DNA of 64,000 nucleotides, taken from contig NZ_WESC01000001.1 of the NCBI RefSeq assembly GCF_009184905.1, positions 186,001 to 250,000 on the forward strand, in the 5' to 3' direction. This DNA is from Parvibaculum sedimenti. Lineage in GTDB: Bacteria > Pseudomonadota > Alphaproteobacteria > Parvibaculales > Parvibaculaceae. Every line of letters starts with the position of its first letter. Position 1 is the stretch's first letter. Below are positions 1 to 64,000 of this stretch, piece after piece. The translations under genes and the position numbers were made by a program. The notes under the pieces were generated by a model. That model did not search any database. It had not been told where the DNA came from and was given only the letters and a program-made list of their open reading frames with translations.

Positions 1-400
1 GCGCTCGCTGCGCCAGCGCCAAGACGCAAAAAATCTCTCCGATGAAGGTCGGGACGTTGGCGGATTGCACGATCGCGCATGGTCGGTCTCGCAGGAAATG
101 AAATTGCGAGCACCTGATAACACCCGCGTGACGACAAATCCGTGACGGTTGCAGTCTGATTCGCGCGCAAACGAAATTCCCATGCATCTGGATTTCTTGC
201 GATGAGAGATGACCGCTAACCCCGGCGCATAGGCGGGATGGAAAGTAGTTTGAGGTTGTGCCTTTTCTGTTTGGTTGATCAAAAATCGTTTGCAGTCACG
301 GATCAGTCACGCCCGAGAAGCAGATTTGTCATTGAGCATTGGTAACCAAACTCCCCATTGATGCGCTGAGTAAGTTGGCGCGAGTAACATTGGGGGTTCC
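1..400. other. Non-coding region upstream of TonB receptor gene
   Basis: No convincing gene is seen in these 400 bases. Two regulatory candidates stand out: a direct repeat at 293-310 that matches Pho-box architecture, and a small palindrome TTGGTAACCAA at 339-349 between it and the start codon. Either could control the receptor gene that follows. Confidence 0.5.
293..310 (+). promoter_or_regulatory. Candidate Pho box (PhoB site)
   Basis: Two copies of CAGTCAC are separated by exactly four bases (GGAT). This is the 7-4-7 direct-repeat layout of PhoB sites, whose consensus half-site is CTGTCAT or CTGTCAC. It lies about 90 bases before the receptor start. The downstream PhoD-type phosphatase gene gives phosphate-related context. 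Only one box unit is visible and no -10 was assigned. Confidence 0.4.
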
Positions 401-2725
401 ATGTTGAGAAACCGTCTATTGCTGGGCGTGGCGTTCGCCGCGCTCTGCACCACCTCGTTTGCCTTCGCGCAGGACACGACTGAGGTGACGAAGAAAAAGA
501 GCGAGAAAGAGCTGGCCGCTGAGGCCGCGGTGGCGCAGCCCGAAGAAATCGTCGTCTACGGCAAGGGCGAAGCGCGTCAGGTCCAGACTGTCAGTCAGGA
601 CGACATCGCGCTTGCGGCGCCGGGCACCAGCCCGCTTAAGGTCGTCGCGAAGCTTCCGAGCGTCAACTTCCAGTCCGCCGATCCGTTCGGTTCGTACGAG
701 TGGTCGACGCGAATCACGGTTCGTGGCTTCAACCAGAACCAGCTCGGCTTCACTCTCGACGACGTGCCGCTCGGCGACATGTCCTATGCGAACAACAACG
801 GCCTTCACATCAGCCGCGCCATTTCGTCGGAGAATATCGGTTCGATCGAACTCGCGCAGGGCGCCGGCGCGCTCGGCACCGCGTCGACGTCCAACCTTGG
901 CGGTACGCTGCAGTTCAAATCGAGCGACCCGAAAGACGAATTGGGTGTTCTCGTTTCGGGCACCTATGGCAGCAACAACACGAACCACGAATTCATGCGC
1001 GTCGATACCGGTCTGCTGCCCGGTGGCGGCAAGGCCTTTATCAGCTACGGTCGTCAATATGCCGACAAGTGGAAGGGCGACGGCGTCCAGCGTCAGGACC
1101 AGGTCAACTCGAAATTCATCCAGCCCTTCGGCGAGGATTTCAAGCTGACCGGCTTCCTGAATTATTCCAACCGCCGCGAAAATGACTACCAGGACCAGTC
1201 TTTCGAAGCGCTTGGCCGTCTCGGGTGGAATAACGACAATATCAGCGACAATTGGGGCACTGCGGTCCAGCTCGCGGAGGTCTACCAGAACCTCGTCGCC
1301 CTTTCCAACAGCGATCCGCTTCCCTGGCCGAGTGCGGGGACCAGCTTTCCTGCGCCCTACACGAGCCCGTGGGACGCATACTACAATGCGTCCGGCCTTC
1401 GTAAGGATACGCTTGGCGGTCTGACGGCCGATTGGGACATCACCAGCAACGTGCATCTCAAGGTCACCGGTTACGGACATCACAACGAGGGGCAGGGCCT
1501 CTGGTGGACGCCCGCCGTTCCGACGCCGGGCGGCGCGCCGATCTCGGTCCGCACGACCGAATACAACATCAACCGCGGCGGAGTTGTTTCTTCGCTGAGC
1601 TGGAAGCTCGACACGCATGAGATCGAGGGCGGCCTCTGGTACGAGCACAACGACTTCAACAACGCGCGCCGGTTCTATGGCCTGAATGTCGATGGTACGA
1701 ACCGCGACAGCCTGAGCTTCCAGTCCGACCCGTTCTATACGCAGTGGGAATCGGACTATACGACGAAGACCCGCGTCTTCCACCTGCAGGACACGTGGCA
1801 GATCATCGACCCGTTGAAGGTCAATTTCGGCTTCAAGTCGATGAAGGTCGATATTGCAGGCAAGCCGGTCGTCTACTATCCGGCCAGCGTTTCCAGAGGC
1901 GAACTCACCACCGACAAGAAGTTCCTGCCGCAGGCCGGTGTGAACTATACCTTGAACGACTGGAGTGAAGTGTTCGCGGACTACACGAAGAATGCGCGCG
2001 CCTTTAACTCCGGCAATTTCGGCGTAAGCCAGACGGCGTTCGACGCGACCAAGGACACGCTGCAGCCGGAAACTTCAGATACCTATGAGCTTGGCTATCG
2101 CTTCCACGTACCCAAGTTCGAAGGCGTGCTCGCGCTCTATCATGTGAAGTTCAAGAATCGCCTTCTGTCCGTTCAGGTCGGAAGCCCGATCCTCGGATAT
2201 GCCTCTGGTATCCAGAATGTCGGCGGCGTAACGTCGAACGGCTTTGAAGCTGCCGGTACCTGGCACTTCATCGAGAACTGGTCGCTGTTCGGTTCTTATG
2301 CCTATAACGACTCGACCTATGATGGCGATGTCGTCGACGCGCTCAACAACATTACCCACACGGCGGGCAAGACCACGGTCGACACGCCGAAGCACCTCCT
2401 CAAGGCTCAGCTGGGCTATGACGACGATACCGTCTTCGGCAGCCTCGGCATGTCCTACATGAGCGAGCGCTACTACACCTACACGAACGACATCACCGTT
2501 CCGAGCCAGACGGTGTTCGACGCGACGCTCGGTTACCGCTTCCACGGTAGCGATCTCGCCGAAGGCGCTTCGATCCAGCTCAATGCGACCAATATCTTCG
2601 ACAAGAAGTATATCTCGACGATCGGTTCGGGCGGCTTTGCCAACTCGGATCCGAGCGGCACGATGCAGACGCTTCTGCCGGGCGCGCCGCGTCAGGTCTT
2701 CGTCACGCTGACGAAGCAGTTCTGA
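401..2725 (+). CDS. TonB-dependent outer-membrane receptor
   Basis: The 774-residue product is an outer-membrane TonB-dependent receptor. It has a signal peptide (residues 1 to about 23, ending AFA), a TonB-box-like EEIVVYG near residue 48, a plug domain at about 55-170 (TRITVRGFNQNQ, LDDVPLG, IELAQGAGALGT), and a beta-barrel to the end, closing with the terminal Phe typical of outer-membrane proteins. The ATG follows a GGGGG ribosome site. Substrate is unknown. The candidate Pho box upstream and the convergent PhoD-like phosphatase suggest a phosphorus compound, which is inference only. Motive force would come from the tonB-exbB-exbD genes about 2 kb downstream. Confidence 0.9.
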   Translation: MLRNRLLLGVAFAALCTTSFAFAQDTTEVTKKKSEKELAAEAAVAQPEEIVVYGKGEARQVQTVSQDDIALAAPGTSPLKVVAKLPSVNFQSADPFGSYEWSTRITVRGFNQNQLGFTLDDVPLGDMSYANNNGLHISRAISSENIGSIELAQGAGALGTASTSNLGGTLQFKSSDPKDELGVLVSGTYGSNNTNHEFMRVDTGLLPGGGKAFISYGRQYADKWKGDGVQRQDQVNSKFIQPFGEDFKLTGFLNYSNRRENDYQDQSFEALGRLGWNNDNISDNWGTAVQLAEVYQNLVALSNSDPLPWPSAGTSFPAPYTSPWDAYYNASGLRKDTLGGLTADWDITSNVHLKVTGYGHHNEGQGLWWTPAVPTPGGAPISVRTTEYNINRGGVVSSLSWKLDTHEIEGGLWYEHNDFNNARRFYGLNVDGTNRDSLSFQSDPFYTQWESDYTTKTRVFHLQDTWQIIDPLKVNFGFKSMKVDIAGKPVVYYPASVSRGELTTDKKFLPQAGVNYTLNDWSEVFADYTKNARAFNSGNFGVSQTAFDATKDTLQPETSDTYELGYRFHVPKFEGVLALYHVKFKNRLLSVQVGSPILGYASGIQNVGGVTSNGFEAAGTWHFIENWSLFGSYAYNDSTYDGDVVDALNNITHTAGKTTVDTPKHLLKAQLGYDDDTVFGSLGMSYMSERYYTYTNDITVPSQTVFDATLGYRFHGSDLAEGASIQLNATNIFDKKYISTIGSGGFANSDPSGTMQTLLPGAPRQVFVTLTKQF

Positions 2726-2774
2726 TCCGGCCATGCCGCGGCGTTCAACGCGCCGCGGCATTCGCCCGCCAACA

Positions 2775-2810
2775 AAAAAGGCGTCGCCAACGGCGACGCC
2801 TTTTCTTTTT
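2775..2810. terminator. Bidirectional rho-independent terminator
   Basis: A 9-bp stem GGCGTCGCC / GGCGACGCC at 2780-2800 with an AAC loop is flanked by an A-run on the left and a T-run (TTTTCTTTTT) on the right. It can therefore end both the receptor gene and the convergent phosphatase gene. Confidence 0.85.
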
Positions 2811-2824
2811 CTGCCGCGGGAGAC

Positions 2825-4618
2825 TTAGATCTTCTCGATCTTGCTCGGCGCGAAACCGGCGACCGGGGTCACGCGGAAATTGGCGAGCGGCGTGGCCTTG
2901 TAAGGCTTCGTCATGATTTCGACGGAGACATATTCCGCTTTCGCTTCCTCGCGCGTCAGCGTCAGCAGGATGTAGCCCTTGTCGCGCTGGCTGCAGAACA
3001 GCACTTCCTTGTTCTGCTCCATGAAGGCTCGTCCGAATTCGAGTCCGGGGAGATAGTCTTCTTCCGCCGGGCTCGTGATCGAGCTGGTGCCGAACTCGGC
3101 GGCGACATATGTGCCGCTCGCATCGTGAAGTTCGTTCGTCCAGAAGGCATGACTGTCGCCGGAAAGGACGATGGCGTTTCCGCCGGCGGCCTTGATCGCG
3201 TCGTAGACGCGTTCGCGTGCCGCCGGATAGCCGTCCCAACCATCAAGGTCATAGGGCACGTCATAGGTGTAGAGATCGACATATTCCTGCGCCTTGGGAC
3301 GGAAGGCCGCGGGCAGCGCGTCGAGAACCTTGGCGACTGCCTCGGCGCCCATGGTCTTGACCAGATTGGGCGCAACGGTGCGCGCCATCACCACCTGATT
3401 GCCGAGGACCTGCCATGTCCGTCCAGCGGCGGTGGAAGCCGCAAGCGTCTGGGCGAGCCATTGTTCCTGGCGTACGCCCATCATTTGCCGCTCCGGATTG
3501 GCGAGGACGGTCTGGAGTGCCTCGGGATCGGGACCGACGACATAGGGCGCGGGCGCCTTGCCGCCGCCACCGACGGCCTTCAGCACCTTGGCGATGATAT
3601 CTTTTTCGGTGACGCGTTTGCGTGTCGAGGGTGTATCGCCTTCATAGACGGCGAGAGGAATGTCGCCGGCGCGGCCATATTCGAGCTGATAGGAGCGGGC
3701 GACGAGCCGGGTCTCGACCATGATGAGATCGGCAAGATCGCCGAAGCGGAAAGAGCGATTGATCGCTTCGAAGGCGTGGCCGGGTTCCGGTTCACGGATC
3801 GGCATCCATTCATAGTAAGCCTTCAGCGCCGCGCCCTCACGGGCCAGCCACGGGCCTTCCGCCTTCGGCTGGTGGTTCTGCGCGCCGCCGACCCAGCTGT
3901 CATTCGCGATCTCATGATCGTCCCAGACGCAGATCCATGGGCACCGTGCATGGGCAGCCTGGAGGTCCTTGTCGCGCTTGTAGAGCGCATGGCGCATCCG
4001 GTAATCGGCGAGCGTCACCATTTCATGCGGCGGCTCGGGAATGCGCCCCAGCTTGCGCCCGTTCTGCATGCCGTAGTCATCCTCGCCCGCGCCATATTCG
4101 TAAATGTAGTCGCCGAGCGCGACCACCGCATCAACGCGGTCGCGTTGAGCGATATGGTCATAGGCGTTGAAATAGCCATTGGGATAGAGCGAGCAGGTGA
4201 CGAAGGCCAGGACGACATCCTTCACGCTGCCCTGCGGCAGGGTCCGCGCTCGTCCGGCCGGCGAGACGGTCTTTCCGCACTGAAAGCGATAATAATAGTC
4301 ATGGCCCGGTGCGAGGCCGGCGACATCGACCTTCACCGTAAAGTCACGTCCGGCATTCGTGTGAAAGACGCCTTGCGTTACGAGTTCCTTGAAATGAGCG
4401 TCCTTGGCGACGACCCATTTCACCGGAATGCCGTCGGCTTGTGACGCAGGCGTAATGCGGGTCCAGAGTATGACGCGGTCCTGCAATGGATCGCCGCTGG
4501 CCACGCCGTGATCGAAACTCGCCTGTCCGTGAAAGACAGCTTCCTTGGCGAAGGCGACGGAAGGCGCGGTGGTTCCCAATGCCAATAGCGCCAGCGCGCG
4601 ACGACGATCGATCTGCAT
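2825..4618 (-). CDS. Alkaline phosphatase D (PhoD) family protein
   Basis: The 597-residue product is a PhoD-type metallophosphoesterase, probably periplasmic or secreted, hydrolysing phosphomonoesters or diesters. The chosen ATG at 4618 follows a GGAG site and gives MQIDRRRALALLALGTT, a Tat-like signal. Visible family motifs are GDYIYEYG, WDDHEIANDSW and SGDSHAFW, which supply metal ligands and catalytic residues; the N-terminal PhoD domain (FDHGVASGDP, VILWTRI) precedes them. A longer start (to 4783) exists but would bury the signal peptide. It converges on the TonB receptor gene and may process its substrate. No clear Pho box was found in its own upstream region. Confidence 0.9.
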   Translation of the reverse strand: MQIDRRRALALLALGTTAPSVAFAKEAVFHGQASFDHGVASGDPLQDRVILWTRITPASQADGIPVKWVVAKDAHFKELVTQGVFHTNAGRDFTVKVDVAGLAPGHDYYYRFQCGKTVSPAGRARTLPQGSVKDVVLAFVTCSLYPNGYFNAYDHIAQRDRVDAVVALGDYIYEYGAGEDDYGMQNGRKLGRIPEPPHEMVTLADYRMRHALYKRDKDLQAAHARCPWICVWDDHEIANDSWVGGAQNHQPKAEGPWLAREGAALKAYYEWMPIREPEPGHAFEAINRSFRFGDLADLIMVETRLVARSYQLEYGRAGDIPLAVYEGDTPSTRKRVTEKDIIAKVLKAVGGGGKAPAPYVVGPDPEALQTVLANPERQMMGVRQEQWLAQTLAASTAAGRTWQVLGNQVVMARTVAPNLVKTMGAEAVAKVLDALPAAFRPKAQEYVDLYTYDVPYDLDGWDGYPAARERVYDAIKAAGGNAIVLSGDSHAFWTNELHDASGTYVAAEFGTSSITSPAEEDYLPGLEFGRAFMEQNKEVLFCSQRDKGYILLTLTREEAKAEYVSVEIMTKPYKATPLANFRVTPVAGFAPSKIEKI

Positions 4619-4879
4619 GAATGAACTCCGGTGAGAAAACATCTTTAAAGACGAGACAGGCGCATCAGGCGCCGGTTCCGCTTCGAATAGTCCTCTGCGA
4701 TGAAGTTCGCGTGACATCGACCGTGCGAGCATCACGCGAGCAAGAGATTCAAACCAATGAAAAATATTTCTGCACAGCCGCATTCGTTGTCACGCAAGCG
4801 ACGCATGGTTCGGATAGGGAAGGCGCGCGGCTGTGAAAGACGACCGCGCTGGAAATGACCAAGAAACAGTATTGGTGGA

Positions 4880-5500
4880 ATGTCGTATTTCGAAGAGCGG
4901 AAAGGGTCCGGGCGTCTTGTCGGTTTCTCCGCCGTCGCATTGCTACATGTCGCGTTGATCTGGGCGCTGGCGAACGGATTGGGCGCGAAGGTCGTCGAAG
5001 CGGTGCAGGGCCCGATTATGGCCAAGATCATCGACACGCCGCCTGCGAAGCAGGACGAGCCGCCGCCGCCCCCGCCTCCGGCGCTGGACAAGCCGCCGCC
5101 GCCCTTCGTGCCGGCGCCTGAAATCCATATCAACTTGCCGCCGCCTGCGACGCCATCCAAGGCGATCACGGCGGTGCAGTCGAAAGTGGCCGCGCCGACG
5201 CAACCTGCCATGCCGGATACAGCTCCGCGCAGCGATCCGCAGCATCCCAATCGCCAGCCGCCCTATCCAGCTTCGTCGCGGCGCATGGGAGAGCAGGGAA
5301 GAGTGGTTCTTCTTCTCTATGTGAAAGCGGATGGCAGTGTGCAGGAAGCCAGAGTCGACCAGTCGAGCGGCTTTGCGAAGCTCGACAAGGCAGCTGTCGA
5401 CGAGGCGCTCAAGTCATGGCGTTTCCTGCCGGCAATGCATGGTGGCGTTGCCGTTCCGAGCTGGCATCGCGTCGCAGTGGCTTTCCGCCTGACGACCTGA
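4880..5500 (+). CDS. tonB: Energy transducer TonB
   Basis: The 206-residue product is a TonB protein that couples inner-membrane proton motive force to outer-membrane receptors. It has one N-terminal membrane anchor (about 14-34), a proline-rich periplasmic spacer (PPPPPPPALDKPPPP) and a C-terminal TonB domain with PPYPASSRRMGEQGRVVLLLYV and SWRFLPA. It is first in an operon with exbB, two exbD genes and a TPR gene. It is divergent from the phosphatase gene. A short stem-loop at 5512-5530 separates it from exbB but has no T-run. Confidence 0.92.
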   Translation: MSYFEERKGSGRLVGFSAVALLHVALIWALANGLGAKVVEAVQGPIMAKIIDTPPAKQDEPPPPPPPALDKPPPPFVPAPEIHINLPPPATPSKAITAVQSKVAAPTQPAMPDTAPRSDPQHPNRQPPYPASSRRMGEQGRVVLLLYVKADGSVQEARVDQSSGFAKLDKAAVDEALKSWRFLPAMHGGVAVPSWHRVAVAFRLTT

Positions 5501-5593
5501 TCCGATTTTTTCCGAGGGGCGTTCCCTCGGCCGTCTGTAGTTGCGGCGGGCAACGCGCCGCATGTGCTGAGCATCCAATTTGGGGAACGACCC

Positions 5594-6541
5594 ATGAATA
5601 TCCGAGTTCTTTCGCGCCCGATCGACGCGCATCCTGTCTTGTCGTCGAGGAAAATCGGAATGAAGGCTTTCGTACTTGCCTCCGCTTGCGTCCTCGCGAT
5701 GTCGGGCTCCTTCGCTCCGGCGCCGGCACGCGCAGCCGAAGATGCGGCTCCGGCCGCGCTCTCGGCGCCTGCTGCCGATGCGGCGACATCTGCATCCGTG
5801 GCCGCGCCCGATACAGCGCCCGCCGCGGAAGGCGGTGCGTCGGCGCCGGCAGCCGAAGGTCCGTTGACGCAGAGCGCAACGGCGCCCGAGGCGAACCCTT
5901 ACGGTCTTTCGGCGCTGTGGGGGCAGGGTGATCTCGTGGCGAGAACGACCCTGGCTATCCTCGCTCTGATGTCGTTCGGAAGCTGGTACATCCTCATCAC
6001 CAAACTCTTCGAACAGCGCGCCTTCTTCTCCTCCGGCAATGCGGCGCGCAAGCGGTTCGCGCAGGTCGCCGGTCTCAAGGAAGGAACGGAGGGTCTGGCA
6101 AAGTCGTCGGCCTTCCGCGCTGTCGCGGAAGAAGGCATCGCCGCTGTCGAGCGGCATTCCCGCGGGTTGGCCAGCGAGGTGAGTCTCGTCGATTGGACGG
6201 GACAGGCCCTCAACCGCGCGATCGACAGCATCGCTTCGAAGCTCCAGGGCGGGCTTGCCTTCCTCGCAACTGTCGGCTCGACGGCCCCTTTCATCGGCCT
6301 CTTCGGAACCGTCTGGGGCATCTATCACGCGCTGATCGCGATCGGTGTGGCTGGTCAGGCCTCGATCGACAAGGTCGCAGGTCCCGTGGGTGAAGCGCTC
6401 ATCATGACGGCAATCGGTCTCGCCGTCGCCGTTCCGGCTGTGCTTGGTTACAACATCCTCATCCGCCGTAACAAGGCGGCGCTGGAGCAGGCGCGGCGTT
6501 TCGCGATCGAGGTCGAGGCGCGCATTCTGACGAGGGCCTGA
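5594..6541 (+). CDS. exbB: ExbB/TolQ/MotA proton channel protein with signal peptide
   Basis: This is the ExbB subunit of the TonB energising complex. The C-terminal two thirds holds three membrane segments typical of ExbB/TolQ: ARTTLAILALMSFGSWYILI, then FLATVGSTAPFIGLFGTVWG, then MTAIGLAVAVPAVLGYNIL. The N-terminus has a secretion signal (KAFVLASACVLAMSG) and an Ala/Pro-rich periplasmic stretch, as in long ExbB variants. I chose ATG 5594, which follows GGGGA. ATG 5660, after GAGG, starts exactly at the signal peptide and is equally possible. Operon partners are tonB and two exbD genes. Confidence 0.9.
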   Translation: MNIRVLSRPIDAHPVLSSRKIGMKAFVLASACVLAMSGSFAPAPARAAEDAAPAALSAPAADAATSASVAAPDTAPAAEGGASAPAAEGPLTQSATAPEANPYGLSALWGQGDLVARTTLAILALMSFGSWYILITKLFEQRAFFSSGNAARKRFAQVAGLKEGTEGLAKSSAFRAVAEEGIAAVERHSRGLASEVSLVDWTGQALNRAIDSIASKLQGGLAFLATVGSTAPFIGLFGTVWGIYHALIAIGVAGQASIDKVAGPVGEALIMTAIGLAVAVPAVLGYNILIRRNKAALEQARRFAIEVEARILTRA

Positions 6542-6550
6542 GGGCGACGA

Positions 6551-6577
6551 GGCGCGGGAGCCCATCCCGCGCCTTTT
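6551..6577 (+). terminator. Intra-operon stem-loop between exbB and exbD
   Basis: A perfect 9-bp stem GGCGCGGGA / TCCCGCGCC with a 5-base loop is followed by TTTT. It looks like a weak intrinsic terminator or mRNA-stabilising hairpin ten bases after the exbB stop. It would lower exbD expression relative to exbB. Confidence 0.5.
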
Positions 6578-6609
6578 GCGTTGCGGATGTCGAGTGAGGA
6601 GTTGTCCAG

Positions 6610-7047
6610 ATGGCGATGAATATAGGCTCGTCCGACGCCGAGGATGAGGTGATGTCGGCGATCAACACGACGCCGCTTGTCGACGTGATGCTGGTCCTGC
6701 TGATCATCTTCCTGATCACCATTCCCGTCGCAATCCAGACGGCGCCGGTTTCGCTGCCCAAGGCGAATAGCCAGGCCAATGTGACCAAGCCGGAAAATAT
6801 CACGATCGCGGTCGATGCGGACGGCAACTATTACTGGAATGCGAGCCGTCTGCCGGACAAGGCGGTCCTTCTGGAGAAGCTCAAGGCCGTGGCCGTGAAA
6901 GAGCCGCAGCCCGAGATTCAGGTGCGTGGCGACAAGGAAGCGCGCTTTGAATTCCTTGGTACATTGATCGTCGACTGTCAGCGCGCGGGCATCCTGAAAG
7001 TGGGCTTTATCACCGAGCCGGATCGCGGCCAGCAGGGGACGATGTAA
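6610..7047 (+). CDS. exbD: ExbD/TolR family biopolymer transport protein (first copy)
   Basis: The 145-residue product is an ExbD subunit with one N-terminal membrane helix containing the proton-relay aspartate (INTTPLVDVMLVLLIIFLIT) and a periplasmic domain. It works with ExbB to drive TonB. Two bases separate it from a second, diverged exbD copy, an arrangement found in several TonB systems of alpha- and gammaproteobacteria where one ExbD can be receptor-specific. The start is preceded by GAGGAGTTGTCCAG, a good ribosome site. Confidence 0.92.
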   Translation: MAMNIGSSDAEDEVMSAINTTPLVDVMLVLLIIFLITIPVAIQTAPVSLPKANSQANVTKPENITIAVDADGNYYWNASRLPDKAVLLEKLKAVAVKEPQPEIQVRGDKEARFEFLGTLIVDCQRAGILKVGFITEPDRGQQGTM

Positions 7048-7049
7048 TC

Positions 7050-7475
7050 ATGGCGATGAACATTGGCGGTGGCAGCGACGACGACGTGATGATGGAGATC
7101 AACACGACACCGTTGATCGACGTGATGCTCGTTCTGCTCGTGATGCTCATCATCACGATTCCGCTTCAAACGCAGGCCGTGAAGCTCGACATGCCACAAA
7201 ACCTGAATGCGCCGCCGCCCGTGGTGGAGCCGCAGGTCGTCGATCTTGAGGTCGACTTCGACGGCACAGTGTTCTGGAACGGGATCGCGGTCCCGAATAC
7301 GGGGCAGCTCGACGAGTATCTCAAGGCCGCCGCCGCTCAGGATCCCCAGCCGGAAATCCATCTGAAGCCCAACCGGTTGGTCAAATACGACTATGTGGCA
7401 AAGGTGCTTGCTGCCGCGCAGCGGCTCGGCGTCGACCACATCGGCTTTGTCGGCAACGAACAGTATATGGATTGA
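7050..7475 (+). CDS. exbD: ExbD/TolR family biopolymer transport protein (second copy)
   Basis: A second ExbD paralogue of 141 residues, two bases after the first. It has the same layout: one membrane helix with the conserved Asp (INTTPLIDVMLVLLVMLIIT) and a periplasmic domain. It shares the MAMNIG N-terminus with the first copy but diverges elsewhere, which points to an old tandem duplication. A mixed ExbD dimer with the first copy is plausible. Confidence 0.92.
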   Translation: MAMNIGGGSDDDVMMEINTTPLIDVMLVLLVMLIITIPLQTQAVKLDMPQNLNAPPPVVEPQVVDLEVDFDGTVFWNGIAVPNTGQLDEYLKAAAAQDPQPEIHLKPNRLVKYDYVAKVLAAAQRLGVDHIGFVGNEQYMD

Positions 7476-7505
7476 GACGGCGCGTGTGAGACAGGAGAGA
7501 ATCTG

Positions 7506-8750
7506 ATGCGGGAGTTCAGGATGAAGAACCAGCTTGGTACCGCACTGTTTGTGTACACGTTGGTAGCCGCCACGGCGCTGTCGCCTCTCTCGTCGTCGAT
7601 GGGTATTTTCGGCGCGACCACCGCGCTGGCTGCCGAGCAGGCCATTGGCGCCGCTGTGGGCAAGCCCCTGAAAGAGGCTCAGGATCTTGCAGGCGCGGGC
7701 AAGTATCAGGCAGCCTTGAAGAAGGTGCAGGAGGCGGGCGGCATTTCCGGCAAGACCGCCTATGAGAGCTTTGTCGTTGACGATTTCCTGCTCTTCCTCA
7801 ATGTGAACCTCAAGGATTATGCCGCCGCCGCGGCAGCCGGCGAGGCTGCGCTTGCAACCGGAGAGGTGCCTGCGAATGATCGTCCGCAGCGGCTGAAGAC
7901 GCTGGCGCAGCTCAACTATTCGGTGAAGAATTACGGAAAGGCTGTCGCCTTCGCGCAGGCCTTTCAGAAGGAAGCGGGTACTGATCCCGAACTCCGCAAG
8001 CTCGTCGTTCAGTCACTCTATCTGCAGGGCGATTATGTAAAAGCTCAGGCCGAAGCGAAGTCGCTCGTTGCGACGGCGAAGGCCGCAGGCGGGAAGCCTG
8101 ACGAAACGGTCCTGCAGCTCTGGCTTTCTTCAGCATTCAAGAAGAGCGACAAGAGCGGGCAGCGTGAGGCGTTGACGGAACTGCTGGCCTTCTATCCCAA
8201 GCCCGCCTATTTCGGCGATCTCCTCAATCTCGTCGCTGCCGACCTTGGTCGCTCCAACCGTATGAGCCTGGAAATTTTCCGACTGAAGCTTGCTGCGGGA
8301 ATGTTGAAGAGCGCCGACGACTATATGGAGATGGCGCAGCTCGCGATTCAGCTTGGCCTACCCGGCGAAGCCGAAAGCATCATGAACAAGGGATTCGCCG
8401 GTGGCGTGTTCGGCGGCCAGAACAAGGGCCGCGAGCAACGGCTTCTGGCAATGGCGAAAAGCCAGGCGGCGCAGGACGAGCCGACGCTCGGCGCAAATGC
8501 TGGAACGCCCGACGCCAAGGCGGCGCTTGGCGAAGCCTATGCGTCCTATGGCAAGACCGACAAGGCCATCGCGCTATACAAGGATGCGCTCGCTTCGAAC
8601 TTTGCGGGAGGAGCCCTCGCGCGCCTCCATCTCGGTCAGGCAATCCTCGCCGAGGGCGATCATGCGTCCGCTCGAAAGATTTTTGATGGCATAACGGACG
8701 CGAAAATTGCTCCACTTGCTAGCATCTGGGCCCTTGTCGCGAAGGGATGA
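7506..8750 (+). CDS. Periplasmic tetratricopeptide-repeat protein of the TonB operon
   Basis: A 414-residue exported helical-repeat protein. The N-terminus is a signal peptide (LGTALFVYTLVAATALSPL, cleavage near ALA-AEQ). The rest is alanine-rich with TPR-like segments, e.g. VGKPLKEAQDLAGAGKYQAA, LKDYAAAAAAGEAALATGE, and AKAALGEAYASYGKTDKAIALYKDAL. It begins 30 bases after exbD2 behind AGGAGA and closes the operon. TPR genes often accompany tonB-exbBDD operons; a scaffolding role with the TonB complex in the periplasm is inference. No catalytic motif is seen. Confidence 0.8.
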   Translation: MREFRMKNQLGTALFVYTLVAATALSPLSSSMGIFGATTALAAEQAIGAAVGKPLKEAQDLAGAGKYQAALKKVQEAGGISGKTAYESFVVDDFLLFLNVNLKDYAAAAAAGEAALATGEVPANDRPQRLKTLAQLNYSVKNYGKAVAFAQAFQKEAGTDPELRKLVVQSLYLQGDYVKAQAEAKSLVATAKAAGGKPDETVLQLWLSSAFKKSDKSGQREALTELLAFYPKPAYFGDLLNLVAADLGRSNRMSLEIFRLKLAAGMLKSADDYMEMAQLAIQLGLPGEAESIMNKGFAGGVFGGQNKGREQRLLAMAKSQAAQDEPTLGANAGTPDAKAALGEAYASYGKTDKAIALYKDALASNFAGGALARLHLGQAILAEGDHASARKIFDGITDAKIAPLASIWALVAKG

Positions 8751-8789
8751 TGGATGTCTCTCGTGCATCGCGTAAAAGCCGTATACGAA

Positions 8790-9656
8790 TTAATGGCCTG
8801 AATGCATGGCCGCGTCATCTTTCGGCGCCAGAACCGAGAAGAAGCTCCCTTGCGTCAGCACGCGCAGCCGCGCGGGATCGAAATTCGGTGCCGTGCCGAA
8901 ATGGAAATATACGACGTAAGGGAAGTGACTGCCCCATGCGCTCGTGTATTCAATGTGGCGCAGTCCCATCAGCGCCAGCCGCTCCGGTGCGGGCGCATCG
9001 AAGGTCCGGCGGGCAATGTCGGGACTCATCGGGACGCCAACACGCGCGCGTCAATGTCGGTGGCGTCGAGCAGCCTGCCGGGCAGCAATATGCTGGCAGC
9101 GAGCAAGGCGAGAGGCGGGCCGCGCATCAATGGTGCGACGGTGAGTGTCCGCAATCAGCACAAGGATCAGCGGCACCATGAACATACCGATGGTGTTCAG
9201 CCCTGCCCGCGCACCACCTTTCAGCCCCATGCCCGCGAACCAGTTGCGCCAGAACCAGCCGAACATGGCTATCATCGCAAACATCAGCGCGAAGAGGTAT
9301 GCGAAGAAGAGCGCCGTGCCAACGAGCGTGCCGATCGCGAGACAGGTCAGCCAGCCTGCCCGTGGTCGCGACACCAGGAAGAGCAACATCCAGAACAGGA
9401 TTGCGATTCCGACCAGAGAGTTGACGTAGCCCATGGTGGTGAGGAGATTGAGGAACAATGCAGGTGCCACCAGCACAAGCACGTCGTTCTCGCCGAAAAG
9501 TCGTTGGCGGATGAACCAGATCGAGGCACAAATCGAAAGCTGCGCGAGCGCGATGGTCCGGAGCACGACCTGTTCGGGCGTTACCAGTCCGCAGAGTGGC
9601 AGGTTGATGAGGTCGATCGCCAGATTGGGAATGACGGCGAGCCGGTATTCGTACAT
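8790..9656 (-). pseudogene. Decayed polytopic membrane protein
   Basis: Remnant of a larger integral membrane protein. Reading from 9656, about 165 residues are intact with several membrane helices (LINLPLCGLVTPEQVVLRTI, LFFAYLFALMFAMIAMFGWF). Near 9121 the frame shifts: the next frame reads PPLALLAASILLPGRLLDATDIDARVLAS until about 9030. A second, compensating shift then restores the first frame (PDIARRTFDAPAPERLALMG to the stop at 8790). The N-terminus is missing too: upstream lies only LLLQ and the stop of the GGDEF gene in the same frame. Truncation plus two indels argue for a pseudogene. Confidence 0.65.
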
Positions 9657-9669
9657 GCTGTAAGAGAAG

Positions 9670-11418
9670 CTATACGCTTGCCGGTATTCTGTGCCTTACC
9701 CGGTTCCTTCCCTCCTCCTTTGCACAGTAAAGCGCGTCATCGGCGCGGCTTAATGGCTGCGTCGTATCGGCGTCACTGGCGTCGAGAATGGTCACGCCAA
9801 TACAGACAGTGATCTTGATCCTTTCGCCGTCAGCCTCAATTTCCGCCATTTGCATATCCTCGCGCAGGCGTTCGGCGACGGCGAGCGCGGCATCGAAATT
9901 CGTGTCCGGCAGGATGATGCCGAACTCTTCGCCGCCGAGCCTGCCGATCGTATCGATATCGCGCAGCTCGCTCCGCAACCTGTCTGCAAAATGTATGAGG
10001 ACCGCGTCGCCGGCCGCATGGCCAAAGGTATCGTTGATATTCTTGAAGTGATCGAGGTCGAGCATCAGCAAGGCGCATGGCCTTTTCGTGCGATGAAAAA
10101 ATTTCAACTCTCGCGCCAGGCATTCTGTGAAGTGATGGCGATTGTTGAGGTGCGTCAGGCTGTCCGTCGTTGCAAGTCGGGTCAGCGCCGCCTCGTATTC
10201 CTGATTTTTTACGGCACCGATCATGATTTCGGCAATGGACTGAAGAAATGAACTGCTGGGCCGGAGCCATGTAGGCACCCGCTTCTTGCTGCCCCAGGAG
10301 ATGTAATATTCATCGCCGTGAGCGGTCTTCACATGCGCGCAGGAAGCCCGGCGCAGCCCCAGTTTAAGAACGGCATCGACCCCTTGACGTTGGTCGGCGG
10401 GAAGCCGGGAGAGACCCCGGCGTAACATGGAGGCGTCCTCGCACAATTGCGCCAGGCACGTCCAGAGGGCATCGGCCTGTCCGTCCGGCAGGCCGGCGCC
10501 CTCATTCCACCATTGTTGTCGATGGACGACGTCTTCCCTCTGCGATTGCCGCATGAGAAAGGCGCGGTCACCGCGGGTTTCGTGGACGATGAGCTGCAGC
10601 GCCCAACCGATGTCCACCTCCGTCTCTGACGCGGAAACGGAAAGCATCCGCCTGGCGACGTCGCTGCGAATTCTCTCCATCAGGAGCAGAGAGCCCAGCG
10701 CACGGAATGTGCGCAGGAAAGCCAGAAGGAAGACGATCGTCAGTCCGGACACGACGCAGACGGAGAGAAGGGTGCTTTGTTTGAGCGTTGTCTCTGAAGT
10801 CGAGATAAAGGTGTCGATCGTCTGCTTCAGGATTGAGGCGCCATGCGCATATTTGCGGCTTTCGTCTTCGTGCTCCACACCGAGCATGATGCGTTGGGCC
10901 TGAGCGGCGTCGCCCTTTTCGGCAAGGGCGAAGGATTGAAGGTCCAGCTCAGTTCGCCGCGCATTGGCTTTCGAGATGTCCTCAAGCGGTTCCTTTAGTC
11001 CCGGCAGCAGCGTCGCGATCGTATTCAGCTCGCCTGCCAATTTTTCTCGAAAGATATCGTAACGTGTCCTCCATAGAGGATCGCCGGAGTATACGACGGC
11101 GCGGGCTGACATGGTCAGCGCTTCATCATAATAGCGGATGTTGCCTTCCGCGCGGATCAGGCGCTCGGAGATCACCCTCGAATGGCGGTAGTCGACAATG
11201 GTCTTGTAGGTCAGAAATGCGGAAGCGCAGATGACAAGCAGGATCGGCACGAGCAAGAGCCGCCGGTAGAGAGCGCTACGATCTGTCGATCTGTCGCCTT
11301 TCACATAGCGGTCCTGACCGGGATTTGAGTTTGCTTGTATTCGTCTGGACTTTCTCCCGCATACCGAGGCTGAACGAGAAAATGCGTGGCGTAAAGCGCG
11401 ACCACTCGTCACGGTCAT
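9670..11418 (-). CDS. Membrane-bound diguanylate cyclase (GGDEF)
   Basis: A 582-residue cyclic-di-GMP synthase. Two membrane helices (about 50-72 LLLVPILLVICASAF, and about 215-237 SVCVVSGLTIVFLLAF) bracket a periplasmic sensor of roughly 150 residues. A cytoplasmic linker leads to a C-terminal GGDEF domain with the intact active site RLGGEEFG. The product-inhibition I-site RDID sits at the canonical spacing upstream. The start codon overlaps the stop of the upstream glycosyltransferase gene (ATGA), so the two are probably translationally coupled, linking c-di-GMP signalling to glycan synthesis. Confidence 0.9.
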   Translation of the reverse strand: MTVTSGRALRHAFSRSASVCGRKSRRIQANSNPGQDRYVKGDRSTDRSALYRRLLLVPILLVICASAFLTYKTIVDYRHSRVISERLIRAEGNIRYYDEALTMSARAVVYSGDPLWRTRYDIFREKLAGELNTIATLLPGLKEPLEDISKANARRTELDLQSFALAEKGDAAQAQRIMLGVEHEDESRKYAHGASILKQTIDTFISTSETTLKQSTLLSVCVVSGLTIVFLLAFLRTFRALGSLLLMERIRSDVARRMLSVSASETEVDIGWALQLIVHETRGDRAFLMRQSQREDVVHRQQWWNEGAGLPDGQADALWTCLAQLCEDASMLRRGLSRLPADQRQGVDAVLKLGLRRASCAHVKTAHGDEYYISWGSKKRVPTWLRPSSSFLQSIAEIMIGAVKNQEYEAALTRLATTDSLTHLNNRHHFTECLARELKFFHRTKRPCALLMLDLDHFKNINDTFGHAAGDAVLIHFADRLRSELRDIDTIGRLGGEEFGIILPDTNFDAALAVAERLREDMQMAEIEADGERIKITVCIGVTILDASDADTTQPLSRADDALYCAKEEGRNRVRHRIPASV

Positions 11419-12701
11419 TCCAAGTTCGAAGGGTGCAATCGCTCTTTTGCCAAGCGGGAAAGTTCATTCCGGAGCGCGCTGTGTCGTACCCGGAAGCCCG
11501 CCATTCGCAGGTGTTCAAGGAAACTGCGCCGCCGGTGTGGCGTGGCGAGAAGCGCATCTATATGCGCCAGAAAGGTACTTTCAAAACGATCCGCGCTGAA
11601 ACTCCGCGCATATGTCTCCGTACACTGACGATGATTGTTGACGGGCAGGGGGCCGCTGCTCGTCGTGATGAAGGCATTTCCATTGTCAATACGGGCTTGC
11701 ATGGCCTCTGTCGTGAAAGTCTCGATAGCCTCAGCCAGCGCGGCGATGTTGCCTGTGGGGACCAGTGTGGCGAGTCCATTGGTGATGTATGGCAGATTGG
11801 TGGAATCATAGGCGATGACATGGCAACCATGCGCGAAGGCTTCGAGCACCGGCAGGCAGTAGGCGTCGTGGTAGGAAGGCAATATGAGCGCATCCGCCTG
11901 CGCATAGAGCGATGAGAGTTTGTCGTCGTCGCCGATATGGCCGAGAAATTCGACGCGGTTTTTGAGCGCGGGGCTCTCGATGCGCCGTTGCGCTTCGTTT
12001 AGCAGGCCTTCGGACGCGCTGGCCGGATGCGCCGCCACCCTGAGGCGAAAGGAAAGTCCGCGATTGCTGGCGATTTCCAGCGCCTTCAGAAGGTCGATAA
12101 GTCCCTTGTTGGGGGTAAGTCTCGCGACATGGATGAGCTCGATCGGTCCGTCGCCGGGCTCCGCGCGGATATGGGTGGGGTTAACGGAAAGCGGAAGCGG
12201 CTGTATCTGGATTCGTTCCGCCGGAATGCCGAACGAAACCAGATCGTTACGGGCAAAGTGGCTCGCAGCGCAGACGGCATCGGCATGGAAAAGCAGCCGC
12301 TTCTGCTTCAGCGACTGCAGGGCACCTTTGTGATCGGACGCCCATTGCGGAGGGGTGATGCCATGAAAAAAGACCGATGCGCGGGCTTTTGCAGGGAGAT
12401 ATCGGATCGATTCGAAGGAGCGGAAATACCAGCCGAATTCGTAATGATGGATATCCGCCGTCCTGAAGAATGGGTCGGCAATCAGTTCGGGAATTTTGTT
12501 GACGCGGCATATGCGCGGGTCGTCGAAGTCGCTGCCGCCGCAATAGATCCTGAGTTCAACCGGTCTGGTGCGAGCAAGTTTGTCTAAAGCGGCAATTTTA
12601 CGTGTCAGAACACGCCCCATCCCGTCGCCTGCAGCGAAATAGGTTGTGTACAGCGCAATCTTGAAGGGCTTCGCCTTGTCCGTGCCAGATTCAATTGGCA
12701 T
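11415..12701 (-). CDS. GT4-type glycosyltransferase
   Basis: A 428-residue glycosyltransferase with GT-B fold. The C-terminal sugar-nucleotide domain shows RLTPNKGLIDLLKALEIA and the E-x7-E type motif DAYCLPVLEAFAHG, both typical of GT4 retaining enzymes. No signal or membrane helix, so it acts on the cytoplasmic face of the membrane, probably in a surface polysaccharide or glycolipid. Start ATG at 12701 gives MPIESGTDK. It precedes and overlaps the diguanylate cyclase gene, and is divergent from a PIG-L-like deacetylase gene that may modify the same glycan. Confidence 0.85.
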   Translation of the reverse strand: MPIESGTDKAKPFKIALYTTYFAAGDGMGRVLTRKIAALDKLARTRPVELRIYCGGSDFDDPRICRVNKIPELIADPFFRTADIHHYEFGWYFRSFESIRYLPAKARASVFFHGITPPQWASDHKGALQSLKQKRLLFHADAVCAASHFARNDLVSFGIPAERIQIQPLPLSVNPTHIRAEPGDGPIELIHVARLTPNKGLIDLLKALEIASNRGLSFRLRVAAHPASASEGLLNEAQRRIESPALKNRVEFLGHIGDDDKLSSLYAQADALILPSYHDAYCLPVLEAFAHGCHVIAYDSTNLPYITNGLATLVPTGNIAALAEAIETFTTEAMQARIDNGNAFITTSSGPLPVNNHRQCTETYARSFSADRFESTFLAHIDALLATPHRRRSFLEHLRMAGFRVRHSALRNELSRLAKERLHPSNLE

Positions 12702-12767
12702 CTGCGATTGTCCACCTTATTAAAAATGCCTAATGTAATTTTTCACGGCTGATAAGAGGGGGCGTCA

Positions 12768-13534
12768 ATGCCGCGTAGTGTGATGATTTTCAGTCATCCC
12801 AATCATGAAGTAGCGATACTTGGTTCGGTGCGGCGTCTCCAGCCCTATCTCATCTTTCTCACCGATGGCGGCGCGCAGGAGCGCGTCGAGCAGAGTAAGG
12901 AAAGCCTCAAGTCAGTGGTGAGCATGGCGGATGTTGCCTGGCTCGGCGTTGAGGAGGCCTCGCTCTATGAAGCATTGCTCAAGAGCGATGTCGCCAGCTT
13001 TCGCGCGCTTTCCGGCGAGGTTGCGTCGATCCTGAGCGGCCTCGACATCGACCGCGTCTTTTGCGACTCCATCGAGTTCTACAATCCGCTGCATGACGTC
13101 GCTCTCCCGATCACGCTTGCCGCGCTTGGCAGAAGCGCGGCGCCTGTTTTCGAGGTGCCGCTCATCCATCAGCGCAAGGCGGATGCCGAAGTCTATGAGG
13201 TTTTGCGCAGTCCGCAATCGCTCTGGGGCGATTGCATAAATACGAAACTTACGAACGAGGAGCACGACGTGAAGCGCGCTGCCTTCAACATTTACACTTC
13301 TCTTGCCGCTCAACTCGGCAAAGATAATGTCGATCTGGCGGTTTCGCGGGCGAGCGAGGAGCAGTTCCTGAAGGCGCGCGGGAAGCTCCCGAGCCCGCCA
13401 TCGATCAGGTGCTGCGTTACGAATGGCGCGGCAAGAAGCTTCAGGACATGGGGCTCGTCAAGGAAACGATCACCTATGACGACCACTATGTTCCGCTCGT
13501 CAAGGCCATCGCCCCTGAACTCGTGGTAGCCTGA
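12768..13534 (+). CDS. PIG-L-like deacetylase family protein, frameshifted near the 3' end
   Basis: The product resembles PIG-L/LmbE N-acetylglucosaminyl deacetylases: an N-terminal FSHPNHE in place of HPDDE, LIFLTDGGAQERVEQ and a later FYNPLHD that could supply the third metal ligand. After ARG at about residue 204 the frame becomes non-homologous-looking. Skipping two bases in GCGCGCG at 13374-13380 restores a natural C-terminus (REAPEPAIDQVLRYEWRGKK, ending ELVVA at 13534). Unshifted translation ends at 13529 with a low-complexity tail. It may be a recent mutation, a sequencing error, or a slippage switch. Family assignment is tentative. Confidence 0.55.
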
Positions 13535-13546
13535 TCCGTGATCCCC

Positions 13547-15091
13547 TCATCTTGAAGGCGGGGTTCCGTCCAGAAAAGAAGCGCAGGGCACAACGGACCG
13601 TGCCCGAAATATTCTGTGGAAGCGCTCCGCCAAGATCCGATCGAAGCTCGCCTGCTCTGTCGTGAGGCTTGTGGGATAGACGTCATCCAGCACGTCCGAA
13701 AGTTCGTCGTCCGATGCGAAGTGAGAGAAGTCGACGACGCAATGGGTCAGATCGATTTTCGAAGAACGCACCCTGGTCGAGAAAGCGCCGAACGTCTCGC
13801 GTGGGGAGAGGGGCGCGCTCAGAGGTTCAAACACGTCGAGATCGCCGTAATAGAGGCGGTTGTCGCCATGCACGGTTGGCCGCGGCCATGGGGTCTCGAC
13901 AGTAATCACCGCCTCGGCGTCATCATCGCCCGGCGTGAAGGCCTGCGCATAGTTCTTCATCGTTGCGACGAGGCTCGTCCGCAATTGGCCCCTGTTGGCG
14001 AGATCGATCGCATCCTCCCCATGGGCGGAATATGTCGCCCAGAGCCCCATCAGGAGGAGTGCCGCCGCCGCGATCCGCTGCCGCGTGACCCCGGTATTTT
14101 CCCGCGCCGTGAGCGCGATAGCGATGGCGAGCATCAGCCAGCCGGGGCCGAGGAGTCGCTGGTCGAAGGGATCGAAGTGATTGCGCAGGCGCAATATGGC
14201 GATGATCGCGATATAGGCCATGCCGACAAGGCCGGTCGTCAGTGCGAGCGGTCGCGGTTGCCAGTCGCGAGACGCAATGAGGGCGACGAAGGCAAAGGGC
14301 AACATTGCCCAGAATACGAGCTGCATATTGGCGGAGGCGAAGGTGAAGGCCTGATAGCCCAACGGATCGGTCGACGGTCCGCGATCCATGCCGGTTGAGT
14401 GCCCCGTGAGCCAGGTGTTGACGCCGAGATAGAGCGCGAAAAGCACACCTGAAAGCAAGAGGATCAGAACGACATCCCGCCGTGCCCGCGCTCTGAAGGC
14501 GATCAGATAGGCGACGAGGAAACTCGCGGCGACGAAGCCAAAGACATAGCGGCTCGATATGCCAATCACGAGCGCGGTGGCGAGCAGCAACCATGCGCGG
14601 GTGGGATGTTCTTCGGCGCGGTGCATGGCGTCGATGCCGGCAAGGGTGAGAACCAATGCGAAGATCATCAGGTTCTCGGACCATGTCATTGCCGAAATGG
14701 TGAATGAGAAGGGGGTAATGACCAGCGCGGCCGCCAGAAGCGCCGGAATGCGCAGTCGTCTCAGAAAGAGGTAGGTCGATATCCAGAGAAGTGCATTCAC
14801 GAATTTCGAGGCGATCGCGGTATGAACGAGATCGAGGCCGGGGCTCGTCAGTGCGAGCAGGAACGGATATCCAAACGGAAAGACGGCGAAATATCCGTGG
14901 TCGAGCGTCGGATAGAGATGCGCCTGAAACCCCTTGGCGAGCCGCAGATAGGCCCAGGAGTCTGGCGACAAATAGCCGAACCAGGACGAGATCGCCGCAT
15001 TGGCCACATGGACGATGACGACGAGCGCAAAGACGAAGGCCGTGTTGCTGCCTGTGAACACGGGCCGGCCAAAAGAGGTTCGCTGCGGCAT
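13547..15091 (-). CDS. Polytopic membrane protein, PMT/GT39-like
   Basis: A 514-residue inner-membrane protein with about ten helices, and a soluble C-terminal tail of about 130 residues. An acidic motif in the first periplasmic loop (SWFGYLSPDSWAYLRLAKGF) followed by FPFGYPFLLAL resembles GT-C glycosyltransferases that take sugars from polyprenyl-phosphate. The exact acceptor cannot be read from sequence. It converges on the PIG-L-like gene with 12 bases between stops. The neighbourhood suggests decoration of a cell-surface glycan or lipid. Confidence 0.7.
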   Translation of the reverse strand: MPQRTSFGRPVFTGSNTAFVFALVVIVHVANAAISSWFGYLSPDSWAYLRLAKGFQAHLYPTLDHGYFAVFPFGYPFLLALTSPGLDLVHTAIASKFVNALLWISTYLFLRRLRIPALLAAALVITPFSFTISAMTWSENLMIFALVLTLAGIDAMHRAEEHPTRAWLLLATALVIGISSRYVFGFVAASFLVAYLIAFRARARRDVVLILLLSGVLFALYLGVNTWLTGHSTGMDRGPSTDPLGYQAFTFASANMQLVFWAMLPFAFVALIASRDWQPRPLALTTGLVGMAYIAIIAILRLRNHFDPFDQRLLGPGWLMLAIAIALTARENTGVTRQRIAAAALLLMGLWATYSAHGEDAIDLANRGQLRTSLVATMKNYAQAFTPGDDDAEAVITVETPWPRPTVHGDNRLYYGDLDVFEPLSAPLSPRETFGAFSTRVRSSKIDLTHCVVDFSHFASDDELSDVLDDVYPTSLTTEQASFDRILAERFHRIFRARSVVPCASFLDGTPPSR

Positions 15092-15189
15092 TTGAGAGGT
15101 CTAACCGGCTATTCGTGGACGAAATTCCAAGACCGGCATTAAGTCAGCGAAACGGCGCCGAAGGAAGGGTGTGATGAAAACCTGTCCTG

Positions 15190-15603
15190 CTAGTTTCCTT
15201 TCGGCAGGCTTTTGATGAGCCTCGCGCGTTCGGCGGCGACATCGTGCAGGCGGTGAGACCTGAGCGCCGCCACCTCGCCTTCCGTATAGGGCGTGAAGTT
15301 GGCGGGCACGTCCACCGCGTCGAAGTTCCGTACGAGCCAGTTGAGAAGATCGGCGACGGCGGCGTTGGACAGGGCGGATTGCCGCGTGCCCGGCACCTGA
15401 ACGAGGTAGGCGCGGCCGCCTTCTGCCGCGAGGAACTTTGCGACATGGTCCTTGAGCGGTGGCACCTTGCCCGGCGTTTCAGCGCCGTCCGGCAGGTGGC
15501 AGCCCATGCAGCGGAGCATGTAGTCGGTATGGGGCGATGCCGCAGCGTGACCGCAGAGGACAAGGGCGAGGAACAGGACGCCAGGGAAACGCAAAGCCGT
15601 CAA
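15190..15603 (-). CDS. Monohaem c-type cytochrome of the amine dehydrogenase operon
   Basis: A 137-residue exported protein: signal peptide to about residue 22 (ALVLCGHAAA), then one haem attachment site CMGCH at 32-36. It is the last gene of the operon and its ATG overlaps the light-chain stop (ATGA). It is the likely electron acceptor of the quinoprotein, or helps in maturation. No methionine occurs after the haem motif, so the usual His/Met ligation is not possible from this chain; the sixth ligand could be a His (KDHVAKF or RSHRLHD) or absent. A similar small cytochrome gene sits in the aromatic amine dehydrogenase cluster of Alcaligenes faecalis (from memory). Confidence 0.85.
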   Translation of the reverse strand: MTALRFPGVLFLALVLCGHAAASPHTDYMLRCMGCHLPDGAETPGKVPPLKDHVAKFLAAEGGRAYLVQVPGTRQSALSNAAVADLLNWLVRNFDAVDVPANFTPYTEGEVAALRSHRLHDVAAERARLIKSLPKGN

Positions 15604-16106
15604 TCTCCCGTGCTCACGCCCATCAGCACCGCCGTCGAGCAGTTATAGACGATGTCGGCGCTGCTTCCCGCGCACCAGTTGATGTCGTTGGCCGAGTCTG
15701 TGCGGTAGAGCGGGCGGTCGCCCTCGTCGCGCTGACATGTGCAGCGCCCACATCCGCTGCGTCCGCAGCAGTCATTGTAGGAAATGATGTAGTCCTTGCC
15801 GTCGGTCGGGTTGCGGCAGGTGCCGACCCATGTGACGGAGGAGGCGACGGTGCCGGGCGGGCAGGAACTCGTCGTGCCGCCGCAGCAGGTGCAGAGAAAG
15901 CCGTCGATGGCGCAGTAGCGCCAATAATCGCAGCGTGTCGGATCGCCTTCCTCGCCAGTGCCCGCATGGGCGCGCGCCACGGGCAGGAGGGGTGCCGCGC
16001 CCACGCCGATGATGAAGGCCCCGGCCGTCGCAAGGAAGCTCCGGCGCGAACTCTGCCGCGCAAGCAGCCGCGAGAATGTTTCCATCCATTTATCGATAGC
16101 ACTCAT
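15600..16106 (-). CDS. aauA: TTQ amine dehydrogenase light (beta) chain
   Basis: The 168-residue product is the catalytic small subunit of a tryptophan tryptophylquinone amine dehydrogenase, oxidising a primary amine to aldehyde plus ammonia in the periplasm. A Tat signal (RRSFLATAGAF, residues 21-31) exports it. The Cys-rich core is intact: CDYWRYCAIDG, CPPGT, ISYNDCCG, NDINWC. Trp93 and Trp144 are 51 residues apart, the same spacing as the cross-linked Trp57 and Trp108 of Paracoccus methylamine dehydrogenase. Asp68 and Asp112 match its Asp32 and Asp76. The symbol follows the aromatic-amine type because no amicyanin or mauF gene is present; substrate is not proven. Confidence 0.9.
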   Translation of the reverse strand: MSAIDKWMETFSRLLARQSSRRSFLATAGAFIIGVGAAPLLPVARAHAGTGEEGDPTRCDYWRYCAIDGFLCTCCGGTTSSCPPGTVASSVTWVGTCRNPTDGKDYIISYNDCCGRSGCGRCTCQRDEGDRPLYRTDSANDINWCAGSSADIVYNCSTAVLMGVSTGD

Positions 16107-16699
16107 TTCGCGCTCTCCCGCTTCACGAAGTCCTGAATCGAGGCGACGCCTTCCTGCTCCGCCTCGATCAGGCTTTCGAGATGTTCGCGATTGTTGACGA
16201 GCCCATGCGCGCGGAGAACGCCGTCGCTGTCGATCAGCGCTGCATAGGGAAGTTTCGAAACGCCGAAACGGACGCCGAGCTCCGTCGATAGCACGTAGGG
16301 CAGATCGGCGAGTCCCTTGCGGGCGATGAAGCTTGTGTGTTCTTCCACCGTGCCGTCGCTTGCCAGCACCAGTGCAAGGTCCTCCTGTTTGACCAGCGTC
16401 AGGAGTGTCGGCAGCAGCGAGGCGCAGACGGGGCAGGTCGGCGAGAGGAAGAAGAGAAGCGTGCCGCGCCCGTCCGCTCGCGCGCCGCCGATCGTGACTT
16501 CGGGTCCGTTCAGATTGGCAAGGCGGAAGTTCGGCGACGTCTCCCCAACGCGAAGACCCTTGCCGATCATCAGCGCGCCGACCGGCGTGATGCGTTCATG
16601 GAGCACACCGACCTGTCGCGCGAGTAGCAGCACGGCGACCGAGAGGCCGATGACCAGGAGCCAGAGGAGAATGTTTGAAATGAGAAGCATCTGTTCCAT
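16103..16699 (-). CDS. aauD: MauD-like thioredoxin-fold maturation protein
   Basis: A 198-residue membrane-anchored thioredoxin-like protein: one N-terminal helix (LLISNILLWLLVIGLSVAVLL) then a redoxin domain with the active site SPTCPVCASL. In mau/aau systems MauD, with MauE, is needed to form the six disulfides of the light chain in the periplasm. It overlaps the light-chain start by four bases (ATGA) and follows the MauE-like gene by three bases. Confidence in the role comes mainly from this context plus the CPVC motif. Confidence 0.88.
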   Translation of the reverse strand: MEQMLLISNILLWLLVIGLSVAVLLLARQVGVLHERITPVGALMIGKGLRVGETSPNFRLANLNGPEVTIGGARADGRGTLLFFLSPTCPVCASLLPTLLTLVKQEDLALVLASDGTVEEHTSFIARKGLADLPYVLSTELGVRFGVSKLPYAALIDSDGVLRAHGLVNNREHLESLIEAEQEGVASIQDFVKRESAK

Positions 16700-16702
16700 C
16701 GC

Positions 16703-17236
16703 TCAGGCTTTCAGGTGTTTGGTCGCGGGCATATTCGCGATAAGGGCATTGAGCGCCGCGTAGAGCGCGATGAGGGCGACAGCGCTCAGTCCTGCAATAG
16801 CGCCATCCGGCCAGAAGAGCGGCCGTTCAGCGAGCGGAAGTCCAGTCGCGAAGGCGCCGAGCGCAAGCAGAAGATTGCGGAAAACGAGCGCCCAGTGGAG
16901 CGTCTGCCGCCCCTCCGGCCCGCCGCAGCCACAATCTATGTCGTTCCGCCCGCGGGCGAGGTTGATGCCCATGGCACCGGCATAGAGCAGAAAGAGCGCA
17001 GCGCTCAATAGGCTCGCATGCTCGGAGCGCGCGAGGAGAAACAGCGCCGCCGCGCCTTCGATGAGCGGCAGCGCCCGCGACGTCGGATGGACAAGCCCCT
17101 CCGGCAAAAGCGCATAGGCGGCGAGCTGTCCCTCGAAGGTCGCTCGGTCCCTCAGTTTGTGAAAAGCGGCATAGCCGAGAATTGCGGCAAGGCTACCGCG
17201 CAGCGCCAGATCGATAACGGGGTCGATCATCGGCAT
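16703..17236 (-). CDS. aauE: MauE-like membrane protein
   Basis: A 177-residue inner-membrane protein with about four to five helices, of the MauE/DoxX-like family (LRGSLAAILGYAAFHKLRD at the start, a central DIDCGCGGPEG motif). MauE is needed with MauD for folding or disulfide formation of the TTQ light chain. The CGCGG cysteines fit a redox role similar to vitamin K epoxide reductase-like partners, which is inference. It lies between the heavy-chain and MauD-like genes with four- and three-base gaps. Confidence 0.85.
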   Translation of the reverse strand: MPMIDPVIDLALRGSLAAILGYAAFHKLRDRATFEGQLAAYALLPEGLVHPTSRALPLIEGAAALFLLARSEHASLLSAALFLLYAGAMGINLARGRNDIDCGCGGPEGRQTLHWALVFRNLLLALGAFATGLPLAERPLFWPDGAIAGLSAVALIALYAALNALIANMPATKHLKA

Positions 17237-17240
17237 GACC

Positions 17241-18455
17241 TCAGGGCTGCTTCAGGGAGGTCGCGAAGGAGGCGACGTGATCGACGGTGCGGAGAAGCTT
17301 GCCGCTCTTCGCGTCATAAACGTCGAGCGCGGGTTTCACCACATCGAGCTGTTCGAACTTCTGGCCGAGAAGCGTCAGCGCGACCAGCGACCAATAGGGC
17401 ACGACCGTCTTCATCGACGCGCCATAGACGATGGGATTCGCATCCTGGCTGACTTCGATAGCGAGCGTCGCATTGGCGAGGTCGAATTCCGCCACGCGTT
17501 TGTGGGTCGCAATGTCGAAGACCCAGACGGCGTCGCCTGGCTCTTCATAGGTGCTTTCCGGGCCCTTTCGCATCAGCGCATAAAGAAGCCCGTCTTTCTT
17601 CTGAACGGCGAGCGGTTGATAGCCGCCGGTGCGCCAGCCATCGGCGCGTTCGCCGTCGGTGAGCAGCGACCATTTCTCGCGCAGCTTCACTTCGTCGCCC
17701 GATGCATCGACCTGATAGATGTATCCGGCGAGCGAAACGAAGAGCCAGTCGTCGCCCGCGCGTACCGCATGCACGATGACGGGATCGGCGAAGGGATCGA
17801 AGAAGGGCTTGCCGTCCGTCTGCTTCACCACCTTGCCGTTATCGTCCAGCACCATGGATTTGAGGCTCGCATCTCCGCAGAGAAGCAATATGCGGCGCGG
17901 CCCAGCGGGATAGATCTGCCCGCAGCCCGGCGTGTCCGTTTCCGCCACGAAGCGGTTCTTCTGAAGATCGACGATGGTCATCGTCTGCCTGGGCGTGAAA
18001 TTCGTAATGGCGACGAAGCGGTCGTCATCCGTGAGCCCCGCCATGCGCGTCTGGACGAGGGCCGTCATACGACGTGGCGGCACTTCGATTTCATGGAGCG
18101 GCAGAAGCGTGCGCGGATCGTAGACCGTCACATAGTCGTGCCGGGGGCCGCGTGTGCCCTTCTCGAAAAAGGTTTCGAGCGCGACCACATTACCGGTCGA
18201 TTTCGGCAGCAGCACGCCCGCGCTCCAGAAGCCCGTGCTGAGCATGCCGAGCATCTTGCCCTTGTCGGCGTCGAACAGCATTGCCCGCGTATCGACGTTG
18301 TGCTGTGCACCGAGGTCGCCGATCCAGATCCAGTGATCGCGGGGACCGTCGGGCACCTTCTCGACATGCAACGTCTCCGGCTGGAGCTCATCTGCCGTGG
18401 CAGGCGCCATGACGAGCATCAACGCGGCGATTGCGATCGAACTCCAGACGCGCAT
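17241..18455 (-). CDS. aauB: TTQ amine dehydrogenase heavy (alpha) chain
   Basis: The 404-residue product is the large structural subunit of the amine dehydrogenase heterotetramer. A signal peptide (SSIAIAALMLVMAPATA) precedes a seven-bladed beta-propeller typical of the family, with repeats such as RAMLFDADKGKMLGMLS, VTVYDPRTLLPLHEIEVPP and VWVFDIATHKRVAEFDL, and the conserved pair of cysteines in TPGCGQIYP and LLLCGDA. It heads the operon heavy chain - E - D - light chain - cytochrome. The divergent AraC gene and the 138-base gap between them probably control it. Confidence 0.9.
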   Translation of the reverse strand: MRVWSSIAIAALMLVMAPATADELQPETLHVEKVPDGPRDHWIWIGDLGAQHNVDTRAMLFDADKGKMLGMLSTGFWSAGVLLPKSTGNVVALETFFEKGTRGPRHDYVTVYDPRTLLPLHEIEVPPRRMTALVQTRMAGLTDDDRFVAITNFTPRQTMTIVDLQKNRFVAETDTPGCGQIYPAGPRRILLLCGDASLKSMVLDDNGKVVKQTDGKPFFDPFADPVIVHAVRAGDDWLFVSLAGYIYQVDASGDEVKLREKWSLLTDGERADGWRTGGYQPLAVQKKDGLLYALMRKGPESTYEEPGDAVWVFDIATHKRVAEFDLANATLAIEVSQDANPIVYGASMKTVVPYWSLVALTLLGQKFEQLDVVKPALDVYDAKSGKLLRTVDHVASFATSLKQP

Positions 18456-18593
18456 TTCCCCTCCCCCAATAGGTCTGCAGAGCCATCGATCATGGCCATG
18501 CCATCAGAAGTTATCCCCGGCAGATTGTAGCCTCTTGTCATTTGGTGCCAAAATCGAAATGAAGAGAGTGAAAACCGCAAGCGGAGGCGAGAC

Positions 18594-19616
18594 GTGACTT
18601 CCGAGACGCTCATTCGGGCGAGTGTGCTTGGTAATCTGCACAGCCTTTTGGCTAGCTATGGCCTTGCGCCGGAAAAGGTCGCCTTGCTCTCCGGCATGAC
18701 GCCCGCCGATCCGGGTGACGAGACCGCCCTTATCAGCCAGCGGAGTTATATGGATCTGCTCCATCTATGCGCTCTGGAGACGGGCGATCCGCTCTTCGCA
18801 TTGAAACTTGGCCTCAGAATGGTAGCCGGTGACCTCGGCGTGCTGGGGCTGCTCGCGGCCAACAAGCCCACCCTGCGAACGGCGATTGAGAGCCTCAACG
18901 AGCATTTTCGCAGCTATCAGCAGGGGGCCGATATTGCGGTCGAACCCGTCGGCGACGGTCTGGTACGGCTGACATACCGCGTCGGCGAGCGGCTGACCGG
19001 CGGCCTCGAGGCGGACATTGATCTCACCCTCGGTGCCGCGCTTGCCTTCTTTCGCCGCTTTTTTGGAGCCCGCTGGCGCCCGCGTGAGGTGCATGTCGTC
19101 TACGGTCCGGTCGCGCACCGAAAATCTCTCGAGCGGGTGTTGGATGCTCCCGTCTGGTTCCTGCAGGACGCAAATGGATTCACCTTCGAGGAGCGGCTTC
19201 TCGATGAAAGCCAGCCCGGTGCAGAGCCGCAGCGTGCGACGGCGCTTGAGGCATATCTGCGCCAGATCCATGCGGCGTCGGCCCTCGAAGCCGATTTCGT
19301 GAGCAGCCTTCGCATCTTCATCGTCTCGAACCTTGCCATCGCAAATGTTTCCGCCGCGGCCGCTGCCGCCGACTGCGGCATGTCATTGCGCAGCATGCAG
19401 CGCCGGCTCGGTTCGCGCAGGCTCACCTATGAGCGCCTCGTCGATGAAACGCGCCGTGATATCGCCGAACGCCTTCTCGCGACCTCGCCGCTCTCCATTG
19501 CCGAAATCGCTTATCACTGCGGCTATGGTGATCCGGCGAATTTCCATCGCGCCTTCCTTCGCTGGGCCGGGGAGACACCGGCGGCCTACCGGCGCGCACG
19601 ATTGGCTACGAATTAG
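18594..19616 (+). CDS. AraC-family transcription regulator
   Basis: A 340-residue activator of the OruR/ArgR-like AraC subgroup: an N-terminal ligand-binding domain of about 220 residues (PF12625-type) and a C-terminal double helix-turn-helix (SAAAAAADCGMSLRSMQRRL and IAEIAYHCGYGDPANFHRAF, the latter being the AraC signature). The GTG start follows GGAGG. It is divergent from the amine dehydrogenase operon and most likely induces it in response to an amine. A TTTGG-TG-CCAAA palindrome at 18541-18552 between the two genes is a possible binding site. Confidence 0.88.
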   Translation: MTSETLIRASVLGNLHSLLASYGLAPEKVALLSGMTPADPGDETALISQRSYMDLLHLCALETGDPLFALKLGLRMVAGDLGVLGLLAANKPTLRTAIESLNEHFRSYQQGADIAVEPVGDGLVRLTYRVGERLTGGLEADIDLTLGAALAFFRRFFGARWRPREVHVVYGPVAHRKSLERVLDAPVWFLQDANGFTFEERLLDESQPGAEPQRATALEAYLRQIHAASALEADFVSSLRIFIVSNLAIANVSAAAAAADCGMSLRSMQRRLGSRRLTYERLVDETRRDIAERLLATSPLSIAEIAYHCGYGDPANFHRAFLRWAGETPAAYRRARLATN

Positions 19617-19725
19617 GCGCAACTCCACCGCGTCGCCTGATTTCTGCGCACGGCACCGCGCTTGTCCTGTCCGCGTCTGCGCCAACATCTCCGAAACCGA
19701 CTGCTTTCCGGCCCTCCCGCGGAGC

Positions 19726-19741
19726 TGGCATGTGCCTTGCT
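19726..19741 (+). promoter_or_regulatory. Sigma-54 promoter of the ABC transporter operon
   Basis: TGGCATG-TGCC-TTGCT matches the sigma-54 consensus TGGCACG-N4-TTGCW with one mismatch. The invariant GG (19727-28) and GC (19739-40) are exactly ten bases apart. Transcription would start near 19752, giving a leader of about 45 bases before ATG 19797. The sigma-54 gene rpoN is in this window at 32-34 kb. It implies nitrogen control through NtrC or another enhancer-binding protein. Confidence 0.7.
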
Positions 19742-19746
19742 AATTG

Positions 19747-19774
19747 GTATTACGATTTCGGCCTTTCGTAATAC
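19747..19774. promoter_or_regulatory. NikR-box-like inverted repeat operator
   Basis: A perfect 9-bp inverted repeat, GTATTACGA and TCGTAATAC, with a 10-base spacer. Written as GTATTA-N16-TAATAC it has the same geometry as the E. coli NikR operator GTATGA-N16-TCATAC. It begins six bases after the sigma-54 -12 element and spans the expected start site, so binding would block transcription. The obvious regulator is the NikR-family protein encoded at the end of the same cluster. Confidence 0.6.
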
Positions 19775-19796
19775 TGCTCAATCCCGGGAGAATGTG

Positions 19797-20792
19797 ATGA
19801 GCCGCAATGCAAGGTTTGGTTGGGTTTTCGGGCTGGTGCTGTCGGTCTTCACGATCACAGGCCATGCAGGTCGCGCCGAAGCGGCGCCGCTCAAGATTGG
19901 CTATAGCGACTGGCCGGGCTGGGTTGCCTGGCAGGTGGCGATCGACAAGGGCTGGCTGAAGGAAGCAGGCGTCGACGCCGAATTCCAGTGGTTCGACTAT
20001 TCCGCATCGATGGATGCCTTCTCCGCCGGCAAGATCGATGCCGATCTGGTGACGAATGGCGACGCCCTCGTGATGGGCGGCGGCGGCACCAAGAGCGTGA
20101 TGATCATGCTCACCGACTATTCGAACGGCAACGACATGATCGTCGGCAAGCCGGGCATCAAGAGCCTCAAGGATCTGAAGGGCAAGAAGGTCGGCATCGA
20201 GATTGGTCTTGTCGAGCACCTCCTGCTTCTCGATGGCCTCAAGAAGGAAGGCATGTCGGAATCCGACGTCACCTTGGTCAACACCACGACCAATTCGACG
20301 CCGCAGGTGCTCGCCTCGGGCGACGTCTCGGCGATTGGTGCATGGCAGCCCAATTCCGGCATGGCCATGAAGCTCGTACCGGGCGCGAAGCCGATCTACA
20401 CCTCGGCGCAGGAGCCGGGCCTCATCTATGACGTTCTGGTCGTCAATCCGACGAGCCTCGCCGCGCATCGCGCCGAGTGGGTGAAGCTCATGAAGGTCTG
20501 GAACAAGGTCGTCGCCTATATCAATGATCCGAAGACGCAGCCCGATGCGCTGAAGATCATGTCGGCTCGCGTCGGCCTCACGGCTGCGCAGTACAAGCCG
20601 CTCCTCAAGGGCACCAAGCTGCTCAGCCTCGAAGACGGCAAAAAGACCTTTGTGAAAGCTGACGGCTTCAGCTCTCTCTATGGTTCTTCCTACATCGCCG
20701 ACGACTTCAACGTTAAGAACGCGGTCTACAAGGTGAAGCAGCCAGTGGACAGCTACATCGATCCCTCCCTCACCGACGAAGCGTTGAAGTAA
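19797..20792 (+). CDS. ABC transporter substrate-binding protein, NMT1/SsuA type
   Basis: A 331-residue periplasmic binding protein with signal peptide ([19 protein letters not shown], cleaved near AEA-AP). The mature part starts [29 protein letters not shown], the pattern of the NMT1/taurine/nitrate-type family, and resembles binding proteins found in urea-carboxylase regions. ATG 19797 follows CGGGAG; a longer upstream frame lacks a ribosome site and would lie on the promoter. It is first in an operon with permease, ATPase, creatininase-family and ligase genes. The ligand is unknown; a small nitrogen compound is inferred from the sigma-54 promoter and neighbours. Confidence 0.88.
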
Positions 20793-20820
20793 GTAGCCTG
20801 TAGCGTAACCCGAGGGTGTC

Positions 20821-21783
20821 ATGACACGGACAAGATGGTTTGCGGTGCATGCCGAGCTTTCGCCCCGCGCGAGATCTCTGCTCGGCTTCTTCTCCTTCGT
20901 ACTGCCGATCCTTCTCTGGTGCATCGTGAGCTATGTGCCCGCCGTCTGGCACCCTCTGGTTCTTATTACCGATCCGGGCAGCGTGGATTATTTCCAGCCC
21001 GACATGCGCGTCGATCGCGCGACATTCGATCAGGAAACCGCCGACGCGACCGCGCAGAATCGCGCTCTGCCGCAAGGCGTTCCTGCCAATCCGATCTATC
21101 TTCCTGCGCCCCACGAAGTGCTGAAGGCTTTCTATACGTCCTTCACGATGCCGCCCGAGGCACGCGACAGCCCGTGGCTCCATCAGAGCCTCTGGCATTC
21201 GATCCAGGTTATCTTCTGGGGCTTCGTTATCTCGTCGATCTTCGGTGTGCCGCTGGGCATTCTCTGCGGCACCTACTCGCCGATCTCGCGGCTGACGGAG
21301 CCTTTCGTCGAGTTCTTCCGCTACCTGCCTGCGCCCGCCTTCGGCGCGCTCGCGGTCGCCATTCTCGGCATCTATGATGGCCCCAAGATCGCCGTCATCG
21401 TCATCGGCACCTTTTTCCAGCAGGTGCTCATCATCGCCAATACGACGCGCAAGCTCGATGGTGCGCTCGTCGAAGCGGCTTTGACACTCGGCACGAAGAA
21501 TCTGCAGCTTCTGTCGCGCGTCGTCATTCCGGGCATCCTGCCGGACCTTTATCGCGACCAGCGCATTCTGCTCGGTTGGGCATGGACCTACCTCATCGTC
21601 GCCGAACTCATCGGCACGACCACCGGTATCACCTGGTTCATCACGCAGCAGGCGCGTTATCAGCATTTCGCCAATGTTTATGCGGCGATTTTCATCATCG
21701 GCATCATCGGTCTTGGAACGGACATCCTGCTTGGCCTTCTCGGCAAGCGTCTCTTCCCGTGGGACCGCACGGTCAAGGCGTGA
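20821..21783 (+). CDS. ABC transporter permease
   Basis: A 320-residue inner-membrane permease of the SsuC/TauC/NrtB class with about six helices. The EAA motif that contacts the ATPase is visible as [26 protein letters not shown] long periplasmic loop of about 90 residues (residues 40-125) sits between the first two helices and is larger than in plain taurine permeases. It lies 28 bases after the binding-protein gene and 10 bases before the ATPase gene. Confidence 0.9.
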
Positions 21784-21793
21784 GGGAGCGAAC

Positions 21794-22705
21794 ATGAACG
21801 CGCAAAAGACGCTTCCCTCCTATCTCGAACAGTCGCAGCAGGTTCGCGAGCGCTTCGACCGGATGAAGTCGCGTGAGGTCATCCTCAAGGTGAAGTCGCT
21901 CGGCAAGACCTTCGAAACGCAGAAGCGGGAGACCGTGGCGCTGAAGGACATCAACTTCGAGACGTATCGCCGTGAATTCCTCTGCATCGTCGGCCCTTCA
22001 GGCTGCGGCAAGTCGACCCTGATCCGAATTCTTGCCGGTCTCGAAACACAGACATCGGGCGAGGTGCTTCTGCAGGGCAAGCCCGTGCGCGGGCCGGGCC
22101 GCGACAGGGGTATGGTGTTTCAGGGCTATACGCTCTTTCCCTGGCTCACCGTGAAGCGCAACGTCATGTTCGGCCTTGAGGTCAACAATGCAGGCCGCCT
22201 CGAAGCGGAGACGCAGGCGTTGCAGTGGCTGCAACTGATCGGCCTGGAGAAATTCGCCGACGCCTATCCGCATCAGCTTTCGGGCGGCATGAAGCAGCGC
22301 GTCGCCATCGCCCGCGCGCTGGCAAACCAGCCGCGCATCCTGCTGATGGACGAGCCCTTCGGCGCGCTCGACGCGCAGACGCGCACACGCATGCAGGCGC
22401 ATCTCCTCGAGATCTGGCGCAAGATCGACATCACCATCGTCTTCATCACGCACGACCTTGACGAGGCGATCTATCTTGCCGACCGCATTCTGGTGCTCAA
22501 GCCTCATCCCGGTGAAGTGCAGGAATTGATTGAGGTGCCGGTGCCGCGCCCGCGCCAGATGGATCAGTTCATCTCGGAAGAATTCCTCACCACCAAGGCG
22601 CGGCTCGAAGAGCTGATCTATTCGAGCGAGGCACATGGGGAAGAGGGCGAAGAGCCCTATCCGATGATGATGCGGCTCGCCGAAGTCGGCGACAATGTGG
22701 AGTAA
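21794..22705 (+). CDS. ABC transporter ATP-binding protein
   Basis: A 303-residue ATPase of the SsuB/TauB class. It has Walker A (GPSGCGKST), Q-loop ([10 protein letters not shown]), ABC signature ([15 protein letters not shown]), Walker B ([12 protein letters not shown]) and H-loop (FITHDLDEA). ATG 21794 follows GAGGGAG; an upstream frame reaching 21674 lies inside the permease gene. A 30-residue N-terminal extension ([20 protein letters not shown]) is unusual. It energises uptake through the permease upstream. Confidence 0.92.
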
Positions 22706-22709
22706 GCCC

Positions 22710-23471
22710 ATGCTCTGGTCGGAACGTACATGGGCTGAAATCCCCGCCGATCTCGACGCGGCGGGCCATGCCGCGATCCTGCCCGTCGGCGCGACGGAGC
22801 AGCACGGGCCGCATATGGGCACCGGCATGGATGCTGTGCTCGCGGATCTTCTCTGCAAGGCGGTTTCCGAGCGCACGAAGGTGCCGATGCTGCCGACCAT
22901 GTTCTATGGTTGCTCTATCGGCCATAGCCGCCGCTGGCCGGGCACCATCGCGCTGCAACCCATCACGCTCATCAATCTCGTCAAGGATATTGGCGACTGG
23001 GCCTATCACTCCGGCGTGCGCCGGCTCTTCATGGTCAACACCCATGTGACCAATGCCGCGCCATTGCGCTGCGCGCTCGAAATGCTCCGGGCCGAGCATG
23101 ACGACATGATGGTGGCGCTCGTCAATTCGGCGACAGTCAGCAAGCGCGTCCGCGAGTTCCATTTCGCCGATGGAGACGACTGGCATGCGAATGATGCCGA
23201 GACGGCGCTGATGCTTGCCCGCGCACCGGAGATGGTGCGCCCCGATGTGCAGAAGGAAGCCGACGATCCCGACCGCACCGATGGTCTCGTTTTCGCCCAT
23301 CCCGTCAATCGCACCAGCCTCAATGGCGTGACAGGTACGCCGAGCCACGGAACGGCGGAGAACGGCAATATCTGGTTCGACTGGATGGTCGAGGATCTGA
23401 GCGAGTTGATCCTGAAAGGGCTCAAGGAAAATCCCCCGCTCGAGCACTCCTATTTCGAAAGCAGCGGCTGA
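22710..23471 (+). CDS. Creatininase-family amidohydrolase
   Basis: A 253-residue metal-dependent amidohydrolase of the creatininase/MftE family. Ligand motifs are visible: E30, H32 and D41 in ATEQHGPHMGTGMDA, and HANDAET near residue 165. GCSIGHSRRWPGTI matches the family G-x-S-x-x-H segment, but the usual G-H-G-G-N loop reads NTHVTN. ATG 22710 follows GGAG; an ATG at 22695 overlapping the ATPase stop is the alternative. Such enzymes open cyclic or linear amides (creatinine, formamides). Placed between an importer and an amide-forming ligase, it likely hydrolyses the imported compound or its product. Confidence 0.82.
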   Translation: MLWSERTWAEIPADLDAAGHAAILPVGATEQHGPHMGTGMDAVLADLLCKAVSERTKVPMLPTMFYGCSIGHSRRWPGTIALQPITLINLVKDIGDWAYHSGVRRLFMVNTHVTNAAPLRCALEMLRAEHDDMMVALVNSATVSKRVREFHFADGDDWHANDAETALMLARAPEMVRPDVQKEADDPDRTDGLVFAHPVNRTSLNGVTGTPSHGTAENGNIWFDWMVEDLSELILKGLKENPPLEHSYFESSG

Positions 23472-23576
23472 GGCTCGGCCCACCCCGAAAGAGCCTTCGA
23501 CACCTTGAACTTATGCCATGCGGAAGAAGCGCGTTTCCGCAAGCGGCGGAGCTTTAACTGCGAGACGGAGAGAAAA

Positions 23577-24938
23577 ATGACCGCGACCCCCGACATCAAG
23601 AAGCTGATGCAGGAGCTGAAGCAGAAGGGCGTGAAGTATTGTATCGGCGCCTATGTGGACATCCACGGCGTGCCCAAGGGAAAGGTCGTGCCGATCGATC
23701 ATCTGGAACACATGGCCCACGGTTCCGAGCGCTACACCGGCTATGCGCTGGATGGCCTCGGGCAGGCGCCGAATGATGACGAGATCACATCCATCCCCGA
23801 TCTCAACCACATCATCCAGCTTCCCTGGGAACCCAAGGTTGCCTGGATGCCCGCCGACAATGGCTTTCAGGGTAAGCCTTATCCGCTCAACACACGCGTT
23901 GCGCTGAAGAACGCCCTTGCCGATGCGGCGAGCATGGGCTTCGGCTTCAATCTCGGTATCGAATGCGAGATTTACGTTCTGAAGCAGAATGAGGACGGCA
24001 CACTTTCCGTGCCCAATCCCGACGACAAGCTGGTGAAGCCCTGCTACGACGTGCGCGGCTTCATGGACCAGTTCACCTGGCTCGACAAGGTTGCGACCTG
24101 CATCAACGATCTCGGCTGGGATCTCTATTCCTTCGACCATGAAGACGCGAACGGCCAGTACGAGTTCGACTTCCAGTATGCCGATGCGCTCACCATGTGC
24201 GACCGGCTGATCTTTTTTCGCGACATGGCCAAGCACTATGCGAAGGAAGAAGGTCTCCTCGCGACCATGATGCCGAAGCCCTTCGCCAACAAGACGGGCA
24301 ATGGGGCTCACTTCAACATGTCGCTGTCGGATCTCGCGACTGGCAAGAACGCTTTTGCCTGCGATCCGAAGGACGACCCGCGTGGGCTCGGCCTCACGAA
24401 GATCGGCTATCAATTCATCGGTGGCATCCTGAAGCACGGCCCTGCGCTTTGCGCCGCTTTCGCACCGACGGTGAACAGCTACAAGCGGCTCGTGCGTCAG
24501 GGTGCGATGAGCTACTTCACCTGGGCGCCGGTGTTCAACTCCTACGGCTCGAACAACCGCACCAATTCTGTCCGTGTGCCTGCGGGCGGCGGACGCTGCG
24601 AATCGCGCAATGCCGACGGCGCGGTGAACCCCTATCTGGCGGCAACACTCGCTCTCGCCGCCGGTCTCGAGGGCATTCGCGAAGGGATCGACCCGGGCGA
24701 GCCGAATGAGGATAATCTCTATACGATTTCGGAGGAGGCGCGGCAGGCTCGCGGCATCCATTTCCTGCCGCAGACGCTGCAGGAAGCGGTCGCCGCTTTT
24801 GCCGCCGATCCACTAGCGGAGCGTGCGCTCGGCAAGGAACTGCGCGATGAATTCGTCAAGTACAAGACCGAAGAGTGGAACGCCTATCACCTCTCGGTCA
24901 GCCAGTGGGAAATCGAGCGCTATAGCCACATGTTCTGA
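23577..24938 (+). CDS. Type III glutamine synthetase-like amine/ammonia ligase (GlnT family)
   Basis: A 453-residue member of the glutamine synthetase superfamily, type III/GlnT group. It has the N-terminal beta-grasp segment ([20 protein letters not shown]), metal-binding GIECEIYVL, the ATP-grasp [12 protein letters not shown] and the NRTNSVRVP and [14 protein letters not shown] segments. Relatives include gamma-glutamylmethylamide synthetase and gamma-glutamyl-alkylamide synthetases, so the acceptor may be an amine rather than ammonia. ATG 23577 follows GGAGAG. It ends the catabolic part of the cluster and is 23 bases from the NikR-like gene. Alternative function: ordinary glutamine synthesis. 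Confidence 0.85.
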
Positions 24939-24961
24939 GTTGTGATTATTGGGGATTGACG

Positions 24962-25432
24962 ATGGCCGAGATCGAAAATGGCCGCTCCGAGAACCGTCCC
25001 GTCAGCCGGATCAGCATCTCGCTCCCCGAGGAGCTGCTGACCGAGCTTGACGAGATGGTGGAGGCGCGCGGCTTCGCCAGCCGCTCGCAGGCGATCAACG
25101 ACATGCTCCACCAGTTTCTGGTGGAGCATAAGCGCGAGCGCGGCGACGACGTCATGGCGGGCACGATCACGCTTTTCTACGACAATTCGGTGAGCGGCTT
25201 GCAGAAGCATCTCGCCGATCTTCAATATCGCCATGTCGCGGAAGTGATTTCCTCGCTGCACGTCCATCTCGTCCATAACCAGACGATGGAGGTGATCCTC
25301 GTGCAGGGGCCGGCAAGAACGCTTCAGGCGATTGCCGACGAGATGATAACCACGCGCGGTGTCATTTCCGGGAAGATGCAACTCGTCACGGCGGTGATCC
25401 CGCCGCTTCACCCCTCCACGCCGGGTGAGTGA
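24962..25432 (+). CDS. NikR-family ribbon-helix-helix regulator with altered metal site
   Basis: A 156-residue regulator: an N-terminal ribbon-helix-helix (RISISLPEELLTELDEMVEA, about 16-50) and a C-terminal ACT-like NikR domain. By alignment to E. coli NikR (ligands His76, His87, His89, Cys95) the equivalents are Tyr89, His100, His102 and Thr108, so two of four nickel ligands are lost. DNA-contact Arg3 is kept (R16), Thr5 becomes Ser. A matching operator lies at 19747-19774 upstream of the ABC genes. ATG 24962 follows GGGGA. It probably senses another metal or a small molecule and represses the cluster. Confidence 0.85.
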   Translation: MAEIENGRSENRPVSRISISLPEELLTELDEMVEARGFASRSQAINDMLHQFLVEHKRERGDDVMAGTITLFYDNSVSGLQKHLADLQYRHVAEVISSLHVHLVHNQTMEVILVQGPARTLQAIADEMITTRGVISGKMQLVTAVIPPLHPSTPGE

Positions 25433-25435
25433 CGG

Positions 25436-26092
25436 TCAGGCAATGGGTTCGTCGGGAAAGGCGAGCTCATGCCGCGCCCGCCATTCGGGTACGACATAGT
25501 TGATGATGATCGATTTGCGGATGCCTGCATATTCGCGCTTGGCGACGCCGTGCCATGTGTCCTCGCCGGGAATGAAGATCAGACCCTTGTTGAAGCCGCC
25601 CGGTGCGGAGCCCAGATGCCGCTTGCTGGCATCGTAAATATCGGTGCCCCAGCCTTCAGCATCCGGCCTGTCGGACAGGTAGATCAGCATGGTGAAGAGC
25701 TTTGCGCCGATATCGGTGTGCGGCTCCAGCCAGAATCCGTCGCGGTCCTGGCAATATTCGATGCGGAGCGAGGTTCCCTTGAGCGATATGCCGGTCACTT
25801 TTTCGAGGTGGCGCACGGTTTCGGGCGACTGGAAGGCGCTCGCCACGGCCTCGCAGACGGGGAAGCGTTTGCGGTTCTCGACCGAGAAGAAATTGCGCGT
25901 CGAGTTATGTGTCTCGCGCTTGCCGAGCGTGTCGCCGATTTCCGGCGCCTCGACCGGGAGCGCCGGGATCGCATGGGCAACGTCGTCCGGCAGCGCCTGT
26001 GCCAAAAGCCAGTGACGATAGGGATGCGTGTCGAGCTTTGCGCGATCGAGGCAATCGGAAAACGCGCGGGCGACGGTTACGCTGTCACTCAT
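25436..26092 (-). CDS. 2-oxoglutarate/Fe(II) oxygenase family protein (second of pair)
   Basis: A 218-residue double-stranded beta-helix oxygenase. The iron triad HxD...H is visible as EPHTDIGAKLFTMLIYLSD and EDTWHGVAKR, with an Arg a few residues further on (GIRKSII) for 2-oxoglutarate. No signal peptide. Its ATG overlaps the stop of the upstream oxygenase gene (ATGA), so both are made together. It converges on the NikR-like gene with three bases between stops. Substrate is unknown; prolyl-hydroxylase-like enzymes of this size also act in glycan or peptide tailoring. Confidence 0.82.
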   Translation of the reverse strand: MSDSVTVARAFSDCLDRAKLDTHPYRHWLLAQALPDDVAHAIPALPVEAPEIGDTLGKRETHNSTRNFFSVENRKRFPVCEAVASAFQSPETVRHLEKVTGISLKGTSLRIEYCQDRDGFWLEPHTDIGAKLFTMLIYLSDRPDAEGWGTDIYDASKRHLGSAPGGFNKGLIFIPGEDTWHGVAKREYAGIRKSIIINYVVPEWRARHELAFPDEPIA

Positions 26093-26766
26093 CTCAGTCC
26101 CGTTCTCTCTTGCGGCATCGGTACAAGCGCCGCCGGTACCTTGCCTACGCCGAAGAGACGCTTGAACTTTTTCACACGGCCCGAGAGGCGGTGCCGCGCC
26201 GCTTCGCGCATCATCACGTCTTCGTCGCGGCAGTAATTGAGCATCACGTAACGCCGGGGGCCGACAAAGGGCTCATGCCCGTGCCACGAATTGGGCTGCA
26301 CCTTGAAGGCGAAGAGCGTGCCGCCCTCGGGCGGAACCTCGGCGGCGTAATCATCCATGTCCGTCGGCGAGCGCAGCACGCGCAAGCGTCCGCCCTTCGG
26401 CGCCCAAGGCTCGTTGAGATAGAGGAGAAGCGTCGCGAGCTTGAATTTTGAATCCGCGTGGATCTGTCCATCGCCCGCCTGACAGCAGCTTCTCAGCGTG
26501 ATGAGCGCGGGCCGCCCTGCCAGATCGACATCGAGCTTTTCGGAAACCATGGCGCGGAGCTTTGGTCCGGCCAGTTCCGCAAGAAGCTTCTCGAAGACGG
26601 GGCCGGAATGCGTCGCTTCCGGCAGAAAGAGGCCCGCCATGTCGAGATCGGGAAAATCGCGAATGACTTTTTTCAGATTGTCGGGCCCGAGAAAATTCGG
26701 CACGACGAAATGCGGATAGGGTTCTCGTTCGACTTTTGCCGTTTCGACGGCCGCGTACTGGATCAT
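26089..26766 (-). CDS. 2-oxoglutarate/Fe(II) oxygenase family protein (first of pair)
   Basis: A 225-residue oxygenase with an HxD...H triad (GQIHADSKFKLATLLLYL and NSWHGHEPFVGPRRYVML). The WAPKGGRLRVLRS segment resembles prolyl 4-hydroxylase-like proteins. ATG 26766 (MIQYAAVE) was chosen; ATG 26775, directly after GGGAGAGG, adds three residues. It differs enough from the second oxygenase that the two may act on different positions of one substrate. Neighbouring genes do not fix the pathway. Confidence 0.8.
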   Translation of the reverse strand: MIQYAAVETAKVEREPYPHFVVPNFLGPDNLKKVIRDFPDLDMAGLFLPEATHSGPVFEKLLAELAGPKLRAMVSEKLDVDLAGRPALITLRSCCQAGDGQIHADSKFKLATLLLYLNEPWAPKGGRLRVLRSPTDMDDYAAEVPPEGGTLFAFKVQPNSWHGHEPFVGPRRYVMLNYCRDEDVMMREAARHRLSGRVKKFKRLFGVGKVPAALVPMPQERTGLR

Positions 26767-26918
26767 GGCTCGCATCCTCTCCCGACTCGCGCGTCGGGTT
26801 TCTCCCCCATTTGAGGCGGATGCTAAGTCTCGGATTTGCCACGGGCTATGTGTCACATTGTCAGTGAACGGTGCCAATCCGTCGCAGGCTTCGCGGTGTC
26901 TGAGACAAACCGCCGCGC

Positions 26919-27107
26919 TTACTCGATCTGGCCTTCGCGCACGATGCGCTCATGCCCGTCGGCAACATTCTTCACGCGGTACTGGAAGCCATTGCCCTCC
27001 GAGGGCAGGAGACGCATGACGACATAATGGCCGCGCGTCTTGGCCAGATAGGACGCGCCGGGATGGAATTCGACCGTCTCGCCGACCTTGAACTTGTGGT
27101 TCTGCAT
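26919..27107 (-). CDS. Small conserved hypothetical protein
   Basis: A 62-residue protein (MQNHKFKVGETVEFHPGASY start) that looks like a small SH3-like or KOW-like beta-barrel: KVGETVEF, GHYVVMRLLP, FQYRVKN. No catalytic motif, signal or membrane helix. Its composition and in-frame codon use fit a real gene. It stands alone between the oxygenase pair and a convergent small basic gene. Confidence 0.65.
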   Translation of the reverse strand: MQNHKFKVGETVEFHPGASYLAKTRGHYVVMRLLPSEGNGFQYRVKNVADGHERIVREGQIE

Positions 27108-27355
27108 GGGCTCTCACCGAGGCTTTTCGCTCCGATGGGCATCATCTGGGGGCGATCATGGAAATGGCGCGGGCGGCGTTCGCGAGCCCGCTTTGCGGCT
27201 ATGAATGGGCCTCAGGGGGCAAAAGCGCAAGATTTATCTTTCCGCGCAGGGCCCGGCGGCGGCAGGCCGCTGATTATCGGAGCTTCGCGTCGTGAACCGC
27301 GATAAGGTTAAATCTTAGAGGCTGGTGCTTCCGCGCCGCCCGACAGGAGATCAAA

Positions 27356-27493
27356 TTGGCCAAAGGTCAGAAGAAGAGCAGCAGAGAAGCGAAGAAGCCG
27401 AAGCAGGACAAGAAGAAGGTCGAAGTGACCGTTTCCCCCTTCGCGAACGCGGCCGGCAGCAAGACGGCCGGCGCGCCGAAGGGCCGCAAGTAA
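27356..27493 (+). CDS. Small basic lysine-rich protein, TTG start
   Basis: A 45-residue protein starting at TTG 27356 behind a strong AGGAG site seven bases upstream. It opens MAKGQKKSSREAKKPKQDKK and has a Gly/Ala/Lys-rich tail. It is very basic, suggesting nucleic-acid or ribosome association. A strong terminator follows 21 bases after the stop, which supports an expressed gene. Similar short proteins are common, unnamed, in Rhizobiales genomes (from memory). The 248 bases between this gene and the previous one hold nothing else I can identify. Confidence 0.6.
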   Translation: MAKGQKKSSREAKKPKQDKKKVEVTVSPFANAAGSKTAGAPKGRK

Positions 27494-27514
27494 TTTCCGC
27501 AAATTATGAAAAGA

Positions 27515-27544
27515 GGGCCGGTCGCGGTGAGCACCGGCCCTTTT
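27515..27544. terminator. Rho-independent terminator
   Basis: Stem GGGCCGGT (27515-27522) pairs with ACCGGCCC (27533-27540), followed by TTTT. The A-rich left flank lets it also serve the convergent acyl-CoA dehydrogenase gene. Confidence 0.8.
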
Positions 27545-27562
27545 GCTTTCCGCCGCTCCGCT

Positions 27563-28726
27563 TCAGGCAGAGCGCAGGTCGATGAGCGAACGCGCGATGA
27601 TGTTCCGGTGCGTTTCGTTGGTGCCGGAATAGATGCTTGCCGCGCGGGTGCTGAAATACTTGCAGCTCGCATGGGCCGCTTCCTCGGCAAGCGGCGACGC
27701 ATTTCCATTGAGATGTTCGGCCACTGCGCCGTAGGGGCCAGCGGCTTCGACCCCGAGTTCGGTGATGCGCTGGTGAAGTTCGCTCGCCATGGATTTCATC
27801 AGCGACGACGCGATCTCATCGTCGCCGGACAACCGCCCCCCGGTCAGCAGCCGCAATTCGAAGCTCTCGAAACTGCGTATGTCGATTTCGACTGCGGCGC
27901 GGCGGAGGCGTATTTCGTCAGTTGCACCGCCACCGAGCGCAAGCAGGCGTTCCACGCCACGATACGCGCGGCGCAGCAAGCCGCTCGTCGTGTTGTTCGA
28001 GCGCGCGAAACGCATGAGCTGCTTGGCGACGGACCAGCCATCGCCTTCCGCTCCGACGCGGTTCGCCATGGGTACACGAACGTCGTCGAAAAAGACCTGG
28101 TTGAATTCATGTTCGCCGTCAAAGCTGATGATCGGTTCGACCTTTATTTCTGGCATGTCCATGTCGATGAGAAGAAAGGTGATGCCTTCCTGCGGCCGTG
28201 TACCCTGCGACGTGCGCATCAGCGCGAACATGCGGTTCGAGTGATGCGCGCCTGTCGTCCAGATCTTCGAGCCGTTGAGGACATAGTGATCGCCGTCAGC
28301 GATGGCGCGAGACTTGACCGCGGCGAGATCGGAGCCGGCGCCCGGTTCCGAGAATCCCTGACACCAGAGATCGTCGCCGGTGAGGATGGGCTTGAGATAG
28401 CGTTCGCGTTGCTCCGGCGTTCCCTCCGCGATCAGCAGCGGCCCCAGACTGCGCAATCCCCCGGCAAAAAGGAGGGGCGCATCGTTGGCGGCGCATTCCT
28501 GCTCGAAGAGGAAACGATGCCGCGCCGTCCAACCCGTGCCGCCATGGGCGCGCGGCCAAGCAGGCGCGATCCAGCCGCGTTCATACAGACGACGGTGCCA
28601 GACGCGGCAGGCCTCGATCTGCGAATGTGTGCCGACCGTCCGGCGCCCTGCGGTACGGAGTTCCGGTGTCAGCTTTTCATCGAGGAAAGCGCGGACCTCT
28701 CCGAGAAACCTCTCGTCCTCCTCCAT
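27563..28726 (-). CDS. Acyl-CoA dehydrogenase family protein
   Basis: A 387-residue FAD enzyme that forms the 2,3-double bond of an acyl-CoA. Family segments seen are WCQGFSEPGAGSDLAAVKSRA (FAD and substrate contacts), GSKIWTTGAHHSN, and the C-terminal IYSGTNETHRNIIARSL. In the last segment many relatives carry the catalytic Glu just before or within the GTNE/GTxE motif. ATG 28726 (MEEDERFLGE) gives the usual family length; an upstream extension to 28870 runs into the SOD terminator. It is probably transcribed alone and may act on branched or unusual acyl chains. Confidence 0.9.
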   Translation of the reverse strand: MEEDERFLGEVRAFLDEKLTPELRTAGRRTVGTHSQIEACRVWHRRLYERGWIAPAWPRAHGGTGWTARHRFLFEQECAANDAPLLFAGGLRSLGPLLIAEGTPEQRERYLKPILTGDDLWCQGFSEPGAGSDLAAVKSRAIADGDHYVLNGSKIWTTGAHHSNRMFALMRTSQGTRPQEGITFLLIDMDMPEIKVEPIISFDGEHEFNQVFFDDVRVPMANRVGAEGDGWSVAKQLMRFARSNNTTSGLLRRAYRGVERLLALGGGATDEIRLRRAAVEIDIRSFESFELRLLTGGRLSGDDEIASSLMKSMASELHQRITELGVEAAGPYGAVAEHLNGNASPLAEEAAHASCKYFSTRAASIYSGTNETHRNIIARSLIDLRSA

Positions 28727-28835
28727 TGCGGCCACTTTCTTGAATTTCTTGTTGCCGCAAGGCTGCGCCCGGTTCGTCCTCGCCGGAACGCGACAAGTGG
28801 TCGCCGGTGTTCGTCCTGGCTGAGGCATGATGACG

Positions 28836-28864
28836 CAAAAAGGCCGGCTCGCTGAGCCGGCCTT
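28836..28864 (-). terminator. Terminator of the superoxide dismutase gene
   Basis: An 11-bp stem (AAGGCCGGCTC / GAGCCGGCCTT) with a 3-base loop. On the minus strand it is followed by TTTTTG. It lies 20 bases after the SOD stop. Confidence 0.85.
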
Positions 28865-28884
28865 GTTCATTTCAGCGGCAGAAA

Positions 28885-29502
28885 TCAGGCGGCTTTGGTC
28901 GCCTCGCTTGCGTGGGCGAAATTCTGCTCGGCAAATTTCCAGTTCGCGAGCTTTCCGAGGAAAGTCACGAGGTAATCCGCGCGGCGGTTCTGGTAGTCGA
29001 GATAATAGGCGTGTTCCCAGACGTCGGAGACGAGCAGCGCCACTTCGCCATGCGTCAGCGGATTGTCGGCATTCGCCGTCGCAAGAATCTTGAGCTCGCC
29101 TTCCGCGAGCGTGAGCCAGACCCAGCCGGAACCGAACTGGCCGGTGCCCGCCGCGTTGAAGGCCTCGCTGAATTTTTCGAAGCTGCCAAAATCCTGCTCG
29201 ATCTTGTCTGCGAGCTTGCCGGTCGGCTTTCCCCCGCCCTGTGGCGCCATGGAGTGCCAGTAGAAGGTGTGGTTCCAGATCTGGGCGGCGTTGTTGAATA
29301 TCTTCTTGTCGTCGGGCTTTCCGGCCGACTTCCTGATGATCTCTTCGAGCGGGAGCTTTTCGTATGCGGTGCCCTGGATCAGCCGGTTCGCCGTGTCGAC
29401 ATAGGTCTTGTGATGCTTGCCGTGATGGAAGCCAAGCGTCTCGGCGGAGATATACGGCGCAAGCGCGTCCTGGGCATAGGGAAGGGGAGGCAGTTCGATC
29501 AT
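28885..29502 (-). CDS. sodB: Superoxide dismutase, Fe type
   Basis: A 205-residue cytoplasmic SOD that dismutates superoxide. Metal ligands are visible: the first His in LGFHHGKHHKTY, the His of WNHTFYWHSM, and Asp/His of DVWEHAYYLDYQNRR. The NNAAQIWNHTFYW segment with Gln in that position is characteristic of iron or cambialistic enzymes. ATG 29502 (MIELPPLPYA) follows AGAGG; an upstream open stretch to 29745 has no family similarity. It is monocistronic with its own terminator. Confidence 0.95.
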   Translation of the reverse strand: MIELPPLPYAQDALAPYISAETLGFHHGKHHKTYVDTANRLIQGTAYEKLPLEEIIRKSAGKPDDKKIFNNAAQIWNHTFYWHSMAPQGGGKPTGKLADKIEQDFGSFEKFSEAFNAAGTGQFGSGWVWLTLAEGELKILATANADNPLTHGEVALLVSDVWEHAYYLDYQNRRADYLVTFLGKLANWKFAEQNFAHASEATKAA

Positions 29503-29685
29503 TGCGTGACCTCTTTGGTTAGAGGGCAGTCCGTCTTTTGAAACGGATGCCGGATGATTGGGTTCCTCCCTCCTCTTCTTAATCGGTATTGCAGTCTCGA
29601 ATTCAACCCCGGGGGCAAAATTTCCCAGCGGATACAGGCATTTAATTTCGCCTCGGCCGTTCGGGCAGAGGCTCCGCGTGCGCCG

Positions 29686-29714
29686 CTTGCAAGAGCGCAT
29701 GCTAATCCCCACAT
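29686..29714 (+). promoter_or_regulatory. Candidate heat-shock (sigma-32) promoter
   Basis: CTTGCAA, a 14-base spacer and CCCCACAT resemble the sigma-32 consensus CTTGAAA-N11-16-CCCCATNT. It would start transcription near 29722, giving a leader of about 100 bases that contains the thermometer-like hairpin. The rest of the 29503-29819 gap shows nothing else. Confidence 0.4.
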
Positions 29715-29777
29715 TGAGCACAAGCGGTGCCGTAAAGGGCCGCACGGCTTGGCGGCGAGGCTGCCGGGCCGGATGTA

Positions 29778-29822
29778 ACCGGGTCGCTTTTGAAAGGGCT
29801 TTGGCGAAGGGGTTTGGTAATG
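29778..29822 (+). promoter_or_regulatory. ROSE-like RNA thermometer in hsp20 leader
   Basis: The bases 29778-29790 (ACCGGGTCGCTTT) pair with 29806-29818 (GAAGGGGTTTGGT) over 13 positions: three outer A-U/G-C pairs, several G-U pairs, and one G-G mismatch. This hides the ribosome site GAAGGGG and ends two bases before the ATG. UCGCU opposite AGGGG with an internal G-G pair is the hallmark of ROSE elements, which melt on heating. An AAA/TTT mini-stem closes the loop. Confidence 0.65.
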
Positions 29823-30269
29823 ACGCGCATGGTGCAGTTCAACAGCCCGTTCCTGCTCGGCTTCGACGAGATGGAACGACTGCTCGAACAGGTCGCCAAG
29901 GGGTCCGACGGCTATCCTCCCTACAATGTGGAGGAGGTGACGCGGCTCGAAGGCGAGACGCCGAAACGGGTGCTGCGCATCACGCTGGCCGTCGCCGGCT
30001 TTGCCCGCGACGAGCTTTCAGTCACCGTCGAGGACAATCAGCTCGTCATTCGCGGACGCAAACGCGAGGAAGAAGGCCGCGTCTATCTCTATCGCGGCAT
30101 TGCCGCACGGCAGTTCCAGCGTGCTTTCGTTCTGGCTGAGGGAATCGATGTCGGAGCAGCGAGGCTCGACAATGGCCTCCTCGCGATCGACCTCATCAGG
30201 CCGGAACCGTCGAAGCTGGTGCGCCAGATTGAAATTGGAGGGGGCGTATCGTCCGCCCCGGCTACGTAA
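29820..30269 (+). CDS. Small heat-shock protein, Hsp20 family
   Basis: A 149-residue alpha-crystallin-type chaperone that holds unfolded proteins during heat stress. The alpha-crystallin domain spans about residues 35-130 (RVLRITLAVAGFARDELSVT, NQLVIRGRKREEEGRVYLYRGI, FQRAFVLAEGIDVGAARLDNGLLAIDL). ATG 29820 gives the IbpA-like opening MTRMVQFNSPFLLGFDEMERL. Expression is probably doubly heat-controlled by a sigma-32 promoter and a ROSE-like leader. The next gene is the DUF1150 partner usually found with it. Confidence 0.93.
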   Translation: MTRMVQFNSPFLLGFDEMERLLEQVAKGSDGYPPYNVEEVTRLEGETPKRVLRITLAVAGFARDELSVTVEDNQLVIRGRKREEEGRVYLYRGIAARQFQRAFVLAEGIDVGAARLDNGLLAIDLIRPEPSKLVRQIEIGGGVSSAPAT

Positions 30270-30325
30270 AGACGACCAGTGACGTCCGTTGCCTCAGAAG
30301 AGGGACGGCGCGAAAGGAGCGTAAA

Positions 30326-30625
30326 ATGCGTAACGACAAGGAAGAATTCGAACTGGAAGGCCAGAGCGGATGGGGTACGCAGGATCTGCGCCATCTGACG
30401 CCGGAGCTCTTCGCCAATGTCGGCATGCCGAACATCGTCTATGTGCGTGAAGTGCTCGCGGGTGAGCTTGCAAGCGATCTCGGCTCGGAGATTGACGTTC
30501 CCGCCGATACGAAGCTCTACGCCGTTCATGCCGCGAATGGCGATCGCATGGCAGTCCTTGATAACCGCGATGCCGCTTTTGCAGGCGCGCGTCAGTACGA
30601 TCTGGAACCGCTCAGCGTCCATTAA
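30326..30625 (+). CDS. DUF1150 family protein
   Basis: A 99-residue small acidic protein of the DUF1150 family, which in alphaproteobacteria commonly follows hsp20 (ELFANVGMPNIVYVREV, LYAVHAANGDRMAVLDNRDAAF are typical). It is 56 bases after hsp20 behind GAAAGGAG, probably cotranscribed, and ends at a strong terminator. Function is unknown; a stress-related role is inferred only from the pairing. Confidence 0.85.
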   Translation: MRNDKEEFELEGQSGWGTQDLRHLTPELFANVGMPNIVYVREVLAGELASDLGSEIDVPADTKLYAVHAANGDRMAVLDNRDAAFAGARQYDLEPLSVH

Positions 30626-30650
30626 TGGCGCCGACCGTCAGGTCAAAGCA

Positions 30651-30680
30651 AAAGCCCCGGTGGTTCCACCGGGGCTTTTT
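30651..30680. terminator. Bidirectional rho-independent terminator
   Basis: A near-perfect stem AAAGCCCCGG / CCGGGGCTTT with inner TGG/CCA pairs, followed by TTTTT on the plus strand and by a T-run on the minus strand. It ends the hsp20-DUF1150 unit and the convergent ptsN gene. Confidence 0.9.
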
Positions 30681-30696
30681 GTTTGGTGCCGACGCC

Positions 30697-31161
30697 TCAG
30701 GCCGCGTGGGTCGCCACGGGTTCCGTGAGGATCGCGAACAGGGCCGCCGGATCGTCGCTTGCGCGAAGTTTTTCGACGACTGCCGGATTGCGCAGCAGAC
30801 GCGAGATGCGCGCCAGCGCTTTCAGGTGGTCGGCGCCCGCGGTTTCCGGCGCGAGCAGCAGGAAGACGAGATCGACGGGTTGATCATCAACCGATTCGAA
30901 GCCGATCGGCGTCTCCAGTCGCGCGAAAAGCCCGTAAAGCCGTGTCAGCTCCGTGAGTTTGCCATGCGGAATGGCGATGCCCTGGCCAACGCCAGTCGAA
31001 CCGAGGCGCTCGCGCTCGAGCAGCGTCTCGAATACCGTGCGCTCCGACAGGCCTGTCAGCGCAGCGGCGCGCGCGGATAGTTCCTGCAAGGCTTGCTTTT
31101 TGCTGGTGACCTTGAGGTGGGCGATCACCCCCTCGGGCGACACCAGATCTTCAAGCTCCAT
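30697..31161 (-). CDS. ptsN: PTS IIA-like nitrogen-regulatory protein PtsN
   Basis: A 154-residue EIIA-Ntr protein of the nitrogen PTS, which links phosphoenolpyruvate/glutamine status to potassium transport and sigma-54-related metabolism. The phosphorylated His lies in GIAIPHGK; the fold markers LERERLGSTGVGQ and LVFLLLAPE are present. ATG 31161 gives the normal family length. It ends the rnd-lptCAB-rpoN-hpf-ptsN series, a conserved gene order around rpoN. Confidence 0.95.
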   Translation of the reverse strand: MELEDLVSPEGVIAHLKVTSKKQALQELSARAAALTGLSERTVFETLLERERLGSTGVGQGIAIPHGKLTELTRLYGLFARLETPIGFESVDDQPVDLVFLLLAPETAGADHLKALARISRLLRNPAVVEKLRASDDPAALFAILTEPVATHAA

Positions 31162-31243
31162 GGTCCGGTCCTGTCTTGCGGTTTTACTCAACCCCGGTGC
31201 GCCGCGAAGGCGGCGTCCGGGTCGGGCTTTGCCGATGTGTAGA

Positions 31244-31822
31244 TCAAGGCTTTGCAGAATCGATGCCAGCGTCGATCCAACCGATATTTCCGTCCTCACG
31301 GCGATAGACGACGTTCAGTCCGCCCGTCGCTCCATTGCGGAAGACGACGAACTTCGCATCGATGAGATCCATCTGCATCACGGCGTCGCCCACGCTCAGG
31401 CGCGGGATCGAGGTGGTGCCTTCGGCGATGATCACGGGCGGGGCGTCGACCGACACTTCTTCGTGCTCGTCGCTCGCCTCGATGATGAAGGAGCGGGCGG
31501 ATTCGACCGGCAACGCCTGCTTGTCCTTGGCATGGCTCTTGAGCCTGCTCTTGTAGCGGCGCAGGCGCTTGTCGAGCTTGTCGACCGCGCCGTCGAAAGA
31601 CGCATAGGGGTCGTGCGACCGGCCCTGCGTGTTGATGTGCATGCCCGAGTTCAGATGTACCGAGCAATCGGCCCGATACTCGGAGCCTTCCTTGGTGAAG
31701 ATCACATGCCCGTTTATGGGTTTGTCGAAATATTTCCCGACGCTCTGCTCGAGACGTTCCGTGACATGGGTGCGGAGCGCATCTCCGACGTCGAGATGAT
31801 GACCGCTGACCTGAACTTGCAT
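31244..31822 (-). CDS. hpf: Ribosome hibernation promoting factor, long form
   Basis: A 192-residue long HPF that dimerises ribosomes in stationary phase. The N-terminal S30AE/YfiA domain (MQVQVSGHHLDVGDALRTHV to about residue 105) is joined by an acidic linker to the C-terminal dimerisation domain (IPRLSVGDAVMQMDLIDAKFVVFRN). It lies between rpoN and ptsN, as in most proteobacteria. A sigma-70-like promoter about 200 bases upstream can transcribe it independently of rpoN. Confidence 0.95.
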   Translation of the reverse strand: MQVQVSGHHLDVGDALRTHVTERLEQSVGKYFDKPINGHVIFTKEGSEYRADCSVHLNSGMHINTQGRSHDPYASFDGAVDKLDKRLRRYKSRLKSHAKDKQALPVESARSFIIEASDEHEEVSVDAPPVIIAEGTTSIPRLSVGDAVMQMDLIDAKFVVFRNGATGGLNVVYRREDGNIGWIDAGIDSAKP

Positions 31823-32021
31823 AGGAGACCTTTCCGGGTCACGTCGCGCTGACTATGGACGGCTCTTATTGAGTTGAGCCTTGGCGTACCAACCTCTGTA
31901 CCTCGGTCCGGCTGCCGCGTCATCTCCGGGCGCCGTGTCATCATTGCATCGGCGGCTCAACGTGCTGTCATCCCCTGTGCGCCTACCCTCGCTTGACCCA
32001 GGGGGACGTTGAGCGCGTGGC

Positions 32022-32050
32022 AACCTAATTGCACGGTCGGGGGGTGTCAA
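32022..32050 (-). promoter_or_regulatory. Candidate sigma-70 promoter for hpf
   Basis: On the minus strand TTGACA (32050-32045), a 17-base spacer and TAGGTT (32027-32022). It sits in the 312-base gap between rpoN and hpf; the remaining gap shows no gene. It would give hpf a leader of about 190 bases. Confidence 0.45.
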
Positions 32051-32134
32051 CCAGCTCCTTCCGAGGTAAAAAACACGTTTAATTTCATAATCATAGTTTA
32101 ATCCGGTGCGGGGTTGAAGGCCCTCGCGCCGGGC

Positions 32135-33673
32135 TCAGGCATAGACCTTCTTGTCCCTCCGGCGCTGGACCGAGGACGGGATGTTCATGGCTTCCCGATA
32201 CTTTGCAACCGTGCGGCGAGCGATGTCGATACCAGACTTTTTCAGGATATCGACGATATTGTCGTCCGAGAGAACCGCGTTGGGCAGCTCCGCCTCGATC
32301 AGTTCCTTGATGCGGTGACGCACCGCTTCTGCGGAATGCGCCTCGCCGCCCTCGCTCGACGCGATCGAGGAGGTGAAGAAATATTTCATCTCGAATATGC
32401 CGCGCGGCGTCGCGACGTATTTGTTCGCGGTGACGCGCGAGACCGTCGACTCATGCATGGAAATCGCGTCGGCCACCGTCTTCAGATTGAGGGGCCTGAG
32501 ATGCTGAATGCCATACATCAGGAAGGCGTCCTGCTGGCGCACGATTTCGGACGCGACCTTGAGGATGGTGCGGGCGCGCTGGTCGAGGCTCTTGACGAGC
32601 CAGTTGGCGTTGTTGAGGCATTCCGACAGGTAGGACTTCGCCTTGGGGTCGGCGGAGAACTTGCTCACCTCGGCGTAATATTGCTGGTTCACCAGCACGC
32701 GGGGCAGCGTCTCTGAATTGAGCTCGATGGCCCAGCTTCCGTCGGCGCGCTGGCGCACGAAGACATCGGGAATGACCGGCACCACCGGTTCGTTGCCGAA
32801 TGCGAGGCCGGGCTTTGGATTGCAGCCGCGTATGTCCTCCACCATGCCTGCGATGTCCTCGCGATCGGCATTGCAGAGCTTCATCAGCAACTCGAAGTCG
32901 CGTCGCGCGAAAAGCTCGAGATGGTCGAGGAATATCTGCATCGTCGGATCGAGGCGGTCGCGCTCCCTGAGCTGGATCGCGAGGCATTCCTTGAGGCTGC
33001 GCGCGCAGATGCCGGCTGGGTCGAAGGTCTGGAGGGTAGCGAGCACCGGTTCGACATCCGCGAGCGACGCGCCGAGCCGGTCTGCGATCTCCGACAGGTC
33101 GGTTGTGATATAGCCGGCCTCATTGACCTGATCGATCAGATAGGCGCCGATCATGCGCTGGCGCTCGTCCTTGATCGCCATGTTGAGCTGTTCGGTCAGA
33201 TGCTCGGAAAGCGTCGTCTCGCGCGTCAGCGTCGATTCGAAGCCGAACTCCCCGTCGCCACCGCCGCCTCCATTGCGGAGGTTCTGCCAGTCCGAGCCCT
33301 GCATGCCCGGCGTCTCCGCTGCAACATCATTCGCGGCGTCGCTGCGGCTCTCATCGGCATAAACATTGTCGTAATCGGTATCGAGGTCGCCGTCGCGGGA
33401 AGGCAGGGGCCCGTCCTCGCTCAGCGTCAGCGCCGTTTCAGTCGTGGGCGCCGCCTCGAAATCACTCTCGGCTTCGCGCGTGTCGACCGAGCGCTCGGCA
33501 ATCTCGGGCTCGGCGACATTGGCCTCGAGCAGCGGATTGCGCTCGAGTTCCTGCTCGACATAGTTGGCGAGTTCGAGATTGGAGAGCTGCAGCAGCTTGA
33601 TCGCCTGCTGCAACTGCGGGGTCATCACCAGAGCCTGGCCCTGGCGGAGTTCTAGCCGCGGTCCTAGTGCCAT
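32135..33673 (-). CDS. rpoN: RNA polymerase sigma-54 factor RpoN
   Basis: The 512-residue alternative sigma factor for nitrogen and other regulons. Region I is the Gln/Leu-rich LELRQGQALVMTPQLQQAIKL; an acidic region II follows (about 50-130); core-binding and DNA-binding parts lead to the RpoN box ARRTVAKYREAMNIPSS near the C-terminus. It is 30 bases after lptB. At least one good target promoter, before the ABC transporter operon, lies in this window. Confidence 0.97.
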   Translation of the reverse strand: MALGPRLELRQGQALVMTPQLQQAIKLLQLSNLELANYVEQELERNPLLEANVAEPEIAERSVDTREAESDFEAAPTTETALTLSEDGPLPSRDGDLDTDYDNVYADESRSDAANDVAAETPGMQGSDWQNLRNGGGGGDGEFGFESTLTRETTLSEHLTEQLNMAIKDERQRMIGAYLIDQVNEAGYITTDLSEIADRLGASLADVEPVLATLQTFDPAGICARSLKECLAIQLRERDRLDPTMQIFLDHLELFARRDFELLMKLCNADREDIAGMVEDIRGCNPKPGLAFGNEPVVPVIPDVFVRQRADGSWAIELNSETLPRVLVNQQYYAEVSKFSADPKAKSYLSECLNNANWLVKSLDQRARTILKVASEIVRQQDAFLMYGIQHLRPLNLKTVADAISMHESTVSRVTANKYVATPRGIFEMKYFFTSSIASSEGGEAHSAEAVRHRIKELIEAELPNAVLSDDNIVDILKKSGIDIARRTVAKYREAMNIPSSVQRRRDKKVYA

Positions 33674-33703
33674 TTGTGATGCGGCCCCATGCCCGTTACG
33701 CCA

Positions 33704-34489
33704 CTAAAGAGAGAAACGTTCGCCGAGATAAAGGCGGCGGACATCCTCGTTACCAACGATCTCGGAGGGCTCGCCCTCCATCAGCACATGGCCGTCATGG
33801 ATGATGACGGCGCGGTCGATCAGTTCCAGCGTCTCGCGCACATTGTGATCGGTGATGAGAACGCCGATGCCACGATCCTTCAAATGCGCGACGAGATCGC
33901 GAATGTCGCCGATGGCGATCGGGTCGATGCCAGCGAAAGGCTCGTCGAGCAGCATGAAGGAGGGCTGTGTCGCGAGCGCGCGCGCGATTTCCACGCGCCG
34001 CCTTTCGCCGCCCGACAGCGCCACCGAAGGCGTGCGCCGAAGATGGGTGATCGAGAATTCGGCCAGCAGATCGTCCAGCGTCGCCTCGCGGCGGTCGCGG
34101 TCGTTTTCGATCACTTCGAGCACGGCGCGGATATTCTGTTCGACGGTCAGACCGCGAAAGATCGAGGCTTCCTGCGGCAGATAGCCGATGCCGAGCCGCG
34201 CCCGGCGATACATGGGCAGGCTGGTGATGTCGCTGCCATCGAGCGAGATCGTGCCGTAATCCGGCGCGATGAGCCCGGTGATCATGTAGAAAACGGTTGT
34301 TTTGCCCGCGCCATTGGGGCCGAGCAGGCCGACGGCCTCGCCCCGGTGCACATCGAAGCTTACCCCGCGCACGACCGGACGGCGTCGGAAGCTCTTGCCG
34401 ATCTTCTCGACCGAGAGGCCGGGATTGCTCGCAACGAGGCGCGGCCCCTCATGGGACCTGGTCTCTTCTGTTGCGGCGCGGCTTTGCAT
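33704..34489 (-). CDS. lptB: LPS export ABC transporter ATP-binding protein LptB
   Basis: The 261-residue cytoplasmic ATPase that drives lipopolysaccharide extraction from the inner membrane with LptFG. Motifs: Walker A GPNGAGKTT, Q-loop LPQEASIFRG, signature LSGGERRRVEIARAL, Walker B FMLLDEPFAGID, H-loop ITDHNV. A 25-residue N-terminal extension precedes the usual start. It follows lptC-lptA and precedes rpoN, a standard order. Confidence 0.96.
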   Translation of the reverse strand: MQSRAATEETRSHEGPRLVASNPGLSVEKIGKSFRRRPVVRGVSFDVHRGEAVGLLGPNGAGKTTVFYMITGLIAPDYGTISLDGSDITSLPMYRRARLGIGYLPQEASIFRGLTVEQNIRAVLEVIENDRDRREATLDDLLAEFSITHLRRTPSVALSGGERRRVEIARALATQPSFMLLDEPFAGIDPIAIGDIRDLVAHLKDRGIGVLITDHNVRETLELIDRAVIIHDGHVLMEGEPSEIVGNEDVRRLYLGERFSL

Positions 34490-34571
34490 GGGACGTCCTC
34501 ACTCATTCGCCATCATCTGATAGCAGTTGGCATTAAATTTGTATGAAATGAGGTCTTTTACCAGACTTCTT

Positions 34572-35171
34572 TTATTTTTTCTCTTTCGGAGGGGGCTGGA
34601 AGAGGGCTTTAACCCGCCCGGTCGAGCCGGTTTTCGCGGCTCCGGCCTCGGCGCCGCCGATGATCTTGCTCCTGCCGGTCGCGAGATCGATGGTCAGTTT
34701 GGTGCCCCGGATGATGTTCTTGCCCTGGCGCAGCACCACCTTGTCGCCCATCAGGATGTTGCGCTTGGCGACGACATAACGGGCCCAGTCGCCATCCGCG
34801 GACTGGTCGTCCTTCGACATGACATGGACATTGCCGGTGGCGACGATTTCCTGGATCTGGGTCTTGCCGCCGGTGCCTTGCGCGTAGCTCGCCTTGAGGC
34901 GGTCGGAGCGGAGCTTCATGCCGCCCTGCGTCGCGACCACATTGCCGATGAAGGTCGCCTGATGCTGCTGGTCCTGAACCTCCAGCGAATCGGACTCGAT
35001 CTCGATGGGCGCGTCGGGATTGGTGGCAAAACCGCTCAGCGGGTCCCGGGGGGCGGCTTCCGCGGCGCGGGCCGGGGCGCCGAAGGCAAGGCTTGCGCCG
35101 ATGAGAAGGACGGCGCAGGCGATAGCCTGATTTCGGCGCTTGGCGGCCTGCCTCGGTGCTCCAGTCATCAC
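34572..35171 (-). CDS. lptA: LPS transport periplasmic protein LptA
   Basis: A 199-residue periplasmic bridge protein of the OstA/LptA family carrying lipopolysaccharide across the periplasm. It has a signal peptide (AIACAVLLIGASLAFGAPARA) and beta-jellyroll repeats (IEIESDSLEVQDQQHQATFI, GNVVATQGGMKLRSDRL). Its start overlaps the lptC stop (ATGA). The C-terminus ends in a short Pro/Lys tail (PPPKEKK). Confidence 0.93.
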   Translation of the reverse strand: MMTGAPRQAAKRRNQAIACAVLLIGASLAFGAPARAAEAAPRDPLSGFATNPDAPIEIESDSLEVQDQQHQATFIGNVVATQGGMKLRSDRLKASYAQGTGGKTQIQEIVATGNVHVMSKDDQSADGDWARYVVAKRNILMGDKVVLRQGKNIIRGTKLTIDLATGRSKIIGGAEAGAAKTGSTGRVKALFQPPPKEKK

Positions 35172-35842
35172 TGCTTCCCCTTACCCTCTTGCCCGTAGAT
35201 TCGCACTTTGACGCGGCCCTGGAAATGGAGCGTCCGATTGGCATTGTTGGCCGTCATGCTGTCCGCGCGCAACGTGCCGAGCGGCCCGTGCCCCTCGACG
35301 GGCGTGCTGCTGGAGACGGTGCCCTTGCGGAAGTCGACCATGACCGAAGTGCCGTGAAACTCGTAGCCCGTGGAGGCGTAGATGTCGATCTTCTGGGTGA
35401 GGTCGAGCGTCTGCGTTTCCGTGTCGAGAAGGCCGGTCGTCGAGGAGAGCGAAACCCAGTCCGTGTTGTTTTCGAGCTTCAGGTCCGCCTGCACATTGTC
35501 GAGCGTGACATGGTTCGGCTTGCCCGGCGCCTGCGTCGCCGTGTCGGCGGTGAGTACATAGGGCCGCCCCGACCCGTCGAGGCCGGTCACGCGCGGGCTC
35601 ACCATGCGCAGGTCGTTGTTCGGCGTCGAAATCTCGCGGAAGCTGATATCGAGCTTGTCATGGGTGTCGAAGGCGCCGGAATAGATGAGCACTGTCGCGA
35701 AGAGCGCTATGGCGCCGAGCGGCAGCGCGACCTTCATCGCCGAGACAAAGCGGCTATGGCGCGAAGCCGGAGGGCGCGCCTGCAATGGGGCCCCGCGCCG
35801 TTTCCCGGCGTTGGCCTCGCTCTCGCCGAGCGACTCGCTCAT
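35168..35842 (-). CDS. lptC: LPS export protein LptC
   Basis: A 224-residue inner-membrane-anchored member of the Lpt bridge. One helix at about 35-55 (SAMKVALPLGAIALFATVLI) precedes a periplasmic LptC jellyroll (KLDISFREISTPNNDLRMVS, TTGLLDTETQTLDL, GTSVMVDFRKGTVSS). It receives lipopolysaccharide from LptBFG and passes it to LptA. It is translationally coupled to lptA. Confidence 0.92.
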   Translation of the reverse strand: MSESLGESEANAGKRRGAPLQARPPASRHSRFVSAMKVALPLGAIALFATVLIYSGAFDTHDKLDISFREISTPNNDLRMVSPRVTGLDGSGRPYVLTADTATQAPGKPNHVTLDNVQADLKLENNTDWVSLSSTTGLLDTETQTLDLTQKIDIYASTGYEFHGTSVMVDFRKGTVSSSTPVEGHGPLGTLRADSMTANNANRTLHFQGRVKVRIYGQEGKGKQ

Positions 35843-36034
35843 TCCGTTTCGTTCCGCATACAGAGGAATCCGGCTCTTTCGAGAGGCCTTGCTTCAGCCC
35901 CGGTCCGTCCGGACGCTTTGGACATCGTTTGGACGATGGCATGTTCACGTTGGCGATTATGCGCGTAAGGGGCTTCAAGCGTCAACGAAAGCGCGGCTTT
36001 ACGCGCCGGCCGCCCGCTGGTCGCGGCACCGGCC

Positions 36035-36646
36035 TCAATGCGCGAAAATATCTTCCTCGGGCCAGCCGGCGAGATCGAGCGAGGCGCGCACGGGCAGGAA
36101 GGCGAAGCAGGCCTTGGCAAGCTCGATGCGGCCCTCGCGGGCGAGCATTCGGTCGAGGATCGCCTTGAGCTCATGCAGATGCGTCACGTCGGAGGCCGCA
36201 TAGGCTAGCTGGGCTTCGGAAATCTTTTCCGCGCCCCAGTCCGAGCTTTGTTGCTGCTTCGACAGATCGATGTTGAGGAGCTCCTTGCAGAGATCCTTCA
36301 GCCCGTGACGATCGGTATAGGTGCGCACCAGCTTCGAGGCGATCTTGGTGCAGTAGATCGGCGTCGTGACGACGCCGAGATATTTCTGCATCACCGCCAC
36401 ATCGAAGCGCGCATAATGAAAAATCTTGAGCACGGAAGGATCGGCCATGAGCGCGCGCAGGTTGGGCGCGTCATAGGTCGAACGGTCGAGCTGTACGAGA
36501 TGGGCGTTGCCGTCACCAGCTGAAAGCTGGACCAGGCAGAGCGGATCGCGATGAGGGTTGAGCCCGAGGGTTTCGCTGTCGACCGCCACACTCGAACCGA
36601 AGCTCAAGCCGGCAGGCAGGTCGCCCTTGTGCAGCGTGATCGCCAT
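36035..36646 (-). CDS. rnd: Ribonuclease D, short form
   Basis: A 203-residue 3'-5' exoribonuclease with only the DEDDy nuclease domain; the HRDC domains of E. coli RNase D are absent, as is usual in alphaproteobacteria. Catalytic motifs: AVDSETLGL, IFHYARFDVAVM and the C-terminal YAASDVTHLHEL with Tyr and Asp. It trims tRNA 3' ends and has a tRNA-Leu gene directly upstream on the same strand. It begins the block leading to lptC and rpoN. Confidence 0.92.
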   Translation of the reverse strand: MAITLHKGDLPAGLSFGSSVAVDSETLGLNPHRDPLCLVQLSAGDGNAHLVQLDRSTYDAPNLRALMADPSVLKIFHYARFDVAVMQKYLGVVTTPIYCTKIASKLVRTYTDRHGLKDLCKELLNIDLSKQQQSSDWGAEKISEAQLAYAASDVTHLHELKAILDRMLAREGRIELAKACFAFLPVRASLDLAGWPEEDIFAH

Positions 36647-36733
36647 AACGCCTCGTTTGCTCCGTTGGTGCCTTCAAGGTTCAGGCCTTGAAAGCAGCCC
36701 CGGCGTTCAGGTCGCCGAGGAGCGAGAGAAAGA

Positions 36734-36820
36734 TGGTGCCCAGGAGAAGACTCGAACTTCCACGCCCTTGCGAGCGCTAGCACCTGAAGCTAGTGCGTCT
36801 ACCAATTCCGCCACCTGGGC
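36734..36820 (-). tRNA. tRNA-Leu (anticodon CAG)
   Basis: Reading on the minus strand, GCCCAGG pairs with CCTGGGC in the acceptor stem, CCA is encoded, and the anticodon stem CTAGC/GCTAG encloses TTCAGGT, giving anticodon CAG (reads CUG). A long variable arm fits a class II tRNA-Leu. Length 87 bases. Confidence 0.96.
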
Positions 36821-37036
36821 TAACCGGGGGGAGACTTAAATAGCGCGCGAAGGCTTGTCAATGGACCCTGGAGGCCTGGAACGGATTTCCGTGTCTCCGA
36901 CACCCCGGCAACTCGCAATTGCGGCATTCCGAAGCCTTTGCCGCGGGCAGGCCGTTGGGCTATCAAGGACATATGTGACGGCGCCGGCTCAAACCGGGGC
37001 CAAGGCGGATTTGAGGCAGTTGGAGGCGAGAAGAGC

Positions 37037-38041
37037 GTGGCCGGGACTGGAACTGAACATAAGCGGGCTGCTCTGCGGCCGGGAAGCCTGATTACCGTGT
37101 TTGGCGGGTCGGGATTCATTGGCCGCCACGCCATCCAGGCGCTGGCGCGGCGGGGTTACCGCATCCGCGTCGCCGTCCGGCGCCCTAATGAGGCGCTTTT
37201 CGTCAAGACAACGGGCGATGTGGGCCAGGTCGAGCCCGTTCAGGCCAATATCCGCGATACGCGCTCCGTCCGCGCCGCCCTCGAAGGCGCGGATGCGGTC
37301 GTGAATCTCGTCGGCATTCTCCATGAAGCCGGTCCCCAGCGTTTTGAAAGCGTGCAGGCAGGCGGCGCCGACAGGGTCGCCCGTGAAGCCAAGGCGGCAG
37401 GCGTGGGCATTTTCGTCCATGTCTCGGCCATCGACGCCGACGCCGAGAGCAAGTCCGTCTATGCGCGGACCAAGGCGCTGGGCGAGCAGGCCGTTCTGGC
37501 CCAGATGCCCAATGCCGCGATCCTGCGCCCCTCGGTCGTCTTCGGGCCTGAAGACGACTTCTTCAACCGCTTCGCCGCCATGGCGCGGCTGTCGCCCTTC
37601 CTGCCGCTCATCGGCGGCGGCAAGACGAAGTTCCAGCCCGTCTATGTGAAGGATGTGGCCGAGGCGATCGTCCGTGCGCTCGAAACGGGCGCGGCCGACG
37701 GCAAGGTCTTCGAACTCGGCGGACCGGAAACCGCGACCTTCCGCGAATTGATGGAGCTCACGCTGCGCGAGATCGGCCGCAAGCGTATTCTGCTGCCGCT
37801 GCCGGTCTTCCTCGCGAAGCCGCTTGCCGCGATCCTGCAGCTTCTGCCCAATCCAGCGCTCACGGTCGACCAGCTTCACCTCGTCACGCTCGACAATGTG
37901 GTGAGCGAGGCTGCACAGAAGGAAAGCCGCACGTTCAACGGCCTTGGCATCGCGCCCACCGGCATGGAAGCGATCCTGCCGGCCTATCTCGGCCGCTTCC
38001 GCCGCCGCGGGCAGTTCGAACAGCTTCATGTGACGGAATGA
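37037..38041 (+). CDS. NAD(P)-binding complex I NDUFA9-family protein
   Basis: A 334-residue atypical short-chain dehydrogenase with the nucleotide-binding motif LITVFGGSGFIGRHAIQAL. It resembles the NDUFA9/39-kDa accessory subunit of respiratory complex I and NAD-epimerases (RPSVVFGPEDDFFNRFA, PVYVKDVAEAIVRAL). GTG 37037 (MAGTGTEHKR) was chosen because homologues start 15-25 residues before the nucleotide motif; an ATG at 36938 would lengthen it. A role in complex I assembly or quinone binding is family knowledge, unproven here. Confidence 0.85.
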   Translation: MAGTGTEHKRAALRPGSLITVFGGSGFIGRHAIQALARRGYRIRVAVRRPNEALFVKTTGDVGQVEPVQANIRDTRSVRAALEGADAVVNLVGILHEAGPQRFESVQAGGADRVAREAKAAGVGIFVHVSAIDADAESKSVYARTKALGEQAVLAQMPNAAILRPSVVFGPEDDFFNRFAAMARLSPFLPLIGGGKTKFQPVYVKDVAEAIVRALETGAADGKVFELGGPETATFRELMELTLREIGRKRILLPLPVFLAKPLAAILQLLPNPALTVDQLHLVTLDNVVSEAAQKESRTFNGLGIAPTGMEAILPAYLGRFRRRGQFEQLHVTE

Positions 38042-38066
38042 GGCCGCTCAAAGGGCGGAAGGCATC

Positions 38067-38486
38067 ATGAACATAGGCGAGGTTGCGACCCGCTCGGGCG
38101 TTCCGGCAAAGACGATCCGCTACTACGAAGACATCGAGCTCATCGAAAGCGCGGATCGGGCCGCGAACGGCTATCGTTCCTATACGGAGGAAGCCGTTCA
38201 CACTCTGCGTTTCGTCGCCCGCGCGCGCAATCTCGGCTTCACCGTCGATGAATGCCGCGATCTTATCGCGCTCTATCGCGACAAGGCCCGCGCCAGCGCC
38301 GATGTGAAGCGTATTGCCGAAGGCCACATCGCCGAGATCGACAAGAAGATCGAGGAATTGAGGTCGATGCGCGCGACGCTCGCGGACCTCGCAGACCGCT
38401 GTCATGGCGACGACCGGCCCGACTGCCCGATCATCGACGGACTGGCCTCGATGAACGGGCCGCACTGCCGGACATCTTCCAAGTGA
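38067..38486 (+). CDS. cueR: MerR-family copper(I)-responsive regulator CueR
   Basis: A 139-residue MerR activator with the N-terminal winged helix (MNIGEVATRSGVPAKTIRYY), a long dimerisation helix and a metal loop CHGDDRPDC, i.e. Cys-x7-Cys as in CueR Cu(I)/Ag(I) sensors. Copper export genes are not adjacent, so its target lies elsewhere. It follows the NDUFA9-like gene by 25 bases. Confidence 0.9.
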   Translation: MNIGEVATRSGVPAKTIRYYEDIELIESADRAANGYRSYTEEAVHTLRFVARARNLGFTVDECRDLIALYRDKARASADVKRIAEGHIAEIDKKIEELRSMRATLADLADRCHGDDRPDCPIIDGLASMNGPHCRTSSK

Positions 38487-38523
38487 GGGCGCGGGCCCTT
38501 TCCCACGTTTAGACTGCGAGAAC

Positions 38524-39204
38524 ATGCGTCAGCTTTATCACCTGCTCATCTCCCCTGCCTGCCGCAAAGTGCGCCTTGCGCTGGCGGAAAAGAACATCGG
38601 CTTCGAGCTTGTCGAGGAGCGCGACTGGGAGCGACGGCACGAATTCCTGGCGCTTAACCCCGCGGGCGAAGTGCCCGTTCTGGTCGAGGAAGACGGTTCC
38701 GTCATCTCGGGCGGCATGCCGATCTGCGAATATCTGGAAGAGACGGCGACGGAAATGCCTCTCATTCCCGGTACTGCGATGGATCGCGCCGAGACGCGCC
38801 GCCTTGTCGACTGGTTCGACCGCAAATTCGCCGCCGAAGTTTCGGACGGATTGATTTTCGAAAAGGTGACGCGCCGTTTCCTCGGCGCCTCCGAAGGCGG
38901 TGGCGCCCCCGACATGGGTGTGGTTCGCGCCGCGCTCCACAATCTGCGCTATCACCTTGATTATATCTCCTACCTCATGGAGGAGCGACGTTGGCTCTCC
39001 GGCGAGGAGATGACGCTGGCCGATCTTACTGCCGCCGCGCATCTCTCCTGCCTCGACTATGTGGGCGACGTGCCCTGGACCCAGTTCCCCGGCGCGAAGG
39101 ACTGGTATGTCCGCATAAAATCGCGCCCCGCCTTCCGGCAGATCCTCGCCGATCATGTGCCGGGCATGCCGCCGACAAAGCTCTATGCCAATCTCGACTT
39201 CTGA
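38524..39204 (+). CDS. fzlA: Glutathione S-transferase-like protein, probable FzlA
   Basis: A 226-residue GST fold: thioredoxin-like N-domain (MRQLYHLLISPACRKVRLAL, NPAGEVPVLVEEDG, ICEYLEE) and helical C-domain. Its opening and gene position beside queG match FzlA, the FtsZ-binding division protein of alphaproteobacteria, which lacks GST activity. This identity is by recognition and context, not alignment. It would act at the division ring. Start ATG is 37 bases after cueR. Confidence 0.7.
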   Translation: MRQLYHLLISPACRKVRLALAEKNIGFELVEERDWERRHEFLALNPAGEVPVLVEEDGSVISGGMPICEYLEETATEMPLIPGTAMDRAETRRLVDWFDRKFAAEVSDGLIFEKVTRRFLGASEGGGAPDMGVVRAALHNLRYHLDYISYLMEERRWLSGEEMTLADLTAAAHLSCLDYVGDVPWTQFPGAKDWYVRIKSRPAFRQILADHVPGMPPTKLYANLDF

Positions 39205-40357
39205 TCGCGCCACGACAGCGGAGGGTTTGAAGCCCGCGCTCGTCGCGCGTGCGAAGGAGGCAGGCTTCGACGTCGTCCGCATCACGCGTCCCGATGCGAC
39301 GCCGCTTGCCTCATCGCGTCTGCGTGAATGGCTCGCTGCCGGGCGTCACGGCGAGATGGGCTGGATGGAGGGCACGGAGGAACGCCGTGGCCATCCCGGC
39401 ATTCTCTGGCCAGATGTGAAAAGCGTCGTCATGCTGGCGATGAATTACGGACCTGACGAAAATCCGCTGAAGCTGCTCGAACAGCACGACCGTGCCGCGA
39501 TCTCGGTCTATGCGAAGAACCGCGACTATCACGACCTCGTCAAATCTCGGCTGAAGCAGGTGGCCCGCTGGCTCGCCGAGACGAGCGGCACCGAGGTGAA
39601 GGTCTTTGTCGATACCGCGCCCGTCATGGAAAAGCCGCTTGCGGAAGCGGCGGGCATCGGCTGGCAAGGCAAACACACCAATCTCGTCTCACGCGATTTT
39701 GGCTCTTGGCTCTTTCTCGGCTCGATCTTTACGACGCTGGAACTCGAAGCCGACGAAGCGCATGAAGATCGCTGCGGCGAGTGCCATCGCTGCCTTGACA
39801 TCTGCCCGACATCAGCTTTTCCCAAGCCTTACGAACTCGATGCGCGGCGATGCATCTCCTATCTCACCATCGAGAACAAGGGGGCGATCCCGCGCGAGTT
39901 TCGCGAAGCGATGGGCAACCGCATTTATGGCTGCGACGATTGCCTTGCCGTTTGTCCCTGGAACAAGTTCGCGTCGGAGGCGCGCGAAGCCGCCTTCCAT
40001 GCGCGAGACGAATTACGCGCGCCGCATCTTGCCGATCTCGTCATGCTCGACGACACGGCGTTTCGCGCACTTTTTTCCGGCTCGCCGATCAAGCGCGTGG
40101 GGCGCGACCGCTTCATCCGCAATGTGCTGATCGCCATCGGCAATTCGCGCGACAAGGATTTCCTGGCCCTGGTGCGCGAGCGGCTCGGCGATGATGCGGC
40201 GCTCGTCCGCGCCATGGCGGTCTGGGCGCTGGGCGTGCTCGTACCCGATGAGGCAAGGGCGCTCGCCGCCGATGCGCTGTCGCGCGAGGAGGATGAGAGC
40301 GTCCGGGAAGAGTGGCGCTATTGCGCGGGTTTTTCCGATTTGTCGAGCAGCGCCTGA
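39185..40357 (+). CDS. queG: Epoxyqueuosine reductase QueG
   Basis: A 390-residue cobalamin and Fe-S enzyme that makes the last step of queuosine in tRNA. Two [4Fe-4S] motifs are visible: CGECHRCLDICPTSAFP and CDDCLAVCPW. The QueG segments VVMLAMNYGPDENP, YAKNRDYHDLVKSRL and GWQGKHTNLVSRDFGSWLFLG precede them, and a HEAT-like C-terminus follows. ATG 39185 overlaps the upstream gene by 20 bases. Its 3' end overlaps the convergent TPR gene by 40 bases. Confidence 0.94.
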   Translation: MPISTSDRATTAEGLKPALVARAKEAGFDVVRITRPDATPLASSRLREWLAAGRHGEMGWMEGTEERRGHPGILWPDVKSVVMLAMNYGPDENPLKLLEQHDRAAISVYAKNRDYHDLVKSRLKQVARWLAETSGTEVKVFVDTAPVMEKPLAEAAGIGWQGKHTNLVSRDFGSWLFLGSIFTTLELEADEAHEDRCGECHRCLDICPTSAFPKPYELDARRCISYLTIENKGAIPREFREAMGNRIYGCDDCLAVCPWNKFASEAREAAFHARDELRAPHLADLVMLDDTAFRALFSGSPIKRVGRDRFIRNVLIAIGNSRDKDFLALVRERLGDDAALVRAMAVWALGVLVPDEARALAADALSREEDESVREEWRYCAGFSDLSSSA

Positions 40358-41106
40358 GCCGCTGCGGCTGCGGGATCGGAAGCGCGGCCCGTCTGCTTCG
40401 CGAAACGGACAACTGTCATCCAGTCGGCCTTCGCGCCGGAAAGATTGCCCGTCTCGGCCCGCATGCGCCCGCGTTCCAGCAGCGCATCGAGATTGTGCGG
40501 CGCGAGCGACACTGCGCGCTCCACATCCGCGAGCGCCGCTTTCGGGTGGCCGAGATTGCGCAAGGCGGTCGCGCGGAGCGTGAGAGCCGCCGCGAGAGAC
40601 GGGCTTTCGGCCAAGGCCTCGCCCGCATCCTTGCGCACGCCGTCCCAGTCTTTTTCGAGCGCCCGGACCTGCGCGCGGCCCAGGTAGAGTTCGGGCACTC
40701 CCGGCAGAAGCTCTATCGCTGCGTCATAGGCCGCCCGCGCCTTGGCGAGATTGCCTGCGACCGCCCATGCGCTTCCCGCCTGCCCGTAAATTTCGGCGCG
40801 TGTTTCGGCCGGCGCGTCCGTCATGGCATCGGCCAGTTCCTGAAAGCGGGCCGCGGCTTCGTCGAGTTCTCCCAGTGCGGAAAGCGCCAGCGCTTCGCAA
40901 TGAAGCGCCGCATTGCCGCCAGCCGCCGCTTTCCAGTCCCGGGCATAGGCGAGCGCCTTGACGGGCTCGCGGTCCGTCAGTGCGACGCAAGCTTCGTAGC
41001 TGTGCGGCTCCGCCGGTTTGGCAGGCTCTGCGGCGCGGGAGGGCGAGGCCTGCCCAAGCGCGGTGAGCAGGGCGAGAAGGGGGAGGCTTTGTCTGACGGT
41101 CATCAT
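40318..41106 (-). CDS. Exported TPR-repeat protein
   Basis: A 262-residue periplasmic protein with a signal peptide (QSLPLLALLTALGQASPSRA) and five or so TPR-like repeats (ALSALGELDEAAARFQEL, YGQAGSAWAVAGNLAKARAA, TALRNLGHPKAALADVERAV). The start is one of two consecutive ATGs (41106/41103) after GGGGAGG. Its last 40 bases overlap the convergent queG end. Function is not known. Confidence 0.75.
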   Translation of the reverse strand: MMTVRQSLPLLALLTALGQASPSRAAEPAKPAEPHSYEACVALTDREPVKALAYARDWKAAAGGNAALHCEALALSALGELDEAAARFQELADAMTDAPAETRAEIYGQAGSAWAVAGNLAKARAAYDAAIELLPGVPELYLGRAQVRALEKDWDGVRKDAGEALAESPSLAAALTLRATALRNLGHPKAALADVERAVSLAPHNLDALLERGRMRAETGNLSGAKADWMTVVRFAKQTGRASDPAAAAAQALLDKSEKPAQ

Positions 41107-41156
41107 GGGCGATAACCTCCCCGAGGCGCGGGCGCATTGCAAGTCAATAGCCGGTA

Positions 41157-42071
41157 ATGGGGCAGCCTATAGACGGAGCCGTGGTGAAAGAAACGGGGAA
41201 ACGACTTTTCTGCTTCGGCCTTGGCTTCAGCGCCGAGGCGCTGGCGCGGCGATTGAGCGAACAGGGCTTCGCCGTTGCCGGCACCTGTCGGGGCGTGGAA
41301 AAGGCCGTGGCGCTTGCCGCGAAGGGCTTTGAGATGCATCTTTTCGACGAGGGGCATCCGCTCGCCGGTCCGGCGGCGGCGCTTGGCGGCACGACCCACC
41401 TTCTCCTATCCATTCCACCCGGCGCGGCGGGCGACCCGGCTTTCGCCGCCCATGCGCGGGATATTGCGGCACTGGCGCCCAGCCTCGAATGGGTGGGTTA
41501 TCTCTCGACAACGGGGCCTTACGGCGATCGCGGCGGCGACTGGGTGACGGAGGATGCGCCGCTCGCGCCGTCGACGGAGCGCGGCCGCCGTCGCCTTGCC
41601 GCCGAGGAGGCGTGGCGCGGGCTCGCCGCCGACGCGGGGCTTCCGCTTCATATCTTCCGGCTCGCCGGGATCTATGGTCCCGGACGCAATCAGATCCGCA
41701 GCCTTCTCGACGGCACCGCAAAGCGCGTCGTAAAGGAGGGGCAGGTCTTTTCGCGCATTCATGTCGAGGACATAGGTGCCGTGCTCGAGGCCTCGATCGC
41801 GCGGCCCAATCCCGGCGCGGTCTATAATGTCTGTGACGACGAGCCCGCCCCGCCGCAGGATGTTGTGGCCTACGCGGCCCTGCTTCTCGGGCGCGAGCCA
41901 CCGCCCGAGATCCCCTTCGAGAAGGCCGAGCTTTCACCGATGGCGCGGAGTTTCTATGCGGAATCGAAGCGCGTCTCGAACCGGCGCATCCGCGAGGAGC
42001 TTGGGGTGTTGCTTGCCTATCCGACCTATCGCGAGGGGTTGGACGCGCTTGTCGAACTCGAGACAAACTGA
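41157..42071 (+). CDS. NAD(P)-binding SDR/epimerase-like protein
   Basis: A 304-residue extended SDR-like protein. The nucleotide motif is GLGFSAEALARRL rather than GxxGxxG, and YLSTTGPYGDRGGDW replaces the usual YxxxK region, as in YeeZ-type proteins. PLHIFRLAGIYGPGRNQI and HVEDIGAVLEASI are typical downstream segments. ATG 41157 is used; GTG 41181 after GGAG would start at MKETGKRLF. Substrate is unknown. Confidence 0.82.
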   Translation: MGQPIDGAVVKETGKRLFCFGLGFSAEALARRLSEQGFAVAGTCRGVEKAVALAAKGFEMHLFDEGHPLAGPAAALGGTTHLLLSIPPGAAGDPAFAAHARDIAALAPSLEWVGYLSTTGPYGDRGGDWVTEDAPLAPSTERGRRRLAAEEAWRGLAADAGLPLHIFRLAGIYGPGRNQIRSLLDGTAKRVVKEGQVFSRIHVEDIGAVLEASIARPNPGAVYNVCDDEPAPPQDVVAYAALLLGREPPPEIPFEKAELSPMARSFYAESKRVSNRRIREELGVLLAYPTYREGLDALVELETN

Positions 42072-42149
42072 CGCGGGCGGCATTGATCTGGCTCAGGGAG
42101 CCATGCCTGCGTTTGAGCTAATGTGACTGCATACAAGGGAGATACCTGA

Positions 42150-42542
42150 ATGACTCACTATCACGCCGCTGTCTGGATCGACCATCACGAAGCCCGCATC
42201 GTTTCCTTCAATCCGGACGAACATGCGACGGCTACGTTGCAGCATCATCAGGCGGTCAAGCATACGCAGCACAGCGCCGGAAAGTCGCGCAACTGGCGCG
42301 CCCCGGAAGACCCGGCCTATTACGAGGAAGTCGCCAAGGGCCTCGACGGCTTCGGCGAAATTCTGATCGTCGGTCCGGCCAATGCGAAGTTCGCCTTCCT
42401 GAAGCATCTTCAGGCCAAGCATCCGGCGCTTGCGGCCAAGGTCGTCGGCATCGAAACGGTCGACCACCCGAGCGATGGCGAGCTTACCAATTACGCTCGC
42501 GCCTATTTCTACAAGAAAGACCGCACACTGCCGCAGCTCTGA
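42150..42542 (+). CDS. Hypothetical protein, eRF1 domain 3-like
   Basis: A 130-residue protein (HYHAAVWIDHHEARIVSFNP) of a kind often annotated as translational machinery protein in Rhizobiales. The central EILIVGPANAKFAFLKHLQ and HPALAAKVVGIETVDHPSDG resemble the eRF1 domain 3/baeRF fold that binds ribosome partners. It is His-rich. The role is not established. It stands alone, ends at a clear terminator, and has a good GGGAGATACCTGA start region. Confidence 0.75.
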   Translation: MTHYHAAVWIDHHEARIVSFNPDEHATATLQHHQAVKHTQHSAGKSRNWRAPEDPAYYEEVAKGLDGFGEILIVGPANAKFAFLKHLQAKHPALAAKVVGIETVDHPSDGELTNYARAYFYKKDRTLPQL

Positions 42543-42568
42543 GCAAGGCAGTTCGGGATTCCGACGCG

Positions 42569-42603
42569 AGAGGCAATCCGGTTGGGTTGCCTCTTTCGTT
42601 TTT
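42569..42603 (+). terminator. Rho-independent terminator
   Basis: Stem AGAGGCAA (42569-42576) with TTGCCTCT (42587-42594), a 10-base loop, then TTCGTTTTT. It ends the eRF1-like gene before the convergent hydrolase gene. Confidence 0.8.
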
Positions 42604-42619
42604 GCGCCGGTGTTTGGAT

Positions 42620-43402
42620 TCAGCGAGACTCGATTTCGGCGAGCAGCGTTTCAATCGTCTGCGTCAGCCGTGCGATGTCTTCCGGTGTCGAGAGGCGGTG
42701 ATCGCCGGTCTTCGTCATCGTGATGGCGACATTGTTCGATTCCAGCGCATCGACGAGCCGCATGGCGTGTTTCCGCGGCACGTCGGGATCGGCCATGCCC
42801 TGCAGGATACGTACGGGAACCTTGATCGGGATGGGCTGGTCCAGCAGAAGGTGGCTCCGCCCCTCCTCGATCAGCTTCATCGTGATCTCATAGGGCTCTT
42901 CGTCATATTCGGACGGGCGGCGATAAACGCCATCGCGCAGCAATATCTCGCGCACTTCGTCCGAAAAGTTCTTCCACATCAGTTCTTCGGTGAAGTCCGG
43001 CGCGGGCGCGATGAGAATGAGCGCCTTGACGCGCTCGGGCCGCGCGAGGGCTGCGAGCAGCGCAATCCAGCCCCCCATGCTCGATCCGACCAGCACCTGC
43101 GGCCCCTCGGCCAGCGCGTCAATTGCGGCCAGCGCATCCTCGCGCCAGTGGCCGATGGTCGCCTCGCTGAAATCGCCCGATGATGCGCCATGCGCGAAAT
43201 AGTCGAAGCGCAGGAAATGGCGCCGTGCGCGCCTTGCCCATTCGGCCAAAGCCCCAGCCTTCGTGCCCGTCATGTCGGATTTGAAGCCGCCGAGCCATGT
43301 GAGGCCGGTGGGGCCTGCGGGCGCCGCGGGCCTCTCGATCCGGTAAGCGAGGCTTTCGCCGTCGGGACGGGCGAGCTTGCGGGGGTCTGGGCTGTCGGTC
43401 AT
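42620..43402 (-). CDS. Alpha/beta hydrolase
   Basis: A 260-residue serine hydrolase with nucleophile elbow VLVGSSMGGWIALL, an acid Asp probably in MADPDVPR and a His in TGDHRLS. FKSDMTGTKAGALAEWARR and RFDYFAHGASSG (oxyanion region) place it near BEM46/palmitoyl-thioesterase-like hydrolases. It is cytoplasmic. It is divergent from the glycosyltransferase gene and its natural ester is not known. Confidence 0.85.
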   Translation of the reverse strand: MTDSPDPRKLARPDGESLAYRIERPAAPAGPTGLTWLGGFKSDMTGTKAGALAEWARRARRHFLRFDYFAHGASSGDFSEATIGHWREDALAAIDALAEGPQVLVGSSMGGWIALLAALARPERVKALILIAPAPDFTEELMWKNFSDEVREILLRDGVYRRPSEYDEEPYEITMKLIEEGRSHLLLDQPIPIKVPVRILQGMADPDVPRKHAMRLVDALESNNVAITMTKTGDHRLSTPEDIARLTQTIETLLAEIESR

Positions 43403-43468
43403 TGTCTGTTATGTATCGCGGTGATGGCCGGGTCGACCGGCAAAACATACATCAGGCAGAGACGAGCC

Positions 43469-44713
43469 GTGTCCATTTCATTCGAAAACCTGTCGCCACG
43501 CCCCGCGATCCTGCAAGTGATTCCGTCGCTCAATATTGGCGGCGCGGAGCGCACGACCATCGACATGGCCCGGGCCATCATTGCGGCGGGCGGGCGCGCC
43601 GTCGTCGCAAGTTCGGGCGGACGGCTGCTCAATGAGCTTATTGCCGCCGGCGGCGAGCATGTTGACATGGATGTCCACTCCAAGAATCCCATCATCATGG
43701 CGCTCAATGTCGAGCGTCTGACGCGCCTCGCCGAGCGCGAGAAGATCGACCTCATTCATGCGCGAAGCCGCGCGCCTGCGTGGAGCGCGCTCGCCGCCGC
43801 CCATCGTCTCGGCCTTCCCTTCGTCACCACCTATCATTCCAAGGTGCATGAAGCGCCGCGCCTCAAGGTCTTTTACAATTCCGTGATGACGCGCGGCGAC
43901 GCTGTGATCGCGAATTCTTCCTATACGGCGGAACGCATCGGCCGCGTTCATGCGCCAGATCCAGCTCGCCTCTTCGTCGTGCCGCGTGGTGTCGACACGG
44001 ATTATCTCGACGAAGCCGCTGTCGAGCCGGAGCGCATGGCGGCGCTGCGCCTGCGCTGGAACATTCTGGATGACGGGCGCGCCATCTTTTTGCTGCCGGC
44101 GCGCATTTCGCGCTGGAAGGGGCAGAAGCTCGCCATTCAGGCGGCGGCGGACCTGCTGTCGAGCGGCGTTACCGGCTTCCGGCTTCTCCTTGTCGGCGAC
44201 GCGCAGGGGCGCAACGCCTTCGTGAAGGAGGTGCAGGACATGATCGGCGATCCGGACCTCGCCCGCCATGTCGCCCTTGTCGGCCACTGCGACGATATGG
44301 CGGCGGCCTATGCGCTGAGCGATGTCGTGCTTTCTCCCTCGATCGAGGCGGAGCCTTTCGGCCGCGTCGCGGTCGAGGCGCAGTCGATGCGCCGTCCGGT
44401 GATCGTCAGCGATGCGGGCGGCCAGCGCGAAACGGTGCTGACGCCGGAAATGACGGGCGGCATCGAGAATGCGACGGGCCTCGCGGTCGAGCCCAATGAC
44501 GCAAAGGCGCTCGCGGCGGCCATGAAGGCCGTCCTCGAACTCACGCCTGAAGCCCGCCGCGGCATGGGAGAGCGGGGCAGGGCAAATGCGCTCGCCCATT
44601 ATTCGGTCGGGGCCATGACCGGGGCGACGCTCGACGTCTATGCGCGGCTGATCGCTCGCAGCCGGGATAAACGCAGCGCTGCGAAGCATGGTGGGGCGAA
44701 GCGCGGTGGCTGA
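43469..44713 (+). CDS. GT4-type glycosyltransferase
   Basis: A 414-residue GT-B enzyme: N-domain with ILQVIPSLNIGGAERTTIDMA, C-domain with PARISRWKGQKLAIQAA and PSIEAEPFGRVAVEAQSM carrying the E-x7-E motif. This type transfers sugars to lipopolysaccharide core or polysaccharides. GTG 43469 (MSISFENLSP) fits the family start; ATG 43424 is an alternative. The next gene begins inside its stop region, so the two form one unit. Confidence 0.87.
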   Translation: MSISFENLSPRPAILQVIPSLNIGGAERTTIDMARAIIAAGGRAVVASSGGRLLNELIAAGGEHVDMDVHSKNPIIMALNVERLTRLAEREKIDLIHARSRAPAWSALAAAHRLGLPFVTTYHSKVHEAPRLKVFYNSVMTRGDAVIANSSYTAERIGRVHAPDPARLFVVPRGVDTDYLDEAAVEPERMAALRLRWNILDDGRAIFLLPARISRWKGQKLAIQAAADLLSSGVTGFRLLLVGDAQGRNAFVKEVQDMIGDPDLARHVALVGHCDDMAAAYALSDVVLSPSIEAEPFGRVAVEAQSMRRPVIVSDAGGQRETVLTPEMTGGIENATGLAVEPNDAKALAAAMKAVLELTPEARRGMGERGRANALAHYSVGAMTGATLDVYARLIARSRDKRSAAKHGGAKRGG

Positions 44714-45074
44714 GCCGAAGCCGGTCCTCGTGATCCTCTTCGATGCAGGCAGGCATGGAGAAACGCCGCGCGACATGTTCGACGCGGTTGCCCGGCTCCA
44801 TCCGGGGTCGGAAGTGATCCTGCTCACCACGCCCGACGCGGCTCCGCGTCTTGCAGGGCTGTGCACCACGATCTGGACCGATGGCGCGGCGCGAGGGCCT
44901 GTCCGGCTTCTCGCCCTTGTGCGGCGCATCTCCTGGGCCCATATCGGACATATCTACGATCTTGAGATGTCCGCCCTCACGCGTTTCATGCGCTTTTGTG
45001 TGTGGCCGATGCCACAATGGCATGGGCCTGAGGCGCTTCGAGCGGCTCTGCCGCAGGTGAAGCCCGTTTCTTGA
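44706..45074 (+). CDS. Hypothetical protein, heptosyltransferase N-domain-like
   Basis: A 122-residue protein overlapping the glycosyltransferase stop by eight bases. VLVILFDAGRHGETPRDMFDAV, HPGSEVILLTTPDAAPRL and the later hydrophobic stretch faintly resemble the first domain of GT9 heptosyltransferases, but the sugar-binding half is missing. It may be a stand-alone accessory or a remnant. GTG 44706 is preferred; ATG 44688 adds six residues. Low certainty on function. Confidence 0.6.
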   Translation: MAEPKPVLVILFDAGRHGETPRDMFDAVARLHPGSEVILLTTPDAAPRLAGLCTTIWTDGAARGPVRLLALVRRISWAHIGHIYDLEMSALTRFMRFCVWPMPQWHGPEALRAALPQVKPVS

Positions 45075-45213
45075 CTTGCGGGGGGCGCACTTCAAATCTA
45101 TAGCTTTGCAGCAATGATCGTCCGTCGATGGCCCGATTTCGGGCCTTTGAGCCCTTTCAGCCGAGCGAATCCCGCTCCCCGGGCATGGCGGACCAGCTAA
45201 AGGAGAAGGTTAC

Positions 45214-45750
45214 ATAGCTCGCAGACCAGTTCAGGCGCCGCCCACCCGCGAGGGCCCGCGCATCAACGAAATGATTGATGAGTCGACCGTTCTGCTCATC
45301 GATGCCGAAGGCGAAAAGCGGGGCGTGATCCCCACAGTGGAAGCCATGAGGATGGCGGAAGAGGCAGGACTCGATCTCGTCGAGGTGTCGCCCAATTCCA
45401 AGCCGCCCGTGTGCAAGCTTCTGGATTTCGGCAAATTCAAATTTCAGGCCCAGAAAAAGGCCAACGAAGCGCGCAAGAAGCAGAAGACCGTCGAGGTCAA
45501 GGAAATCAAGATGCGCCCGAACATCGACACGCATGACTATGACGTGAAGATGAAGAGCATGCTTCGCTTCTTCGATGAAGGCGACAAGGTCAAGGTCACG
45601 CTTCGCTTCCGTGGCCGCGAAATGGCGCATCAGGAGCTCGGTATGCAGCTTCTCATTCGCGTCAGGGACCAGGTAGAAGATATCGCCAAGGTCGAGGCGC
45701 ATCCGCGTCTTGAAGGCCGACAGATGGTCATGGTGCTGGCGCCGAAGTAA
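45214..45750 (+). CDS. infC: Translation initiation factor IF-3, AUA start
   Basis: A 178-residue IF-3 that checks initiator tRNA and start codons on the 30S subunit. The N-domain is [21 protein letters not shown], the linker is Lys-rich, and the C-domain has [16 protein letters not shown]. Homologues begin about 19 residues before the first in-frame ATG (45271). That stretch, [18 protein letters not shown], is conserved-looking and starts at codon ATA 45214, eight bases after AGGAG. A rare start codon fits IF-3 autoregulation (AUU in E. coli). The 139-base leader also has a GGCCCG/CGGGCC hairpin with TTT at 45130-45148. Confidence 0.9.
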
Positions 45751-45779
45751 GGCAGCCGCGCCCTGATCGGGACGAGGAC

Positions 45780-45815
45780 GGGCTCGACGCCGTGAGGCGC
45801 CGGGCCCTTCTTTTT
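45780..45815 (+). terminator. Terminator of infC
   Basis: A 12-position stem GGGCTCGACGCC / GGCGCCGGGCCC with one mismatch and a GTGA tetraloop (45792-45795), followed by TTCTTTTT. It lies 30 bases after the infC stop, before the convergent phosphodiesterase gene. Confidence 0.85.
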
Positions 45816-45820
45816 GCGTA

Positions 45821-46774
45821 TCAGCCGAGCGTTGCCTTCAGCACGTCGGGCCGGTCGGTAAGGATGCCGTCGACGCCGAAGCCTGCGAGGCGACGCATGT
45901 CATCTGCCGCGTCGACCGTCCAGCAGGATACTTCAAGCCCCAGCGATTTCGCGAGTGCTGTCGTTTCCAATGTCACATCGCCATACCAGGCGAACCAACC
46001 GTTGGCGGGCGCCGCCGCGATGGCCTTGAGCAGCCGCTCGGCGAAGTTCGCGCCCTGCTGGGCACGCCAGTCGAAGCCCGCGAAGAAATCGGCGCCATTG
46101 GCTGACGCCTTGCGCATTGCCGCATCTTCCGATCCGGGCGCGTCGCGCGTTGCCGAAGTGTCGGCAGGGTCGATCTGGAAGAAGGGCGATGTCGTGAAGG
46201 CATTGCCGATCTCGGGCGCGATGGCTTTCGCATGGGCAAGCGCGCGCCAGTCAAAGGAGACGAAGGTGGTCTGCTCAGCCATGCCCTTCCGGCGGGCGAG
46301 CGCCACGGCGGCTTCCGCCAGGGGCGCGGGCGACGCTGATTGTGCGAGGTCGAGCAGTGCGGTCTTGAGTTCCACATAGAGCCGGAAATCGGGCTTCGCC
46401 TTCCGCTTCACCAGGTCATAGACATCCTCGAGCTTCGGGATACGTGCGCCGTCGAATGGCGTCTGGTCGGGATAATGAGCGCCATAGCGTGAGCCGGGAC
46501 GCAGTCGGCCCACGTCATAGGCCTGCAGCGCGGCAAAGCTGAGCTCCTTGATGAGCGGCGTTGGCCGGTCGAGCCATTTTCCCTCCGGCCCTCGCGCGAT
46601 GGCTGGCTTCAGGCTCTCGTCGTGATGGACGACGAGAATGCCGTCGCGGCTCAGATGCACGTCGAGTTCGATCCCGTCCGCGCCGCGCTCGATGGCGCGC
46701 TCGAAGGCTTCCATCGTGTTTTCAGGCCAAAGGCCGGAGCCCCCGCGATGGGCAATCTGAAGCGGCTTTGTCAT
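45821..46774 (-). CDS. Glycerophosphodiester phosphodiesterase
   Basis: A 317-residue GDPD enzyme releasing glycerol-3-phosphate from lipid headgroup diesters. Signature residues: IAHRGGSGLWPENTMEAF, DGIELDVHLSRDGILVVHHD and the later LYVELKT. No signal peptide, so it is cytoplasmic (UgpQ-like). ATG 46774 (MTKPLQIAHRGG) is the sensible start; upstream extension runs into an AT-rich promoter region. It converges with infC. Confidence 0.9.
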   Translation of the reverse strand: MTKPLQIAHRGGSGLWPENTMEAFERAIERGADGIELDVHLSRDGILVVHHDESLKPAIARGPEGKWLDRPTPLIKELSFAALQAYDVGRLRPGSRYGAHYPDQTPFDGARIPKLEDVYDLVKRKAKPDFRLYVELKTALLDLAQSASPAPLAEAAVALARRKGMAEQTTFVSFDWRALAHAKAIAPEIGNAFTTSPFFQIDPADTSATRDAPGSEDAAMRKASANGADFFAGFDWRAQQGANFAERLLKAIAAAPANGWFAWYGDVTLETTALAKSLGLEVSCWTVDAADDMRRLAGFGVDGILTDRPDVLKATLG

Positions 46775-46904
46775 GGGTCGGGCTCGCAATTGGGGCAAAT
46801 GGGGGGTGAAGGGGAACATATCGGCCCTGCCAAGCCAAGCGGCTGGATGCCCTGGATTACCGCTTGATTTGGATAGACCTAATTGCTCACTCCCCTTTTG
46901 GCCA

Positions 46905-46936
46905 TTGCCAATAATATAGAACATTAGATATATATT
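46905..46936 (+). promoter_or_regulatory. Candidate sigma-70 promoter in AT-rich stretch
   Basis: TTGCCA (46905-46910), a 17-base spacer and ATATAT (46928-46933), overlapping TATATT. The surrounding 46863-46960 is strikingly AT-rich for this genome. It points toward the small gene at 47032. Confidence 0.35.
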
Positions 46937-47031
46937 CATAAGGCTTGTTTGTGTATGTTGCATCCGGAGAGCTTCCCCGGTGGGAGCGTTCCGGGATTGT
47001 GGGCGCTCCGGGACAGAAAGAGGCAGCGGCT

Positions 47032-47283
47032 ATGTCTTTCATGAGCTTCTGGAAACATCTGACGCGGCGACGCCGAATCTCCTTCTATGACAGCCAGCAT
47101 GCCATGCGGGCGGCCATTGCGAGTCTGGGGCCGATCGATCTGACGCGGCTGAGCGACGACGAGCTTCGCCGTATCGTTGCCGAGGAGCCGGATTCGATGC
47201 GTGGAGACGCCGCGCGGCGTCATCTTGCCTGGCGCGCCTATTGTGATCCCGCATCCGGCCCCGATATGCCGGCTGCCAACTGA
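47032..47283 (+). CDS. Small hypothetical protein
   Basis: An 83-residue basic protein (MSFMSFWKHLTRRRRISFYD start) with no motif I recognise; an Arg-rich N-terminal patch and amphipathic helices may contact membrane or nucleic acid. ATG 47032 follows AAAGAGGCAGCGGCT. It sits after an AT-rich promoter-like region and 82 bases before the flavin oxidoreductase gene. It could be a lineage-specific gene. Confidence 0.5.
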   Translation: MSFMSFWKHLTRRRRISFYDSQHAMRAAIASLGPIDLTRLSDDELRRIVAEEPDSMRGDAARRHLAWRAYCDPASGPDMPAAN

Positions 47284-47365
47284 CGGTCTTTCAGCTGGAA
47301 GCGCTGGCACTGGCCGACGCTTCGCCTACAATCCTCTCAAAAGAACAAAACATCGGGAGGATGGA

Positions 47366-48613
47366 ATGAAGTTCGGCGTATTCTACGAATTGCAATTGCC
47401 CAAGCCCTGGAAGCCGGGAGACGAAGCCCGACTTTTCCATGAAGCGCTCGATCAGCTCGTGCTCGCCGACCAGCTCAGCTACGACTATGCGTGGGAAGTC
47501 GAGCATCACTTCCTCGACGAATATTCTCATTCATCCGCACCCGAAGTATTTCTCGCCGCTGCCGCCGCGAAGACGTCGCGCATCAGGATCGGCCATGGCA
47601 TTCGTCAGGTGATCCCGAACTACAACCATCCCGCCCGCACGGCGGAAGGCCTCGCCACGCTCGACATCATCTCGAATGGACGCGTCGAATTCGGCATCGG
47701 CGAAGGTGCAACGAGACTCGAACTCGGCGGCTTCAATATCCCTGCGCGGGAAAAGCGCGCCATGGCGATCGAGGCGGGCGAGCAGATCGCCAACATGATG
47801 GCGCTCGATCCCTATCCGGGCTACGAGGGCAAATATTTCTCGATGCCTTGCCGCAACGTGCTGCCGAAGCCGGTGCAGGATCCCCATCCGCCGATGTGGA
47901 TGGCCTGCACCAACCGCGACACGATCAAGGTCGCGGCCTCGCTCGGTCTTGGCGCGCTGGCCTTTTCCTTCGTCGATCCGAAGGAAGCGGAGATCTGGTC
48001 GGAAATCTACTACGGCATCATCAAGTCGGAGCAATGCGTTCCGCTTGGCCATTCGGTCAATGCCAACATCGCCATGGTTTCGAACTTCTCGGTTCATCAC
48101 GACCGCGCCGAAGCGATCCGCCGCGGTCATGAAGGTTTCGAGTTCTTCGGCTATGCGCTCAATGCTCTCGTCGCGCATGACACGGTGCCGGGGCGCACTG
48201 ACATGTGGGGCGACTACCTCAAGGCGCGTGGTAACCGCACGCAGGAAGTGATCGACGCGGCAGCGCGCGCCGATGCCATCGCCACCGGTATCGGCACGCC
48301 GGATGACATGCGCGCACATCTCAAGGCCTTCCAGAATGCGGGCGTCGATCAGGTGATCTTCATGCAGCAGGCGGGCCGTAATCGCCATGAGCATATCTGC
48401 GAGTCGCTGGAACTCTTCGCTGCCGAAGTCATGCCTGAGTTCAAGGCCGAGGTTGCCGGGCGCGAAGAGCGCAAGGCGCGCGAACTCGCGCCGTATATCG
48501 AGGCGGCGCTTAAGCGGAAGAACTGGATGAAGCCGCTGGCCGACGATGAGATTCCGGTCGTCAAGGCATCCGTCGCCAAGGCGCAGGTGAACCAGACCGC
48601 GCCCGCGGAATGA
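47366..48613 (+). CDS. LLM-class flavin-dependent oxidoreductase
   Basis: A 415-residue luciferase-like monooxygenase (TIM barrel, FMNH2-dependent). MKFGVFYELQLPKPW opens strand 1; DYAWEVEHHFLDEYSHSSAP and RIGHGIRQVIPNYNHPAR are family segments, as is GRVEFGIGEGATRLEL. The start follows CGGGAGGATGGA. It is long for the family because of a C-terminal helical tail. Substrates of related enzymes include alkanesulfonates, nitriloacetate and long-chain alkanes; the actual substrate is not evident. It precedes the MarR gene by about 100 bases. Confidence 0.88.
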   Translation: MKFGVFYELQLPKPWKPGDEARLFHEALDQLVLADQLSYDYAWEVEHHFLDEYSHSSAPEVFLAAAAAKTSRIRIGHGIRQVIPNYNHPARTAEGLATLDIISNGRVEFGIGEGATRLELGGFNIPAREKRAMAIEAGEQIANMMALDPYPGYEGKYFSMPCRNVLPKPVQDPHPPMWMACTNRDTIKVAASLGLGALAFSFVDPKEAEIWSEIYYGIIKSEQCVPLGHSVNANIAMVSNFSVHHDRAEAIRRGHEGFEFFGYALNALVAHDTVPGRTDMWGDYLKARGNRTQEVIDAAARADAIATGIGTPDDMRAHLKAFQNAGVDQVIFMQQAGRNRHEHICESLELFAAEVMPEFKAEVAGREERKARELAPYIEAALKRKNWMKPLADDEIPVVKASVAKAQVNQTAPAE

Positions 48614-48664
48614 TTGAGGCGGCGCGAGTGTCGCCGCATCTCCGCTTTCGCTTGTGCCTTTCCC

Positions 48665-48702
48665 CACAGCATCCTATGTGTAGCTACACATAGGATGCTG
48701 TG
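48665..48702. promoter_or_regulatory. 38-bp perfect palindromic operator
   Basis: Half-site CACAGCATCCTATGTGTAG (48665-48683) is followed directly by its exact reverse complement (48684-48702). It ends 12 bases before the MarR start codon and is centred in its probable promoter. The core GTGTAGCTACAC recurs, with two changes, before the divergent Fe-S protein gene at 50537. Autoregulation by the MarR dimer is the likely use; the length exceeds a single MarR site. Confidence 0.75.
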
Positions 48703-48714
48703 AAAGGGAGAGCC

Positions 48715-49140
48715 ATGACCACCGAAGCCGATGTGCGGGAAAGCTGCGCTGCGCTTCGCGCGCGGATGGCGGCGCGTAAATTGACCCGCCTCTACGACAG
48801 GGCGCTGAAGCCGACGGGCCTGAAGATCACGCAATTCACGCTGTTGATCGCGATCGAGGAAGGCAGCGTGAAATCGCTGACCCAACTCGCCGACGCGCTG
48901 GCGCTCGAACGGTCGAGCCTTGTTCGCAACGTGCAGCTCCTGGAAGGCGAGGGACTGATCGAGGCGGAGCCCTCGGGCTCCGGTCGCTCGCTCGGGCTCA
49001 AGCTCACCAAAGAGGGGCGCAAGGTGTTGACCCAGGCCCTGCCACTCTGGCGCAAGGCGCAGGACGAGGTGGAGGGAAATCTCGGGTCCGCCTGGCCCAG
49101 CGTGAAGAAATCGCTCCATCTCCTGATTTCAAAAGCCTAG
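48715..49140 (+). CDS. MarR-family transcription regulator
   Basis: A 141-residue winged-helix repressor: helix-turn-helix ITQFTLLIAIEEGSVKSLTQ, recognition helix LALERSSLVRNVQLLEGEGL, and wing PSGSGRSLGLKLTKEGR. ATG 48715 follows GGGAGAGCC. The 38-bp palindrome just upstream is its probable operator. It converges with the Fe-S protein gene, overlapping its stop by three to four bases. Ligand is unknown; no redox Cys is seen. Confidence 0.9.
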   Translation: MTTEADVRESCAALRARMAARKLTRLYDRALKPTGLKITQFTLLIAIEEGSVKSLTQLADALALERSSLVRNVQLLEGEGLIEAEPSGSGRSLGLKLTKEGRKVLTQALPLWRKAQDEVEGNLGSAWPSVKKSLHLLISKA

Positions 49141-50525
49141 CCCGCGCGCTTCGGCGCCCGCACGCGATAGACGGGAAAGCAGGCACGAATCCGCTTCACG
49201 AGGCCGATATCGCCGTCGATCCGCGCGCCATATGCCGTCACCGCGTCGTCGATCGAAAGATCGTCCCTGAAGATTTTGTGCAGCACCGGCCATGTCAGCG
49301 TGAGCGTTGCATCGGGCGCCGCAGACGCCCTGAACTCGACAGCCACGCGCTGATTGCGCACCGACAGCGTTGCAGGCAGAGGCCCGTGATCCTCGACGAA
49401 GATCGCCAGCGTCGCGTCGAGACCGCGCGATTTCTTCCGTTGGAACGTAAGCGTCAATCCGAAGAGAAAGCCGTAGGGATTGTCCGAGGGGATGGTCCAG
49501 TCAACCACCTTCACCTGCTTGTGAGGCAAGCGCGCGGGCAGACTTTCCTCCGCATCCGAACCCTTGAGCACGAAGACGGTTTCAGGTTTGGCGAGCAGCG
49601 GATCGAGAATGCGTTTGCGGAAGCCGATGCGGTCTTCGACGAAGCTGCCGAGCACGTCCAACCCTGCGGGGCAGGCGCTCAGGCAATAGGCCGCCTTGTA
49701 GCCTGGTTTGAAGGAAAGGCTTTGCCACATGGAGACGCTCTCGCCCGGCGACACGCGGCAGTCATAGTCGTCGGCATCCTCCGCTTCCGCGACTTCATGC
49801 ACCCAGTCGATGAAGCCGCCCATGAACTCCCGGTAGTTATGCGTGTAGCAGGCCGAGAAATTGAAGGTGCCATCGGCGCCGATGGCCTCGACGGGGCAGG
49901 CGGCCACGCAGAGTTTGCAATCGAGGCAGGGCGCATAGTTGAGCGGCGTCGAGAGCTCGTCTATCTCGCGGTCGATGACGATGGTGCCGAGCAGGATGAA
50001 GGTGCCGAAGCGCGGATGGATCACATTGCGGTGGAGGCCCATCTTTCCGAGACCGGCGGCCTCGGCGATCGGCTTGTGGGAGATGATGCGCATGGCGGAA
50101 GGATAGGCCTGCGCTTCCATTGGGAAAGCGGCCGTGGGCGAGACGGCGCCTATCCCCAGGGCTTCGAGCTTGCGCACGGCTTTTCGCCCGGCGGCATTTA
50201 TTTCGTCATAGGTCTGGTGGAATTCCTCATTCGCGACCGAGCGGACGGTCGTCCGCACATTCTCGCGATTCATGCGGATGACGAAGCTGACGAGGCTTTT
50301 CGCGCCCGGAAGGAGTGCGTCGATCCACGCCTTCTGATCCGCGATGGCCGGGTTGGCGAGCGAGACGAAGCCGCAGTCATTCGCGCCGCAGGCGAGCATC
50401 AACTCGCGAAGGAAGGCGGCGGAGAGAGGCACCTGGTCGGCCGCTGCGGGACGTCCGCCGGCCCGATAGCGGGCAATGTCCGGATGCTCCGTCGTTGCGG
50501 GGGTGGCGTCCTGCGGCATGTTCAT
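49137..50525 (-). CDS. QueG-related Fe-S reductase-like protein with C-terminal extension
   Basis: A 462-residue protein. The N-terminal two thirds resembles epoxyqueuosine reductase/reductive-dehalogenase-type enzymes (LMLACGANDCGFVSLANPAI, AKSLVSFVIRMNRENVR, GLGKMGLHRNVIHPRFGTFI) with one ferredoxin motif CLDCKLCVAACPVEA and a later CLSACPAG. The C-terminal 110 residues (TFQRKKSRGLDATLAIFVED, LTLTWPVLHKIFRDDL) look like an SCP2-type lipid-binding domain. No Tat signal. A possible MarR site lies 12 bases before its start. A cobalamin-dependent reductase of a hydrophobic substrate is inference. Confidence 0.75.
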   Translation of the reverse strand: MNMPQDATPATTEHPDIARYRAGGRPAAADQVPLSAAFLRELMLACGANDCGFVSLANPAIADQKAWIDALLPGAKSLVSFVIRMNRENVRTTVRSVANEEFHQTYDEINAAGRKAVRKLEALGIGAVSPTAAFPMEAQAYPSAMRIISHKPIAEAAGLGKMGLHRNVIHPRFGTFILLGTIVIDREIDELSTPLNYAPCLDCKLCVAACPVEAIGADGTFNFSACYTHNYREFMGGFIDWVHEVAEAEDADDYDCRVSPGESVSMWQSLSFKPGYKAAYCLSACPAGLDVLGSFVEDRIGFRKRILDPLLAKPETVFVLKGSDAEESLPARLPHKQVKVVDWTIPSDNPYGFLFGLTLTFQRKKSRGLDATLAIFVEDHGPLPATLSVRNQRVAVEFRASAAPDATLTLTWPVLHKIFRDDLSIDDAVTAYGARIDGDIGLVKRIRACFPVYRVRAPKRAG

Positions 50526-50536
50526 CTCTCAAAATA

Positions 50537-50548
50537 GTGTAACTACAA
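50537..50548. promoter_or_regulatory. Secondary MarR-type site
   Basis: GTGTAACTACAA matches the core GTGTAGCTACAC of the 38-bp palindrome at 10 of 12 positions. It lies 12 bases upstream of the Fe-S protein start codon, inside an AT-rich stretch that likely holds its promoter, flanked by ATAGTG...CACTAT. Confidence 0.45.
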
Positions 50549-50675
50549 CATGTATATGCACTATAGAGGAGCCGGTCAAGCGGTCGGCTCCGGAGATATT
50601 GTTTTGCGGGCGTGCAACCTTTCAGCACCCCGGCTCGTTCTGTCAGAGCGGGGTGGTGGGGTATGGAGTGTGGTC

Positions 50676-51062
50676 ATGCGCAGAAATCTGAAGCTCGCGG
50701 GATTGGCAGCGCTGGCGGGTCTTGGTTTGGGACTCGCCGGCTGCGTGGCCTATCCTGTGGGGCCGGACGAATATGTCTATCGGCCAGCCTATGGGTATGC
50801 CTATTACGGACCCTATTATTACGGGCCCGGCTATTACGCCCCTGGCTATGTGAGCGGCTCCTTCTTCTATTACGACGCGCCGCACCGTTATTGGCGCTCG
50901 CGGCCTTATTATCGCGGCCCTTGGCATGGAGGGCCGCATGATTTTGGCGACCATCACGGGCCCCGGCCCGATTACCATCCCGACGGTGGCCACAGGCCGC
51001 ACGGCAGCTCCGGGCCTTATATGGGGCCTGGAAGCAGCACGATACAACGCCCCCGTCGCTGA
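50676..51062 (+). CDS. Tyr/Gly/His-rich lipoprotein
   Basis: A 128-residue lipoprotein: signal with lipobox LAGC (LAALAGLGLGLAGCVAYP, Cys at residue 23), then a low-complexity Tyr-Gly-Pro stretch (YYGPYYYGPGYYAPGY) and a His/Gly-rich tail. It is likely anchored in a membrane and faces the periplasm. The His-rich tail could bind metal. ATG 50676 follows GGAG. It stands alone, divergent from the Fe-S gene. No known function. Confidence 0.75.
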   Translation: MRRNLKLAGLAALAGLGLGLAGCVAYPVGPDEYVYRPAYGYAYYGPYYYGPGYYAPGYVSGSFFYYDAPHRYWRSRPYYRGPWHGGPHDFGDHHGPRPDYHPDGGHRPHGSSGPYMGPGSSTIQRPRR

Positions 51063-51084
51063 GGCGCGGCGGATATGAAGGGCG

Positions 51085-52566
51085 CTATCTGAAGGCCGGT
51101 TCGTCGAAGCTTCTGAGCTTGCGTGAGTGAAGCTCGTCGACGCCGCGTTTGCGGATGAGTCTGATCGCCTCTATGCCGATGGAGAGATGCTGGCTGACGC
51201 GCTGGCGGTAAAAGGCGTTGGCCATGCCGCGCAGCTTGATCTCGCCATGCATCGGCTTGTCCGAAACACAGAGCAGCGTTCCATAGGGCACGCGGAGCCT
51301 GAAGCCGTTTGCGGCCACTGTGGCACTCTCCATGTCGATCGCGACTGCGCGCGACTGGTTGAAGCGCGTGTAGAGTTCCTCGTAGCGAAGTTCCCAGTTG
51401 CGATTGTCGGTGGAGACGACGGTGCCGGTGCGCATGCGCGTCTTGAGTTCGGGCGGCTCAAGGCCTGTCACGCGTTCGACCGCTTCCTGCAGCGCCACCT
51501 GAACCTCCGCGATAGGCGGCACGGGCACGAAGGGTGGCAGGTCCTGATCGAGCACCTTGTCGTCGCGCACATAGGCATGGGCCAGAACGTAATCGCCGAG
51601 CTGTTGCGAACGGCGCAAGCCTCCGCAATGGCCGATCATCAGCCAGCAATGGGGGCGCAGCACCGCGAGATGATCCGTGATCGTTTTCGCATTGGCGGGC
51701 CCGACGCCGATATTCACAAGCGTGATACCGAGCCTGTCCTCGCGCACGAGGTGATAAGCGGGCATTTGCGGCAAGGCGCGGTTGCCCGGCGCTTCTTCGC
51801 TGGGCGTTTGCCCTCGCTCCTGCACGAGGTCGCCCGGCTCGACGAAGCGGATGTAGTTTTCATCGCCGCTGCCTTCCGCCACGAGGCGGCGGCCAAGCGC
51901 GGCGAATTCGTCGACATAGCGCTGATAATTGGTGAAGAGGACGAAGCGCTGGAAATGCACCGCATTCGTGCCCGTGTAGTGGTGCAGGCGCTGTACGGCG
52001 AGATCGACGCGCTCGGCCGAGAAGAGCGAAAGCGGCCGGGGGGCACCGGACGCAGGCCGATGTGTGCCGTTCGCGACCGCGTCGTCCACCTGGGCGAGAT
52101 CGGGCAACGCGAAGACGGCGCCGAGCGCGCGCACATCCTCGGGGCCGATGTCGGTCGTCGCTTCCTCGACCACGAAGGGTAGCGGAATCGGCCGCTCCGA
52201 TAGGCCGACGCTCACAGGCACGCCGTGATAGTCGATGAGCCGCGCGATCTGGGCGCGGTAGTAATCGGCAAAGAGATCCGGCCGCGTCAGCGTCGTTCCG
52301 AAGCTGCCCGGATAGGCGAGCGTGCCCCAGGAGGGGCGGCTGTCATAAACGAGGTTTTCGGGCTCGACCGTCATGCCCAGATAGGGATAACAGGCGGAAC
52401 GGGTCGCCGCTCCGCTCCGCTCGCCCCTGGCGAAAGCGGTGAAGCGCTGGCGCACCTCGGCGGCGGATCGTTCATAGATCTCGCGGATGCGGGCAAGCGC
52501 GGCGTCGGCGTCGTTGAAGGTTTCGAGGTCGCGGGCGGGATGGGGCGGGAGAACTGGTGTCGTCAT
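51085..52566 (-). CDS. amn: AMP nucleosidase
   Basis: A 493-residue enzyme hydrolysing AMP to adenine and ribose 5-phosphate, adjusting the adenylate pool. The N-terminal regulatory domain has LARIREIYERSAAEVRQRF; the phosphorylase-like C-domain has ITLVNIGVGPANAKTITDHL, LMIGHCGGLRRSQQLGDYVL and VAIDMESATVAANGFRLRVP, the last with the base-contacting Glu. ATG 52566 gives MTTPVLPPHPARDLETF. It is divergent from rpmI. Confidence 0.95.
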   Translation of the reverse strand: MTTPVLPPHPARDLETFNDADAALARIREIYERSAAEVRQRFTAFARGERSGAATRSACYPYLGMTVEPENLVYDSRPSWGTLAYPGSFGTTLTRPDLFADYYRAQIARLIDYHGVPVSVGLSERPIPLPFVVEEATTDIGPEDVRALGAVFALPDLAQVDDAVANGTHRPASGAPRPLSLFSAERVDLAVQRLHHYTGTNAVHFQRFVLFTNYQRYVDEFAALGRRLVAEGSGDENYIRFVEPGDLVQERGQTPSEEAPGNRALPQMPAYHLVREDRLGITLVNIGVGPANAKTITDHLAVLRPHCWLMIGHCGGLRRSQQLGDYVLAHAYVRDDKVLDQDLPPFVPVPPIAEVQVALQEAVERVTGLEPPELKTRMRTGTVVSTDNRNWELRYEELYTRFNQSRAVAIDMESATVAANGFRLRVPYGTLLCVSDKPMHGEIKLRGMANAFYRQRVSQHLSIGIEAIRLIRKRGVDELHSRKLRSFDEPAFR

Positions 52567-52706
52567 GGCTGTGAAGCTTAGGTTTCCCCATCGGCCTCGT
52601 CGAGCGGTTCGGACCTTGACCTGCGGCCTTTTTCCCTTATAAATCCGCGCCTTCGGGACCGCCCGGCCATGAAGGGCATGCCGTGGCGATCCGAAAAGCC
52701 TAGACT

Positions 52707-52752
52707 GGCTCCGTTTTTCCTTGAGATATCAAGGTCTTCAGCGAACGGAGCC
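52707..52752 (+). promoter_or_regulatory. Structured leader of rpmI-rplT
   Basis: An outer stem GGCTCCGTT (52707-52715) / AACGGAGCC (52744-52752) encloses a second hairpin CCTTGA-GATA-TCAAGG (52719-52734). It lies 20 bases before the rpmI start and resembles ribosomal-protein leader RNAs in position, so binding by L20 is possible. Confidence 0.45.
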
Positions 52753-52772
52753 CACCTATTAAGGAGTGCAAA

Positions 52773-52973
52773 ATGCCCAAGTTGAAGACCAAAAGCGGGA
52801 CCAAGAAGCGCTTCAGGCTCACCGCATCCGGCAAGATCAAACGCGGCCAGACGGCAAAGCGCCACGGCATGATCAAGCGGACGAACAAGCAGATCCGCAA
52901 CAAGCGGGGCACGACCATCATGGCGGACGTCGATACGGCGCGCGTCTTGAAATTCTTCATGCCCAACGCGTGA
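52773..52973 (+). CDS. rpmI: 50S ribosomal protein L35
   Basis: A 66-residue very basic ribosomal protein ([37 protein letters not shown]). The start follows AAGGAGTGCAAA. It heads rpmI-rplT-pheS-pheT. infC, usually directly before it, is about 7 kb upstream here. Confidence 0.97.
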
Positions 52974-53002
52974 ACCGGAACAATCTGTAAGGAGCTCGAA
53001 CC

Positions 53003-53359
53003 ATGTCGCGCGTCAAAAGGGGTGTAACCACCCACGCTCGTCACCGCAAAGTGATCAAGAAGGCGAAGGGCTATTACGGCCGTCGCAAGAATACCTTCCG
53101 TACGGCGAATCAGGCGGTCGAGAAGGCCGGCCAGTACGCCTATCGCGATCGTCGCACCAGGAAGCGCAATTTCCGCTCGCTCTGGATCCAGCGTATCAAC
53201 GCCGGCGTCCGCGAGCTGGGCCTGACCTATGGCCGATTTATCGATGGCCTCAGCAAGGCTGGCATCGAAGTCGACCGCAAGGTGCTCTCCGATCTCGCCA
53301 TCCACGAGCCTGAGGCCTTCAAGGCCCTGGTCGAAAAGGCGCAGGCCGCTCTCGCTTAA
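53003..53359 (+). CDS. rplT: 50S ribosomal protein L20
   Basis: The 118-residue L20, an early-assembly 23S rRNA-binding protein and, in other bacteria, a translational repressor of its own operon. [20 protein letters not shown] and [20 protein letters not shown] are diagnostic. It follows rpmI by 29 bases behind AAGGAG. Confidence 0.98.
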
Positions 53360-53410
53360 GAGCCGCTGCCGCTTTACCTGACCGTTCAGGGCCGGTACAC
53401 CCGTCGGGAC

Positions 53411-53431
53411 CCCGCGCTGTCACAGCGCGGG
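53411..53431 (+). terminator. Strong hairpin between rplT and pheS
   Basis: CCCGCGCTG / CAGCGCGGG, nine perfect pairs with a TCA loop. No T-run follows, so it may be a partial terminator, attenuator or processing site. No Phe-rich leader peptide was found in the 175-base gap. Confidence 0.35.
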
Positions 53432-53534
53432 CCTTCCCGGGGTGAGGGCGGATCGTCGATCTCTCACTTCTGTTCCCCCTCGCTCCTGCGGTTACATCCC
53501 GGCGAATGGCGGAACATCGAAGCTTGAGAAGGTC

Positions 53535-54629
53535 ATGACGGACATTCAATCTGAAGTCGAAAAGCTCGAAGCGGAATTCCTCACCGCCATCGCGGATGCA
53601 GTGGAAGAGCGTGTGCTCGAAGACGTGCGCGTCGCCGCGCTCGGCAAGAAGGGCCGCGTTTCTGAGCTGATGAAGGGTCTGGGCTCCATGAGCCCCGAGG
53701 AGCGCAAGACCGTGGGGCCGCTGCTCAACGGCCTCAAGGATCGCCTCACCGATGCGCTGGCCGCGCGCAAGACGGCGCTGGCCGAAGCCGCGCTCGAAAC
53801 GAGGCTTGCGAGCGAGAAGATCGACGTCACGCTGCCCTTGCGCGAAAGCGCCATTGAGGCGGGCCGCATCCATCCGCTCTCTCAGGTCTGGGATGAAGTG
53901 GTCGCGGTCTTCGCCGATATGGGCTTCTCGGTCGAGCAGGGCCCCGATATCGAGAGCGATCACTATAACTTCACCTCGCTCAATTTCCCCGAAGGCCACC
54001 CGGCGCGGGAGATGCACGACACCTTCTATTTCGAGCCGCGCGCCGATGGTTCGCGTCCGTTGCTGCGCACGCATACGAGCCCGGTGCAGGTCCGCACCAT
54101 GGAGAAGGGCAAGCCGCCCTTCCGCTTCGTCTGCCCCGGCCGCACCTATCGCTGCGACAGCGACCAGACGCATACGCCGCAGTTCCACCAGATCGAAGGC
54201 CTCGTCATCGACGAGACGACGCATCTCGGCCATCTCAAATGGACGCTGGAGGAATTCCTCCGTGCCTTCTTCGAGGTCGAAGGCGTGGAGCTTCGCATGC
54301 GCCCGAGCTTCTTCCCCTTCACCGAGCCTTCAATGGAAGTCGATGTGCGCTGCGCGCGTCTCGGCAACGAGATTCGCATCGGCGAGGGCAATGACTGGCT
54401 CGAAATTCTCGGCTGCGGCATGGTCCATCCGAACGTGCTGAAGGCGGCAGGCGTCGACCCGGAGAAATATCAGGGCTTTGCCTTCGGCATGGGCCTCGAC
54501 CGGCTTGCGATGCTGAAATACGGCATCCCCGATCTGCGCGCCTTTTTCGAAAGCGATCTGCGCTGGCTGCGCCACTATGGATTCTCGGCGCTCGATGTGC
54601 CGACGCTCGCGGGAGGGCTCACGTCGTGA
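53535..54629 (+). CDS. pheS: Phenylalanine-tRNA ligase alpha subunit
   Basis: A 364-residue catalytic subunit of the (alpha beta)2 class II synthetase. N-terminal coiled coil about 1-90; motif 2 [29 protein letters not shown]; motif 3 [23 protein letters not shown] 53535 ([10 protein letters not shown]) is chosen behind GAGAAGG. It overlaps pheT by four bases (GTGA). Confidence 0.97.
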
Positions 54630-57058
54630 AGTTCACACTCTCCTGGTTGAAGGACCATCTCGAAACCGACGCAACGCTCGACGAGATTGCCGAGCGTCTC
54701 ACCATGCTCGGCCTCGAAGTCGAAGGCATTGTCGATCCGGCGAAGAAGCTCGGCGATTTCGCGGTGGCGAAGATCATCGAAGCCGTGCCGCATCCCGACG
54801 CCGACAAGCTGCGCCTCTGCAAGGTCGAAGCACTCGTCGACGGCAAGCGTCAGGTGCTTCAGGTCGTCTGCGGTGCGCCCAATGCGCGTTCCGGGCTCAC
54901 CGGCATTTTCGCGCCGTCGGGCGCCACCATTCCGGTCAACGGCATGGTGCTGAAGCCGACCAAGATTCGCGGCGTCGAATCGAACGGCATGATGTGCTCC
55001 GAGCGCGAGCTTGAGCTTTCCAACGAGCATGACGGCATCATCGAATTGCCCGATAGCTGGGAAGTCGGCACGCCGGCTTCCGAAGCGCTTGGCCAGAACG
55101 ATCCCGTCATCGAAATCGCGATCACGCCGAACCGCCCGGACTGTCTTGGCGTCTATGGCGTCGCGCGCGATCTCGCGGCGGCAGGCGTCGGCAAGCTGAA
55201 TGATGGCTCGGTAAAGCCGCTGCCCGGCAACTTCGACAGCGCCACCGGCATCAAGCTCGAATTCGCTCCCGGTACGGATAATGCGTGCCCCGTCTTTGCG
55301 GGCCGCATGGTGAAGGGCGTCGCCAACGGCCCGAGCCCCATCTGGATGCAGAAGCGGCTGAAGGCCGTCGGTCTTCGTCCGATCAATGCGCTCGTCGACA
55401 TCACCAATTACATCTCGCTCGATCGCGGCCGTCCTCTGCACGTCTATGATGCGTCGAAGCTCAAGGGCGATATCCGCGCCCGTCTGGGCCGCAAGGGCGA
55501 GAGGCTCCTCGCGCTCGACGGCAAGGAATATGATGTCCAGCCCGACTACTGCGTCATCGCCGACGACGCCCGCGTTCTCGGCTTTGCCGGCGTGATGGGT
55601 GGCGAAGAGTCGGGCTCGTCGGAAGCGACGACCGAAGTCTTCATCGAAAGCGCCTATTTCGATCCCTACCGCACGGCCAAGACCGGCCGCGCCACGGGCA
55701 TCGTCTCCGATGCGCGTTACCGCTTCGAGCGCGGTGTCGATCCGGCTTTCGTCATCGATGGTCTCGAACTTGCGACACGCATGGTGTTGGAGCTTTGCGG
55801 CGGTACGCCGTCCAATGTCATCGTCGCGGGCAAGGAGCCCGTGCCGACGAAGGCCATCGGCTTCGATCCGATGCGCGTCGAGAAGCTCACCGGCCTTACG
55901 CTCCCGCGCGTCGAGGCCGAAACGATCCTGAAGAGGCTCGGCTTCGGTGTTGCCGAGATGTCGGATGGACTTCTCGATGTGAGGGTGCCGAGCTGGCGTC
56001 CCGATATCGACGGGCAGGCCGACCTCGTTGAGGAAATCGTGCGCGTGCATGGTCTCTCCGCCGTGAAGTCGGTGGCGCTGCCCCGCGCCCATGCCGTTTC
56101 GAGGCCGGTGCTTTCGGTGCAGCAGCGCCGCGAGCGTCAGGCGCGGCGTGTTCTGGCCGCGCGCGGGCTCGTTGAAACGGTCAACTGGTCCTTCATCTCG
56201 AAGGCGGCGGCCAATCTCTTCGGTGGCGGCAATGCGACGCCAGGGCTGAAGCTCGCCAATCCCATCTCGTCCGACATGAGCCATATGCGGCCGACCCTGC
56301 TTGCGGGTTTGATCGTGGCCGCAGGCCGCAATGTCGATCGCGGCTTTGCTGATGTCGCGCTGTTCGAAGTGGGCCAGCAATTCGCCGACGATACGCCGGA
56401 AGGCCAGTCGACCGCCGCGACGGGCATTCGCCGCGGCACGGCGCGTCCCAATGGCGCGGGCCGTCACTGGCAGGGCAAGGCCGGTCCGGTCGATGCGTTC
56501 GATGCGAAGGCTGATGCCGTGGCACTGCTTGCGGCGCTCGGCGCGCCGAACCTTCAGGTGAGCGCGGAGGCGCCTGCCTGGTATCACCCGGGCCGCTCCG
56601 GCGCCTTCAAGCTCGGGCCCAAGAACGTGATCGGCTATTTCGGCGAGATCCATCCGCGCGTGCTGGCGGAACTCGATGTCGCCGGTCCCGTTGTGGGCTT
56701 TGAAATCTTCCCGGCGGCGATCCCCGAGCCGAAGAAGAAGGCGACCAAGGCAAAGCCGCCGCTCGATCTTTCGGCCTTCCAGCCGCTTCGTCGCGACTTT
56801 GCCTTCGTGGTCGATGCGGGCGTCAGTGCGGACCAACTGATCCGCGCCGCGCGTAATGTCGACAAGAAGCTGGTGGCTGATGTTTCGCTCTTCGACGTCT
56901 TCGAAGGCGGCGCGCTCGGAGACGGCAAGAAATCGCTGGCGATCGAGGTGACCTTGCAGCCGGTCGAGAAGACGTTGACCGACGAGGACATCGAGGCGGT
57001 ATCGAAGAAGATCATCGCCGCGGTTGAAAAAGCCACGGGTGGCACGCTGAGGAGCTAG
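54626..57058 (+). CDS. pheT: Phenylalanine-tRNA ligase beta subunit
   Basis: An 810-residue subunit for tRNA recognition and editing. Order of domains: [15 protein letters not shown], an EMAP/tRNA-binding domain (about 40-150), B3/B4 editing domain ([20 protein letters not shown]), B5 with [17 protein letters not shown], and the C-terminal FDX anticodon-binding domain ([20 protein letters not shown]). GTG 54626 overlaps the pheS stop. Full family length. Confidence 0.97.
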
Positions 57059-57063
57059 AACTC

Positions 57064-57849
57064 GTGAACTTCGAGGCTTATGAACTCGATAGAAAAGACG
57101 GCGAGGGCCGCGACATCGTGCTCCGGGGACGGAGCATCGGGCGCGGCCCTTCGCTTGTCATGCTGGCCTCTCTGGGGCGGCCCGGCACTGACTTCGACGA
57201 GGTGGCGATCACGCTCGCAAATGCAGGATACCGCGTAACCTTGCCGGAACCGCGCGGGTTCGGTGGCAGCACGGGCCCGATGGAGGAGCTGACGCTCCAC
57301 GATCTGGCGGAAGACGTCGCCCATGTCATCGAGCATGTGGCGGAGGGGCCGGTGGCGCTGGCCGGCCACGCCTTCGGCAATCGCCTTGCGCGGACGACGG
57401 CGGCGGACCGGCCGGAGCTCGTGTCCAAGGTCATACTGCTCGCCTGCGGCGGACTGATCGAAATGCCGGAAGAGGCGCGCAAGGCGCTGATCGGCTGCTT
57501 CGATGAAAAGCTCTCGCCCGAGGAACATATCGAATGCGTGCGCTACGGGTTCTTCGCAAAGGGTAACGATCCCGAAGTCTGGCGCGACGGCTGGTCCCTG
57601 CCGGTCATGCTGATGCAGTCCTCGGCTGTCAGGCGCACGGCGGTGGAGGATTGGTGGGAGGCTGGCGGCCAGCCCATGCTGGTGGTGCAGGCGACGGAGG
57701 ACGCGATCGCGCTTCCCGCCAATGCGCATGATCTGAAGGCACGGCTTGGCGACCGGGTGACGCTGGTGGAGCTGCCCCATGCGGGCCATGCCATGCTGCC
57801 CGAACAGCCGGATCGGATCGCCGACGCGATTTTCGAATTCCTGAAGTGA
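57064..57849 (+). CDS. Alpha/beta hydrolase-fold protein lacking the nucleophile
   Basis: A 261-residue alpha/beta hydrolase fold starting at GTG 57064, five bases after pheT. The nucleophile elbow reads ALAGHAFGNRLAR: the Ser of G-x-S-x-G is Ala103. The acid (QATEDAIALP) and His (LPHAGHAMLP) regions are retained. PEPRGFGGSTGPM matches the oxyanion loop. It is either catalytically dead, a binding or sensor protein, or uses other chemistry. Cotranscription with pheST is likely. Confidence 0.85.
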   Translation: MNFEAYELDRKDGEGRDIVLRGRSIGRGPSLVMLASLGRPGTDFDEVAITLANAGYRVTLPEPRGFGGSTGPMEELTLHDLAEDVAHVIEHVAEGPVALAGHAFGNRLARTTAADRPELVSKVILLACGGLIEMPEEARKALIGCFDEKLSPEEHIECVRYGFFAKGNDPEVWRDGWSLPVMLMQSSAVRRTAVEDWWEAGGQPMLVVQATEDAIALPANAHDLKARLGDRVTLVELPHAGHAMLPEQPDRIADAIFEFLK

Positions 57850-57851
57850 AC

Positions 57852-57880
57852 GTCATGGCCCGATTTATTCGGGCCATGAC
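57852..57880 (+). terminator. Hairpin after the pheST-linked gene
   Basis: An 11-bp stem GTCATGGCCCG / CGGGCCATGAC with a 7-base AT-rich loop directly after the stop. There is no clear T-run, so termination may be rho-assisted. Confidence 0.45.
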
Positions 57881-57894
57881 GGATGTCAGACCGG

Positions 57895-57927
57895 GGATAA
57901 GTTTTGAGAAGAAGGAATAACTTATCC
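57895..57927. promoter_or_regulatory. Inverted repeat upstream of enoyl-CoA hydratase gene
   Basis: GGATAAGTT (57895-57903) and AACTTATCC (57919-57927) form a perfect 9-bp inverted repeat with a 15-base spacer, 51 bases before the ATG. It is a likely operator for a dimeric regulator, e.g. TetR or CopG type; the regulator is not in the window. Confidence 0.45.
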
Positions 57928-57978
57928 TCCACCCGTCCCGACCTCCTATATCCTGCGTGAAGGCAGGAGGAGACGGGC

Positions 57979-58803
57979 ATGGAACTGAAAACGATCATCT
58001 ACAAGGTCGCCGATCTGATCGCGACGATCACGCTGTCGAGGCCGAAGCGGCGCAACGCCTGGACGGGCCGCATGCATACCGAATATCGCTGGGCGCTGGA
58101 GCAGGCGGATCGTGACCCCGCCGTCCGCGTCATCGTGGTGACGGGCGACCCGGAGGGGGACGCCTTTTGCGCGGGCGCCGATCTCGGCGCGCTGGAGGGC
58201 CATTCGGAAAAGGGCCGCTACGATCCCGGTATCACGGAGGACATAGCGAGGCCGGGATATGGCGTCGCGCCCGAGTTCGACGCGACTTTCGCCTATCATT
58301 TCGGTCTGGCGAAGCCCGTCATCGCGGCGGTCAACGGCGCGGCGGCGGGCGTCGGCCTCGTGCTCGCGGCTTATGCCGATCTCCGCTTTGCCGTGCCGGG
58401 GGCGAAATTCACCGCAGCTCATGGCCGGTTCAACTTCCCGGCGGAATATGGGCTCTCCTGGCTGCTGCCCCGCATTGTCGGCCTCACCCATGCCAACGAC
58501 ATCCTGCTGTCGAGCCGGGTCTTTACGTCCGACGAGGCGATGGCGATGGGCTTCCTCAACAAGCTCCTGCCGCCGGAGGAGCTGATGCCCTTCGTGATGG
58601 ATTATGCAAAACGCATGGCCGAGGGCGTCTCGCCGGGGTCGCTCCGGGTCACGAAGAACCAGATCTACACCGACCTCCACCGCGACGCGGCCAGCGCCGT
58701 CAACGAGGCCGAGCGGCTCTTGTCTGAAATGGCGACCCATCCCGACTACAAGGAAGGGGTGAAGGCCTGGATGGAGAAGCGCAAGGCCAAGTGGCAGGGC
58801 TGA
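57979..58803 (+). CDS. Enoyl-CoA hydratase/isomerase family protein
   Basis: A 274-residue crotonase-fold protein. Oxyanion hole and CoA sites: AFCAGADLGALEG and KPVIAAVNGAAAGVGLVLAAYADLRF. The acidic residue region FPAEYGLSWLLPRIVG carries a Glu in the place of one catalytic Glu. The long insertion GHSEKGRYDPGITEDIARPG is larger than in short-chain hydratases. It starts behind GGAGGAGACGGGC. The palindrome upstream suggests its own regulation. Confidence 0.9.
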   Translation: MELKTIIYKVADLIATITLSRPKRRNAWTGRMHTEYRWALEQADRDPAVRVIVVTGDPEGDAFCAGADLGALEGHSEKGRYDPGITEDIARPGYGVAPEFDATFAYHFGLAKPVIAAVNGAAAGVGLVLAAYADLRFAVPGAKFTAAHGRFNFPAEYGLSWLLPRIVGLTHANDILLSSRVFTSDEAMAMGFLNKLLPPEELMPFVMDYAKRMAEGVSPGSLRVTKNQIYTDLHRDAASAVNEAERLLSEMATHPDYKEGVKAWMEKRKAKWQG

Positions 58804-58894
58804 TCCGGGGAGGGCGACCTCCCCCGGAAAACCCCCGAGATTGGCTTAAGGGCCGCGCCAGTGCTATATGAGCGCGCCTGAGTGTAGAGAGCCC

Positions 58895-60697
58895 ATGACA
58901 GACCTCGCCCATATCCGCAATTTCTCCATCATCGCCCATATCGACCACGGGAAATCCACCCTGGCCGACCGGCTGATTCAGCTCTGCGGCGGGCTCGAAG
59001 CCCGCGAGATGAAGGAGCAGGTCCTCGACTCGATGGATATCGAGCGCGAGCGCGGCATCACGATCAAGGCCCAGACCGTCCGCCTCGACTACAAGGCGAA
59101 GAATGGCGAGATGTATGAGCTGAACCTCATCGACACGCCCGGCCATGTCGACTTCGCCTATGAGGTCAACCGGTCGCTCGCCGCCTGCGAGGGCTCGCTC
59201 CTCGTCGTCGATGCGAGCCAGGGCGTCGAGGCGCAGACGCTGGCGAATGTCTATCAGGCGCTCGAAGTGAACCACGAGGTCGTGCCGGTCCTGAACAAGA
59301 TCGACCTGCCCGCCGCTGACCCCGAAAAGACGCGCCAGCAGATCGAGGACGTGATCGGCCTCGACGCTTCGGACGCGGTGGAGATTTCGGCCAAAAGCGG
59401 CATCGGCATTCCTGATGTGCTCGAAGCGATCGTCAATCGCCTGCCGCCGCCCAAGGGCGACATCAAGGCGCCCCTCAAGGCGATGCTGGTCGACAGCTGG
59501 TATGACAGCTATCTCGGCGTCGTCGTGCTGGTGCGCATCATCGATGGCGAGATGAAGAAGGGCCAGCGCGTGCTGATGATGGGCACGGGCGGCGTCTATA
59601 CGCTCGAACAGGTCGGCATCTTCCGCCCCAAGCGCGAAAACGTGGCCAGCCTTACGCCGGGCGAGATCGGCTTCTTCACGGCCTCGATCAAGGAAGTGGC
59701 CGACACGCGCGTCGGCGATACCATCACCGAGGAGCGCCGGCAATGCGCCGCGCCGCTCGAGGGCTTCAAGCCCGCGCAGCCGGTTGTCTTCTGCGGTCTC
59801 TTCCCGGTCGACGCCTCGGAGTTCGAGGATCTGCGCGAGGCGATGGGCAAGCTGCGCCTCAACGATGCGAGCTTCGAGTTCGAGATGGAAACCTCGGCAG
59901 CGCTGGGCTTCGGCTTCCGTTGCGGCTTTCTGGGGCTGCTTCATCTCGAAATCATTCGCGAGCGCATCGAGCGCGAATTCAACATTGACCTCATCACGAC
60001 CGCGCCTTCGGTCATCTATCATCTGCACATGACGGATGGGACGGTGCAGGAGATGCACAATCCTGCCGACATGCCGGACACGATGAAGATCGACCATATC
60101 GAGGAGCCCTGGATCAAGGCGACGATCCTGGTGCCCGACGAATATCTGGGATCGGTGCTGAAGCTCTGCGAAGACCGGCGCGGCCATCAGGTTGACCTCA
60201 CCTATGCCGGGTCGCGCGCCATGCTCGTCTACCGGCTGCCGCTCAACGAAGTCGTGCTCGACTTCTACGACCGCTTGAAGTCGGTAAGCCGCGGCTATGC
60301 GAGCTTCGACTATCACATCGAGGGCTATGAAGAGGGCGACCTCGTCAAGATGACCATTCTCGTCAATGACGAGCTGGTCGATGCGCTCTCGACCATCGTG
60401 CATCGCTCGCGCGCCGAGCAGCGTGGCCGCGCCATGTGCGAGAAGCTGAAGGAGCTGATCCCGAAGCACCTCTTCAAGATTCCGATTCAGGCGGCCATCG
60501 GCGGACGCATCGTGGCGCGCGAGACGATTGCCGCCATGCGCAAGGACGTGACCGCCAAATGCTATGGCGGCGACATCAGCCGAAAGCGCAAGCTGCTCGA
60601 CAAGCAGAAAGAGGGCAAGAAGAAGATGCGGCAGTTCGGCCGTGTCGACATCCCTCAGGATGCCTTTATCGCCGCGCTGAAGATGGACGAGAACTAG
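58895..60697 (+). CDS. lepA: Elongation factor 4 (LepA)
   Basis: A 600-residue ribosome-associated GTPase. G1 [10 protein letters not shown]2 GITIKAQT, G3 DTPGHVDF, G4 NKID; then domain II and EF-G-like domains, and the LepA-specific C-terminus ([20 protein letters not shown]). ATG 58895 ([13 protein letters not shown]) is used; an ATG at 58868 adds nine unsupported residues. It ends at a strong terminator. Confidence 0.98.
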
Positions 60698-60724
60698 CCG
60701 CCCTCACACCGGCGCCGGAATGTG

Positions 60725-60758
60725 AAAAAGCCGCTCCTTTATTGGGAGCGGCTTTTTT
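60725..60758 (+). terminator. Terminator of lepA
   Basis: AAAAAGCCGCTCC pairs with GGAGCGGCTTTTT around a short AT-rich loop, followed by a T-run. The A-run at left also fits termination of the convergent small gene at 60769. Confidence 0.92.
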
Positions 60759-60768
60759 GTCGGTCTTT

Positions 60769-61056
60769 TCAGCCGCGTGTCACGCGGATGAGGCCGGCGA
60801 TAACGATGCCGGTGACGCCGAGGACCGCCCAGGCCGGGTAGCTGAAGACGGTGTCCAGCGGGCCGGAAATGGCGCCGGCATGGGCCGTGACCCAGCTGAG
60901 AAAGGCGTCGAGCGATGACTTGTGCAGCATGGCCCAGAGTTCGGCGAATGAACGGATTTCGACCGTGCCGGCTTCAAGCGACCGCAAGGCATCGGAGCCC
61001 AGCGCCATCAGCGCGAGCGTTATCAGGAGCAGTCCAATCAGTCGGAAAAGAACCAT
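60769..61056 (-). CDS. Small conserved membrane protein
   Basis: A 95-residue protein with two membrane helices: LIGLLLITLALMALGSDALR at the N-terminus, and FSYPAWAVLGVTGIVIAGLI near the C-terminus. The middle (LDAFLSWVTAHAG) is amphipathic. No known function. It converges on lepA and shares its terminator. Confidence 0.65.
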   Translation of the reverse strand: MVLFRLIGLLLITLALMALGSDALRSLEAGTVEIRSFAELWAMLHKSSLDAFLSWVTAHAGAISGPLDTVFSYPAWAVLGVTGIVIAGLIRVTRG

Positions 61057-61243
61057 TTAAAGAGCCCCCCAGCTCCACGCGAAAGGTTGACCAATTCGGG
61101 CGAGAACGGTAGCGGCAAGCGCCGTCCCAAACAAGGACACTGATTATCGGGCAGAAGCGCCAAATCCCCGTTGCGGCTGGTTGATTCAGCGTTCTTGTCT
61201 TGTATAGTGCCGGCCGCGGACGGCTGGTCAGCCGGTTCGATCC

Positions 61244-61333
61244 GGAGGGATGGCCGAGTGGCTGAAGGCGCACGCTTGGAAAGCGTGTTTGCGGGAAACC
61301 GTAACGTGGGTTCGAATCCCACTCCCTCCGCCA
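61244..61333 (+). tRNA. tRNA-Ser (anticodon GGA)
   Basis: A 90-base class II tRNA. The acceptor stem GGAGGGA pairs with TCCCTCC, CCA is encoded, and the anticodon stem CACGC/GCGTG encloses TTGGAAA, giving anticodon GGA (reads UCC/UCU). The long variable arm fits tRNA-Ser. Accessory genes begin right after it, so it may be an integration hot spot. Confidence 0.97.
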
Positions 61334-61734
61334 GTTTCCTTTGCAAACTCGCAAAGGCGCGCCAACGACGGCAGAATTTCTTTAGCATTCAAAGGAGGTT
61401 GGCCAGACTAACCGAACCTCAGAGACTGGCAGATCGGCGATTTTCGGTCTCTGAAGGGCCTTCGTCTCTAACCGAGCGAACCTCGCCAGATTTGGTTCGG
61501 TCACGAAAAGCGGCTCATTTTCAGTGGATTGTGGATTTCACCCGACCGAACTTTCTGTGGCTGACCGTTCGGCTACCGCAGCATTCAGAGAACGCGAAGT
61601 AGGCGCATTCTGAAGCGTGCGTGCGTAGCCAGTCGGGCATTCCTGGGCCCTTCGATATGAGGGCGATATGAGGGTCAGGCAAGCTTCCGTTGAACCATTG
61701 GACACTGCTCCGGATCAATCAAAACCTCGTTCAT
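61334..61734. other. Gene-free stretch after tRNA-Ser
   Basis: No gene supported in about 400 bases. The sequence is less GC-rich and less coding-like than the chromosome to the left, and short similar fragments (GAACCTC..., CTAACCGA...) recur. It may hold the junction of an integrated element, but no repeat of the tRNA 3' end was found downstream in the window. Confidence 0.4.
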
Positions 61735-62022
61735 TTACTCCAGCGATAACCTCGCCCGACGCTCCTCTTCGTCGACGATGCTTTCGACGATCTCATAGTT
61801 CATTGGCGCGTTGCTGATCCGCGCGACTTCCGCAGCCACTTTTGCCCAGTGAAGGAAACCCTGCCCATCACCGGCAAAGCGAGCACGTGCAGCAGCCCGC
61901 TGTGCATCATAATAGGCTGTAATAGGATCTCGCTCGATCAGCTGGCGGGCATCGTCCTGGAAAAGACGCCTTATTTGTTGACGCCTTTCAATCCATGCCG
62001 AAACGGCAGACAATACGCCCAT
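61735..62022 (-). CDS. Hypothetical protein of accessory region
   Basis: A 95-residue soluble, helical, acidic-ended protein (MGVLSAVSAWIERRQQIRRL start; FLHWAKVAAEVARISNAPMN in the middle). The chosen ATG (62022) shares the CATG tetranucleotide with the nuclease start on the other strand. A longer upstream frame would overlap the nuclease signal peptide and is unlikely. No family recognised. Confidence 0.6.
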   Translation of the reverse strand: MGVLSAVSAWIERRQQIRRLFQDDARQLIERDPITAYYDAQRAAARARFAGDGQGFLHWAKVAAEVARISNAPMNYEIVESIVDEEERRARLSLE

Positions 62023-62764
62023 GATTCTTCGACCTTTTCTTTTTCCCCTGATTGCCGTTACGACGCTGCTTGCACATTCGGCGACTCCGGCAGCAGCAGC
62101 GACAATAACAGGCCCGGCAAGAATTTCCGATGGCGACACCATCTCGGTGAAGGGCACGAGGATCCGGCTGAACGGCATCGACGCGCCGGAAACCGATCAG
62201 GTGTGCATCGACAAGGCTGGCAAAACCTACGCTTGCGGGATCGCTGCACGCGACGCGTTGATCGAACTTGTCCAGAAGCGGCCGGTTGCCTGCACCGGAG
62301 ACGAGATCGACCGCTATGGCCGGCGCATCATGATCTGCTTCGTCGACCGGATGGACATCAATGCCGCAATGGTGGCCAGCGGCTGGGCGCTCGCCTTCCG
62401 GCGCTACTCGGATATCTATGTCAGCCAGGAACAGACCGCGCGTGCCGGTCAGGAAGGTCTGTGGTCGGGTGCATTCATCGCGCCATGGGACTGGCGCCAT
62501 CGTGGTTCGCAGACAGAAATCCTTGGTGCATTGTCCGTCCCGATCGACGCACAGCAGCGTCTCTTGCCGCAACCGCTGGCGTCCGTCAGTCCAACGACAG
62601 GGTGTCACATCAAGGGCAATATCAGCCGGAACGGCGCCCGAATTTATCATGTGCCGGGCCAGCAGAATTACGACAAGACTAGAATTACGGAGAGCAAGGG
62701 CGAGCGCTGGTTCTGCACCGAGGATGAGGCGCGGACGGCCGGTTGGCGCCGGGCCCGAAACTAA
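62021..62764 (+). CDS. Secreted thermonuclease-family (SNase-like) protein
   Basis: A 247-residue exported nuclease. The signal peptide is PFLFPLIAVTTLLAHSATPA (cleaved near AAA-ATI). The SNase domain has DGDTISVKGTRIRLNGIDAPE with the Arg and acidic calcium ligands, and DRYGRRIMICFVD with the second catalytic Arg. A C-terminal small domain (GCHIKGNISRNGARIYHVPG, ERWFCTEDEARTAGWRRA) is the sunset-type domain often fused to such nucleases. It degrades DNA or RNA outside the cytoplasm. Common on mobile elements. Confidence 0.9.
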   Translation: MILRPFLFPLIAVTTLLAHSATPAAAATITGPARISDGDTISVKGTRIRLNGIDAPETDQVCIDKAGKTYACGIAARDALIELVQKRPVACTGDEIDRYGRRIMICFVDRMDINAAMVASGWALAFRRYSDIYVSQEQTARAGQEGLWSGAFIAPWDWRHRGSQTEILGALSVPIDAQQRLLPQPLASVSPTTGCHIKGNISRNGARIYHVPGQQNYDKTRITESKGERWFCTEDEARTAGWRRARN

Positions 62765-63165
62765 TCCAGCCGAACCTCAAACGTGCCAAACACCGCCGCC
62801 ATCTGCTCCGCCCACGGTCGGTCCGCTACCGCGACCAGGTCGTTCAACGAAAGCGCCGGTAGCACACGCCTGATGACGAGGTGTTCGAGCACTTCGGGCG
62901 ACAGGTAGGCGAGCCGCATCATCCGGCTCACGAACCGGTCGGAGACTTTCTCGGCGGCAGCAATATCGTGAATGGTGGAAGCGGCACCGGTTTCCAGCTG
63001 CCGCCGCCAACTCCATGCTCGGGCGATGGCGCGCAGCACATGGGGATCCTGCGCCCGGCCGTTTCGCGCGTCCACATCGTCGGGCGGCAGGATCTTCGGC
63101 CGCCCATTGCGCTTGCGGATCGTCAGTGGGATGACGACGCGGATGGTGTCCGGCGTGGCGCTCAT
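62761..63165 (-). CDS. Recombinase-associated helix-turn-helix protein
   Basis: A 134-residue protein with IRKRNGRPKILPPDD at the N-terminus and a helix-turn-helix-like AASTIHDIAAAEKVSDRFVS. It overlaps the recombinase stop (ATGA), so it is translationally coupled to it. Such small proteins accompany large serine recombinases in alphaproteobacteria. A directionality or DNA-binding accessory role is inference. Confidence 0.75.
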   Translation of the reverse strand: MSATPDTIRVVIPLTIRKRNGRPKILPPDDVDARNGRAQDPHVLRAIARAWSWRRQLETGAASTIHDIAAAEKVSDRFVSRMMRLAYLSPEVLEHLVIRRVLPALSLNDLVAVADRPWAEQMAAVFGTFEVRLD

Positions 63166-64000
63166 GCGCAGGCCTCCTTCTGGCGGGGCGCCATCATGTC
63201 CCGCAGGACCGAGCCCAGCCCCTCCTGGCGGAGGTCGACGGCAATGCCGCCCTCACCGACGGTCACCCGCTCGACCAGAAGCTGGACGATGCGGGTCTGC
63301 TCTGCGGGATACAGCGCAGCCCAAAGCTGATCGAACTCGCCGAGCGCCGTGACGACCGCTTGCTCGTCAACGGTCGGGCTCCCGTCACGCAGGGCCTTGA
63401 TCGTTCGTGCCGCGATCTCCGGCGCGCGGATCATGCGGCGGATCTCCCCGACGACGGCGTCCTCGACCATCCCTGCGGGCAAGCGCAGCGGACCCGGGGC
63501 GTCGCCGGTTGGGCGGTTGCGGATCAGGTCCATCGAAGCGTAGTAGCGATAAAGGCGCGTGCCCTTTTTCGTCGCCGTCGGCGTCATCGCGGCGCCGGTC
63601 TCGGTGAAGATGATCCCTTTCAGAAGCGCCGGGGTTTGGCGGCGCGTGTTCTTCGCTCGCAGACGTGGGCTCTCCTGAAGGATGCTGTGCACCTTGTCCC
63701 ACTGGTCACGATCGATGATGGCCTCGTGCTCGCCGGGATAGGCCGCGCCCTTGTGGACGGCTTCACCTCGATAGACGCGGTTGTTTATGAGTTTGTAGAG
63801 GAAACCCTTGTCGATCAGCTTGCCGCGCTTGTTCAGCACGCCTTCGGCCGCCAGCGATTTGGCCAGCGTCGTGGCGGAGCCGATGGCAACGAACCGCTCG
63901 AAGATCATCCTGACTGTCGCGGCTTCGGCTTTATTGATCACCAGCTTGCGATCGCGCACGTCGTATCCCAGCGGGACGTAACCGCCCATCCACATGCCGC
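63162..64000 (-). CDS. Large serine recombinase, C-terminal part (runs off window)
   Basis: About 280 C-terminal residues of a site-specific serine recombinase. It contains the recombinase domain (GGYVPLGYDVRDRKLVINKAE, LNKRGKLIDKGFLYKLINNR, YPGEHEAIIDRDQWDKVH), then the zinc-ribbon region LLKGIIFTETGAAMTPTATK in which the usual cysteines are absent, and a coiled-coil C-terminus. The catalytic resolvase domain lies beyond 64000. This enzyme would excise or integrate the element. Confidence 0.9.
   Translation of the reverse strand, partial: GMWMGGYVPLGYDVRDRKLVINKAEAATVRMIFERFVAIGSATTLAKSLAAEGVLNKRGKLIDKGFLYKLINNRVYRGEAVHKGAAYPGEHEAIIDRDQWDKVHSILQESPRLRAKNTRRQTPALLKGIIFTETGAAMTPTATKKGTRLYRYYASMDLIRNRPTGDAPGPLRLPAGMVEDAVVGEIRRMIRAPEIAARTIKALRDGSPTVDEQAVVTALGEFDQLWAALYPAEQTRIVQLLVERVTVGEGGIAVDLRQEGLGSVLRDMMAPRQKEACA

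Follow-up and report, generated by a model that had tools for sequence, protein, structure and literature searches.

Nickel-responsive NikR proteins, such as those of E. coli, H. pylori, and P. horikoshii, combine a ribbon-helix-helix (RHH) domain with a NikR_C domain, coordinate nickel in a square-planar site formed by His76, His87, His89, and Cys95, and are made to bind DNA by this ligand. The box of the E. coli protein is of the type GTATGA-N16-TCATAC, i.e., inverted half-sites with an overall span of 28 bp. A non-metal response within a metal-sensor family is described in PMC5016687 for FrmR, the formaldehyde-responsive member of the CsoR/RcnR family. In the case of guanidine, PMC12186494 describes riboswitches that switch genes for its utilisation on with guanidine, and, based on PMC11410670 and PMC12186494, the residue at K. 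lactis position 1330 separates guanidine carboxylases (Asp) from urea carboxylases (Asn).

The site described in this study is located in a stretch of 64,000 nucleotides from Parvibaculum sedimenti (the window, to which all coordinates refer unless a locus is named), where positions 19747-19774, without an assigned strand, read GTATTACGATTTCGGCCTTTCGTAATAC. Its two inverted half-sites, GTATTA-N16-TAATAC, span 28 bp and match the half-site order and spacing of the E. coli NikR box exactly; they extend to a perfect 9-bp inverted repeat with a 10-base spacer (GTATTACGA-N10-TCGTAATAC). Both features had been claimed by an earlier sequence-only reading and were borne out. Based on the exact match and its conservation in front of the gene for a substrate-binding protein (SBP), we annotated the site as a NikR-type operator, the family consensus being GTATTAC-N14-GTAATAC. 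A search for GTATTA-N16-TAATAC revealed no other place in the window, even with two mismatches allowed (0.12 expected from shuffles), and in the whole genome the operator was the single exact match, with 12 other places at two mismatches vs. 45 for a reversed control pattern. Given the base composition, about 4e-5 occurrences of the 7+7 motif GTATTAC-N14-GTAATAC would be expected per window. A perfect 9-bp repeat alone is not rare in the window, which contains four at a spacer length of 10 bases and 58 when spacers from 0 to 20 bases are counted; the operator exceeds chance because it is conserved in 71 of 72 SBP-bearing loci.

Directly upstream, at 19726-19741 on the plus strand, a sigma-54 promoter (TGGCATGTGCCTTGCT) was identified, which is the only exact match in the window to the consensus TGGCAY-N5-TTGCW; four further sites with one mismatch did not exceed the number in shuffled sequences. 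The transcription start predicted from this promoter is at about 19752, inside the repeat, in agreement with the proposed overlap with the +1 position, so that the operator spans about -5 to +23. This arrangement was found throughout the family, since a sigma-54 score of at least 13 of 15.5 was detected just upstream of the box in all 72 aligned regions vs. 3 of 72 control windows and none of 72 shuffles. Relative to the predicted start, the box began anywhere between -8 and +7 in these regions, and a strict 10-bp phasing of box and promoter was therefore dropped. NtrC enhancers follow the motif GCAC-N6/7-GTGC upstream of the promoter; 22 of the 74 upstream regions contain NtrC-like sites, where shuffled sequences gave a mean of 1.5 and at most 4, and no exact site of this type was present in the window. 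Sigma-54 control of the operon probably amounts to nitrogen control.

The promoter precedes six genes, all on the plus strand. Using domain and family models, we identified an ABC transporter with an NMT1/SsuA-type SBP (19797-20792), a permease (20821-21783), and an ATPase (21794-22705), followed by a creatininase-family amidohydrolase (22695-23471; PF02633, 1.6e-65, but under the cut-off of the three NCBIfam families matched), a type III glutamine synthetase (23577-24938; TIGR03105, 653.7 bits vs. a cut-off of 469.6), and, at the far end of the cluster as previously claimed, a gene of the NikR family (24962-25432). The best NCBIfam match of the SBP was TIGR03427, the SBP family linked to urea/guanidine carboxylases, though with 147.8 bits (4e-43) it remained below the cut-off of 333.9. 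With Pfam and NCBIfam models, none of the operon genes was recognised as encoding a nickel transporter or nickel enzyme, and no Rfam element, and hence no riboswitch at the operon head, was found between 18000 and 27000 up to E = 1. Two 2OG-Fe(II) oxygenase-like genes on the minus strand (25436-26092 and 26089-26877) run towards the NikR-like gene, the longer above and the other below the Pfam cut-off. On the other side of the operon, a gene similar to the methylamine dehydrogenase heavy chain (17241-18455, minus strand) adjoins an AraC regulator gene (18594-19616), which suggests an amine-oxidation cluster next to the operon. The AraC gene was set aside as a regulator of the operon, its product being nearest to QhpR (below the model cut-off) and its neighbour being the methylamine-dehydrogenase-like gene.

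In regard to its domains, the NikR-like protein belongs to the NikR family, with RHH_1 at 39 bits (cut-off 20.5) and NikR_C at 83 bits (cut-off 22); two of the NCBIfam NikR equivalog models scored above their cut-offs, and TIGR02793 scored below. An AlphaFold model (mean pLDDT 77) had as its closest structure 2bj7, which we take to be P. horikoshii NikR, with 39% identity, and the fold is common to both; entries of the C-terminal domain superposed at about 1-1.6 A, while the whole-chain rmsd was large. Major differences from nickel NikR were detected at the ligand positions. The window protein has Tyr, His, His, and Thr at positions 76, 87, 89, and 95 and thus lacks two of the four nickel ligands; among 81 family members, Cys95 was found in none and His76 in five, while His87 was kept in all and His89 in 77. 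By comparison, 13 of 14 alphaproteobacterial NikRs, taken from the weaker matches of the relative search, had Cys95, and 13 had His76. The positions were consistent with an alignment of PDB structures. In a tree including 30 of 83 members, the group formed one side of a branch with 100/100 support against the 14 NikRs. An invariant Glu81 was dropped as a marker of the clade, as the nearest solved NikR (2bj1) also has Glu at this position. We therefore annotated the gene product as a predicted repressor of a separate NikR clade, and the case for a response to nickel is weakened by this separation together with the loss of Cys95 in 81 of 81 members and of His76 in 76. Unlike nickel NikR, it is encoded within a transporter operon that is linked to guanidine and has a sigma-54 promoter.

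Relatives of the NikR-like gene were collected by scanning species genomes with an alignment of close relatives, resulting in 433 confirmed matches, and our analysis was based on the best 80 of these. Within these 80 loci, matches were found for SBP (72), permease (73), ATPase (73), creatininase (63), and glutamine synthetase (71). In some methylotrophs, an extra gene lies between SBP and permease (e.g., L070 6109-6966 and L046 1777-2607), whose sequence cluster spans 17 loci. GTATTAC-N14-GTAATAC preceded the SBP gene in 71 of the 72 SBP-bearing loci, the eight loci without an SBP match being left out of this count, with L097 as the exception; in a set of 74 upstream regions, which includes that of L049, the box was present in 73. 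A weight matrix built from 72 sites and run over 1.43 Mb (loci from L028 on plus the window; threshold 11 bits) resulted in 83 matches above 11 bits, of which 77 lie upstream of SBP (71 loci and six secondary sites) and one is the window site, these being nearly all training sites. Three of the remainder, from outside the training set, precede the permease gene in L082, L092, and L068, where SBP and permease are on opposite strands, so that each split locus has a second box in front of its permease half. The last two lie elsewhere, in L077 and in L108.

Scanning 50 of the genomes with up to one mismatch, we found a site in 43, in 42 of them in the cluster, and four off-cluster sites vs. 11 for the reversed control pattern. 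Since off-cluster sites are this rare, the regulon is essentially one operon in those 50 genomes. The exact motif was also searched in 299 genomes of the phylum and matched in three, including that of the window; in the other two, no cluster gene was found within the roughly 2.5 kb inspected, and the L108 site is located inside a LysR-like reading frame (named by eye). Altogether, the conservation visible in these genomes indicates that the NikR-like protein and the repeat almost certainly form a pair, as the sequence-only reading had proposed, and we take them to be a dedicated repressor and its operator. That reading had also named in advance one finding that would speak against the pair, namely, absence of the repeat from orthologous clusters that carry the regulator; the repeat was present in 71 of 72 such clusters and duplicated in the three split loci, and in a second sample drawn by SBP it was missing from all four operons without a neighbouring regulator.

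The biology of the operon could be approached through the genes next to it. A biotin carboxylase of the urea/guanidine carboxylase type was detected in 58 of the 80 loci (best 80 of 433), usually together with a DUF1989 pair and an allophanate hydrolase; representatives of these linked genes were confirmed by TIGR02712, TIGR03425, TIGR03424, TIGR02713, and Pfam models. Position 1330 was read by alignment to the K. lactis structure, with six of the 58 linked copies unreadable there. Asp was found in 51 of the 52 readable carboxylases, L105 has Tyr, and none has Asn; urea was rejected as the substrate on this basis. Of the 22 genomes without a carboxylase on the locus, 19 have one elsewhere, with Asp in all 18 that were readable (22 of 25 loci, some of which belong to one gene). 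In the remaining three (G743, G745, and G753; G745 is an isolate) no carboxylase was found. In G745, Methylobacillus arboreus, the locus (L049) holds the transporter, creatininase, glutamine synthetase, and the regulator with its box, and because this genome lacks a guanidine carboxylase match, the creatininase-synthetase pair may act without a carboxylase. Conversely, a carboxylase without the regulator is common within the family (22 of 34 genomes). Judged by these gene neighbourhoods, the window operon appears to be tied to guanidine assimilation, which agrees with the earlier description of it as non-nickel-looking. The substrate, the missing nickel ligands, and the exchange with guanidine riboswitches go beyond that sequence-only reading.

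The genome of the window itself carries its carboxylase, with Asp, unlinked to the operon on another contig (C12), where the carboxylase operon includes guanidine-I and guanidine-II riboswitches as well as a transporter of its own. This region (L115, 4077-15466) comprises guanidine-I (12831-12947) and guanidine-II (11004-11048) elements, a TIGR03427 SBP, permease and ATPase, a DUF1989-like pair, the carboxylase, allophanate hydrolase, and a 2OG-Fe(II) oxygenase gene (14312-15466). Its SBP reached 467 bits on TIGR03427, unlike the window SBP, to which it is 31% identical. Since a riboswitch-controlled transporter and carboxylase operon is already present in this genome, the second transporter may import a related compound.

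Comparison of operon heads revealed that the box and the guanidine-I riboswitch (RF00442) can take the same place. In L097, the operon and its sigma-54 promoter are kept and a guanidine-I riboswitch (100 bits) replaces the box; the NikR-like gene is retained, yet no box was detected before the operon. The region of this operon with promoter and riboswitch lies at 3640-3870, and the genome has a single off-cluster site, with one mismatch. A second sample, drawn by SBP rather than by regulator from two orders (399 and 397 genomes), led to 22 operons; it includes the two centre genomes G693 and G699, found via the regulator, and several others also belong to the 80-locus set. Sixteen of these operons, including those of the two centre genomes, have both regulator and box, and a guanidine-I element at the operon head is missing from all 16. 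In one (L234), a box is present and the regulator lies off the contig, one is that of the L097 genome, and three have a guanidine-I riboswitch and neither regulator nor box (L213, L235, and L233). In L219, the operon head shows a sigma-54 site alone, regulator, box, and riboswitch all being absent, and a weak guanidine-II match lies before the carboxylase. Thus, four of the five operons without a box have a guanidine-I riboswitch, which directly follows the sigma-54 promoter in L213, as it does in L097, lies upstream of SBP in L235, and lies ahead of a TonB receptor gene preceding SBP in L233, where the contig ends soon after; absence of the regulator in the four operons lacking it was judged within the neighbourhood. 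Fisher tests on 21 operons (L234 left out) gave p = 8e-4 both for the association of the regulator with the box and for that of the riboswitch with absence of the box, and p = 1.3e-3 for the former after removal of the two centre genomes, all uncorrected for kinship, as related genomes are not independent counts. An RNA sensor in some genomes would therefore stand where others, such as that of the window, have a DNA operator and a protein.

The two kinds of control also occur side by side. Among 50 genomes with the carboxylase on the locus, guanidine-I was found above cut-off in 17 and guanidine-II in 21; guanidine-II elements lie before the carboxylase in 16 and before the DUF1989 pair in three, and guanidine-I elements before the DUF1989 pair in eight and before SBP in one (L097). 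Based on these positions, the NikR-type box would command the transporter part, and riboswitches often the carboxylase part next to it, so that each control may respond to a signal of its own. In L070, the genes for the regulator, the DUF1989 pair, the carboxylase, and the hydrolase are closely spaced, and the locus contains no guanidine riboswitch above cut-off.

A second case was identified in L237, which holds a more distant relative of the regulator (L012, 44% identical) with Ser, His, Phe, and Ser at the nickel positions. The run consists of a TIGR03427 SBP of the riboswitch type (526 bits), permease, ATPase, regulator, DUF1989 pair, and a carboxylase with Asp, where the stretch ends. Three boxes of 22-30 bits were detected, none of them in the matrix training set: one before SBP, one just before the regulator, where it abuts the end of the ATPase gene, and one ahead of a fatty-acid-hydroxylase-like gene that precedes a TonB receptor gene (11929-15631). 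No Rfam riboswitch at gathering score and no clear sigma-54 site were found in L237. The last of these boxes and the riboswitch of L233, each ahead of a TonB receptor, are hints at outer-membrane receptors in guanidine uptake.

Putting these observations together, we regard as probable a reading in which the site is the operator of a NikR-like repressor that blocks a sigma-54 promoter, is released by guanidine or a similar compound, and stands in for the guanidine-I riboswitch. NtrC or another activator would open the promoter under nitrogen shortage, and the NikR-like protein, assumed from NikR to be a tetramer, would act as a dedicated local repressor that sits at the start site and holds it shut; this geometry is naturally read as roadblock repression of a promoter under nitrogen control. 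The effector, likely guanidine or a close guanidino compound, would release the protein from DNA, and the operon would then supply ABC-transporter uptake for guanidine assimilation together with a creatininase-like hydrolase and the glutamine synthetase. The site, the promoter, the pairing through conservation, the missing Cys95 and His76, the connection to guanidine carboxylase, and the exchange with the riboswitch are seen in the sequences themselves, while repression, activation by NtrC, guanidine as the effector, and release on binding are the steps that we infer. Release is expected because guanidine riboswitches turn their genes on with guanidine; if so, the ligand logic would be reversed relative to nickel NikR.

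Several other explanations have to be weighed against this reading. That the repeat arose as a palindrome by chance, or forms an mRNA hairpin unconnected with the regulator, has in its favour the 58 perfect 9-bp repeats of the window, and is nevertheless hardly credible: across many proteobacterial genera, 71 of 72 loci keep the repeat while its spacer letters vary, which rules out a chance palindrome, it tracks the regulator, and it spans the predicted start, so that the window transcript would miss part of the left arm of a hairpin. The protein might also still respond to nickel or another metal and shut the nickel-free carboxylase route whenever nickel permits guanidinase and urease to be used. 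Fold and family membership as well as the retained His87 (81 of 81) and His89 (77 of 81) would allow some metal binding, but Cys95 and His76, present in 13 of 14 canonical alphaproteobacterial NikRs each, are found in none and five of the 81 members, the regulator exchanges with a guanidine riboswitch, and the window operon has no recognisable nickel transporter or nickel enzyme, which makes this explanation improbable. We consider it similarly improbable that the C-terminal domain senses a metabolite of nitrogen status or of the pathway, e.g., glutamine or allophanate, in place of guanidine. This domain matches the regulatory domain of NikR, which presumably has an ACT-type fold, the operon carries a glutamine synthetase, and nitrogen control is suggested by the sigma-54 promoter and by the NtrC-like sites (22 of 74 regions, none in the window); however, the nitrogen signal probably arrives already via sigma-54, the box is exchanged with an element that senses guanidine, and the first genes of the operon encode a transporter for the substrate.

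Somewhat unlikely, in our estimation, is a variant in which the pair holds and the transporter imports another guanidino compound, such as methylguanidine, a creatinine-like compound or another amide, with the substrate of the creatininase-like enzyme as the inducer. It would explain why the window genome has a separate riboswitch-controlled transporter with an SBP of 31% identity, why window-type SBPs, that of L213 included, score far under the TIGR03427 cut-off, and why creatininase (63) and glutamine synthetase (71) are so frequent among the best 80 of 433 loci, and it fits G745, which has the operon and no carboxylase match. Against it, the same SBP stands under a guanidine-I riboswitch in L213 and L235, and five loci (L041, L070, L077, L086, and L088) show no creatininase or glutamine synthetase match and have transporter and regulator adjoining the carboxylase genes.

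Returning to guanidine-released repression, the most specific form of this reading, for which we see the balance as about even, is that the NikR-like protein is a guanidine-sensing transcription factor in which guanidinium occupies the vacated nickel site or its vicinity and thereby frees the protein from DNA. In evolution, this factor and its riboswitch counterpart would have replaced each other at the same position of the promoter. FrmR would be a parallel as a member of a metal-sensor family with a non-metal response, in a fold and a pathway that we take to be unrelated. Neither the NikR family nor this type of promoter is new; we know of no earlier instance of their combination, of the missing nickel ligands, or of the exchange with a riboswitch. 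Within a search scope that took in few subscription papers, no report of this NikR-like regulator came up in the literature on NikR or on guanidine utilisation (with creatininase, glutamine synthetase, urea carboxylase, riboswitch, or repressor). The locus names a concrete candidate regulator together with its operator and its promoter, and relatives are found in culturable, non-pathogenic bacteria such as Parvibaculum indicum and Methylovorus. If the reading is true, a fold known for sensing metals would here have been adapted to an organic ligand, and RNA and protein sensors would have replaced each other in nature at a single promoter position.
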